Shown piece after piece: positions 1 to 39,873 of a stretch of 39,873 bases of DNA. The stretch spans positions 1 through 39,873 of the forward strand of contig JANYFU010000149.1 of assembly GCA_025359665.1 (NCBI GenBank), written 5' to 3'. The position numbers were made by a program, and so were the translations under genes. This DNA is from Caulobacteraceae bacterium. Its GTDB lineage: Bacteria; Pseudomonadota; Alphaproteobacteria; Caulobacterales; Caulobacteraceae. The number at the start of each line of letters is the position of its first letter. Positions within the stretch are counted from its first letter, which is position 1. The notes under the pieces were generated by a model. It was not told the DNA's origin and searched no databases. It saw nothing but the letters and a program-made list of their open reading frames with translations.

Positions 1-1356
1 GGTGGCGTCGGGCAACAGCAGCGCGATGGAGTGATAGAGACGTGGCTTGGTGGCCGCGGCGCCCTCGGTCCAGGCGCCCGTCGCCGGATCCCAAATTTCG
101 GTGTTGTAATCGATATCGACGGCGGCGTTGGCCTTGGCCGAGCCGCCAGTGACCGCGACCTTGCCGTCGGCGAGGACGGTGGCGGTCGCCCAATAGCGAT
201 ACTGGTCGATGTTGGCGGTGCTGGTGACGACGGGCTTGGGCCCATTGATGTCGATCAACTGGGCCACGGCTGGGGCGGTGGCGGTCAATCCGAGGCGCAG
301 CGAAAACAGCTTGCCCGGTGCGTACATGATCGTCGGCAAGGTCAGCGACCCGCGGTTCGGGGCGGGCACGCCTTTCACTACCGGGAACGTCGTAATCGTG
401 CCGGCGCCCGCCGGATTGATGCTGTACATCTTGCCGGTATTGGCGATCATGAAGATATCGCCCCGGGGCGTCAGCCACGCCTTGGGATAGAACCAGCCGC
501 CCTGGCTCAAGCCGAAGGCGTCGTTGCTGGACGCGCCGGTAAGCGTGCGCCAGACCGGCGTGGCGCTTGAGTTGTAGACCTCGGGCGTAATGGTGGGGAT
601 TGTCGAATTCAGATACCCACCCAAGGTGACCATGTCGCCATTCGGCATGACGACGACCGTCGGATACCAGCGGCCATACTGCATCGCGGCCTGGTTACGG
701 ATCGTGTTGTTGGGTGGAGAAAAGATCGTTGTCTGATTAGTACCGGCGTTGTTCCGAAAAGTGACTCCAGTGTCGCCCCCCGTGATCAGCACCTCGCCTG
801 TCTGCCAGTCCAGCGACTGGAAGCTGCAGAAGATGTCGGTCGTCGTGGTGTTGGGCAGCACGCTGTGCGCCGTGGAGGAGTCGCCGAGTTTGGGGTCCCA
901 CACATCATAGATGAAGGTGTTCGCGGCATTGACGTTGGTGCCGTAGTTCAGCACCCGGCCATCGGGCAGAAGAATGACGTGCAGACTGACGAGGGGCCAG
1001 GTCACCGCCGGGTCGAAGTAGCCGGTGGTTCCGGCGGTCGCGCCCGCTGCCGGAGCCTGGCCGAACACATAGCCCGTGCCTGGAAATACCGGAGCCGCCG
1101 GAGGCGCCTTGGCCGCCATCAGACTCATTCGGGACGACACCACCGGCGCTATCGCCACGGGCCCCTTGCCATCGTCGTAAAGCGGTTTGGCCATGGTCGA
1201 CATATCGTCCATGTGCAGGGCGCCGATGTTGCTGAGGTCCTGACCCGGAAGGTCGTTCGGCGCCACCATCATCGAATGGGTCGCCTGCGCCCCGGCCCAC
1301 AGGGGGGCGCCAAGGATCGATGCGGCCAGTAAGGCCGCCATGCTTACAATTTTCAT
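1..1356 (-). CDS. Secreted kelch-type radical copper oxidase relative (galactose/glyoxal oxidase family), 3' end outside window
   Basis: The frame is open from an ATG at 1356 to the window edge (452 codons, no stop seen), so the C-terminus is missing. Residues 1-23 look like a signal peptide ending in a Gly-Ala-Gln-Ala stretch, which predicts an exported protein. Kelch-like repeats with Gly-Gly turns are visible (LITGGD near 190-195, VTLGG near 242-246, VTGGS near 401-405). Residues matching the copper-radical cofactor of galactose and glyoxal oxidases are present: Cys177 in DIFCSF and Tyr231 in GRWYPT (the Cys-Tyr crosslink pair), and Tyr441-His442 in RLYHS followed by LLLPD (axial Tyr and one Cu ligand). 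The second His ligand would lie beyond base 1. Known family members oxidise primary alcohols or aldehydes to give H2O2; the substrate here is unknown. The 230-base gap upstream (1357-1586) presumably holds its promoter; I see no clear consensus. Confidence 0.85.
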   Translation of the reverse strand, partial: MKIVSMAALLAASILGAPLWAGAQATHSMMVAPNDLPGQDLSNIGALHMDDMSTMAKPLYDDGKGPVAIAPVVSSRMSLMAAKAPPAAPVFPGTGYVFGQAPAAGATAGTTGYFDPAVTWPLVSLHVILLPDGRVLNYGTNVNAANTFIYDVWDPKLGDSSTAHSVLPNTTTTDIFCSFQSLDWQTGEVLITGGDTGVTFRNNAGTNQTTIFSPPNNTIRNQAAMQYGRWYPTVVVMPNGDMVTLGGYLNSTIPTITPEVYNSSATPVWRTLTGASSNDAFGLSQGGWFYPKAWLTPRGDIFMIANTGKMYSINPAGAGTITTFPVVKGVPAPNRGSLTLPTIMYAPGKLFSLRLGLTATAPAVAQLIDINGPKPVVTSTANIDQYRYWATATVLADGKVAVTGGSAKANAAVDIDYNTEIWDPATGAWTEGAAATKPRLYHSIALLLPDAT

Positions 1357-1586
1357 CAAACACCCCACCACTTCAAGCAACAAAGACTTGCAATCGCTCA
1401 GTCGCCATCGTTATTTCAAGATTTCACAGTGGCAACAATACTTTGTATCATTGAGCACCACCGTGACGCAAGGAAAATGGCGCCTCTTCGCGCCTGAAGA
1501 TCGTACCGCCAGTGGTATACGCACGATTTTGCCCGGCCGATCACGGCGATGGCGGTCGAAGAAACAAAAACGGCCGATCAAGGCGG

Positions 1587-4415
1587 CTAAGGACCGGTGA
1601 TTCGCAGCTCGTCATAGGTCCGATGGTCGGAATCTATCCAGCCGAACCGCTCACGGATCTCCGATAGGGTGCGCCTGTAGATATCGACGTCGACGTAGTT
1701 GGCGTGGCGAGGGCTGTCGACATAGGCGACCTGCCCCCGCAGATTGGGCCGGTGATCGCGTTTCATCGCGGTCCAGGCCGCCAGGTCCTGGCCGGACTGG
1801 GTGATGTAGGCGTCCATGGCCGCCATCTGGGCCATTTCGTCGAAGCGCTGATAGCCGGCCGAAGCGAACTCGATGAACCCCAGCACCGCCAGCCCCCGCA
1901 GCGAGCGGTGGAAGATGTTCAGATAGAGCTCGGGATGCCCGTGGTTCCAGGTGAACAGGTTCTCGTCCAGAAACGGCAGGCGGTATTCATAGCCGGTGGC
2001 GCAGAGCACCAGGTCGAAGGTCTCCTCCGACCCGTCGGCGAAGATCGCGCCGGTGGGCGTGAACCGCGTGACGTCCCTTTTGCCGATCAGGTCGCCGTGG
2101 GCCAGGTGGTGCAGCACCTGGGAATTCATGATCGGGTGGGATTCCAGCAGCTTGTGATCGGGCGCCGGCAGGCCGAAGCGGGTCAGGTCGCCGGTCAGGG
2201 CGTCGACCATCTCGCTGGGATCGGTGGGTAGGGCCACGCCGCGCGGAGGACGCACCGCGCCAGACAGGAAGAGATCGGTCGGCACCCCGAACACATGCTT
2301 GGGCACGAAACGGTATCCACGCCGGACGCTGATGAAAGCCGCGTCGGCCGTGCGGGCGGCGTCGCAGGCGATATCGACGCCGGAATTACCCGCCCCGATG
2401 ATCAGCACCCGCCGGCCCTTGAAATCGTCGGCCGACCGGTGGCTGACGCTGTGGCGAACTTCGCCCCGGAAAGTCTCCAGCCCCGGATAGGCGGGCATGG
2501 CCGGATGCCAGGTGACGCCGTTGGCGCAGACCAGGCCCTCGTAGTGACGCGTCGAACCGTCGCCCAAGGTCACCTGCCAGCCGTCGGCCGCGTTGTCGCC
2601 CAAAGGCTCGGCCCTGACGACCTCGGTGTTGAAGGCGATGGCCTCGCGCAGGCCGAACACCTCGGCGAACTGGCGGATGTAGGCGTGGATCTGCCGGTAA
2701 TCCGGATAGTCGGGATATGACGCCGGCATCGGCAGGCCAAAGAACCCGGAAGTATGTTTCGATGAGATGAAGTGCGCCGATTCATACATCGAGGTGCCTG
2801 GGTTCTCGATGTCCCAGATCCCACCGACGTCGGAGTGCCGCTCGAAGTGGTCATACGGCAGACCCGCCAGGCGGAAGGCCCTCGCCGCCATCAGCCCGCC
2901 CGGCCCCGCACCGATGATGCAATATTTGCCGCGCGCTTCGACAGGCTTGGGACGTGTGCGGGTCGTGTCGGGGCGCAGATCGCTGGCCCCGAGCGCCGCG
3001 TAGACCCGGGGCCGGTTGGCGCGCAGCCACAGGCCGAAACCCAATCCGAAGACGAAAATCACCCCGTAGGCAACGGGTGTCCAACCGATCCAGGCCACAT
3101 GGACCGGCGTCAACAACGGAAAGTTCCAGATCACCAGCACGCCGGCCCCGATCAGACCCACCGTCCCGGCCACCGGCGCGGCCAGATCGAGCCAGGTGCG
3201 AGAGGTCGCCCGCCGCGCCAGCCAGACCACGATAGCCACCGCCGCCAAGCCTTGCAGCAGGATAATTCCTAAGGTGGAGAAGCCGATCAGGGCCGGCATC
3301 ACCACCCGGTAGGGTTCCAGCTTGGCCAGGCCAAAGGCCAGCACGCCGAGGCCCGTGGCGACGGTGACCGTCAGGCTGGCGTTGGAAGGAGCGTGGCGCA
3401 CCAGATGGAAGCGGCCCAGAGCCGGCGGCAGCAGCTTCTCGCGCCCCAGCGCAAAGATGTAGCGGCTGGCGGCGTTATGCATGGCCAGGTACGAGGCCAG
3501 GATCGAGGTGCAGACCAGGACACCGGTGATCGCCCCGGCCGCGCCGCCGACGAAATGCGATGACAGGCCAAGCATCAGTTCGCCGCCCTGAGCCTTGGCC
3601 ATCGATTGGGCCTTGTCAGCGCCCATCGAACCGACCGCGACCCAGGCGGTGAGCAGATAGAACAAGCCAATCAGGCTGACCGAGGCGAAGGTGGCGGCGG
3701 GAATGGCCTTGGTAGGCTCGCGCGTCTCCTCGCCATAGAGAGCCGCCGATTCGAAGCCGATGAACGAAGTGAAGGCGAACATCACGGCGATGGCGAAGCC
3801 GTGTACGAACACCACGTGGGGATCAAACGAGGCCAGCGGAAAGGCGTCCCATCCCTTGGTCACCACCACCGCCACATCGAAACCGCCCAGGATGGTGATC
3901 TCACCGATCATCAGCGCGCCCAGAACCCGCGACGACAGGTCGATCGAGCGATAGCCGAGCACGGCGGTGACAGCGGCCCCGATCCCAGCCCACACGAACC
4001 AGGCTTCGTGGATACCGACATGGGAGAACACCAGGTCGGCGAAATAACCGAAGGCCACCGCCAGGCCGAGGGCGAACAACACATAGGTGACCATGGCGAT
4101 GAAGGCGGCGCCCACACCAACCACCTTGCCCAGACCCTGGACCACATAGGTATAGAAGGCGCCGGTGCTGACGATGCGCCGGCTGATGCGGGCATAGCCG
4201 ACCGCGAAACACAGCAGGATCACCGCCGCCAGCAGGAAGGCGCCCGGCATGCCCGCGCCGTTGCCCTGGGCCAGGGCGATGGGCAGATTGCCGATCATCG
4301 CCGCCAAGGGCGCGGCGGCGGCCACGACCAGGAAAACGATGCGCCCCATGGTGAGCTCGCGCCGGGGCTTGCCGGTCTCGTAGAGCCGCGCGGCGGCTCT
4401 CAGCATTTCATCCAT
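1587..4415 (-). CDS. APC-family amino-acid permease fused to a flavin-containing monooxygenase
   Basis: One 942-residue frame holds two complete domains. Residues 1 to about 468 are an APC-superfamily permease with about 12 hydrophobic segments, the STGAFYTYV stretch near 83-91 and the family motif around 221-240 (FES..LYGEETREPTKAIP). A charged, Pro/Arg-rich linker (about 469-497) leads into a cytosolic flavin monooxygenase. That part has a FAD-binding GAGPGG at 502-507, an FMO-like fingerprint FRGEVRHSVSH at 649-659, an NADPH-binding GAGNSG at 674-679 and the CATGY motif at 805-809. The fingerprint ends in His where classic FMOs have Tyr/Phe and Baeyer-Villiger enzymes have Trp. The domains are in frame with no stop between them. 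Import of an amino acid or amine coupled to its N-, S- or C-oxidation is inferred. The esterase gene lies 30 bases upstream on the same strand. The ATG at 4415 has only a weak GGGG-type ribosome site. Confidence 0.88.
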   Translation of the reverse strand: MDEMLRAAARLYETGKPRRELTMGRIVFLVVAAAAPLAAMIGNLPIALAQGNGAGMPGAFLLAAVILLCFAVGYARISRRIVSTGAFYTYVVQGLGKVVGVGAAFIAMVTYVLFALGLAVAFGYFADLVFSHVGIHEAWFVWAGIGAAVTAVLGYRSIDLSSRVLGALMIGEITILGGFDVAVVVTKGWDAFPLASFDPHVVFVHGFAIAVMFAFTSFIGFESAALYGEETREPTKAIPAATFASVSLIGLFYLLTAWVAVGSMGADKAQSMAKAQGGELMLGLSSHFVGGAAGAITGVLVCTSILASYLAMHNAASRYIFALGREKLLPPALGRFHLVRHAPSNASLTVTVATGLGVLAFGLAKLEPYRVVMPALIGFSTLGIILLQGLAAVAIVVWLARRATSRTWLDLAAPVAGTVGLIGAGVLVIWNFPLLTPVHVAWIGWTPVAYGVIFVFGLGFGLWLRANRPRVYAALGASDLRPDTTRTRPKPVEARGKYCIIGAGPGGLMAARAFRLAGLPYDHFERHSDVGGIWDIENPGTSMYESAHFISSKHTSGFFGLPMPASYPDYPDYRQIHAYIRQFAEVFGLREAIAFNTEVVRAEPLGDNAADGWQVTLGDGSTRHYEGLVCANGVTWHPAMPAYPGLETFRGEVRHSVSHRSADDFKGRRVLIIGAGNSGVDIACDAARTADAAFISVRRGYRFVPKHVFGVPTDLFLSGAVRPPRGVALPTDPSEMVDALTGDLTRFGLPAPDHKLLESHPIMNSQVLHHLAHGDLIGKRDVTRFTPTGAIFADGSEETFDLVLCATGYEYRLPFLDENLFTWNHGHPELYLNIFHRSLRGLAVLGFIEFASAGYQRFDEMAQMAAMDAYITQSGQDLAAWTAMKRDHRPNLRGQVAYVDSPRHANYVDVDIYRRTLSEIRERFGWIDSDHRTYDELRITGP

Positions 4416-4445
4416 GAACAGCCCCGGGGGTCATGGGACCACCTC

Positions 4446-5384
4446 TTACCGGGCTGGAGCCGCAGCGTCAGCGTCACGCCACAGCCAACGCAGGGATTCG
4501 GCGAAGATCGCCCCGCCGTGGCGAAGCGTGTGGCCACCCGTGCCGAACTCGAAGCGGACGTCATAGCCGGCGAAATCCAGGGCGTTGGCCATGGTCTGGT
4601 TCGCCAACGGCCAGTCGCCATAGACGTTGCGCCCGTCGTTGGCGCCGTCCTGGATCAACACCCGGATCGGCTTGCGCGGCGTAGAGCGCACCAGGAACGG
4701 ATAGTTGTGGCCGCCGTCGATATTGACGAACGAGCCGCAGTGGCTGAGCACCCCGCCGAAATTGTCGGGGAAATTCCAGGCGACGGTGAAGGCGCAGATA
4801 CCGCCGCTGCTGATGCCGCAGATCGCCCGGCGGGCCGGATCGGCGGTCAGGGTCAGGCCCTCGGCGGCCTCGACGAAGGGCAGCAAATCCTCGATCAGGA
4901 ATCGGCCATAGGTCGAGGTCAGGGGATCATATTCGGCCCGGCGTTGATCCCAGTCGGGCTCGTCGCCGGCGCGGCGTCGGCCGGGATTGACGAACACGGC
5001 CACCGTGGGACCGATTTCCCCCTGGGCGCGCAGACTGTCGAGGACCCTGGTCGCCCGCACCGGGCCGCGCCGGGCCTGATAGCCGCCGCCGTCATTGAAC
5101 ACGATCAGATTGGCCGGCGCCGAGCGGTCGAGACCGGCGGAGGCGTAGACAAAGACGTCGCGCCGTGTCCCGGCAAAGATGGCGCTGTCATCCCAGCCGC
5201 GATGGGCCGAGACCGTTCCGGCTGGCGTATCGTCATCCGGATAAGCTTCGGCACAAGGGTGATAAGGCGCGTCGCCAGGGTGGTTCAGCGACAACCGGAA
5301 ATCCGCCGAGCCACGGCCGTTCATCTCCAGAGACGGCTGCCGATCGAGGCCCAGGGCCGCATAGGTTTCAAGGCTCATCGGCAT
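4446..5384 (-). CDS. Putative esterase, enterochelin-esterase-like alpha/beta hydrolase
   Basis: A 312-residue protein of the PF00756-type esterase family (Fes/IroE/esterase D-like). The nucleophile elbow GISSGG puts the catalytic Ser at 192. A downstream DGANDGRN stretch can supply the Asp and the late GGH the His of the triad. No signal peptide is evident, so it is probably cytosolic. The start is placed at ATG 5384 (MPMSLETYAAL) because GGAG lies 10 bases upstream; the frame stays open further upstream to 5555 but that stretch is low-complexity Arg/Ser and overlaps the divergent DUF2252 gene. It is 30 bases upstream of the permease-monooxygenase fusion on the same strand, so the two are probably co-transcribed. 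Hydrolysis of an ester made by, or fed to, the monooxygenase is a plausible but unproven role. Confidence 0.85.
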   Translation of the reverse strand: MPMSLETYAALGLDRQPSLEMNGRGSADFRLSLNHPGDAPYHPCAEAYPDDDTPAGTVSAHRGWDDSAIFAGTRRDVFVYASAGLDRSAPANLIVFNDGGGYQARRGPVRATRVLDSLRAQGEIGPTVAVFVNPGRRRAGDEPDWDQRRAEYDPLTSTYGRFLIEDLLPFVEAAEGLTLTADPARRAICGISSGGICAFTVAWNFPDNFGGVLSHCGSFVNIDGGHNYPFLVRSTPRKPIRVLIQDGANDGRNVYGDWPLANQTMANALDFAGYDVRFEFGTGGHTLRHGGAIFAESLRWLWRDADAAAPAR

Positions 5385-5505
5385 GGGTGGCGATCTCCGG
5401 TCTGGCGGAGCCAATACGCTCGCTTTGGAACGATGTCCTCGCAAGAGCTTTGTCTCTTTCGGTTGATTCAAGCCATCGCGACCCCGGCCCTTCTGGAGAC
5501 CGCTA

Positions 5506-6699
5506 TTGCCGACTACCCCCGACGACCGCGCGGCCAGACTGGCGCGCACCCGCAACCTGAAGATGGCGCGCTCCGCCCACGCCTATGTGCGCGGTAGCAC
5601 GGTGAAGTTCTACGAGTGGTTGGACCAGAGCGCCGGCAAGGTTCCGGAGGGTCCCGCGGTATGGATTTGCGGCGATTGCCATGTCGGCAATCTTGGGCCT
5701 TTGGCCGACGCCAAGGGGCGGGTGGCGGTGCGGATTCGCGACCTCGATCAGACGGTGATCGGCAATCCAGGGCATGATCTCATTCGCCTGACCCTGTCGC
5801 TGGTATCGGTCGCCCGGGGCTCCAATCTTTCGGGAGTGACGATGGCGCGAATGGTTGAACAGTCGATCGCCGGCTATGAGGCGGCGCTGAACGCCGACGA
5901 CGACAAACAGATCGACAGGAGCTACCGGCCAGAGACCATTCAGGACCTGCTGGAACGGTCGGTGAGACGGCGGTGGCGTCACCTTGCCCAGGAGCGGCTC
6001 GATGGCGTCAAGCCGGTCATCCCGCTGGGCAGGAAGTTCTGGGCGCTGGACGCACCGGAAAAGGCGGCGCTCGAAACCCTGTTCGCCGGGGACGAGGTGC
6101 GCGCCATGGTGACCAAACTGCGTGGCCGCGACGCCGGCGATCGCTTGGAAATGGTCGACGCCGCCTATTGGATGAAGGGCTGCAGCTCGCTCGGCCGGCT
6201 GCGCTTCGCGGTGATGATGAGGATCGGCGAGGGCGACGGGGCCAGCACCTGCCTGATCGACGTCAAGGAGGCCGTGACCGCCGCGGCGCCGCGGTCGAAG
6301 ACGGCGACGATGCCCCGAAGCAACGCCGTTCGCGTGGTCACGGGGGCGAGGGCTTTGTCGCCGAGTCTTGGCGAACGCATGGTCGCCGCCCGGCTGTTGG
6401 AAACCGGTGTCGTGCTCAGGGAATTGACGCCACAGGATCTGAAGATCGAAGTCGAGCGGCTCGCGGAAGACGAAGCCCTGGCGTTAGCGAGGTATCTCGC
6501 CGGAGTGGTGGGCCGCGCCCACGGCCGGCAGATGGACCCGCCCACGCGGGAGCGATGGCGCAACGATCTGCTCAGAGCGCACAGCTCGACAGTCGATGCG
6601 CCTTCCTGGCTGTGGTCGAGCATCGTCGAACTGCTGTCCGTCCACGAGGGCGCCTATCTCGACCACTGCCGGCGTTTCGCCCTATCGGCGGCCGCCTGA
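5506..6699 (+). CDS. DUF2252 family protein
   Basis: A 397-residue protein recognised by the DUF2252 signature blocks: RSAHAYVRGST (about 22-32), ICGDCHVGNLG (about 54-64), RDLDQT (78-83) and GNPGHDLIRL (86-95). The HGDxHxGN-like and DxD-like motifs recall kinase-fold (aminoglycoside phosphotransferase-like) proteins, but the family has no established function. The start is a TTG at 5506 with GGAG 7 bases upstream; the next Met is residue 20, which would leave too little sequence ahead of the first conserved block. It is divergent from the esterase across 121 bases and is followed on the same strand by an iron-permease-family gene. No membrane segments are seen. Confidence 0.85.
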   Translation: MPTTPDDRAARLARTRNLKMARSAHAYVRGSTVKFYEWLDQSAGKVPEGPAVWICGDCHVGNLGPLADAKGRVAVRIRDLDQTVIGNPGHDLIRLTLSLVSVARGSNLSGVTMARMVEQSIAGYEAALNADDDKQIDRSYRPETIQDLLERSVRRRWRHLAQERLDGVKPVIPLGRKFWALDAPEKAALETLFAGDEVRAMVTKLRGRDAGDRLEMVDAAYWMKGCSSLGRLRFAVMMRIGEGDGASTCLIDVKEAVTAAAPRSKTATMPRSNAVRVVTGARALSPSLGERMVAARLLETGVVLRELTPQDLKIEVERLAEDEALALARYLAGVVGRAHGRQMDPPTRERWRNDLLRAHSSTVDAPSWLWSSIVELLSVHEGAYLDHCRRFALSAAA

Positions 6700-6788
6700 A
6701 GGCCGTCCAGGCGCGTTGCGGAACGAGAAGTCTCGGTATCCATTCTCCGGATGGCCCAGCCGGCCGAGCAACCTTGGAGACGCTGTTG

Positions 6789-7136
6789 ATGGAAGAACTT
6801 TTCGAGACCGCCGCAACCAGAATCTCGCGGGCGATGGGTCGCCCCATGACCTTCGTTGTCTGCTGCCTGCTGGTGCTCATCTGGGCGGCGACCGGGCCGA
6901 TCTTCCATTTTTCGGACACCTGGCAGCTGGTGATCAACACCGGTACGACGATCATCACCTTCCTGATGGTGTTCCTGATCCAGAACAGTCAGAACCGCGA
7001 GGGCGAAGCCCTACAGGCCAAGTTGGATGAACTGATCCGGGCCCTGGAAACGGCCGAGAACCGTTTCATCGGCCTGGAGCAACGCACGGAACGTGAAATC
7101 GGCGAGATGCGCGCCGAGCATGAGGCCGAGAGCTAA
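6789..7136 (+). CDS. Low-affinity iron permease family protein
   Basis: A 115-residue inner-membrane protein with two hydrophobic segments (about 20-37 and 46-65) joined by GPIFHFSDTWQLVIN, then a charged, Glu/Arg-rich helical tail likely to form a coiled coil (about 68-115). The blocks WQLVINTGTTIITF, MVFLIQNSQNR and KLDELIRA are hallmarks of PF04120 proteins, annotated as low-affinity iron/copper permease by distant fungal homology; actual metal transport is unproven for bacterial members. The start ATG 6789 has GGAG 9 bases upstream. The frame is open much further upstream, antisense-like within the DUF2252 gene, but that sequence has no protein-like composition. It converges on the RND pump gene with a 19-base gap. 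Confidence 0.85.
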   Translation: MEELFETAATRISRAMGRPMTFVVCCLLVLIWAATGPIFHFSDTWQLVINTGTTIITFLMVFLIQNSQNREGEALQAKLDELIRALETAENRFIGLEQRTEREIGEMRAEHEAES

Positions 7137-7155
7137 CGGCGATTGATGTCAGCGA

Positions 7156-10100
7156 TCACCGCCGCCGACCGCGCGACACCGCAGCGTAAGCCGCCGGCAG
7201 GACCAGCAGCACCAGGGGCGCGCCGGCCAGCAAGCCGGAGATGATGGCGATGGCCAGGGGCTTCTGCATGGCCGCCCCCTCCCCCAGGCCCAGGGCCAGG
7301 GGCGAGAGGGCGAGGATGGCGATCACCGCCGACATCAGGATCGGCCGCAGGCGCGCCCGGCCGGCGGCCAGCAGGTCCGCGTGGTCCGCGGGCTCGGTCA
7401 GGTTCACTTCCGCGAAGAAGAAGATCGCCAGTTCGGTGACGATGCCGACCACCATGGTCAGACCCATAAGGGCGGAAATATTAAGCTCGGTCCCGCTTGC
7501 CCACAGGCCCACGAACACGGCCGAGGCGGCGAGCAGTACAACCGTCAATACACTGACGACCACGGTCCATCGCTCAAAGAGATAGAGCAATAGCAGGGCC
7601 ACCAGCAGGATGGCCGAGGCGAAGACTACCGCCAGATCGGCGAACGAACTCTGCTGCTGAGCGTAGAGGCCGCCATATTCCACGCGAACGCCGGCCGGCA
7701 GGGCGATCCCGGCCACGGTCTTGCGGACATCGGCCATCGCCGATCCCAGGTCGCGGTGTTCGAGGCGTGCTGTGACGTCAACGAACGGCTGCAGATCCTC
7801 GCGGTTGATCTGCTGTTCGCCCGGTTCGATGGCCAAGGCGGCGACGCGCGACAGCGCGACATCGTGGCCGTCGGGCGCGCGCAGGCGCAGATCGGCGATG
7901 GCGGCGATGCGATCGCGCAAATCGGCGGGCGCCTGGACCCGGATTCCCACCAGCACATCCCCGGACCGGACCGAGGTGGCGACCTGACCGCCGATCAACT
8001 CGCCCAGCTGCCGAGCCACGTCATCCGACGTCAGGCCTTCGAGGGCGGCGGCCGGACGATTGACCTTGACGCCGATGGTGTCGCCGGCCACGCGCAACCC
8101 ATCGACCACCTCAACGAGCCCACGAACCTTGCCGATGGCCGGGGCGACCAGGGCGGCCGCCTGGCGAAGGGCGGCCGGATCCTCGCCGAACAGCTTGATC
8201 TCCACCGGCTGAGGCACGGCGGTGAGGTCGCCGATCAGGTCTTCCATCAGCTGGGCGGTCTCGATGCCGAGACCCGGAACCTGGCTTTGAATTTTCTGGC
8301 GAATCTCGCTCATCACCGTTTCCACGTCGCGCCGCTGGCCACTTCGCAGGTGGATGAAGAAGTCGCCTTCATCAGCCTCGGTCAGGCCGCCGCCGAGCTG
8401 GACGCCAGTCCGGCGCGAATAGCTGTCGACGTCCGGCGTGGCGCGGATGATGGCCTCCGCCTGCCGCAACAGACGATCGGTGTCGCTGAGCGCCGCCCCG
8501 GGGCTGGCCTTGTAGTCGAGAACGAAGCCGCCCTCGTCCATCCGGGGCATGAAGCCCGAACCCAGCTGGGTGTAGGCGACGCCGCCGACGGCCAGCAGGA
8601 CGCCGGCCACGAGACCCACCGCCAGGATCGGACGCGACAGCATAGACCCCGACAGCCGGCCATGGATCGCCGTGAGGCGGCGCATCATCGATCCGGTCCT
8701 GTCGGCCGCCTCTAAGTCACGCCGGCGAAGCCAGCTTCGGGCCAGAACCGGTGCGACGAACAGGGCGAACAGCAGCGACAGCATCAACGCCGCCGCCATG
8801 GTCACCGCCAGGGCCTTGAAGAACCCCCCGGTCACGCCGGTGAGAAAAGCCAACGGGGCGAACACCACGATGGTGCTCAAGCTGGAGCCGATCAGCGGCC
8901 GGGCCATCTCGGCCGCGGCGGTCAGGACGCCGTGAGAGCCCCGGTCATCAATCTGGTCGGGCGCCTCCTGCAACCGGCGCATGACGTGTTCGAGCATCAC
9001 CACCACGTCGTCGACCACCAGACCCACGGCGGCGGCCAGGCCCCCGAGGGTCATCATGTTGAAGCTCATATGCAGCACCAACAGCAGCAGGCAGGCCGCG
9101 GCGAGCACCGCCGGCAGCATCAGGGCGGTGATCAGCATCAGCCGCGCCGACCGCAGGAAGGCGAACAGCACCACCCCGGCGAGCAGCGCGCCGATGACGA
9201 TGGCGTCGCGCACGCTGACCGCGGCGGCGGTGACCAGTTCTGACTGATCATAATAGGTTGCGATCTTGATATCGGCGGGTATCCGCCCGGCGAACCCGGC
9301 CAGTCGGGCGCGAATGGCCTTGACCATGGCGACGCTGTCAGCGTCCGGAGACTGGCGGATGTTGATCAGCACCGCGTCGCGGCCCTGGGCGGTGACGCGG
9401 GTGAAGGCCGGGACGGGCGCGAGATGAATCTGGGCGACGGCGCTAAGCGGCACGACGCCGGCCCCGGCGGTGGTTCCGGTCTTGACCACGATGGCGCCGA
9501 TGTCGGCGGCGCTGTCCAGACGGCTGTCGACCAGGGTCTGGTAGAGCCGATGGCGGTCCTCCAGTCGGCCGACGGCCGTGACGGTGTTGCTGGCGCCGAT
9601 GGCCCGGACCACGTCGTCGATGGAGACACCCAGGGCCGCGAGCCGGGCCGGGTCGATGGTGATCCGGTATTCGGGCGCGGCGCCGCCCAGCACATCCACC
9701 GACGCGACGCCGGGTACCGAGGCGATCAACGGTCGTAGCTGAAGCTGAGCAAAGGCCCGCAGACGGATTGGGTCGCGGCTGGCTGAGTTCAAGGCCAGAC
9801 CCAGAACCGGAAACACCGTCGGGTCTATCCGCCGCGCGGTGAACCGCACTCCGGGCGGCAGATCAGGCAGGGCGGCGTTGATCGCGGCCTGGGTCTGAAG
9901 AGCGGCCTGAGCCATGTCGTGGCCCCAGGCAAAGGTCAGGGCGATTTCGGCCGAGCCGCGGCTGGTGGTTGAGCGGATGTGCTCGACCGCCGGAACGCCG
10001 CGCAAGGCCTCCTCCAGTGGTCGCGTCACCTGGATCGCGGTCTGGTCGGCGGCGCGGTCGCCAGCGTCCACCGAAACCACCACACGCGGAAAATCGATGT

Positions 10101-10209
10101 GGGGGAACAGGCTGACGGGCAGGTTCAGCGCCGCGCCCAGACCACCGATCGCCAGCAGAACAAAGGCGAGAACGACCGAGCGGGTGTGGCCGGAAAGCCA
10201 GCGCGTCAC
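7156..10209 (-). CDS. RND-family efflux pump, inner-membrane permease subunit
   Basis: A 1017-residue RND transporter with the family layout: TM1 at about 9-29, a periplasmic porter loop, a TM2-6 cluster (about 334-490), a second large loop, and a C-terminal TM cluster. The N-terminal signature LFPHIDFPRVVVS (34-46) is typical. TM4 carries the proton-relay pair Asp400-Asp401 in GLVVDDVVVMLEH. This resembles the HAE (hydrophobe/amphiphile) branch rather than the CzcA/CusA metal branch, so organic substrates are more likely than metals, although the specificity is unknown. The start is GTG at 10209, overlapping the adaptor stop as GTGA. It is the last gene of a factor-adaptor-pump operon and would form the envelope-spanning tripartite pump with its two neighbours. 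Confidence 0.93.
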   Translation of the reverse strand: MTRWLSGHTRSVVLAFVLLAIGGLGAALNLPVSLFPHIDFPRVVVSVDAGDRAADQTAIQVTRPLEEALRGVPAVEHIRSTTSRGSAEIALTFAWGHDMAQAALQTQAAINAALPDLPPGVRFTARRIDPTVFPVLGLALNSASRDPIRLRAFAQLQLRPLIASVPGVASVDVLGGAAPEYRITIDPARLAALGVSIDDVVRAIGASNTVTAVGRLEDRHRLYQTLVDSRLDSAADIGAIVVKTGTTAGAGVVPLSAVAQIHLAPVPAFTRVTAQGRDAVLINIRQSPDADSVAMVKAIRARLAGFAGRIPADIKIATYYDQSELVTAAAVSVRDAIVIGALLAGVVLFAFLRSARLMLITALMLPAVLAAACLLLLVLHMSFNMMTLGGLAAAVGLVVDDVVVMLEHVMRRLQEAPDQIDDRGSHGVLTAAAEMARPLIGSSLSTIVVFAPLAFLTGVTGGFFKALAVTMAAALMLSLLFALFVAPVLARSWLRRRDLEAADRTGSMMRRLTAIHGRLSGSMLSRPILAVGLVAGVLLAVGGVAYTQLGSGFMPRMDEGGFVLDYKASPGAALSDTDRLLRQAEAIIRATPDVDSYSRRTGVQLGGGLTEADEGDFFIHLRSGQRRDVETVMSEIRQKIQSQVPGLGIETAQLMEDLIGDLTAVPQPVEIKLFGEDPAALRQAAALVAPAIGKVRGLVEVVDGLRVAGDTIGVKVNRPAAALEGLTSDDVARQLGELIGGQVATSVRSGDVLVGIRVQAPADLRDRIAAIADLRLRAPDGHDVALSRVAALAIEPGEQQINREDLQPFVDVTARLEHRDLGSAMADVRKTVAGIALPAGVRVEYGGLYAQQQSSFADLAVVFASAILLVALLLLYLFERWTVVVSVLTVVLLAASAVFVGLWASGTELNISALMGLTMVVGIVTELAIFFFAEVNLTEPADHADLLAAGRARLRPILMSAVIAILALSPLALGLGEGAAMQKPLAIAIISGLLAGAPLVLLVLPAAYAAVSRGRRR

Positions 10210-11252
10210 GGGGCGTCACCCGCGCCGGGCTTGGCCGGCGTGGCCTCGCGGATGGCCATGCCGTCTTCCAGGGCGGCGGCCCCATCGACGACGATCCGCT
10301 CGCCCGCGACCAGGCCGGCGGTGACCTCGACCGCGTCACCGCTTTCCGCGCCCAGGGAGACGTTGCGGCGATGGCCGGCGGCTTCCTTGACGGTGAAGAC
10401 GTAGGGCTGCTCACCTTCATAGACCAGGGCGGCGCGGGGGATCAGCGGCACGCCTCTGTGCTGGCCAAGCACGATCTGGCCCTGGACCGGCTCGCCGGGC
10501 GCGAAGGCGCCGGCGGGCGCGCGGACATAGACGGCGGCCAGGCGGGTCTGGGGATCGAGCCGCGGATCGACGGCGAGCACCGTTCCGTCGTGGACCACGC
10601 CCCCCGACAGCGATGTGAGTCGAACGGTCAGCCCGGGTCGCAGGCCCACCGCCTTTCCAGCCTCGACGCCGAGGCGAATCCTAAGTCCGTCAAGAGAGCC
10701 GATCCTGGCCACAACCGCCCCCTGGACGGCAACGGCGCCAGCTTCCACCACCAGGCTCTCGACCACACCCGCCGCCGGGGCCTTGAGAAGCAAGGCCGCG
10801 CCGGAGCGCGCCTTCAGAGACTGGGCGGCGGCGTCGGCGGTCTGGGCGGTGGCGCGGGCGGTTTCGACCTCGGCGTCGCTGGCGAGGCCGGCGGCGCGCA
10901 AACGCAGCGCCCGGGCGCTGGCCGCGTCCGCCGCCGCCGCGTCGGTCTGGGCCTTGCCCAGATCAAGGGCGCTGGCCGGGGTCGGCCGCAGCACCGCCAC
11001 CACCTGGCCAGCCGTAACGCGCGTTCCGGCCGGAGCGAGGACCTTGGTCAGGATGGCCTCGACCGGCGCCGTCAAGGATCGCTCGGCGTCCGGCGAAAAC
11101 TCCGCCGCGCCATAGACGGCCAGGGTCTGGTCCGCCGAACCGGAGGTCACCACCACGGTGGTCACCGAGGCCACGGGTTTGATGTCGGCGTCGCCCTCGC
11201 TCCTGGCGCAGGCGGCGGTGACGAGCAGCAACAGCAGACCGATGCGCTTCAT
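10206..11252 (-). CDS. RND efflux periplasmic adaptor (membrane fusion protein), lipoprotein
   Basis: A 348-residue HlyD/AcrA-type adaptor. The N-terminus is a lipoprotein signal with a lipobox ending at Cys15 (VTAAC), predicting lipid anchoring on the periplasmic side. An Ala/Asp-rich alpha-helical hairpin occupies about 105-150 and is flanked by lipoyl half-motifs (VTAPVEAILTKVLAPAGTRV near 60-80; LLKAPAAGVVESL near 155-167). Beta-barrel and membrane-proximal segments follow, including IPRAALVY. It overlaps the outer-membrane factor by ATGA upstream and the pump by GTGA downstream, so translation of all three is probably coupled. Confidence 0.92.
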   Translation of the reverse strand: MKRIGLLLLLVTAACARSEGDADIKPVASVTTVVVTSGSADQTLAVYGAAEFSPDAERSLTAPVEAILTKVLAPAGTRVTAGQVVAVLRPTPASALDLGKAQTDAAAADAASARALRLRAAGLASDAEVETARATAQTADAAAQSLKARSGAALLLKAPAAGVVESLVVEAGAVAVQGAVVARIGSLDGLRIRLGVEAGKAVGLRPGLTVRLTSLSGGVVHDGTVLAVDPRLDPQTRLAAVYVRAPAGAFAPGEPVQGQIVLGQHRGVPLIPRAALVYEGEQPYVFTVKEAAGHRRNVSLGAESGDAVEVTAGLVAGERIVVDGAAALEDGMAIREATPAKPGAGDAP

Positions 11253-12568
11253 GGGGTCCCCCTGGTTTGAGCCGGGCGAGGAAGCGGCGCGCCGGTCGCC
11301 AGTTCCAGGGCCACGGTCTGTTCGGCGATGGCCTGGTCGAGGGCCGCCAAGGTGATCTGCTTATCGATGACGCTCTGGCGGCCGGCCTCGGCCACCGCCC
11401 GCGCCACATCCCCGCCGGCGGCCGCCGCCTCGGTCCGGCCGGCCAGAGCCTCCAGCGGTCCGATCGTATCGGCGATCTGTCCTCTCTGGCGGCGCGCGAT
11501 GGCGATCCTTTCCACCAGATCGGCGATCTCCGCCCGGGCGGCGAACACCCGCGCCGCGTATTCGGCCCGCAGTTGTTCGCGCGTCGCTCGCGCGATGGCG
11601 ATGCCACCGGAATTGCGGTTCCAGACCGGCAGGGTGAAGTTGACCGCCGGACCGAGGGTGCGATTGTCAGCGGTGTCCCTGGCGGCGGCCAGGGTAAGCT
11701 GCAGGCTCGGAAAGGCGTCCAGCGCCGCCTTGCGCACGGCGGCTTCCTGGCTCTGGTAGCCGGCTTCGAGCGCCTTGAGATCGAGCCTTGAGGCGCGAGC
11801 TTTGTCGAACAGCGCGCCGGCGTCGAGCGGGGTAGCCGAAACCGGGTCGGCGGCGATGGTGATCCGTGTGCCGGGCGGCAGGCCCAGCAAGGCGTTGAGC
11901 GACCCGCGCGCCGCACCCAGATCGCGTTCGCCCTGGCGGGCCCGGTCGGCGGCGTCGGCGGCGGCCAGACGCCGGGCCTCGACGTCGTCGGCTTTCAAGT
12001 CTCCCCGGGCCGCCGCGGCCAGCACCCGCGCCAGGGCGTCTTCAGCGGCCGCCTGGCTTCGGTCCAGCAAAGTTGAGGCGCGTTCCAGTCCGACCACCCG
12101 CGCGCCGAGCAGCCGGGCCTGGCCGGCGGTTTGCCATTCGCGCCAGGCCAGATCCAGCCGGACCTGCGCCCGCGCGGCATGTTGACCAGACTGGACGAGA
12201 CCTCGGTCGCGGAAGGCGGCCAGGTCATAGATCAGCTGAGCGCCGAGGCCGTCGAACATGTCTGGGCCGGTCAGCAGCTTGTCGAAACTGAGGTTGAAGA
12301 CCGGATCGGGCAGCAGGCCGGCGGCAAACACCTGGGCGTCGGACACGCCGGCCTGGAGGCGGGCGGCCTTCAGGTCGGGATTGGTGACAACGGCGATCAG
12401 GCCTAGCGCGCGAGGCGTCAGGGGTTTGGACAAATCGACCGCGGATCCGGCGAGAACCGGTTCGACGCTCGTCGCCAAAGGCGCCGGCCCATAGGCCGCG
12501 CAGCCGCCCACGGTGACGATCATGATCCCGAGAAGTGTTCGGATGAAGGAATCGTAACGGCGGTTCAC
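11249..12568 (-). CDS. TolC-family outer-membrane efflux factor, lipoprotein
   Basis: A 439-residue outer-membrane factor with two internally similar alpha-helical halves rich in Ala, Arg and Gln, as in the TolC/CzcC family. A signal with lipobox VGGC places the acylated Cys at residue 23. Recognisable blocks include LDLAWREWQTAGQARL (about 135-150), SLNALLGLPPGT near the middle and NFTLPVWNRNSGGIAIARA (about 315-333), the last typical of CzcC-like factors. The start is GTG at 12568; GAGG lies 13 bases upstream, a loose ribosome site, and a later start at Met16 would shorten the signal excessively. It is the first gene of the operon; the 85-base gap to the GNAT gene upstream presumably carries the promoter. 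Confidence 0.9.
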   Translation of the reverse strand: MNRRYDSFIRTLLGIMIVTVGGCAAYGPAPLATSVEPVLAGSAVDLSKPLTPRALGLIAVVTNPDLKAARLQAGVSDAQVFAAGLLPDPVFNLSFDKLLTGPDMFDGLGAQLIYDLAAFRDRGLVQSGQHAARAQVRLDLAWREWQTAGQARLLGARVVGLERASTLLDRSQAAAEDALARVLAAAARGDLKADDVEARRLAAADAADRARQGERDLGAARGSLNALLGLPPGTRITIAADPVSATPLDAGALFDKARASRLDLKALEAGYQSQEAAVRKAALDAFPSLQLTLAAARDTADNRTLGPAVNFTLPVWNRNSGGIAIARATREQLRAEYAARVFAARAEIADLVERIAIARRQRGQIADTIGPLEALAGRTEAAAAGGDVARAVAEAGRQSVIDKQITLAALDQAIAEQTVALELATGAPLPRPAQTRGTP

Positions 12569-12653
12569 GCTAGTCTTCTATCCTCGAAGCGACGCCGATC
12601 GAATGTCACCTCGATTGCAAAATCCCAATGTACAGATCGGCGCGAACAATGAC

Positions 12654-13220
12654 CTAGTCGCCCAAGTCGATGCGGTAGCGCAGGCTCTGGCCGCCGCCGT
12701 AGACGGCGGGCTTGGTAAAGCGTTCGACAAGATATCCGCCGTTGTTGAGGATGACGTTCTGGGAAGGGATGTTGTCCGGGTCGGTGGTCAGTTCCACCCA
12801 GGGCAGGCCCGAGGCCCCGGCTTCCAGCAGCAACAGGCTGAGCGCCTGGGAGGCGTAACCCTGCCCGCGTTTCCAGGGCACGACCGCATAGCCGATGTGA
12901 CCCAGAACGTGAGGCGGCAGGTCCGGCGTTCCGGGGCGCCATCGAAATCCGATCTGGCCGCAGAACTCGCCGTCCCACAGCCAGCGGTGAAACCCGGGCA
13001 GACGCTCCGACATCGAGCCGTCGGGCAGACGAATCGGACCGGCCCTGGCTTCGGGATCGTCCATCGACGCCATAAGCCGTTCTGGATTGTCGTCCGCCGC
13101 CGCCAGCAGTTCCCGCGCCGCCGCCTCGCCGCGCACATTGTCGGGCGACCAGCCGCGACGCAGCGCGTCCAGGAACGTGGGCAGACGCCCGGGGTCTGGC
13201 TTGATCAAGGTGAAGGACAT
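12654..13220 (-). CDS. GNAT-family N-acetyltransferase
   Basis: A 188-residue cytosolic acyltransferase. The acetyl-CoA-binding motif A is WKRGQGYASQAL (about 118-129), preceded by the beta-4 strand HIGYAVVP and followed by ELTTDPDNIPSQNVILNNGG, the usual motif-B Asn-rich stretch. The N-terminal part (MSFTLIKPDPGRLPTFLDAL) is typical of the large uncharacterised branch related to RimJ-like enzymes. The start is ATG 13220 with a weak GGGG site; the frame stays open upstream to 13862 but overlaps the divergent dehydrogenase gene and is not protein-like. The acceptor substrate is unknown. Confidence 0.88.
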   Translation of the reverse strand: MSFTLIKPDPGRLPTFLDALRRGWSPDNVRGEAAARELLAAADDNPERLMASMDDPEARAGPIRLPDGSMSERLPGFHRWLWDGEFCGQIGFRWRPGTPDLPPHVLGHIGYAVVPWKRGQGYASQALSLLLLEAGASGLPWVELTTDPDNIPSQNVILNNGGYLVERFTKPAVYGGGQSLRYRIDLGD

Positions 13221-13292
13221 ACGGCTGGCCCCGTGGCGCGCGCCTGGACCCTGGTCTAGAAGCGACGCCCTGAACCTAGCAAGGAACGCGCC

Positions 13293-14657
13293 ATGACAGC
13301 CAGACTTGTCCTGACCCTGATGGCCGGCGTCTCGGCGCTGTCCGGCGCGGCGACCGCGCAGGAGCGCGTCGGCGCTGCGGCGCTGGGCGACTGGCGGACG
13401 GATTCGCCGGGGGTCGTGCGCCATATCACGGCGGCAGATCTGCCGGCGCCCTATGCCACCCACCCCACGGCCTCGCCCCCGGCGGAGGTGGCGAAGCCGG
13501 CCGATGGGGCGCCACGAACCCTGCCCGGCTTCACGGTGGCCGCGTTCGCCAAACTCGATCATCCGCGCCAGATCCGCGTCGCCCCCAACGGCGATGTGTT
13601 CGTGGCGGAGACCAACGCCGGACGGATCACCGTGCTGCGGGCGACCGACGGCGGTGCAACGCCGACGGCCACCGAGATATTCGCGTCCGGGCTCGACCAG
13701 CCGTTCGGCATCGCTTTCTATCCGGCCGGCCCCCATCCCAAATATATCTATGTGGCCAACAACAACGCCGTGGTGCGGTTCGCCTACACGACCGGCGACC
13801 TCAAGGCCGCCGATCCACCGCAGGTTGTGGTGGCGAAGCTGGCCGGAACCACCGGCGGCCATACCACCCGCGACATCGATTTCTCACGCGAGGGCCGACG
13901 CATGCTGGTGTCGGTGGGTTCAGGGTCGAACCTCGCCGAGGGCATGCCCGCCAAGACATCCACCGACGCCCAGGTATGGGAGGCGGACCACATGCTGGGC
14001 TCGGCCTGGGGCCGCGAGGCGGACCGGGCGAATGTGCTCAGCTTCGATCCCGAAGGCGGAGCCCGGACGATCCTCGCCAGCGGCATCCGCAATTGTGTGT
14101 CCGTGCGGATCAATCCGGTGACCGGCGATCCGTGGTGCGTGGTCAACGAGCGCGACAGCCTGGGTGACGACGTCCCGCCCGACTACGTGACCCGGGTGCG
14201 CGCCAAGGGATTCCATGGCTGGCCCTGGTACTATATCGGCGACCATGAAGACCCGCTCCTCAAGGGCCAGCGGCCCGACCTGCTCGGCAAGGCGATCACG
14301 CCGGACGTGCTGATCCAGCCACATTCGGCCCCGCTGGGGCTGACGTTCTATACCGCCAAGACTGGGGCAGCGGCTTTCCCCGCCAGCTATCGTGGCGACG
14401 CCTTCGTGACGCTGCATGGCTCATGGAACCGCGGCAAACGGACCGGTTACAAGCTGGTGCGGCTGAAGGTGAAGGACGGGGTTCCCACCGGGACCTATGA
14501 GGACTTCCTGACCGGCTTCGTGGCTGATGACCGCGGCGTCTGGGGTCGGCCGGTGGGCGTGGCGGTGGCGCATGACGGCGCCCTGCTGGTCACCGACGAC
14601 GGCGGAAGCGTGGTCTGGCGGGTGGCCTATGATCCAAAGAGCCTCGCGACCAAATGA
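13293..14657 (+). CDS. Periplasmic glucose/sorbosone dehydrogenase-type (PQQ-dependent) sugar dehydrogenase
   Basis: A 454-residue six-bladed beta-propeller of the GSDH/L-sorbosone dehydrogenase family. Residues 1-23 form a signal peptide ending in TAQ, so the enzyme is periplasmic. Family blocks are LDHPRQIRVAPNGDVFVAET (about 89-108), QPFGIAFYP (about 138-146), ASGIRNCVSV (about 264-273), GFHGWPWYYIGDH (about 309-321) and VTDDGGSVVWRV near the end. Known relatives use PQQ to oxidise aldoses or sorbosone; the substrate here is not determined. The start ATG has AAGGA 7 bases upstream. It overlaps the cytochrome c gene by ATGA, fitting direct electron transfer from reduced PQQ to that cytochrome. 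Confidence 0.88.
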   Translation: MTARLVLTLMAGVSALSGAATAQERVGAAALGDWRTDSPGVVRHITAADLPAPYATHPTASPPAEVAKPADGAPRTLPGFTVAAFAKLDHPRQIRVAPNGDVFVAETNAGRITVLRATDGGATPTATEIFASGLDQPFGIAFYPAGPHPKYIYVANNNAVVRFAYTTGDLKAADPPQVVVAKLAGTTGGHTTRDIDFSREGRRMLVSVGSGSNLAEGMPAKTSTDAQVWEADHMLGSAWGREADRANVLSFDPEGGARTILASGIRNCVSVRINPVTGDPWCVVNERDSLGDDVPPDYVTRVRAKGFHGWPWYYIGDHEDPLLKGQRPDLLGKAITPDVLIQPHSAPLGLTFYTAKTGAAAFPASYRGDAFVTLHGSWNRGKRTGYKLVRLKVKDGVPTGTYEDFLTGFVADDRGVWGRPVGVAVAHDGALLVTDDGGSVVWRVAYDPKSLATK

Positions 14658-15034
14658 GGCGAGGGCTGATACCGGCGACCGTCGCCGCCTTGATCGGCTC
14701 CGCCGCGCTCGCCCAGCCAACGGGGCCTCTGCCGACCGGCGATCCGGCGGCTGGGGAAAATCTGTTCTACGACCGCTGCGCCATCTGCCATGTCGCTACT
14801 GGCGGCGGCCAGGGACCAAGTCTGGATGGTCTCTATGGCCGCAAGGCCGGGTCGGTGGCGGGGTTCAGCTATTCGGAGGCCCTGAAGGCGTCGGGCCTGA
14901 CCTGGACCGGACCGGCGCTGGACCGGTTCCTGACCAATCCCGGCTCCGCGGTTCCGGGAACGGCCATGCCGATCCAAGTCCCCGACGCCAAACAGCGGGC
15001 CGATCTAATCAGCTATTTCGCCGCGCATCGGTAG
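14654..15034 (+). CDS. Periplasmic class I cytochrome c
   Basis: A 126-residue monoheme cytochrome. A signal peptide (about 1-20, ending AALA) is followed by the heme-attachment motif Cys42-Ala-Ile-Cys45-His46 and a likely axial Met105 in PGTAMP. The GPSLDGLYGRKAGS and FSYSEALKASGLTW blocks match the cytochrome c2/c550-like family used as small electron carriers. It overlaps the preceding sugar dehydrogenase by four bases (ATGA), so it is the likely electron acceptor of that enzyme. Its last 26 bases overlap the convergent sarcosine-oxidase-like gene. Confidence 0.93.
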   Translation: MRRGLIPATVAALIGSAALAQPTGPLPTGDPAAGENLFYDRCAICHVATGGGQGPSLDGLYGRKAGSVAGFSYSEALKASGLTWTGPALDRFLTNPGSAVPGTAMPIQVPDAKQRADLISYFAAHR

Positions 15035-16211
15035 ATAGAGTTTCGAGACCGAAAGGGGCGAGCAAGGACACTGGGTCTCCGGCGGCCAGTTCGGCGACCA
15101 GTTCGCCGATGGCGGCCGAGTGCTTGAACCCATGGCCGGAACAGGCGGAGACCAGGATCACACGCTCACGCCCCGGGTCGCGGCCGATCAGGAACCGGCT
15201 GTCCGGCGCCATCGTATAAATACAGGCCGACGATCTCAGGCATCGGTCGGTGACGCCCGAAACCCGGCCGGAGATGTGTCGGCCGAGCATTGTTCGCGAC
15301 GCCGCCGGCCCGATCTCCTGGGACTGGGCTTCGGGTCCCGGTAAGGGTTCGTCGAAGCGTTCGTCGGCGATCTTGACGCCCGTTGTTCCAGGCAAAATCG
15401 GGAAACCGTAGAACCAGTCCTCGGCTCCAGCGCCATGCATCCAGATGAACACTGGAAAGCGTTCCGGCGCGAACTCAGCCGGATCGACGGGTTCGAACCA
15501 GTGCATCATCTGGCGGTAGGTCGACACGCTCGCAGCGAGTCGATCATCCTCCGAGATCCCGGACACCCAAGGACCGGCGGCCACCACCACCTGATCGGCG
15601 CAATAGTCCCCCCTGTCGGTGGTCACTCTCACGCCATCGACCTCGTCGAGGATTTTGAGAGCTGTCTCCCCGGTTCGGATCACGGCGCCATGCCGCCTGG
15701 CCAGGGCGATCTGAGCCGCCACGCAGCGCTCCGGTCGCAACAGCCCAGCGCCGGGCTCGAAATAGACCGTTTCATCGCCCCTAAAGGTGAGCATCGGAAA
15801 TCGGCGACCGGCCTCGTCGGGCGTGATCAGTTCATGCGGGATGCCGAATCGCCGCGCGGCGCCGATGGTCTTGCGAACAAAATCCTGCTTGCCGAGGTGC
15901 GCCGCACCACCATCGATGCCGCCGATCACCAGCGCCCCCGTCTGTAGCATCAGGGTCTCGCCGGTCTCGGCCTCGATCTCACGCCACAGATCATGGGCGC
16001 GCAAGGCCAGCGGCACATAGTCGTCGCCCTCTCCGATAGCCTGGCGGGTGATGCGGCTCTCGCCGTGGCTCGAGCCCTTGTCGTGGGGCGGATGATGGCG
16101 ATCCAACGCGATCACCCGCAGACCGCGCTTCGCCAGATGATAGGCGCAGGCGGACCCGGCCGCGCCAAGGCCGATTACGATCACATCGGCGATTTGCGTC
16201 CCGGCGCTCAA
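15009..16211 (-). CDS. Monomeric sarcosine oxidase / N-methyltryptophan oxidase (SolA)-like flavoenzyme
   Basis: A 400-residue FAD amine oxidase of the MSOX/MTOX/pipecolate-oxidase family. The Rossmann motif GLGAAGS (14-20) is followed by GSSHGESRITR (46-56), a family signature. The covalent-flavin Cys is Cys330 in SACIYTMAPDSRF, and SGHGFKHSAAIGE (358-370) is the second signature. Family members oxidise N-methyl or cyclic secondary amino acids, releasing H2O2. The start is a TTG at 16211 overlapping the putA stop as TTGA, indicating translational coupling to proline catabolism. That suggests N-methylproline, proline betaine breakdown products or pipecolate as candidate substrates (inference). 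The 3' end overlaps the convergent cytochrome gene. Confidence 0.9.
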   Translation of the reverse strand: MSAGTQIADVIVIGLGAAGSACAYHLAKRGLRVIALDRHHPPHDKGSSHGESRITRQAIGEGDDYVPLALRAHDLWREIEAETGETLMLQTGALVIGGIDGGAAHLGKQDFVRKTIGAARRFGIPHELITPDEAGRRFPMLTFRGDETVYFEPGAGLLRPERCVAAQIALARRHGAVIRTGETALKILDEVDGVRVTTDRGDYCADQVVVAAGPWVSGISEDDRLAASVSTYRQMMHWFEPVDPAEFAPERFPVFIWMHGAGAEDWFYGFPILPGTTGVKIADERFDEPLPGPEAQSQEIGPAASRTMLGRHISGRVSGVTDRCLRSSACIYTMAPDSRFLIGRDPGRERVILVSACSGHGFKHSAAIGELVAELAAGDPVSLLAPFGLETLSTDARRNS

Positions 16212-19200
16212 TCCTCGAGGCCCAGCAAGCTAGCGTTGCCGCCGGCCGATGTGGTGTCCACCGTCCAGGTGCGTTCGACGGCGAAGCGCGGCAGGTAGTG
16301 CGGACCGCCGGCCTTGGGCCCGGTTCCGGAGAGCCCCTCCCCGCCAAACGGCTGCACGCCAACCACAGCGCCGGTCATCGAGCGGTTGATATAGAGATTG
16401 CCGACCCGGGCGGTCCGCCGAACAGCGGCGGCCACGCCGGCGATCCGGCTGTGGACGCCAAGGGTCAGGCCATAGCCGGACGCCATCACGCGGCGCAGGG
16501 TGTCCTCCAAGGCTCCCGACTTCCAGGTGACGATATGCAGGATCGGCCCAAAAACCTCGCGATCAATATCCTCGATGGCGTCCAGGCGGATCAGGGTGGG
16601 GGGCATGAAGTGACCGCGATCCAGACCCGAAGGCAGAGCGGTCGCATGAACGATCGAGCCACGCCAACGATCGAGATGATCTCGCAACGCCGATAGAGCC
16701 GCGGCGTCGATCACCGGGCCGATGTCGGTGGCGGGCTCAGCCGGATCGCCGATGACCAGTTCGTCCATCGCGCCGGTCAGCATCTCCAGCGTGTGGCCGG
16801 CGATATCCTCATGCAGGCAGAGCAGCCGCAGGGCCGAGCAGCGCTGGCCGGCGCTGAGGAACGCCGAAGTGATCACATCGGCAACCACCTGCTCGGGTAG
16901 CGCGGTCGAATCGACCAGCATGGCGTTTAGACCGCCGGTTTCAGCGATCAGCGGAACCAGCGGCCGGCTTTCGTCTTCAAGCAGCGCGCGGGCGATCCGC
17001 CGGGCGCTCGCTGTAGAACCGGTGAAAGCGACCCCAGCGATACGCGGATCCGCCACCAGAGCCTGCCCAACCGCCGGGCCGCCGGGAACAAGGCACAACA
17101 CATTGCCCGGAACGCCGGCCTCCAGCGCCAGGCGAACGGCGGCGGCGGCGATCAGCGGCGTCTGCGGCGCCGGCTTGGCCACGACGGCGGCGCCCGCCGC
17201 CAGCGCGGCGGCGATCTGGCCCAGAAAGATCGCCAGGGGGAAATTCCACGGGCTGATACAGGCGAATACGCCCCGCCCTCTCAGGGTCAGTTCATTGAGT
17301 TCGCCGGTCGGCCCCGGCAACCGCTGGACCGTGAAATGGCGCCGGGCCTGCGCGGCATAGTAGCGGCAGAAATCCACGGCCTCGCGCACCTCGCCCAGCG
17401 CGTCGGCCAGGGTCTTGCCGGCCTCGCGCGTCAACAGGGCCATCAGCCGATGGCGGTCACGCTCCAGCAGATCGGAGAGCCGTTCCAGAATCGCCGCCCG
17501 GGCATCCGCTCCCAAGTCGTCCCAGGCAGGCTGGCCATCGGCGGCGACTGCGACGGCCCTGGCGACATCGGCAGGCGCGGCCTCGATGACCGAGCCGGGA
17601 GAGCGGGCGCTGTCGGCGGGGTCGGCAAGGATACGCGCGGCGCCGCCGCCTTCCACACCGCCGATTATCGGCCGGGCGGTCGCCGGGACGTCCCAGGCCT
17701 GGCGCATCGCTGACAACAGCGGCGCGACCACGGTAAGTTCCGACAGATCGAGTCCTGCGGCGTTGCGGCGATCCGGCGAATAGAGTTCGGGCGGACGGAC
17801 AATGGCCGGATGCGATATGAGACCGGTCGCGATAGCCTTTTCCACCGGGTCGGCCAGCAGGTCTTCATCGCTGAGATGACGATCGGCGATCTGGTGCACG
17901 AAGCTGGTGTTGGCGCCGTTCTCCAGCAACCGCCGCACCAGATAGGCGAGCAGATCACGGTAGCCCCCGACCGGGGCGTAGACCCGCGCCGCCAGGCCGC
18001 GACTGGCCATGAGCCCCTCGTAGAGTCCGTCGCCCATGCCGTGCAGGCGCTGAAACTCGAAATCGGACCGATCACCCGCCCATTGCAGCACCGTGGAGAC
18101 GGTCAGGGCGTTGTGGGTGGCGAAGGCTGGAAACAGCGACGGCTCGCCCAGTAGAGCCCGGGCGCAGGCCAGGTAGCTGACGTCGGTGCCGGTCTTGCGG
18201 GTGAAAACCGGGTAGTCGGCCAGGCCCCGCTCCTGAGCGCGCTTGATCTCGGTGTCCCAGTAGGCGCCTTTGACTAGGCGGACCATCAGCCGCCTCCCAG
18301 TGGCCTCGCCAAGCGCGGCGGCCCATTCGATCACGGCGGGCGCGCGCTTCTGATAGGCCTGGATCGCCATGCCAAGCCCGTCCCATCCGGCCAGCGACCG
18401 ATCGCGGGCGGCGCCCTCGATGATCGACAGCGACATGTCCAGCCGCTCGCTTTCCTCGGCGTCGACGGTCAGACCGACGCCGCCGACCTTGGCGACCCGC
18501 CCCAGTTCCACAAGCCGGGCGGTCAGTTCGGGTACGGCGCGGGCGGCCTGGAACGGCTCATAACGTGGGTGCAGGGCCGACAGTTTCACCGAAACGCTGT
18601 CCTGGGCGAACACGTCGCCCCCCGGCCGGCTGGATCTCCCGACCGCGCCGATCGCGGTGACATAGGACTGGAAATAGGCCTCGGCGTCGGAGGCCGCCCT
18701 CGCCCCCTCGCCCAGCATGTCGAAGGAATAGCGGAAGGCGCGATTGGCGCCCCGGTCGGCCCGCCGCAGGGCTTCGTCGATGTCGCGGCCGAGCACGAAG
18801 GCCTGGCCCATGGTCTGCATGGCGCCAGCGACCGCCACGCGCACGGCAGGCTCTCCCAACCGCGCGACCAAGCCGCGGACGGTGCCGGGCGTGGCCTCGG
18901 CAAGCGACTGGGCGAGTATCAGACCCAGGGTGGCGCTGTTGACCAGGGCCGAATCGGCGCCGCCGAGGTGGGCGCGCCAGTCGCCCTTGACCAGCTTGTC
19001 CTTGATCAAAGCGTCGGCGGTCCCGGCGTCCGGCACGCGGAGATAGGCCTCCGCGAGCCCGAGAAGCGCCGCGCCCTCGTCGCTGGAGAGGCTGTATTCC
19101 CGCAGAAACTGGTCGACCCACCCGGCCCGGCCCGGCGCCCGCAGCTCGGCGAGTAGGGCCGAAGCCTGAGCCAGCACGTCGATCCGCTGATCGTGGGTGA

Positions 19201-19303
19201 GCCGCGCGGCGCGGCTGAGCGGCGCCAGGGCCGCCGGCTCGTCGATCCGGTAAAGCGGCGCCAGCGATTTGCGGGCCGCGTTCAAGGAAACGGACAGGGG
19301 CAT
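16208..19303 (-). CDS. putA: Bifunctional proline dehydrogenase / L-glutamate gamma-semialdehyde dehydrogenase
   Basis: A 1031-residue PutA that converts proline to glutamate in two steps. The N-terminal proline dehydrogenase barrel (about 150-480) contains VKLSALHPRYE (239-249), RLVKGAYWDTEIKRAQERG (342-360) and RRLLENGANTSF (457-468). The aldehyde dehydrogenase domain (about 540-1010) has SPWNFPLAIF (684-693), Glu788 in AETGG and catalytic Cys822 in SAGQRCS. There is no N-terminal ribbon-helix-helix domain, so this protein should not self-repress. The start is ATG 19303, supported by AAGGA 8 bases upstream; the frame continues 16 codons further without a better ribosome site. It is followed by the overlapping sarcosine-oxidase-like gene and is divergent from a small secreted protein gene. 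Confidence 0.97.
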   Translation of the reverse strand: MPLSVSLNAARKSLAPLYRIDEPAALAPLSRAARLTHDQRIDVLAQASALLAELRAPGRAGWVDQFLREYSLSSDEGAALLGLAEAYLRVPDAGTADALIKDKLVKGDWRAHLGGADSALVNSATLGLILAQSLAEATPGTVRGLVARLGEPAVRVAVAGAMQTMGQAFVLGRDIDEALRRADRGANRAFRYSFDMLGEGARAASDAEAYFQSYVTAIGAVGRSSRPGGDVFAQDSVSVKLSALHPRYEPFQAARAVPELTARLVELGRVAKVGGVGLTVDAEESERLDMSLSIIEGAARDRSLAGWDGLGMAIQAYQKRAPAVIEWAAALGEATGRRLMVRLVKGAYWDTEIKRAQERGLADYPVFTRKTGTDVSYLACARALLGEPSLFPAFATHNALTVSTVLQWAGDRSDFEFQRLHGMGDGLYEGLMASRGLAARVYAPVGGYRDLLAYLVRRLLENGANTSFVHQIADRHLSDEDLLADPVEKAIATGLISHPAIVRPPELYSPDRRNAAGLDLSELTVVAPLLSAMRQAWDVPATARPIIGGVEGGGAARILADPADSARSPGSVIEAAPADVARAVAVAADGQPAWDDLGADARAAILERLSDLLERDRHRLMALLTREAGKTLADALGEVREAVDFCRYYAAQARRHFTVQRLPGPTGELNELTLRGRGVFACISPWNFPLAIFLGQIAAALAAGAAVVAKPAPQTPLIAAAAVRLALEAGVPGNVLCLVPGGPAVGQALVADPRIAGVAFTGSTASARRIARALLEDESRPLVPLIAETGGLNAMLVDSTALPEQVVADVITSAFLSAGQRCSALRLLCLHEDIAGHTLEMLTGAMDELVIGDPAEPATDIGPVIDAAALSALRDHLDRWRGSIVHATALPSGLDRGHFMPPTLIRLDAIEDIDREVFGPILHIVTWKSGALEDTLRRVMASGYGLTLGVHSRIAGVAAAVRRTARVGNLYINRSMTGAVVGVQPFGGEGLSGTGPKAGGPHYLPRFAVERTWTVDTTSAGGNASLLGLED

Positions 19304-19338
19304 GGCGCGAGTCCTTCGAAGTTTGGCGCCGTCGCAAT

Positions 19339-19365
19339 TTGGCCGCGACAAAGGGCTGTTATAAA
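19339..19365 (+). promoter_or_regulatory. Possible promoter for the small secreted protein gene
   Basis: In the 87-base gap between putA and the divergent gene, TTGGCC (19339-19344) and TATAAA (19360-19365) are 15 bases apart and lie 25 bases before the start codon at 19391. The spacing is short for a sigma-70-type promoter, so this is a weak call made by eye. Confidence 0.25.
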
Positions 19366-19390
19366 CTCCGTGAATTCAAGGGAGATTTCG

Positions 19391-19789
19391 ATGCGCGGTT
19401 TCGCGGTCAAGGCTCTTGGCGTGGTTTCTATCGGCTTGGCGTCGATCTTTAGCGCCGTGGCGCCAGCGGTCGCCCAGGAAGCCATCGCAACCGCGGCGCG
19501 CGGGTCTGACGGCTCGGTCCCCACCTCCCCGGCCACCGACACCCTTCGGTTGAGCGACCGCTTTGACGATGGTCCCGGTTTTCTCCGCCCATCGGGTCCC
19601 TGTGGCGGCCCGCAAAAGACCGCCGACGGCAAAACCGACAAAACCCCACACGGCCAGGTCTGGGCGGGCGTCGGAACCAATGGCTACCGAGAGATCGGCG
19701 GGGTCGCCTGCCTGCCGCTCAGCGACAAAGCCGCGGTGACCATCGCCGTCGACGCTGGCCATATCAACGGATGGGGTCGACGCCGATAG
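19391..19789 (+). CDS. Small secreted protein of unknown function
   Basis: A 132-residue protein I do not recognise. Residues 1-29 form a signal peptide (Lys near the start, hydrophobic core, cleavage after APAVAQ). The mature part is about 100 residues, Gly/Thr/Asp-rich, with two Cys (Cys95 in the segment GPCGG and a second in GVACLPL) that could form a disulfide. A late segment VTIAVDAGHINGWG looks beta-rich. The start ATG has a clean GGGAG 6 bases upstream. It is divergent from putA and converges on the PncC-like gene with a 23-base gap. Codon use is like its neighbours. No enzymatic motif is visible. Confidence 0.7.
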   Translation: MRGFAVKALGVVSIGLASIFSAVAPAVAQEAIATAARGSDGSVPTSPATDTLRLSDRFDDGPGFLRPSGPCGGPQKTADGKTDKTPHGQVWAGVGTNGYREIGGVACLPLSDKAAVTIAVDAGHINGWGRRR

Positions 19790-19812
19790 ACGCGGGCAGA
19801 TCGGCGACGCGG

Positions 19813-20313
19813 CTATGCATCGAGAGCGCTGGCCAGCAATTTCAGGGCGGCGACCGTGAAGGCCTCCATATTCGCCGCCCTGTCGGATTCGCCGGTTTCG
19901 AGGGTGAAAGCCATTTCCACGGGACCCGACACCGCCAGGCAGGTATGGCCGGCGGCGTCACCATAGGGATTGCCCGTAGGTCCCGATGCGCCGGTTTCCG
20001 ACAGGCCCCAGGTGGCGCCAAAGTTCTCGCGCGCGGTGCGGGCCAGCAGCAAGGCGTAGGGCTCGCTCGCCGAGCGCATGCCGGCCACCGCTTCCCGGGG
20101 CAGTCCCATAAGGCTCATCCGGGCCTTGCCGGTGTAGACCACGGCCCCACCCATGAAGTAGGCGCTGGCCCCGGGGACGGCGAGAAGCACGGCGCTGATC
20201 AGGCCGCCGGACGAAGACTCCGCCACCGCCAGGGTTTGTTTACGCGTTTTGAGGATCGCGGCCACGGCGTTAGCCGTATCGGCCATCGCGCCGTGAGTCA
20301 GAGCGGTGCTCAT
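19813..20313 (-). CDS. CinA C-terminal-domain protein, nicotinamide-nucleotide amidohydrolase (PncC-like)
   Basis: A 166-residue stand-alone CinA-C domain. The family deamidates NMN to nicotinate mononucleotide in pyridine-nucleotide recycling. Signature blocks are LAVAESSSGGLIS (28-40; the usual form is AESCTGG), the region VVYTGKAR near 60-67 and ETGASGPTGNPYGDAAG (about 110-126). The start ATG 20313 is chosen over an upstream in-frame Met because a strong AAGGAG lies 8 bases upstream. It lacks the N-terminal MoeA-like domain of full CinA. It is divergent from the chorismate mutase gene. Confidence 0.9.
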   Translation of the reverse strand: MSTALTHGAMADTANAVAAILKTRKQTLAVAESSSGGLISAVLLAVPGASAYFMGGAVVYTGKARMSLMGLPREAVAGMRSASEPYALLLARTARENFGATWGLSETGASGPTGNPYGDAAGHTCLAVSGPVEMAFTLETGESDRAANMEAFTVAALKLLASALDA

Positions 20314-20405
20314 GGGTGTTTCTCCTTCTTGTCGGCCGCCAGCGCCGCTGGGCGAACCATGATCGAGTCTTGACCTGAGCGCCATTCCTGGCGACGAGAT
20401 CGTTC

Positions 20406-20756
20406 ATGACCGATGATGTTACGCCCGTGCACGACGTGCCCCCCGAACTGGCTGAACTACGGCATTCGATCGACAATATCGACGCCGCCGTGCTCCATCT
20501 TCTGGCGGAGAGATTCAAGTGCACCCGCAAGGTGGGTCAACTGAAGGCCAGGCTGACCTTGCCGCCCGCCGATCCGGTTCGAGAGGCGCAACAGATCGCG
20601 CGCCTCAGGTCCCTGGCCGTCAACGCCGAGCTAGACCCAGAGTTCGCGGAGAAATTCCTTGGCTTCCTAGTCAAGGAAGTGATCCGGCACCATGAGATCA
20701 TCCGGGACGGCCAAGGCGCGCGCGCAAAAACGTTAGGCTCTAGAACTTCGCTTTGA
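20406..20756 (+). CDS. Chorismate mutase, AroQ type
   Basis: A 116-residue monofunctional AroQ-fold chorismate mutase, which converts chorismate to prephenate for Phe and Tyr synthesis. The first helix carries ELRHSIDNIDAAVLHLLAER (about 17-36), then a VGQLKA motif supplying the active-site Lys, and the third helix contains FLVKEVIRHHEIIR. No fused prephenate dehydratase, dehydrogenase or DAHP synthase is seen. The start is ATG 20406; the ribosome site is weak (GAG 7 bases upstream). The last 17 bases overlap the convergent outer-membrane barrel gene. Confidence 0.9.
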   Translation: MTDDVTPVHDVPPELAELRHSIDNIDAAVLHLLAERFKCTRKVGQLKARLTLPPADPVREAQQIARLRSLAVNAELDPEFAEKFLGFLVKEVIRHHEIIRDGQGARAKTLGSRTSL

Positions 20757-21972
20757 CCCCGAGGGTCACCTTGGTGCTTGAATAGCTAAGGCCGGGAAAA
20801 TTGGCGCGCCGCTCGACGTCTCCAGCGCTCAACATCACCGACAGCCGCTTAGTGAGATCGTAGGTAGCGGAAGCCATGGTGGTATACAGGGTTTCGTTGG
20901 TAAGATCGAGACCCGCCGCGGCCACGAGACCGCCACGATAGCTTGAGCTCATGATTTGACCGGAAGCTTTCAACGTCAACCTGGAACTCAATGTATAAGA
21001 AACATCGGCATCGTAGGTTTCGTCGAGTTTGTAGTCGGCGAACACGCGATTGGATGGCACTGTTTGACGTTCGGCGCTTCCGTGAATCTTCAAACGAGTA
21101 GTCAGATTATAGGAGGCGTCGAGAGAATAAGTCAGGCCTCGGAACCCCGCCCCCCCCAATGATGGGTAAAGAGCCGTATAGGAAACCGCTAGTGTCGTGT
21201 CGAAGCGAGTGCCAATATGGCGTTCGTAGCGTAACCCTGTCGTGTAGATATCAAAGCCGGAACCAAGAACCTGACCGGATGGAAGTGTAAAGCGACTAGG
21301 GTAAGACGTACTCACATATTGGTCGAAAATCGAGATAGATCCCAGAACGGGTTGTCGGTAGGCCAAACTCGCATCGATGATAAGGCTTCTTGAATCCACC
21401 GGCCTAAGAGCCAGGTTGCTGTTATCGACCCATGAATAAGTGACTCCAAAGCCTGGCGCGAGACCGATCGCCCGTCCGCAGGCGGCGTTGAATTTGACGT
21501 CTTCATTTTCCCGGGTGTTGCTCGTCACACCTTGGGCCAAATCGGCGAGATCGCTCTGCGTTCGGCCATAGTCACCGACCAGGGACTCCTGGCAGGGGCC
21601 GAAATGGCCTCCCGCGCCGCCCTTGAAGTCCAGGTTCAAATGGTCGCGTCGGGTGTTGATCGCGTGAAAATCGTAGTCGCCGTCACCCTTGACGAAAAGA
21701 ACGGTTCGCCCCACGGGCCGAGCGATAGTGAAATCGAAGGACGGCGTGGTGATCTCGTCGGCCAAGGTGAGCCCTCGGCGCGCGGCCAGGTCTCGATCCG
21801 ATCGCGCAACGTTGGAATCGTAGGCTACATCGACACCCAGGTCGACATCAGTCGTTCGCGTCGTGGGAACCGGCTCATTGATACTGGCCTCGGCGGCTCT
21901 CGATGGCGATGCGAGCGCCATGGCCACAAGGATCGCGGGGCTCGCGCCAATCAACAGTCTCACGAAGCTCAT
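20740..21972 (-). CDS. Outer-membrane beta-barrel protein of a polysaccharide locus (BBP2-like)
   Basis: A 410-residue exported protein. A signal peptide (about 1-26, ending SRAA) is followed by alternating polar/apolar strands with many Tyr, Ser and Arg at strand ends. The C-terminal residue is Phe (VTLGVKAKF), the usual signal for outer-membrane insertion. Barrel proteins of this type occur in exopolysaccharide clusters, where some help export or retain polymer; here the role is inferred from location. The start is ATG 21972, supported by GGGGAG 6 bases upstream, rather than the adjacent TTG 21975. It is the last gene of the minus-strand group with the oxygenase, sulfotransferase and methyltransferase. 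Confidence 0.8.
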   Translation of the reverse strand: MSFVRLLIGASPAILVAMALASPSRAAEASINEPVPTTRTTDVDLGVDVAYDSNVARSDRDLAARRGLTLADEITTPSFDFTIARPVGRTVLFVKGDGDYDFHAINTRRDHLNLDFKGGAGGHFGPCQESLVGDYGRTQSDLADLAQGVTSNTRENEDVKFNAACGRAIGLAPGFGVTYSWVDNSNLALRPVDSRSLIIDASLAYRQPVLGSISIFDQYVSTSYPSRFTLPSGQVLGSGFDIYTTGLRYERHIGTRFDTTLAVSYTALYPSLGGAGFRGLTYSLDASYNLTTRLKIHGSAERQTVPSNRVFADYKLDETYDADVSYTLSSRLTLKASGQIMSSSYRGGLVAAAGLDLTNETLYTTMASATYDLTKRLSVMLSAGDVERRANFPGLSYSSTKVTLGVKAKF

Positions 21973-22076
21973 CAAGCACTCCCCCTCCGACGCGGCGGAT
22001 CAGAGCTCCGCTCCTATCATCAGATCACATAAATCAGGGCATCCAAAAACACGGGCGCACCTTGGCCCTAGGCCAT

Positions 22077-22913
22077 TCAACGACCCAGTCGCTGCTTGAG
22101 GAGCCTGGCGTTGCGCAGGACGATCGGAGGAAGCAGGTCGGCCACCAATTCACGGTTGCGCACCGCCGCATCGACCCTGTCGGCGGTGCCGGGCCGCACC
22201 TTGAACTGGGTGGTCTTGTCCTGTTTGGCTTCGGACCATGTCGACGTGTAGTAGTAGAGGGCTATGGATTTCCGCGTCACACCAGCGGGGTGATTTACAG
22301 ACTCTGGGTTGCCATGATAGCTCATATCGGTTGTATTGAATATTACACATCGATTGAACACCGGTATAACAGATTTTATAGACTGAGACATGTCCTTATT
22401 CCAAAGTTCTAATCGTCCGCCGTAGGTTTCTTCCCAGTCTTTATTCAGGTATATGAGTACATTTATCCGCCGCTCTAAATTCATCACCTTGTGGTGGTTG
22501 AAATCCACGTGAACCGACAGGTGTCCACCCTGTCCGATTTCGTGAAAGCCCGCCCCCAGAAAATAAGGGTCCGGGATAAGCCCCTTGATATTAGTGATAT
22601 TTTCGAGAACGCGGATAAAAGGTTTTGAATTGAATGAATAGAATAACCGCCGCACGGGATCAGTCAAAGCGTCTGGGTTGAATTGAGCCTTATATCGCTC
22701 CTGGTCGCGGTCAAAATATTCATCCCCTTCCTTCAGTTTAGAAGGGAATTCAGAAAGACACAAATCAAGAACTTCCGGAGGAAGGAAATCATCGATCACG
22801 ATATGTGGAAACGGTGAACCATTCTGATAGGTATCCGTGAACTCAAGACCTTTGTTTCTTGTGTCACTTGATACATATCCTGTTTCACCATCCATTTCGA
22901 ACAGGTAAGGCAC
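22077..22913 (-). CDS. 2-oxoglutarate/Fe(II)-dependent oxygenase, prolyl-4-hydroxylase-like
   Basis: A 278-residue cytosolic protein with the double-stranded beta-helix iron triad: His135-x-Asp137 in SVHVDFNHH and His200 in MSYHGNPE, with Arg214 (GVTRKSIALY) placed to bind 2-oxoglutarate. The intervening RRINVLIYLNKDWEETYGG matches the core of 2OG-FeII_Oxy_3 enzymes. Relatives hydroxylate proteins or small molecules; in a polysaccharide locus a sugar, a lipid carrier or an acyl group is possible, but nothing in the sequence decides this. The start is GTG 22913 with AAGGA 9 bases upstream. The gene is visibly AT-richer than its neighbours, with ATA and AAT codons, suggesting a separate origin. 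Confidence 0.85.
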   Translation of the reverse strand: MPYLFEMDGETGYVSSDTRNKGLEFTDTYQNGSPFPHIVIDDFLPPEVLDLCLSEFPSKLKEGDEYFDRDQERYKAQFNPDALTDPVRRLFYSFNSKPFIRVLENITNIKGLIPDPYFLGAGFHEIGQGGHLSVHVDFNHHKVMNLERRINVLIYLNKDWEETYGGRLELWNKDMSQSIKSVIPVFNRCVIFNTTDMSYHGNPESVNHPAGVTRKSIALYYYTSTWSEAKQDKTTQFKVRPGTADRVDAAVRNRELVADLLPPIVLRNARLLKQRLGR

Positions 22914-23062
22914 GATCAGTAATCCTTATGGTTCGAGCGCGCGATGGAGGCAGAGCTCTTTCAAACCCTGGGGAGCATACCGGTCTCGACGCGCGATGAA
23001 AAGCCAAATGCCGCGGCGCCGCAATGGCGACGGGCGGAAGTCGGTGGATCGGCGGCTTAATG

Positions 23063-24013
23063 TCATGCGAGCGGCATTTCGTACCCGAGCGCGCGCAGGT
23101 CGCAGGGCGCGAAGCGCTGCAGCCGCGCGTTCGATTCGGCGAACATGCCGGAAAAGCGATCTTTGATTGCCGTGTCGAGACGTTCGCCTTGACCCCGGAA
23201 AAACCAGGTTTGTCGGTATGCCACTTTAACCAGCAGCGAGCCGAAGATGGCCAGGCGAGCCGGGCTCTCGGCGTTCACCGCAACGGTTCTAAAGCGATTG
23301 GCCATCCGCAGCAGCGGTATGCCCGAGGGGGGTGGACTCACGCCTTCCCTCCCCTTGTCGCCGAGCGGGACGGGTATTTCGGCGCCCGCGACACCACAGA
23401 AAATGCGTAGCCGTTGAACGAATTCGTCAAGACCTCGCTGCAGCTCCTCCTGCGTAAGCACCAACACATTCTCCGCCCCGAACAACTCCCCATAGAACTC
23501 TACAAGCTTATGATATTCAAAAACGTGAGGATCAAAAGAAAAATAACCATAACGAGCTTGACGGTCAAAAAAATCTTCAGGTGATAGCAAACCACCCATG
23601 GTTAAATATTGAATATAAATCGCCCGAATAATCGATGGTTGCTTTCGCACCGTGAAGACGATTTTCGCGTCGCCGAAAATATCCTTCAGGCGCCTGGCCT
23701 GCATCACCGCTTCGCGCGAACCCGTAAAGGGTTGGCCGCAGAGCGTCTCCGACGACACGATATCGATCAGCTCCGGCCGGGCCGGATGCCGGCGGGTCGC
23801 GATATCCTCACGTCCCGATTCGGGGGTGAAGTCGAGGTCGTGTGGGCGAATGACGTAGCGATCGATCTCGCCGTGGCTCCATAGCGGTCGGAAGACCCGC
23901 TCATCGTTGAACACGCGGTTCTGAAGGAACGTCGTGCCGGTCTTGTGAAATCCAGGGTGAATCAACACGGAACCGTGCCGCCCATCCGGTGAGGGTCTCA
24001 ACGTGTTCGACAT
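23063..24013 (-). CDS. Sulfotransferase family protein
   Basis: A 316-residue protein with the two PAPS-binding signatures of sulfotransferases: the 5'-phosphosulfate loop GFHKTGTTFLQ (21-31) and the 3'-phosphate site VRKQPSIIRAIYIQY (122-136, Arg123 and Ser127). It would transfer sulfate from PAPS to a hydroxyl or amine, most likely on the polysaccharide of this locus (inferred). No signal peptide or membrane anchor is seen, so it would act on cytosolic precursors. Its ATG 24013 is 24 bases after the stop of the methyltransferase gene, so these two look co-transcribed. A stretch around 23500-23650 is AT-rich. Confidence 0.82.
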   Translation of the reverse strand: MSNTLRPSPDGRHGSVLIHPGFHKTGTTFLQNRVFNDERVFRPLWSHGEIDRYVIRPHDLDFTPESGREDIATRRHPARPELIDIVSSETLCGQPFTGSREAVMQARRLKDIFGDAKIVFTVRKQPSIIRAIYIQYLTMGGLLSPEDFFDRQARYGYFSFDPHVFEYHKLVEFYGELFGAENVLVLTQEELQRGLDEFVQRLRIFCGVAGAEIPVPLGDKGREGVSPPPSGIPLLRMANRFRTVAVNAESPARLAIFGSLLVKVAYRQTWFFRGQGERLDTAIKDRFSGMFAESNARLQRFAPCDLRALGYEMPLA

Positions 24014-24037
24014 ATCGCCGCCATCATCTCCGGGTCG

Positions 24038-24856
24038 TCAGCCTACGGAGGCGCGCGGTCGAGCCACGATCAAATTTTCGCGTGGATTGAGCCAAAGCTG
24101 GTCGGCCAGGGCTGGGAACTGATCGAAACCGTTGAAATAACTCACCTCGAAGCCGACGCTCTCCAGCCGCGCGGCGAAGTCCTCACGTCCGTAGAGCCGC
24201 AGGTGGTCATACTGGCCATAGCGATCATCGCGCTCCCGCGGGCTGGTGACGGTGAGGTCTTCATCCGTCCCCAAACCATCCGTGGCGAGCGGCACCATCA
24301 GCAAGGCGGTTCCGGCCGGAGCCAGGACACGACAAATTTCGCTCATCGCCTTGCGGTCGTCGGGCACATGTTCGAGCACGTGCGAACAAATCACCACATC
24401 AAAGCTAGCGGTTTCAAATGGCAAGTCGGTGAGATCGGCTGTCACCAATTCCGGGATATGGCGATAGCGTGTCTGGTCCAGGTCCGTCGCGACATAGTCG
24501 ATGTTCGTCTCGCGCTTGAGCCGCTGGTAGAGACCGAACTCCGGCGCGACATGCAGAATCCGCTGACGCCGCCCGTCGGTCAGAAGGACCTGTTCCAAAT
24601 AGAGCATCTTCAAACGGGCGCGGTCGCCGCCGTGACAGGCCGGGCAAGCGTCATCAAGCCGGATCATTCCGCCCACAACTTGCCGACGCTCAAGGACCGG
24701 CGCCGAACCGCCATGGGCGATGAACGTGCGCACGGCGCTACCACAAAGCGGACAACGTTTCCTATCGCCGGAAAATAGCACGCGTCGCAGCCCAAACCTG
24801 ACGGCTTGAGGGAGCACCGCGCCAGAGATCTGGCGAATGGTCGATTCGACTGACAT
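24038..24856 (-). CDS. Class I SAM-dependent methyltransferase with N-terminal zinc-ribbon-like cysteines
   Basis: A 272-residue protein. Residues 1-80 contain two CxxC pairs (Cys35/Cys38 in RCPLCG, Cys71/Cys74 in ACPACHG), likely a structural zinc site. The methyltransferase fold follows: motif I is HVAPEFGLY (102-110), atypical as it lacks GxGxG; then DYVATDLDQ (120-128), the acidic TADLTDLPF (139-147) and SHVLEHVPDD (158-167). The pattern matches Methyltransf_11-like enzymes found in surface-polysaccharide loci, where they methylate sugar hydroxyls. The start ATG has GAGG 5 bases upstream. It is the first gene of a minus-strand group with the sulfotransferase. Confidence 0.85.
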   Translation of the reverse strand: MSVESTIRQISGAVLPQAVRFGLRRVLFSGDRKRCPLCGSAVRTFIAHGGSAPVLERRQVVGGMIRLDDACPACHGGDRARLKMLYLEQVLLTDGRRQRILHVAPEFGLYQRLKRETNIDYVATDLDQTRYRHIPELVTADLTDLPFETASFDVVICSHVLEHVPDDRKAMSEICRVLAPAGTALLMVPLATDGLGTDEDLTVTSPRERDDRYGQYDHLRLYGREDFAARLESVGFEVSYFNGFDQFPALADQLWLNPRENLIVARPRASVG

Positions 24857-25153
24857 AGGGGCCTCTATCTAACCATCCAGTTTACAGGGATGGACGTTCG
24901 CCCCCCAGGCTAACGCACCAGCTTTCGCCGGTTCGGATTCGAGGTGACAGATCAAGGCCCCTCTCGACCTCAACGCGATCAGACGAGCAGGTTCTGAAGG
25001 CCCAACCCAAGTTCGTCAAGGGCGTACGAAACGCGTCGCCAGCGCGAGTCGCCGTCCCGCGAAAAAATTGGGCGCCCGGGATTCTCTCCGTTCCCCATCG
25101 GCTTGGCTCCTGTAAGAGCCTTCCAACCGATCTCCCCGTCGCGAGAGCTGCTC
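24857..25153. other. Divergent intergenic region, methyltransferase / flippase
   Basis: About 297 bases between two divergent genes. It must carry both promoters, but I see no convincing -35/-10 pair, hairpin or repeat. Frames here are short and Arg-rich and are not gene-like. If the flippase starts at the earlier in-frame TTG (25103) the gap is 246 bases. Confidence 0.5.
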
Positions 25154-26623
25154 TTGTCCGAAATTCAGACCGCCTCCGCCGGACCCGTCCGGCGTGGCGC
25201 GAACGCCTTTTTCCTGGCCTCCGGGGTCGCACAGGTCTCGGCCCTGCTGCGCTATGTCGTGATGGCGCGCCTGCTGGGTCCCGAGCAGCTTGGATTGGCG
25301 GCGACTCTAGTGGTCATGGCGGCCTTCTTCGATCTGATCAGCGATACGGGAAGCGACAGATTCCTGATCCAGGATCGTGAGGGCGACACTGCCGAAGTCC
25401 AGAGACTCGTCCATCTCGTCTATATTGGGCGTGGGGTGGCGACGGCCGCCGGCTTGGCGATTTTCGCCTGGCCGATCGCGGCCGCCTATGGCACACCGCA
25501 ACTGGCTGGCGGCTTGGCATTGCTGGGCGTGTCGCGGCTGATCCTGGGATTCCTGCATCTGGACCTGAGGCGGAACCAGCGCCACCTGGACTTTCGAGCC
25601 GAGGCCGTGGCGCTGATTTCGAGTGAGTTGACGGGCCTGTTCGCGACGGCTCTCGCCGCCTATCTGACGCACAATTTCACGGCCATCCTCTACGGGCTGA
25701 CGGCCCGCGCCCTGGTCATGGTGGCAGTGTCCCACCTTCGGTCCAATCGTCCCTATCAGGTCGGCTATTCGCGAGAGCACGCCTCGCGGCTGACGCGATT
25801 CGCCGGGCCGCTGATGCTGAACGGTTTGTTGCTTTTTTTCGCAACCCAGGGCGATCGCGCCTTGGTTGGCCACCAGCTGGGGTTGGTGACGCTGGGGCGA
25901 TACTCCGCCATCCTCCTTCTCGTCCTCTACCCGGTGGCGACAATAACGCGCTACACACAGGCTATGTATCTTCCGGTGCTGGCCCAGAATCGCGACGACC
26001 CAGCCGAGCGGATGCGAGTCGCCGATGTGATGGGCGGACAGGTTCTCATGCTGGCTCTGATATTGTCGGCGGGCTTTGCGCTGGTAGCGCCGACAGCGGT
26101 CAAGTTTTTGTATGGGGCCAAATTTTCCGAGTCGGCCCTGACGGTCGGTCTCATCGGAATTCTGCAGACCAGTCGTTTTCTGCAGGTATATCCGACCGTC
26201 GTGGCTCTCAGCGCCGGCAGAAGCGTTGGCCCTCTCGCCGTGAACACGACGCGGCTGTTCGCCTACCCGGCCGCTTTTGTTTGCGGCTTGGTATTGGCTG
26301 GCCTACCCGGGGTGATGGCCGGGTTCGTTTTCGGCGAGCTCTTGGCTCAGTCCGTGGGATTGATCCTCCTTAACAAAGTATTTCAGAAGCCGCTTTTCAG
26401 CGGTTTCGATCGAATTGTCATGTTCATGACCGGATCCGCGGCCATTCTGGGGGCGATCTGGGTCTTTCAGCACGATGGGATCCTCCCGCGCGTCGCCATG
26501 GCGCTGGCGGTGGTTGGGCTGATCGGATGGATGGCCTACCGGGAGCGCCGAGCCATTCGCGAGACCGTGCTCCTGGCGCGTCGGGTCGCTGACGGAATGT
26601 CCGGGAAACTGAGGGGACCGTGA
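25154..26623 (+). CDS. Oligosaccharide flippase / polysaccharide export protein (Wzx-like, MOP superfamily)
   Basis: A 489-residue polytopic membrane protein with about 12-14 hydrophobic segments. The N-terminal GANAFFLASGVAQVSALLRYVVMARLLGP is a typical start of PST/Wzx flippases, and FGPLML-like and GRYSAILLL segments follow at the usual places. It should move lipid-linked repeat units across the inner membrane for the polymerase encoded next. The start is uncertain: TTG 25154 has GAGAG 6 bases upstream and is preferred over an in-frame TTG at 25103 without a ribosome site. It is divergent from the methyltransferase. Confidence 0.88.
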   Translation: MSEIQTASAGPVRRGANAFFLASGVAQVSALLRYVVMARLLGPEQLGLAATLVVMAAFFDLISDTGSDRFLIQDREGDTAEVQRLVHLVYIGRGVATAAGLAIFAWPIAAAYGTPQLAGGLALLGVSRLILGFLHLDLRRNQRHLDFRAEAVALISSELTGLFATALAAYLTHNFTAILYGLTARALVMVAVSHLRSNRPYQVGYSREHASRLTRFAGPLMLNGLLLFFATQGDRALVGHQLGLVTLGRYSAILLLVLYPVATITRYTQAMYLPVLAQNRDDPAERMRVADVMGGQVLMLALILSAGFALVAPTAVKFLYGAKFSESALTVGLIGILQTSRFLQVYPTVVALSAGRSVGPLAVNTTRLFAYPAAFVCGLVLAGLPGVMAGFVFGELLAQSVGLILLNKVFQKPLFSGFDRIVMFMTGSAAILGAIWVFQHDGILPRVAMALAVVGLIGWMAYRERRAIRETVLLARRVADGMSGKLRGP

Positions 26624-26660
26624 CTCTTGGCGCGCATCCGTTCAAATGACCCCAATCTCG

Positions 26661-26680
26661 CCTCTGATATCCTCTGATAT
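26661..26680. repeat. 10-base tandem duplication before the polymerase gene
   Basis: Two exact copies of cctctgatat abut at 26661-26670 and 26671-26680. The second copy runs into TATAAT (26678-26683), a possible -10 box, 50 bases before the polymerase start codon. No matching -35 hexamer is evident. Confidence 0.7.
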
Positions 26681-26732
26681 AATACCGCCGCATGGGTTGC
26701 GGCGCCGCACGATCGATCTGGAGATTGCATAG

Positions 26733-28376
26733 ATGACGTCTTCGGACGAGCCCATCGCCCTTACGCGTGACATTCTGAAGCCTTACGAGCGTGATCCGCG
26801 GAGGCTGAACCAGCGGTTGCTCAGCATCCTGATCGTGGTTCTGGTTGCGGGATTTTGCCTGGTCTACGGCTTCGCCTTCGCCCTGTTTGCTCCAGGGCTG
26901 CTGCTGCCGTTGGTTGCGCCGCTTCCCTTGATGGCGATGGTGGCCATCTGGGCGCTGCCCGAGACCCGCACCGCGCCGACGCGGACGCTGATTGGCCTGA
27001 CGTTCGCATTCTTCGTGGGTCTCGTGATGTGGCCGAACTACATCGCGCTTGCTTTGCCTGGTTTGCCATGGATCACCATGGTGCGACTGACCGGCTTTCC
27101 ACTCGTCCTGACATTGTTGATCTGCGTCTCGGTTTCGAAAAGCTTTCGAGAAACCCTGGCCGCGTCGCTGTCGGGGGCGCCGATAATCTGGCAAACGCTG
27201 GCGGGTTTCGTCCTTATTCAAGCGGTTTCGGTAGGGTTTTCCGCGCAGCCAGGCTTCTCGATCGACAAGTTTGTAGTCGCCCAAGTGGGCTGGACTTCGA
27301 TGTTTTTCGTTAGCGCCTATGTGTTTCTCACGCCCGGACGCGTCCAGAAGATGGCCGGAATGCTTTGGCTGATGGTGATTCCGGTCGGGATCATCGGCGT
27401 TTTCGAATGGCGCCATCAGCAGGTGCTATGGGCTGGTCACATCCCGAGCTTCCTGCAAATTGACGACCCGGCGGTGACACAGACCTTAACCGCCAAATTC
27501 AGAGACGGCAGCGATCAATATCGAACCCACAGCACTTTCAACACCAGCCTTGGATTGGGCGAGTACCTAGCGTTGACCCTTCCTTTTATCATCCACTTCG
27601 CGCTTGGAAAATACAGCTGGTTGTTGAAAGCCGCCGCCGTGGCGACGATGCCGTTTCTCATATTTATCGTTTATATAACCGGCTCTCGACTGTCCGTGGT
27701 CGGCTGTATGATGTCGTTCCTGTTCTACGCGGTCGCCTGGGCGCTGCTATATTGGCGCGCTAATCGCGAGAGTATTCTCGCGCCGGCGTTTGTGCTGGCT
27801 CTGCCGATCGGGCTGGCGATCGCCGCGGGTGTGGTGCTGTTTTGGAGACCCGTCCATGACTTGGCCTTCGGCGGCAATGGAGCCACCAAATCCAGTACTG
27901 AGGCTCGCCAGGAACAATTGGCTCTGGCGATCCCCAAGTTTCTATCCCATCCCTGGGGATACGGCATAGGCAATGGAGCCAAAACCGTCGGATTCACGAT
28001 TCAAAATGGGACGCTGACTCTCGACAGTTATTATATTACCGTAGCTATGGAATATGGTATTGTTGGATTTATTGTTTACTATGGCCTGCTAGCACTATCC
28101 ATTTTTGTCGCAGCTCGATATTCACTTCTATCAATTGGCAAATCCAAGGACTATGGTTTTCTTGTTCCACTAGCTATCGCCCTGGTGAATTTTTTCGTCA
28201 TCAAGATGGTCTACTCCGCGGAAGATAATCACGCGATCGTCTTCATGTTTTTGGGAATGATCGTCGCCACCGTGTCGAGGCTCAGGAACAACAATAAGCA
28301 CGCGGTTCAGGCTGGAAGCCAGTTGGGTGGACCCCGTTCCCCTCGGATGCCAGCCCACCAGCCAGCAAGGCCATAG
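26733..28376 (+). CDS. O-antigen ligase/polymerase family membrane protein (Wzy-like)
   Basis: A 547-residue protein with about 12 hydrophobic segments and the Wzy_C/O-antigen-ligase features: a large periplasmic loop ahead of TGSRLSVVGCMMSF (about 309-322) and a second loop with HPWGYGIGNGA (about 405-415) and LDSYYITVAMEYGIVGF. These proteins polymerise repeat units or ligate glycan to a lipid acceptor; with the flippase just upstream, polymerase is favoured. The start ATG has GGAG 9 bases upstream. The last 23 codons overlap the convergent glycosyltransferase and look unlike the rest (Gly/Pro/Arg-rich), probably a read-on tail. The stretch 28000-28150 is AT-rich. Confidence 0.85.
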   Translation: MTSSDEPIALTRDILKPYERDPRRLNQRLLSILIVVLVAGFCLVYGFAFALFAPGLLLPLVAPLPLMAMVAIWALPETRTAPTRTLIGLTFAFFVGLVMWPNYIALALPGLPWITMVRLTGFPLVLTLLICVSVSKSFRETLAASLSGAPIIWQTLAGFVLIQAVSVGFSAQPGFSIDKFVVAQVGWTSMFFVSAYVFLTPGRVQKMAGMLWLMVIPVGIIGVFEWRHQQVLWAGHIPSFLQIDDPAVTQTLTAKFRDGSDQYRTHSTFNTSLGLGEYLALTLPFIIHFALGKYSWLLKAAAVATMPFLIFIVYITGSRLSVVGCMMSFLFYAVAWALLYWRANRESILAPAFVLALPIGLAIAAGVVLFWRPVHDLAFGGNGATKSSTEARQEQLALAIPKFLSHPWGYGIGNGAKTVGFTIQNGTLTLDSYYITVAMEYGIVGFIVYYGLLALSIFVAARYSLLSIGKSKDYGFLVPLAIALVNFFVIKMVYSAEDNHAIVFMFLGMIVATVSRLRNNNKHAVQAGSQLGGPRSPRMPAHQPARP

Positions 28377-29227
28377 CCGAAGTGGCGCCAAGCGCCGCGA
28401 GGCGCGCATCTTAAAACCAGCTGCCCCAATGCCGCGAGGGCCACAATGGGAAACCGCGCGCCGAAGCAATCACGGGTAAGCAGCAATCGGTTGCGCTCAC
28501 TGAGATAGACGACGATGCGAGGCCTATCTCGCACGCCACGCCCAGCGCCCGTAGTCGTGCCATGGTGGTGCAACACCCGCCCATAAGCCGAGAACCCGAG
28601 ACGCATGCCTCGCGAGACGGCGCGCAAGCACCATTCAACCTCCTCGCAATAGAGGAAATATTCCTCCCTCATCGGCCCGACGGCCTCCAGAAAGCGACGG
28701 CCGATGAGCATTGAAGCGCCACTTATGAAGGACTGGCTGCGCTCGACGAATGAGGCGTCAACCGTTTCACCAACATTTACACCATCGCCGATCATCACAA
28801 CGCGCGCCAACCAGCCACGCCAACGGCAACCATAAGACTGGATTTTTCCATTTGGCAGGAAGATGGAGCAGCCTACCGCTTCGCAGTCTCCCTCGTTCAA
28901 GCGGTCGACCATCCCCAACAGAACCCCTTCGTCGGGTTCGGTATCGGGGTTCAGCAGCCACCAACCATCGGCCTCTGGGGTTTGGGCGAGGCAGGCATTT
29001 ACGCCGCCGGCGAAGCCCAGGTTCCCTGGGGCCTCAACAACCTTGACGGCTTGCCCACCGATCAAGGTGGCCGGGACCGCGTCTACAAGCTCGCGGTAAG
29101 CATTCTGACCGCCATTTTCGCAGATCACGACCTCAAAATCGCGATGCTTTGACCGCGACAAGGCGTCAAGGCAGCGGACAATGTCGGACTTATTTCTGAA
29201 GCCGACAATTGAGACGGAAATATGCAT
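28307..29227 (-). CDS. GT2-family glycosyltransferase, rhamnosyltransferase-like
   Basis: A 306-residue GT-A-fold transferase. The N-terminal VSIVGFRNKSDIVRCLDAL (5-23) and VVICENGG (33-40) bind the nucleotide; APGNLGFAGGVNACL (66-80) and the metal site LLNPDTEP (91-98, Asp95) are hallmarks of the WbbL-type rhamnosyltransferase branch. Mid-protein GASMLIGRRFLEAVGPMREEYFLYCEEVEW gives the acceptor-side Glu-rich motif. The product is probably one step of repeat-unit assembly at the inner face of the inner membrane. The start ATG 29227 has a short-spaced AGAG. The 3' end overlaps the polymerase gene by 70 bases. Confidence 0.9.
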   Translation of the reverse strand: MHISVSIVGFRNKSDIVRCLDALSRSKHRDFEVVICENGGQNAYRELVDAVPATLIGGQAVKVVEAPGNLGFAGGVNACLAQTPEADGWWLLNPDTEPDEGVLLGMVDRLNEGDCEAVGCSIFLPNGKIQSYGCRWRGWLARVVMIGDGVNVGETVDASFVERSQSFISGASMLIGRRFLEAVGPMREEYFLYCEEVEWCLRAVSRGMRLGFSAYGRVLHHHGTTTGAGRGVRDRPRIVVYLSERNRLLLTRDCFGARFPIVALAALGQLVLRCAPRGAWRHFGYGLAGWWAGIRGERGPPNWLPA

Positions 29228-29304
29228 ACTCTATTGCACCACTGCTACCAATTTGTGACCAAATGGACTAAAATTTCGAAGCGACATCAGATAGCAAAAT
29301 CGTC

Positions 29305-30216
29305 CTATGCAAAAATATTAGAAAATAGAAGTCGAAATCCCAAAGCACTGCGCTGAAATCTTATACGGTAAAGCACGCCTAGTGCTCCAAATCTTTGGCC
29401 AATATGATTTAGGTTTCTGGACATTAATACTTTAGGTGTGTGGACTATTGCAGAAACCGGATATCCCAAGATTCTCACCAACCAGCGTATGCGAGCGACA
29501 TTCGAACTCACCTTCAGATTATACATCTCCGTATCGGATCGCAGAGTTTTTTTCCACATGTCCGCCCATGTGGGTCTGGCCGGATGCGCGACGACGACAT
29601 CATCCTGATAGCCCAGCCGAAACCCGAACGACGTGGCTCGCCGACACCATTCCACATCCTCCGAAAGGCCGAGCGATGAGAAATACCCGACACGCTTGAA
29701 AATGGACCGGCGCGTGAAGAGGTTTGCCGTTACCGAAAATCCATCCTTCAATATATAATTTCTATTGTCAAAAGCAAAAACCAACTCAAAAGCCTCGACT
29801 GGAAGTATATTGGACGGATCTCCGGGAAATACATCCATCCTACCCCCTACAAGATCAAGATTTTCCAGAGCTTTTACTCCGTTCTCCAACCATTTCGGAT
29901 CCGGCACACAATCCGAGTCGGTAAGCGCGAGTACGTCAAACCGCGCCAGAGCCAGAGCCCCATTCCGGGCGGGACCGGCGCCTTTCTCGGTCACCACCGT
30001 CAGCTGAGCTCTTCCAGCTACGATTTGGGCAACGGCTTCCACCCCCACGGCGGAATTGTTGTCTCCCACGATGATCTCGAAACAGTCTCGTGGATAGGTT
30101 TGTCGCTGAAGAGCCTCTAGACATCGGTCTAAACCGATCAGATCGTTGTAATGCGGTACAATCACGCTGATCATCGGCGTGGCGGCGCGAGACAGATCAT
30201 TTGAAGTCTGTTGCAA
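29305..30216 (-). CDS. GT2-family glycosyltransferase
   Basis: A 303-residue family-2 transferase. ISVIVPHYNDLIGLDRCLEAL (about 16-36) and EIIVGDNNS (47-55) form the nucleotide site, GPARNGALAL (81-90) is the GxxxARN-like loop and TDSDCVPDP (99-107) is the metal-binding DxD. A FFS..GLSEDVEWCRRA segment carries the ED pair expected for an inverting base. Substrates are unknown. The start is uncertain: TTG 30216 gives the full frame, while ATG 30174 (MISVIVPH) starts right at the conserved block but lacks a ribosome site. The gene is AT-richer than most of the window. Confidence 0.88.
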   Translation of the reverse strand: MQQTSNDLSRAATPMISVIVPHYNDLIGLDRCLEALQRQTYPRDCFEIIVGDNNSAVGVEAVAQIVAGRAQLTVVTEKGAGPARNGALALARFDVLALTDSDCVPDPKWLENGVKALENLDLVGGRMDVFPGDPSNILPVEAFELVFAFDNRNYILKDGFSVTANLFTRRSIFKRVGYFSSLGLSEDVEWCRRATSFGFRLGYQDDVVVAHPARPTWADMWKKTLRSDTEMYNLKVSSNVARIRWLVRILGYPVSAIVHTPKVLMSRNLNHIGQRFGALGVLYRIRFQRSALGFRLLFSNIFA

Positions 30217-30413
30217 AGCCTGACTATCCAGTTTTGAGAGGGGCCTTCAGCGAGTTGGACCTACCGGCCCCGACCTCGCCGCCCGATCTATAGGCGGAAG
30301 CCGCGAAAGTCCATGAATGATGGTCTAGGAAAGGCGGCTGGGCCGGGCTTGCTCATAAGAAACTCACTCTGTCGCGGAAATCCCCAAGATCGCGAGGCGC
30401 TGTCCTCCCGAAA

Positions 30414-31541
30414 TCAGGTTTTCAACCTTCCAAAGCCCGATGGAGCGCCATCGGCGAAGGAGGCCAACGCGTCGTCGTCGGTGGGATCGCCAAGAGACTC
30501 AAGCGCCTCCAACGCTGGTTTAAGAGCCGATACACGCGCGAGGTCACTGATCAGAATATTGCCGCCACTGACCACCACGGCCAGGTTTCGAAGACCGATC
30601 GCCACAATCCTGACGCCGGGTCCGGCGCGAACGAGGCAGCCTTCGGTGTCCGTGAGCACGGCGGTTCCAACAATGGAATTGCCGGACCCATCCAATTGCG
30701 AAAACGCCCAGACCGAATCCCACGAGCCCAGATCCGACCACGCATAGTCGATCGGAATCACGGCCGCGTGGTCGGTCTTCTCCATGATCGCGATATCGAA
30801 CGACACCTTCGGCGCTTCGGTGAAGCGGGCTCCAAGCTCGCAAACGTCGCCATTATCGATCGAAAGCACCACCGACGCTTCAACCGCTTCAAGCATGTCC
30901 GGCGCGTGGATCGCCGCCTGAGCGATCAATGATCCGGCATGAAACATGAAATTGCCCGTGTTCCAAAGACAGCCCTCCGTGACCAGAGCCTCCGCGCGCG
31001 CCTGGCCGGGCTTTTCCACGAACTGGCCAACCCGCAGGACGCCAGAGCGATCGTCAAGCACAGCCCCAGGGCGAATGTAGCCGTAGCTGGTCGACGGAAA
31101 GCCGGGCTTGACGCCAAAAGTGACGATCTCGCCGTCGTTGGCGGCGTCAAACGCCGCCCTCACCGCTTCGGCGAAGGCCAGGGCGTCGGGAATGTGATGA
31201 TCGGAGGCCACGGCCACGGCTACCGCCCCCGGGTCTTTCCGCGCGATCCAGACCGCGGCCGCCAGCAAGGCAGGGCCGGAATCCCGACCCTCCGGCTCTG
31301 CGATGATAAAGCCATCACTGCCAAGCGCGGCGAGTTGCCGCCGTACGTGATGCACATAGGCCAGGCCCGTGACGATCACCGGCGGACGCCCGGCGGAAAC
31401 CGCCGTCATGCGTGACACGGTGCGCTGAAATAGCGATCGATCACCGATCAGGTCGATGAACGGCTTTGGATTGTCGATTGTCGACTCAGGCCACAAACGT
31501 GATCCAACGCCGCCGCAAAGGATTATGGAATAGACGCTCAT
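30414..31541 (-). CDS. Mannose-1-phosphate guanylyltransferase-like nucleotidyltransferase
   Basis: A 375-residue sugar-nucleotide pyrophosphorylase resembling the N-terminal half of ManC/AlgA; the C-terminal isomerase cupin of bifunctional forms is absent. Family features are IILCGGVGSRLWPES (6-20), NPKPF (24-28), the ASDHHIP motif (112-118), FVEKP and the late AWSDLGSWDS, which is highly typical of ManC. The glycine-rich loop departs from the usual GGSGTRLWPLSR form. It would make GDP-mannose, the source of mannose- or fucose-type sugars. The start ATG 31541 is chosen because GAGAGGAAG lies just upstream; ten more in-frame codons precede it. Confidence 0.87.
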   Translation of the reverse strand: MSVYSIILCGGVGSRLWPESTIDNPKPFIDLIGDRSLFQRTVSRMTAVSAGRPPVIVTGLAYVHHVRRQLAALGSDGFIIAEPEGRDSGPALLAAAVWIARKDPGAVAVAVASDHHIPDALAFAEAVRAAFDAANDGEIVTFGVKPGFPSTSYGYIRPGAVLDDRSGVLRVGQFVEKPGQARAEALVTEGCLWNTGNFMFHAGSLIAQAAIHAPDMLEAVEASVVLSIDNGDVCELGARFTEAPKVSFDIAIMEKTDHAAVIPIDYAWSDLGSWDSVWAFSQLDGSGNSIVGTAVLTDTEGCLVRAGPGVRIVAIGLRNLAVVVSGGNILISDLARVSALKPALEALESLGDPTDDDALASFADGAPSGFGRLKT

Positions 31542-31595
31542 CCGCGCTTCCTCTCCATCCGGCGGTGACAATCACGGTCCACCTCGCCCAGCGTC

Positions 31596-32783
31596 CTAGA
31601 ACGCTCGCCGAAGTTCCTCGACCAAATCCGTGTTCTCCCAGGAAAAGCCGCCGTCGGCCTCGGGTTCCCGTCCAAAGTGTCCATAAGCGGCCGTACGCTC
31701 ATAAATCGGCTGATTGAGCTTGAGATGCTGGCGGATGGCGCGGGGCGTCGCTCCACCGATCATCTGCGGTAGAATCTCCTCAAGCTTGGCTGGATCGACC
31801 TGGCCGCCTTGAAGGTCGACATAGAAGCTCAACGGATCGGTCACACCGATCGCGTAGCCGATCTGCAGCGTGCATTTTTCAGCCAGACCAGCCGCGACGA
31901 CGTTCTTAGCGAGATAGCGACAGGCGTAGGCCGCGGAACGGTCGACTTTCGTCGGATCCTTGCCCGAGAACGCGCCACCTCCGTGCGGCGCGGCGCCACC
32001 ATAGGTGTCCACGATGATCTTGCGCCCGGTCAGGCCACAGTCGCCGTCGGGTCCTCCGATGACGAAATTGCCGGTGGGGTTGATATGCCAACGAGTCTCG
32101 GAATCAACGAAACCTTCGGGAAATACCTTTAGAATATAGGGTCTGACGATGTCGGCTACATCAGCCGGCGTCAGCCCATCCCGGTGCTGGGTGGACAGCA
32201 CGATCGACGTGGCGCGAACAGGTCTGCCATTTTCATATAGCAAGGTGACCTGACTCTTGGCGTCCGGCTCCAATCCCATGGTCGGATCGGCATGCCTCGC
32301 CTTGGCAAGCGACTTCAAGATATTGTGGGAATATTGCAGCGTAGCTGGCATGAATTCGGGCGTCTCGACGGTGGCATAGCCGAACATAATGCCCTGGTCG
32401 CCGGCCCCTTCATCCTTGTTACCCGCGGCGTCGACCCCTTGGGCGATATCGCTGGATTGCGGGTGGAGGTGACAGGCGTAGTCGGCATTGCGCCAGTGGA
32501 AGCCCTGCTGTTCATAGCCGATGTCCTTGATCGCCCCCCGGACCTTCGCCTCCAGACTGTCGACGATGCCGGACAGCACGTCCTCGGGCGCGCGCACTTC
32601 GCCAGCCAAGACAATTCGATTGGTTGTGACCAGCGTCTCGCAGGCCACGCGCGCATAGGGATCGACCGACAGGAACGCGTCCACAACCGTATCGGAAATC
32701 CGGTCGGCGACCTTGTCGGGATGGCCTTCCGAGACGCTTTCACTCGTGAACAGATATTGAGAGCGCTGTGCATTCATCGACAT
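31596..32783 (-). CDS. metK: S-adenosylmethionine synthetase
   Basis: A 395-residue, full-length enzyme making SAM from Met and ATP. The ATP/Met site is [18 protein letters not shown] (14-31), the mobile loop [12 protein letters not shown] is at 126-137, and the P-loop-like [19 protein letters not shown] follows later. All catalytic blocks look intact. It sits between mannose-1-phosphate guanylyltransferase and UDP-glucose dehydrogenase genes, an unusual place for this housekeeping gene; it may supply the methyltransferase in the same locus. The ATG 32783 has a weak GAG site, and Met3 is an alternative start. Confidence 0.96.
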
Positions 32784-32817
32784 ATGGTCTCAGGTCCGCT
32801 TCTTTGGTGGGAGAGGC

Positions 32818-32868
32818 AAAAAGGTAGGCGCGACAAATCCCATCTTGGCCCGCAACGCAATCGCCTAC
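32818..32868 (-). terminator. Inverted repeat with T-run between UDP-glucose dehydrogenase and metK
   Basis: Read on the minus strand, GTAGGCG (32868-32862) and CGCCTAC (32830-32824) form perfect 7-base arms around a 31-base loop, followed by a run of five T (32822-32818). It lies 60 bases past the upstream stop and 35 bases before the metK start. It could be an intrinsic terminator with a long loop, or an attenuator in a metK leader. The loop size lowers confidence. Confidence 0.4.
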
Positions 32869-32927
32869 GTGGAGACCGCAAGGCCGACGAGCGTGAGATC
32901 ATTCCCCATTGTGGCTTGGGGACATTG

Positions 32928-34229
32928 TCAGGGTCGGCCGATACTCGAATAGGCAAACCCGCGCTGTTTCATCTCGTCAGGGCGATAGACATTTCGCAGG
33001 TCGATCACAACCGGCGTTCGCATAAGCGCCCCGATCCGGTCCAGGTCGAGCGCCCGGAATTGATCCCATTCGGTCAGCAGCACCATGGCGTCAGCCCCCT
33101 CAACCGCCTCATAAGGTCCATCCTCGAACATCACGCCGGGCAGAAGAACCCGGGCTTCTCGCCCCTCGGGGTCAAAGGCCCGGATCCGCGCGCCAAGGCG
33201 TTGCAATGCGGGCACGATCTCAAGCGCGGGAGAATCGCGCATGTCGTCGGTGTTGGGTTTGAAGGTCAGTCCCAGAATGCAGATCGTCTTGCCGGCGACA
33301 TCACCCCCGAGCGCTTCAACGATTTTGCCCGCCATGGCTCTCTTGCGCGCATCGTTGACGCGAATTGTCGCCTCGACGAGCTGCAGCGGAGCGCCCGAGT
33401 CGCTGGCGGTGTGGACCAGCGCCAGCGTATCCTTCGGGAAGCACGATCCGCCATAACCCGGCCCCGCGTTGAGAAACTTGGCGCCGATCCGTTTGTCGAG
33501 GCCAACGCCGCGAGCCACCTGCTGTACATTGGCCCCGACCTTCTCACACAGGTCGGCCATCTCATTGATGAAGGTTATCTTCATCGCCAGGAACGCGTTG
33601 GCGGCGTATTTTATCAACTCCGACGTCCGTCGGTCGGTAAACAGGATAGGCGTCTCATTGAGGTAGAGTGGCCGATAGAGTTCCGCCATAACCGCCTTGG
33701 CGCGTTCATCGGCGAGACCCACCACCACCCGGTCAGGACGTTTGAAATCCTCGATCGCCGACCCCTCCCGAAGGAACTCCGGGTTGGAGACCACCGCGAC
33801 GTCCGCGTCGGGACGCACGCGACGAACGATTGCGTCGATCTCGTCGCCGGTGCCGACCGGGACCGTGGATTTGGTGACCAGCACGGTGAAGCCGGCAACG
33901 ATTCCCGCGACCTCCTCAGCGGCGGCGTAAACATAGCTGAGGTCGGCATGGCCGTCGCCGCGACGCGACGGGGTGCCGACGGCGATGAAGATCGCGTCAG
34001 CCTCCGCCACCGCATCGGGCGCCTCGGACGCGAAACAAAGCCGTCCCTCGGCGACGTTGCGCGCCACCATCGCTTCGAGCCCCGGCTCGTAGATCGGCAT
34101 CAGCCCCTGCTTAAGGCGCGCGATCTTGTCGTCGTCCTTGTCGATACAGGTAACGCCATGTCCAAAATCGGCGAAACAAGCGCCCGAGACCAGCCCGACA
34201 TATCCTGTCCCGATCATGACAACTCGCAT
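32928..34229 (-). CDS. ugd: UDP-glucose 6-dehydrogenase
   Basis: A 433-residue NAD-dependent enzyme that oxidises UDP-glucose to UDP-glucuronate in two steps. The N-terminal Rossmann motif is GTGYVG (7-12); VGTPSRRGDGHADLSYV (84-100) and STVPVGTG (121-128) shape the active site; the catalytic Cys263 sits in GPGYGGSCFPKD with Lys208 upstream in ELIKYAANAFLAMK. The C-terminal domain has ILGLTFKPNTDDMRDSPAL. The UDP-glucuronate points to an acidic polymer. The protein fits the UDP-glucose branch better than GDP-mannose or UDP-ManNAc dehydrogenases, though substrate is not proven. Start ATG 34229. Confidence 0.92.
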   Translation of the reverse strand: MRVVMIGTGYVGLVSGACFADFGHGVTCIDKDDDKIARLKQGLMPIYEPGLEAMVARNVAEGRLCFASEAPDAVAEADAIFIAVGTPSRRGDGHADLSYVYAAAEEVAGIVAGFTVLVTKSTVPVGTGDEIDAIVRRVRPDADVAVVSNPEFLREGSAIEDFKRPDRVVVGLADERAKAVMAELYRPLYLNETPILFTDRRTSELIKYAANAFLAMKITFINEMADLCEKVGANVQQVARGVGLDKRIGAKFLNAGPGYGGSCFPKDTLALVHTASDSGAPLQLVEATIRVNDARKRAMAGKIVEALGGDVAGKTICILGLTFKPNTDDMRDSPALEIVPALQRLGARIRAFDPEGREARVLLPGVMFEDGPYEAVEGADAMVLLTEWDQFRALDLDRIGALMRTPVVIDLRNVYRPDEMKQRGFAYSSIGRP

Positions 34230-34659
34230 GCCGGACTCCTCGAAAAGGCCTGGGCGGTGAGAATGGCGCGCCGGCCGACGATCGGCCGACGCAGCGTCGC
34301 CGAGGCTCGGCGCGGACGGAAGACGCGTTCACGTCAACGGGCGCTCTGATAAACTCTTTCAAGGCCGGGCGCCACGCGTGATCTCGCGGTGGGTTTCTCA
34401 GGCACGTCAACTTTTCAACGGATGGTCGCGACGCCGCCGGTCAGTTTGACAAACGCACCGCAACACGGTAATCAAACTCCACCAAAAAATATTTAATATT
34501 AAATTTCATGTAGTAGTAATTAAAAAATACCGTTACTCAGATTATTCCAGATTTTCGAGAAAACAACCCCTTAGTGACAGAAATTTTGGTTCATTGCGCA
34601 GGTCATGACATGCAGATTGTCGATTTGACTATCGATGGGCCACCAGGCGAGGTGGGTTT
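34230..34659. other. Intergenic region between divergent ugd and GT26 genes
   Basis: This 430-base gap has no full-size gene. Its first part is GC-rich and contains a perfect hairpin CGGCCGA-CGA-TCGGCCG (34272-34288) without a T-run. From about 34480 to 34600 composition switches abruptly to AT-rich, with a 14-base perfect palindrome at 34491-34504, a pattern common in promoter/silencer regions. A 17-codon open frame (34610-34663) precedes the downstream gene. The region must hold promoters for both genes, but I cannot place them with confidence. Confidence 0.6.
34491..34504. repeat. 14-base AT-only perfect palindrome
   Basis: atttaatattaaat equals its own reverse complement and sits in an AT-rich island of an otherwise GC-rich region, about 155 bases before the GT26 start. 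It could be a regulator site, but no specific regulator can be named from the sequence. Confidence 0.6.
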
Positions 34660-34663
34660 TTGA
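34610..34663 (+). CDS. Possible 17-residue leader peptide overlapping the GT26 start
   Basis: ATG 34610 opens 17 codons (MQIVDLTIDGPPGEVGF) that stop at TGA 34661-34663, overlapping the TTG start of the next gene as TTGA. AGG lies 8 bases before the ATG. The same TTGA overlap is used at two other gene junctions in this window. It may couple translation, or be chance; no homologue is known to me. Confidence 0.2.
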   Translation: MQIVDLTIDGPPGEVGF

Positions 34664-35433
34664 CCCAAAAAACCCTGTTTGGCCGTGAAATTTGTACGCT
34701 GACCCTCAAGGGGCTGGCGTCCGAAATCACCCGCGAGCCGTCAACCAACGGTGTCCGCCTGGTGGCGACCATGAATCTCGATCATGTCGCCAATCTACGT
34801 CGCAACGCGGCGTTTCGACTGGCCTACTCTAGCGCATGGGCCGTCACGATCGATGGGGCTCCAGTTTTCGCCTATGCACGCGTCCGCGGTGTTGAGGCGC
34901 CGGGACGAATCACGGGGGTCGATCTGTTCGCGGAACTCGCCCGGTCGTGGTCCCTGGACCGTCGACCATTCTTTATTACGTCGACGCCGGAGACCGGCGA
35001 GAGATTGATCGAAAGCTTCCTCGCGCGAGGCTTCCCCAAGGAGGCCCTGGCCTTTGACTCGCCGGCCTTCGGCTTCGAAAAAAACCAGGTCCAGAGCGCG
35101 GCGCTATGCGCGACCATCCGTGCGCACGGCACGACCGATCTGGTGTTCGGCGTGGGATCGCCGAAATCGGAAATTTGGATCGACACCCATCGCGGCCAGC
35201 TCGGGGACCTCTATGCCTACGGCTTTGGCGCCGGCCTGGACTTTCTTATCGGCCACGCCACCCGCGCGCCGACCGTCCTGCGGCGGCTGGGTCTCGAATG
35301 GTTGTGGCGGCTGGGGCTCGAACCGACACGATTGTGGCGGCGCTATCTGGTCGATTCCTGGGCCGCCCTGCCCTCCGTGGCGGCCGACCTCGTGGGACGC
35401 GCGCCTCACGGCAAGCCCTGCCTGAACGATTGA
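34660..35433 (+). CDS. WecG/TagA/CpsF-family glycosyltransferase (GT26)
   Basis: A 257-residue GT26 enzyme. ATMNLDHVANLRRN (36-49) carries the conserved Thr-x-Asn, TIDGAPV (63-69) supplies the catalytic Asp65, RITGVDLF (83-90) is the RxxGxDL block, and GVGSPKSEIWI (163-173) is the GxPxQExW-equivalent, here with Ser instead of Gln. The C-terminal RAPTVLRRLGLEWLWRLGLEPTRLWRRY is the usual amphipathic membrane-association helix. Members add ManNAcA, ManNAc or glucose-type sugars to lipid-linked acceptors; the donor here is unknown, possibly a uronate given ugd nearby. The start is TTG 34660 with GAGG 7 bases upstream. Confidence 0.9.
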   Translation: MTQKTLFGREICTLTLKGLASEITREPSTNGVRLVATMNLDHVANLRRNAAFRLAYSSAWAVTIDGAPVFAYARVRGVEAPGRITGVDLFAELARSWSLDRRPFFITSTPETGERLIESFLARGFPKEALAFDSPAFGFEKNQVQSAALCATIRAHGTTDLVFGVGSPKSEIWIDTHRGQLGDLYAYGFGAGLDFLIGHATRAPTVLRRLGLEWLWRLGLEPTRLWRRYLVDSWAALPSVAADLVGRAPHGKPCLND

Positions 35434-35456
35434 ACAGGCCAAGGGCGTAGCCCCCA

Positions 35457-35804
35457 CTACCCCCCCCGGCAGCGCTCAACCGCGTGATGATGAACGGTGA
35501 CAACCTGGCAAAGCGCGGCGTGACGCTCATGCGGGTGTGGCACGATCTCGCGCTGACTATGTTTGTGTCGCCCGTGAGATGGCCCGGCTGCAGCCGAATG
35601 CTTTTTTTGGTGATGTCGGGAATGGGCGTGCGCCGGCCCGGCGGACACCTTGGCGTGATGGTGATGGGTCGCGCGGGCGGGGGACGCCGCGGCGGACGCT
35701 GGATGATGGTGATGATGGACACGGGCCTCGGCGGGCGAAGCAACCAGGGCGAGCAGCGCGATCGCGGCGCTCGTGACGAGTGTGGTCCTGATGACGGCTG
35801 TCAT
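35457..35804 (-). CDS. Small histidine-rich exported protein
   Basis: A 115-residue protein I cannot assign to a family. Residues 1-27 form a signal peptide (TAVIRTTLVTSAAIALLALVASPAEA). The mature part is low complexity, with 23 His, in clusters HHHHH, HHHH and HHH, mixed with Ala, Ser, Pro and Lys/Arg, and one or two Cys near the end (ALCQVV, ERCRGG). Such composition is compatible with periplasmic binding of Ni, Zn, Cu or Co, which is inferred only from composition. ATG 35804 has GGAAGG close upstream. It converges on the GT26 gene with a 23-base gap containing a weak GGGC/GCCC hairpin. The signal peptide supports it as a real gene. Confidence 0.65.
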   Translation of the reverse strand: MTAVIRTTLVTSAAIALLALVASPAEARVHHHHHPASAAASPARATHHHHAKVSAGPAHAHSRHHQKKHSAAAGPSHGRHKHSQREIVPHPHERHAALCQVVTVHHHAVERCRGG

Positions 35805-35843
35805 GGTTCCTTCCCAATTTCGGCGACGCTGTAGCGTGACGAC

Positions 35844-37307
35844 CTATACGTGCAAGCGCTTCAACACCATGGGCAGCAGCCCCGGCAAGTCCTCGCTGAT
35901 CAGCCCGGGACCAAACGCCTCGGCGCAAGCAGCGTGAAGCCACACCCCAGCGCAAGCCGCCTCGAAGCTTTCCATGCCCTGGGCCATCAGCCCCGCGATC
36001 ATGCCGGCGAGAACGTCGCCGGACCCAGCGGTGGCCAGCCAGGGCGTGCCGTTGAGGTTGATCGCCGCACGCCCGTCGGAGGCGGAGATCACGGTATCGG
36101 CGCCCTTGAGCACCACGATTGCCTGCGCTCGCGCCGCCGCGGTCCGCGCGGCGGTGACACGTTCAGGCGTCTCGTTGAGCAAGCCCGGGAATATGCGTTC
36201 GAACTCACCGGGGTGGGGCGTCAGAACGTCATCTCGATCAAGGATTGAAAAAAGTTCGGCTGGATCGTCGCGAAAGACGCTCAGGGCATCGGCGTCAATC
36301 AATAGCGCCGCGCCAGTACGGGCCAGAGCGAGCACGTTGGACAGGGTGATGTCCGTCACGCCGGCGGCGGGACCGATGATCGCGCATTCCGCCTCGGATC
36401 CGGCCATTTCAAGGTCCACGTCGGTTTCGAAGGGGCGCAACATCACCGCTTCAAGGTGGGCTGCATTGGCCATCAACGCCTCGGGCGGAGACATTATGGT
36501 TACAAGGCCGGCGCCCACGCGCAGACCGGCTCGGGCCGCCAATCGCGCGGCGCCCGTGTTCCAGGCCCCACCGCTGACCACCAACAAACGGCCGCGGGTG
36601 TGTTTGTGCGCATTGACACTGGGCCAGGGAAAGCGGGGCAACCACAGGTTGGGCGCGTTTTCGAACAGCGCGCCAGGTCCGCCATCAAGTCCGATATCGC
36701 CGACGATCACCTCGCCACACAAGCCTCGTCCGGGCTGAAGACAGTGGGCGAACTTTCGCCGATGAAAAGTGACAGTCAGTTCGGCCTGGAAGCATATCCC
36801 GCCGAGAGGCCGACCCGTGTCTCCAGCCAGGCCACTGGGAACATCAATTGCTACCACCGGGGTTTCGGAACGCCCGAGCGACAGCGCCAGCCGGACCAGT
36901 TCAGGTCCAAGAGGCCGGTCGAGGCCCGCGCCAAACAGGGCGTCGACAATCAGGTCGGCTTGGCCGCCGCGGTGGGTGAGCGGCGTTACAGGTCCCGTCC
37001 AGCGCGCGGCGGCGGCTTTGGCGTCGGCCGTGGCAGGCGGCGACAGAGTTTCCACCCGCACGGGCCAACCGTGCCTATTGAGCAGGCGCGCGACGACGTA
37101 ACCGTCCCCACCATTGTTGCCAGGCCCGACGAGCACCACGGTCGACTGGGGCGAATACCGCGCCAGGATGGCGTCGGCGACCGCTTGGCCCGCCCGCTCC
37201 ATCAAAGTGATGCCTGGAGTCCCGGCGGCTATCGCGGCCCGATCCGCGTTGGCCATTTCACCGACCGTGAGAATTTCGCGGGGATGGGATTTCAGCTGCA
37301 CGGTCAA
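35844..37307 (-). CDS. nnr: Bifunctional NAD(P)H-hydrate epimerase / ADP-dependent NAD(P)H-hydrate dehydratase
   Basis: A 487-residue YjeF-type repair enzyme. The N-terminal epimerase domain (about 12-215) has TVGEMANADRAAIAAG (14-29) and GPGNNGGDGYVVARLL (61-76). The C-terminal ribokinase-fold dehydratase (about 225-487) has LTPHPGEFERIFPG and the ATP/ADP-site TAGSGDVLAGMIAGLMAQG. Together they repair hydrated NADH and NADPH. The start is TTG 37307, overlapping the upstream phosphatase stop as TTGA; GGGAG lies 4 bases upstream, and a GTG two codons later has better spacing. It is likely co-transcribed with the histidine phosphatase gene. Confidence 0.93.
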   Translation of the reverse strand: MTVQLKSHPREILTVGEMANADRAAIAAGTPGITLMERAGQAVADAILARYSPQSTVVLVGPGNNGGDGYVVARLLNRHGWPVRVETLSPPATADAKAAAARWTGPVTPLTHRGGQADLIVDALFGAGLDRPLGPELVRLALSLGRSETPVVAIDVPSGLAGDTGRPLGGICFQAELTVTFHRRKFAHCLQPGRGLCGEVIVGDIGLDGGPGALFENAPNLWLPRFPWPSVNAHKHTRGRLLVVSGGAWNTGAARLAARAGLRVGAGLVTIMSPPEALMANAAHLEAVMLRPFETDVDLEMAGSEAECAIIGPAAGVTDITLSNVLALARTGAALLIDADALSVFRDDPAELFSILDRDDVLTPHPGEFERIFPGLLNETPERVTAARTAAARAQAIVVLKGADTVISASDGRAAINLNGTPWLATAGSGDVLAGMIAGLMAQGMESFEAACAGVWLHAACAEAFGPGLISEDLPGLLPMVLKRLHV

Positions 37308-37870
37308 AGGACTCCCGTTGCGGCCTCATCGCCCAGATTCACCAGCGTCAGACAATCGCCATCAAGATCGAGCGTCGTGACCGATGTGTGGTCGGGTCGA
37401 AAATTGATTACCCGATCCTCGCCGCGAACCACCGAGACGACCGCGTTGATCGCCACAAAGTGACTGAACACCGCCGCGCCACGTCGGCGCGCCACCGTCT
37501 TGGCGACGCCTCTACGCCAAAGCCCGTAGTCGAGGTCCCCCTTGATGTCCGCCCAATCGCCGGCAAAGGCGGCCCGCAACCAATCAGGCCGTTCCACGCC
37601 GCTGAGTGAACTCGGCGTCGGGATTTCTCCGACCGCGGGATCGATTTCCACCGGCACGCCCAGCGCGTCGGCCAGGGGTTGCGCGGTTTCCCGGCAACGA
37701 CGCAACGGCGAACTGACAACCGAGACCGGTCGGTCCGCCTCTGGCAGGGCCATGAGGCGCGCGGCCACGGCCCGGGCCTGACCGTGTCCCGTCTCGTCCA
37801 ATCCCGGATCATCGTCATCTCCACCCCAGACGGCGGCGGGTTTGCCATGGCGAATGAGATAGAGCCGCAT
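37304..37870 (-). CDS. Histidine phosphatase family protein (phosphoglycerate-mutase-like)
   Basis: A 188-residue cytosolic member of the branch-1 histidine phosphatase superfamily. The catalytic RHG is at 7-9 (LIRHGKP), with SSPLRRCRETAQPL (53-66) carrying the phosphate-binding Arg, and FSHFVAINAVV giving the second His. The glycolytic mutase has longer inserts, so this is a broad-specificity or unknown-substrate phosphatase. The start ATG 37870 has AGGG 8 bases upstream. Overlap TTGA with the NAD(P)HX repair gene indicates coupling. It is divergent from glnB across 228 bases. Confidence 0.9.
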   Translation of the reverse strand: MRLYLIRHGKPAAVWGGDDDDPGLDETGHGQARAVAARLMALPEADRPVSVVSSPLRRCRETAQPLADALGVPVEIDPAVGEIPTPSSLSGVERPDWLRAAFAGDWADIKGDLDYGLWRRGVAKTVARRRGAAVFSHFVAINAVVSVVRGEDRVINFRPDHTSVTTLDLDGDCLTLVNLGDEAATGVL

Positions 37871-37937
37871 CGTCGATCACCCTGGAATGAACAAGCACCT
37901 TTGCTTCTAAGGTCCTCGTCGGCCATCACAAGGGCGG

Positions 37938-37952
37938 TTGTGTGCCGCACAA
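37938..37952. promoter_or_regulatory. Short inverted repeat upstream of glnB
   Basis: TTGTG and CACAA flank a 5-base core (with an inner TGTGC/GCACA pairing) about 150 bases before the glnB start, in the gap to the divergent phosphatase gene. It might be an operator, but it does not match the NtrC consensus well and no sigma-54-type promoter was found near it. Confidence 0.2.
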
Positions 37953-37993
37953 TATTTAGGCAAATGTCGCCCATATTTTCAGCCAGGGAATAG

Positions 37994-38437
<444 letters not shown>

Positions 38438-38464
38438 AACCGCCTTTAAGGGGATAAACAATCC

Positions 38465-39873
38465 ATGACTACATCAGCTGACATCCTGGCCGAGATCAAG
38501 GAAAAGGAGGTCAAATACGTCGATGTGCGCTTCACCGATATTCGCGGTCAGATGCAGCACGTGACCTTCGATATCGATCTCGTGGATGAGGAATTCCTCG
38601 ACGACGGCACCATGTTCGACGGCTCATCGATCGCCGGTTGGAAGGCCATCAACGATTCGGACATGAAGCTGCGCCCCGATCTGGCGAGCGCCTATATCGA
38701 CCCATTCTATCAGCAGACGACCCTCTGCCTGACCTGCGATGTGGTCACCCCGGGCACCAACGCGCCCTACAATCGCGATCCGCGATCGATCGCCGGCAAG
38801 GCTCTGGCCTATGTGAAGGCCGCCGGCGTTGGCGACACAGTGTATTTCGGCCCCGAGGCCGAGTTCTTCGTGTTCGATGACGTGCGCTGGTCCACCGCGC
38901 CCCACAACACCAGCTATTCCTACGACTCCAGTGAACTGCCGAGCAACACTGGCAAGGAGTATCCCGAAGGTAATATGGGCCACAGGCCCGGCACCAAGGG
39001 CGGGTATTTCCCGGTCAATCCAGTCGACTCAGCCCAGGATCTGCGCGGCGAAATGCTGGCGGTGATGGGTGAGCTGGGCTTGAAGCCGGAAAAGCATCAC
39101 CATGAAGTCGCTCCGGCGCAGCATGAGCTCGGCCTGAAATTCGCTCCGCTGATCACCATGGCCGACCGCCTGCAACTCTATAAGTATGTGGTGCAGAACG
39201 TGGCCGCGTCCTACGGCAAGACGGCGACGTTCATGGCCAAGCCGATGTTCGGCGATAACGGTTCGGGCATGCACGTTCACCAGTCGATCTGGAATAAGGG
39301 CGTACCGCTGTTCGCCGGCGACAAATACGCCGGCCTGTCGGAAATGTGCCTTTGGTACATCGGCGGGATCATCAAGCACGCCAAGGCGATCAACGCCTTC
39401 ACCAATTCGACGACCAACTCCTACAAGCGTCTGGTGCCAGGCTACGAAGCGCCGGTGAAGCTGGCCTATTCGGCTCGCAATCGCTCCGCCTCGATCCGCA
39501 TCCCGCACGTGGACAGCCCCAAGGGCAAACGCATCGAGGTTCGCTTCCCCGACCCGATGGGCAACCCCTATCTCGGCTTCGTGGCTATGTTGATGGCCGG
39601 CCTCGACGGCATCGAAAACAAGATTGATCCCGGTGCGCCCGCCGACAAGAACCTTTATGATCTGCCACCCAAGGAAATGAAGAAGGTGCCAGAAGTCTGC
39701 GGCTCGCTGCGCGAGGCCCTGGAAAATCTCGACAAGGACCGCGCCTTCCTCAAGAAGGGCGGGGTGATGGATGACGACTTCATCGACAGCTACATCGAGC
39801 TGAAGATGGAAGAGGTGATGCGCGTCCAACTTCACCCGCACCCAGTCGAATTCGACATGTATTACAAGTGCTA
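38465..39873 (+). CDS. glnA: Type I glutamine synthetase (stop codon cut by the window end)
   Basis: The window holds 469 codons plus the first two bases (TA) of the stop, so the protein is essentially complete at 469 residues, the usual GSI-beta length. It converts glutamate and ammonia to glutamine with ATP. Signatures include [10 protein letters not shown] (50-59), [11 protein letters not shown] (about 128-138), the ATP-site [16 protein letters not shown] and RSASIRIP. Tyr398 in NLYDLPPKE is the adenylylation site, so activity should be controlled by GlnE as well as by PII. It follows glnB by 27 bases with AAGGGG upstream of the ATG at 38465. Confidence 0.98.

Follow-up and report, generated by a model that had tools for sequence, protein, structure and literature searches.

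The locus studied here raises the question of whether an APC-type permease and a class B flavin monooxygenase (FMO) can truly be one protein and, if so, what the two halves accomplish together. The gene lies in the window, i.e., the whole stretch of DNA that was analysed (39,873 nucleotides, contig JANYFU010000149.1 of the Caulobacteraceae bacterium assembly GCA_025359665.1). The initial annotation, made without naming a strand, had described it as an in-frame joining of a complete 12-segment permease to a complete monooxygenase, with neither a stop nor a frameshift between the domains. The fusion is real. A single continuous ORF of 942 aa runs on the minus strand from an ATG at 4415 to a TAG at 1587-1589, the frame is free of stops between the permease and FMO domains, and both halves score above their Pfam cut-offs: PF13520 (AA_permease_2, residues 38-446, 75.2 bits against a cut-off of 27) and PF00324 (residues 40-410, 58.2 bits against 24.6) for the permease, PF00743 (FMO-like, residues 497-852, 179.9 bits against 22) and PF13738 (residues 500-690, 58 bits against 30) for the enzyme. 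An antisense or chance ORF is ruled out by these Pfam matches together with the conservation among relatives; frame 1 of the plus strand across 1587-4415 contains six stops. The coordinates of all features are collected in Table 1.

Table 1. Features of the permease-FMO fusion gene and its upstream neighbour, in window coordinates.
Feature	Position	Strand	Basis	Remark
Whole fusion gene, 942 aa + stop	1587..4415	-	ORF, Pfam, full-length fused relatives	
APC-type permease part, residues 1-464	3024..4415	-	Pfam PF13520 and PF00324, hydropathy	
Linker/junction, about residues 466-496	2928..3020	-	alignment of 4 copies	charged
Class B flavin monooxygenase part, residues 497-942	1590..2927	-	Pfam PF00743 and PF13738, motifs	
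FAD-binding GAGPGG, residues 502-507	2895..2912	-	motif search	
FMO motif FRGEVRHSVSHR, residues 649-660	2436..2471	-	motif search	H where Y/F is usual
NADPH-binding GAGNSG, residues 674-679	2379..2396	-	motif search	
ATGY motif, residues 806-809	1989..2000	-	motif search	
Alpha/beta-hydrolase gene (PF00756 esterase), upstream	4446..5555	-	Pfam	called start probably too far upstream

Could the junction nevertheless be an assembly error or a chance joining of two genes? The window assembly is divided into 634 contigs, and the fused copy of one relative, genome G013 (62% identity to the window protein), is interrupted by one in-frame TGA at residue 626 of that copy, both of which would suit such an origin. 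We regard it as practically negligible, because the same junction recurs in independent assemblies, including a 5,553,470-base contig of genome G034 and the complete plasmid of Agrobacterium sp. T29. The assembly error that the initial annotation had named as one way to overturn its reading is thereby excluded. The other way it had named, that homologues might always be two separate proteins, received a divided answer: a search across genomes and plasmids for the same two-domain protein recovered six further fused copies, so homologues are not always two proteins, but Rhodococcus erythropolis R138, whose FMO falls in the same clade, does keep the two as separate genes.

In total, seven fused genes were obtained, six of them intact and one with the TGA, from at least two families (the family of genome G1694 may or may not be that of Agrobacterium). 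Within the window's own family, five of the 199 genomes searched carry the fusion, namely the window's genome (G000), G013, G034, G035 and G065, with full-length identities to the window protein of 66% for G065, 65% for G034 and 63% for G035; of the 16 genomes searched in the genus, G013 and the window's own have it in full. One genome out of 247 came from a second family in this class, that of G749 (G1694, 49% identity over residues 9-938), and among the 248 genomes of the family of G791 no fusion was found at E up to 1e-110. Three broader samples, from the class (385 genomes, E up to 1e-60), the phylum (398 genomes, E up to 1e-75) and the order (398 genomes, with the first 522 residues as query), which overlap with one another and with the 199-genome family search, each returned the fused gene in G000 and G035 only, and a scan of genome contigs led to three fused loci, those of G065, G013 and G035 again. 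Among 72,556 plasmid records 1,170 matched, and at least 80% of the query was covered in a single one, the Agrobacterium sp. T29 plasmid, which is typed as conjugative. Its fused gene encodes 966 aa, is annotated as 'amino acid permease' and is 47.9% identical over 99% of the query. Among fusions spanning at least two families of the class, the permease half is 40-61% identical. The fusion is genuine, conserved and rare; the two families are known, and what is new, as far as the literature searches show, is their combination.

Of the very long frames listed with matches to some distant FMOs and permeases, four (1447 aa in G165, 1053 aa in G1488, 944 aa in G362 and 977 aa in G865) were examined as candidate fusions and were not counted, because ordinary-length ORFs of 463, 437, 512 and 483 aa, respectively, cover all or most of the matches.

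Judged by profile, each half of the fused protein is an ordinary member of its superfamily, and neither reaches a function-specific model. For the permease half, the 12 segments announced by the initial annotation were indeed counted by hydropathy, between residues 26 and 464 of the window protein, and the fused protein of locus L090 likewise has 12; by the same hydropathy measure, the proteins of L031, L033 and L112 possess a 13th segment, whose position (about 497-517) coincides with the FMO's GxGxxG region. The half is like other APC family permeases (PF13520/PF00324) in its Pfam scores and its 12 hydrophobic segments, and differs from them by the enzyme at its C-terminus and by reaching no substrate-specific model: it remains far under the cut-off of each NCBIfam transporter model that it matched. 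Permeases of this family are expected to transport amino acids, polyamines or organocations. Against the amino acid transporter subfamily TIGR00909 it scores 58.6 bits, below the cut-off of 556.8, and its sequence match to the solved APC members 7p9u (cystine/glutamate transporter) and 3gi9 (MJ0609) is weak. The R138 permease, too, came near the cut-off of no substrate-specific NCBIfam model.

For the FMO half, the initial annotation had claimed the presence of all nucleotide-binding motifs. Both GxGxxG/A Rossmann motifs of class B FMOs are present (at residues 502 and 674), as is ATGY; the claim needs amendment for the FMO motif itself, which carries H at the place of Y or F in the consensus FxGxxxHxxx(Y/F)(K/R), as given in the accessible parts of PMC7570161 and PMC10682829. 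Among seven members of the clade (six fused genes and R138), this place is occupied by H in two (the window and L112) and by Y in five (L031, L033, L090, L152 and L091), and the following K/R place holds M in L152 and V in L091. In the type I FMO group of PMC7570161, just two cases of H at the Y/F place are recorded in the part of that paper available to us. With this group, as far as it is described there, the window enzyme shares the two Rossmann motifs and ATGY, with FxGxxxHxxx(Y or H) as the form that the FMO motif takes in the clade; it differs by its N-terminal 12-segment transporter and by the H in the FMO motif. Type IIb FMOs (FMO-E/F/G) are characterised, in the same accessible part of PMC7570161, by FxGxxxHxxx(H/y/f)P together with an N-terminal domain some 160 aa long; in the window protein R, not P, follows the H, and the N-terminal part is the permease. 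Furthermore, the scores against the NCBIfam models of ArsO (NF040505, 108.5 bits against a cut-off of 425) and of trimethylamine monooxygenase (NF058570, 87 bits against 675) place the window FMO far below both cut-offs.

What company does the fused gene keep? An SDR gene adjoins it in five of the seven fused loci (all except the window and L032), and a divergent TetR gene stands next to the unit in six of the seven (all except the window). The same neighbours accompany stand-alone FMOs, of which 10 of 20 have an adjoining SDR (L092, L113-L116, L119, L120, L153, L159 and L160), 7 of 20 a neighbouring TetR (L113-L118 and L153) and 4 of 20 a neighbouring AraC (L092, L120, L159 and L160), the references used to recognise these neighbours having come partly from the counted loci (SDR and TetR from L033, L112 and L114; AraC from L120). 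L152 and L153 each have FMO and SDR genes that share 4 bases; in a Burkholderia plasmid the shared stretch is 8 bases. Beside the window fusion, SDR and TetR are both absent, and a search of the window's genome (90% complete) with the SDR of G034 gave 69 matches of which the best reached 36%, so that there is no clear stray SDR partner. An esterase gene of the PF00756 type (Table 1) lies on the same strand with its stop 30 bp from the ATG of the fusion, and the two are presumably co-transcribed. A role of this esterase as a conserved partner is not supported: with a 312-aa query and the five fusion genomes of the Caulobacteraceae family, it was met at the locus in the window's own genome only. 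In G035 a relative (42%) lies on another contig, the other three fusion genomes of the family are without a match, and it is likewise missing from the stretches of L090 and L152.

These neighbours bring up the possibility that the FMO half is a Baeyer-Villiger enzyme, in which case the SDR would make a ketone, the FMO would turn it into an ester and the window esterase would cleave the ester. Such a ketone pathway would fit the esterase 30 bp upstream, the SDR partner in relatives and the convergent neighbour of the G034 unit, an enzyme of Baeyer-Villiger type that resembles PtlE (720 bits where the model's cut-off is 1100). Additionally, the best solved-structure sequence matches of the FMO half are 8z12-8z17 ('Flavin-dependent monooxygenase') and ancestral mammalian FMOs, among them ancestral FMO5; FMO5 is known for the Baeyer-Villiger reaction. 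A plain ketone, however, is an unlikely cargo for an APC permease, and the esterase was not found beside the other fusions. Furthermore, the type I BVMO fingerprints FxGxxxHxxxW(P/D) and GGxWxxxx(F/Y)P(G/M)xxxD, as given in the accessible part of PMC10682829, are absent: the FMO motif has H in the window and H or Y among the relatives, not W, and the window's GGIWDIENPG does not fit the second pattern. On balance, we hold the Baeyer-Villiger assignment to be doubtful.

How did the two halves come together? In a tree of the FMO half built from 29 hand-picked rows, the seven fused genes and the FMO of R. erythropolis R138 form one clade with a support of 100/100, and an earlier tree of 56 rows, which was calculated without G1694, also united six fused genes with R138; R138 sits on a long branch in both FMO trees. 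The trees omit four duplicate loci (L001, L002, L034 and L036), and rows with less than 34% identity or with fewer than about 300 (FMO) or 350 (permease) aligned residues were dropped. Neither half rejects one common origin of the fusion (p-AU 0.39 on the FMO and 0.32 on the permease), but for each of them the best tree calls for two changes. The R138 plasmid pCRE138 encodes an FMO that is 54% and an APC permease that is 42% identical to the respective window halves; unlike in the window, each has a gene of its own, and the roughly 3.8 kb that separate the two hold SDR, enoyl-CoA hydratase, nitronate monooxygenase and TetR genes. AMP-binding, FabG and ALDH genes also belong to the cluster. As far as sequence can tell, this split pair is a 'Rosetta stone' for the fused permease-FMO.

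At E 1e-30, seven of the 27 loci compared that carry this type of FMO (L032 being left out) matched the permease, and these seven are six fused genes and R138. Near the 20 stand-alone FMOs (L092, L113-L121 and L153-L162), no such permease was found within the stretches read, which extend at most about 9 kb to each side and in some cases much less, and for these stretches it follows that the FMO reaction does not need the permease. Because the permease was not found in the stretches read at the 20 stand-alone loci and 10 of them abut an SDR, as do five of the seven fused genes, it was probably an FMO-SDR module that gained a transporter. The older unit seems to have been an FMO plus an SDR with a TetR or AraC regulator, and the permease seems to have been gained in one line, either as a neighbour first or directly as an N-terminal fusion.

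As to its working, we consider it reasonably probable that the fusion is a bifunctional inner-membrane protein through which a small organic compound is taken up and then oxygenated in the cytoplasm at the expense of NADPH and O2. The N-terminal 12-segment APC permease would take up the compound, and the cytoplasmic C-terminal class B FMO would use FAD, NADPH and O2 to add a single oxygen atom to it, either on N or S or in a Baeyer-Villiger reaction. Class B enzymes have a peroxyflavin intermediate in common, according to the accessible part of PMC10682829. In most relatives, the SDR of the same gene group, standing by the divergent TetR gene, may carry out a neighbouring redox step; in the window, the esterase occupies its place. 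The benefit could lie in the trapping of the compound by oxidation. With an even number of segments (12), the permease should have its two termini on the same side of the membrane, and the FMO's need for NADPH would make that side the cytoplasmic one, which amounts to an N-in/C-in topology. The direction of transport is presumably import, and the permease and the FMO presumably act on a common substrate. The initial annotation had gone further and concluded that import and oxidation are physically coupled. Support for this is indirect and comes from the conservation of the fusion and from the R138 cluster with its separate genes; oxidation of the substrate as it enters, and an amino acid or amine as that substrate, are possibilities that the initial annotation had put forward.

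Alternatively, the permease half might export the FMO product or a toxic compound, with the module serving detoxification or secondary metabolism. TetR regulation is common for detoxification genes, and a divergent TetR-type gene by six of the seven fused genes would agree with this role, as would the antiporter models among the NCBIfam matches of the R138 permease, all of which are far below cut-off. APC members, however, are mostly uptake systems or exchangers. The neighbours in R138 (CoA ligase, enoyl-CoA hydratase and aldehyde dehydrogenase) and those in Agrobacterium sp. T29 (aldehyde dehydrogenase, PQQ dehydrogenase, PaaI thioesterase and a MetA-type channel) look catabolic, and because of these surroundings import for degradation is favoured over export, which we judge to be quite unlikely.

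If the protein does import and oxygenate one compound, is the compound handed over directly? In a transport-oxygenation channel, the FMO pocket would receive it directly from the permease's inner mouth, and oxygenation would precede any mixing with the cytoplasm; oxidation would then trap the compound and uptake would become one-way. We know of no earlier case in which an APC carrier and a flavin monooxygenase are linked by such a channel, and this would be the first. Four copies (the window, L031, L033 and L112) have linkers whose lengths differ by no more than one residue. In the six pairs, pooled, the differences at codon positions 1, 2 and 3 amount to 0.27, 0.23 and 0.43 in the permease and to 0.21, 0.18 and 0.38 in the FMO, a pattern in favour of the bifunctional protein; position 3 also differs more than positions 1 and 2 in the linker. 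Conservation is lowest in the linker, where dN is 0.47-0.74 against 0.20-0.37 in both domains over the six pairs and where some pairs show a high dN/dS (window-L112, dN 0.58 and dS 0.61). This low conservation, with dN close to dS in the window-L112 pair, speaks against a precise interface in the linker, and we think the channel unlikely. An AlphaFold2 model of the fusion, based on a three-sequence alignment, was unusable (mean pLDDT 33.9, pTM 0.29).

The same variable linker, as well as the separate genes some kilobases apart in R138, would agree with a fusion that works without channelling: the two halves would belong to one pathway and be joined for equal dosage or for membrane tethering of the FMO, and the substrate would diffuse freely between them. 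Against this stand the occurrence of the fusion in at least two families at 40-61% permease-half identity, and the fact that an operon would suffice for equal dosage. A fusion without channelling is a real possibility, somewhat short of probable, and it is compatible with much of the explanation by a bifunctional uptake and oxygenation protein.

Other transporter-enzyme fusions exist, for instance of the LplT-Aas or MprF type. Like the window fusion, they join a membrane carrier to an enzyme of the same pathway, but their carrier and enzyme families differ from the APC and FMO families seen here. Literature searches for the permease-FMO architecture found no description of it, and nothing on it was found in the literature on FMO-SDR-esterase and FMO-SDR-AraC clusters, on the structures 8Z12/8Z13 or on Agrobacterium sp. 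T29. According to the accessible part of a large fusion survey (PMC4921024), transporters often take part in fusions and the avoidance of toxicity is among the reasons; in the main text, as far as accessible, the word 'permease' is absent. A conserved fusion strongly hints that its transporter and its enzyme share a pathway, and it offers a way into two groups for which substrates tend to be guesswork, bacterial FMOs and APC permeases whose specificity is unknown. The separate genes in Rhodococcus, together with a shared SDR and regulator, open the pathway to tests in Agrobacterium sp. T29 and R. erythropolis R138. If oxidation traps the imported compound, the protein would offer a simple model for the coupling of uptake to O2-dependent metabolism and, possibly, a whole-cell biocatalyst.

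With regard to the kind of compound, an APC carrier and the nitronate monooxygenase of R138 would fit an amine, and this nitronate monooxygenase, taken together with class-III aminotransferases, could hint at amine chemistry; nothing firm can be drawn from these genes, because their positions are not conserved. As a separate observation on the loci compared, class-III aminotransferases were seen in L033, L090, L119, L120 and L121 and, by similarity, in L161.

Between the stop codon of the esterase gene and the ATG of the permease-monooxygenase fusion gene (window 4415-4448) lies a GAGG resembling a ribosome-binding site, followed by ATGACCCCC..., a frame of eight codons whose TGA overlaps the start of the fusion gene. 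This short frame could serve translational coupling, or could have arisen by chance. In the fused copy of G013 (locus L032), a TGA stands in frame at residue 626, which is either a sequencing error or the mark of a decaying gene.

Close to a stand-alone monooxygenase of the same type (locus L119), the adjoining ORF joins an MFS match, which is below the cut-off, to an SDR domain, and may be another fusion of a transporter with an enzyme in the vicinity of this type of monooxygenase. An MFS-like gene that stands by itself near the fusion in L033 shares about 30% identity with the MFS part of this ORF.

Features surrounding the fused and stand-alone genes
Feature	Locus	Coordinates	Strand	Basis
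Glyoxal-oxidase/kelch type protein	window	1-1383	-	PF07250, PF13964
DUF2252 protein	window	5506-6699	+	PF10009, 245 bits
PutA-type proline dehydrogenase/aldehyde dehydrogenase (1047 aa) and DAO-family FAD oxidoreductase	window	15009-19351	-	
Polysaccharide-type genes: flippase, Wzy_C, UDP-sugar dehydrogenase	window	22077-34229		PF13440 (flippase); part of ORFs scanned
DUF3445, dimethylamine monooxygenase subunit DmmA and PDR/VanB oxidoreductase	L090	4932-7384		annotation
656-aa ORF adjoining stand-alone FMO	L119	10663-12633	-	MFS match 16-343, SDR 390-577

On the Agrobacterium plasmid (L090), the DUF3445, DmmA and PDR/VanB genes stop about 1.6 kb before the fusion, and two TetR genes intervene. 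Within the window, the DUF2252 gene is divergent to the esterase ORF and, as called, overlaps its 5' end by 50 bases. The glyoxal-oxidase/kelch type protein, secreted-looking by eye, is truncated by the contig end. The DAO-family gene lies downstream of the PutA-type gene with a 4-base overlap, and the polysaccharide-type region, among the part of its ORFs scanned, also holds a methyltransferase, a 2OG-Fe(II) oxygenase and a sulfotransferase match below the cut-off.
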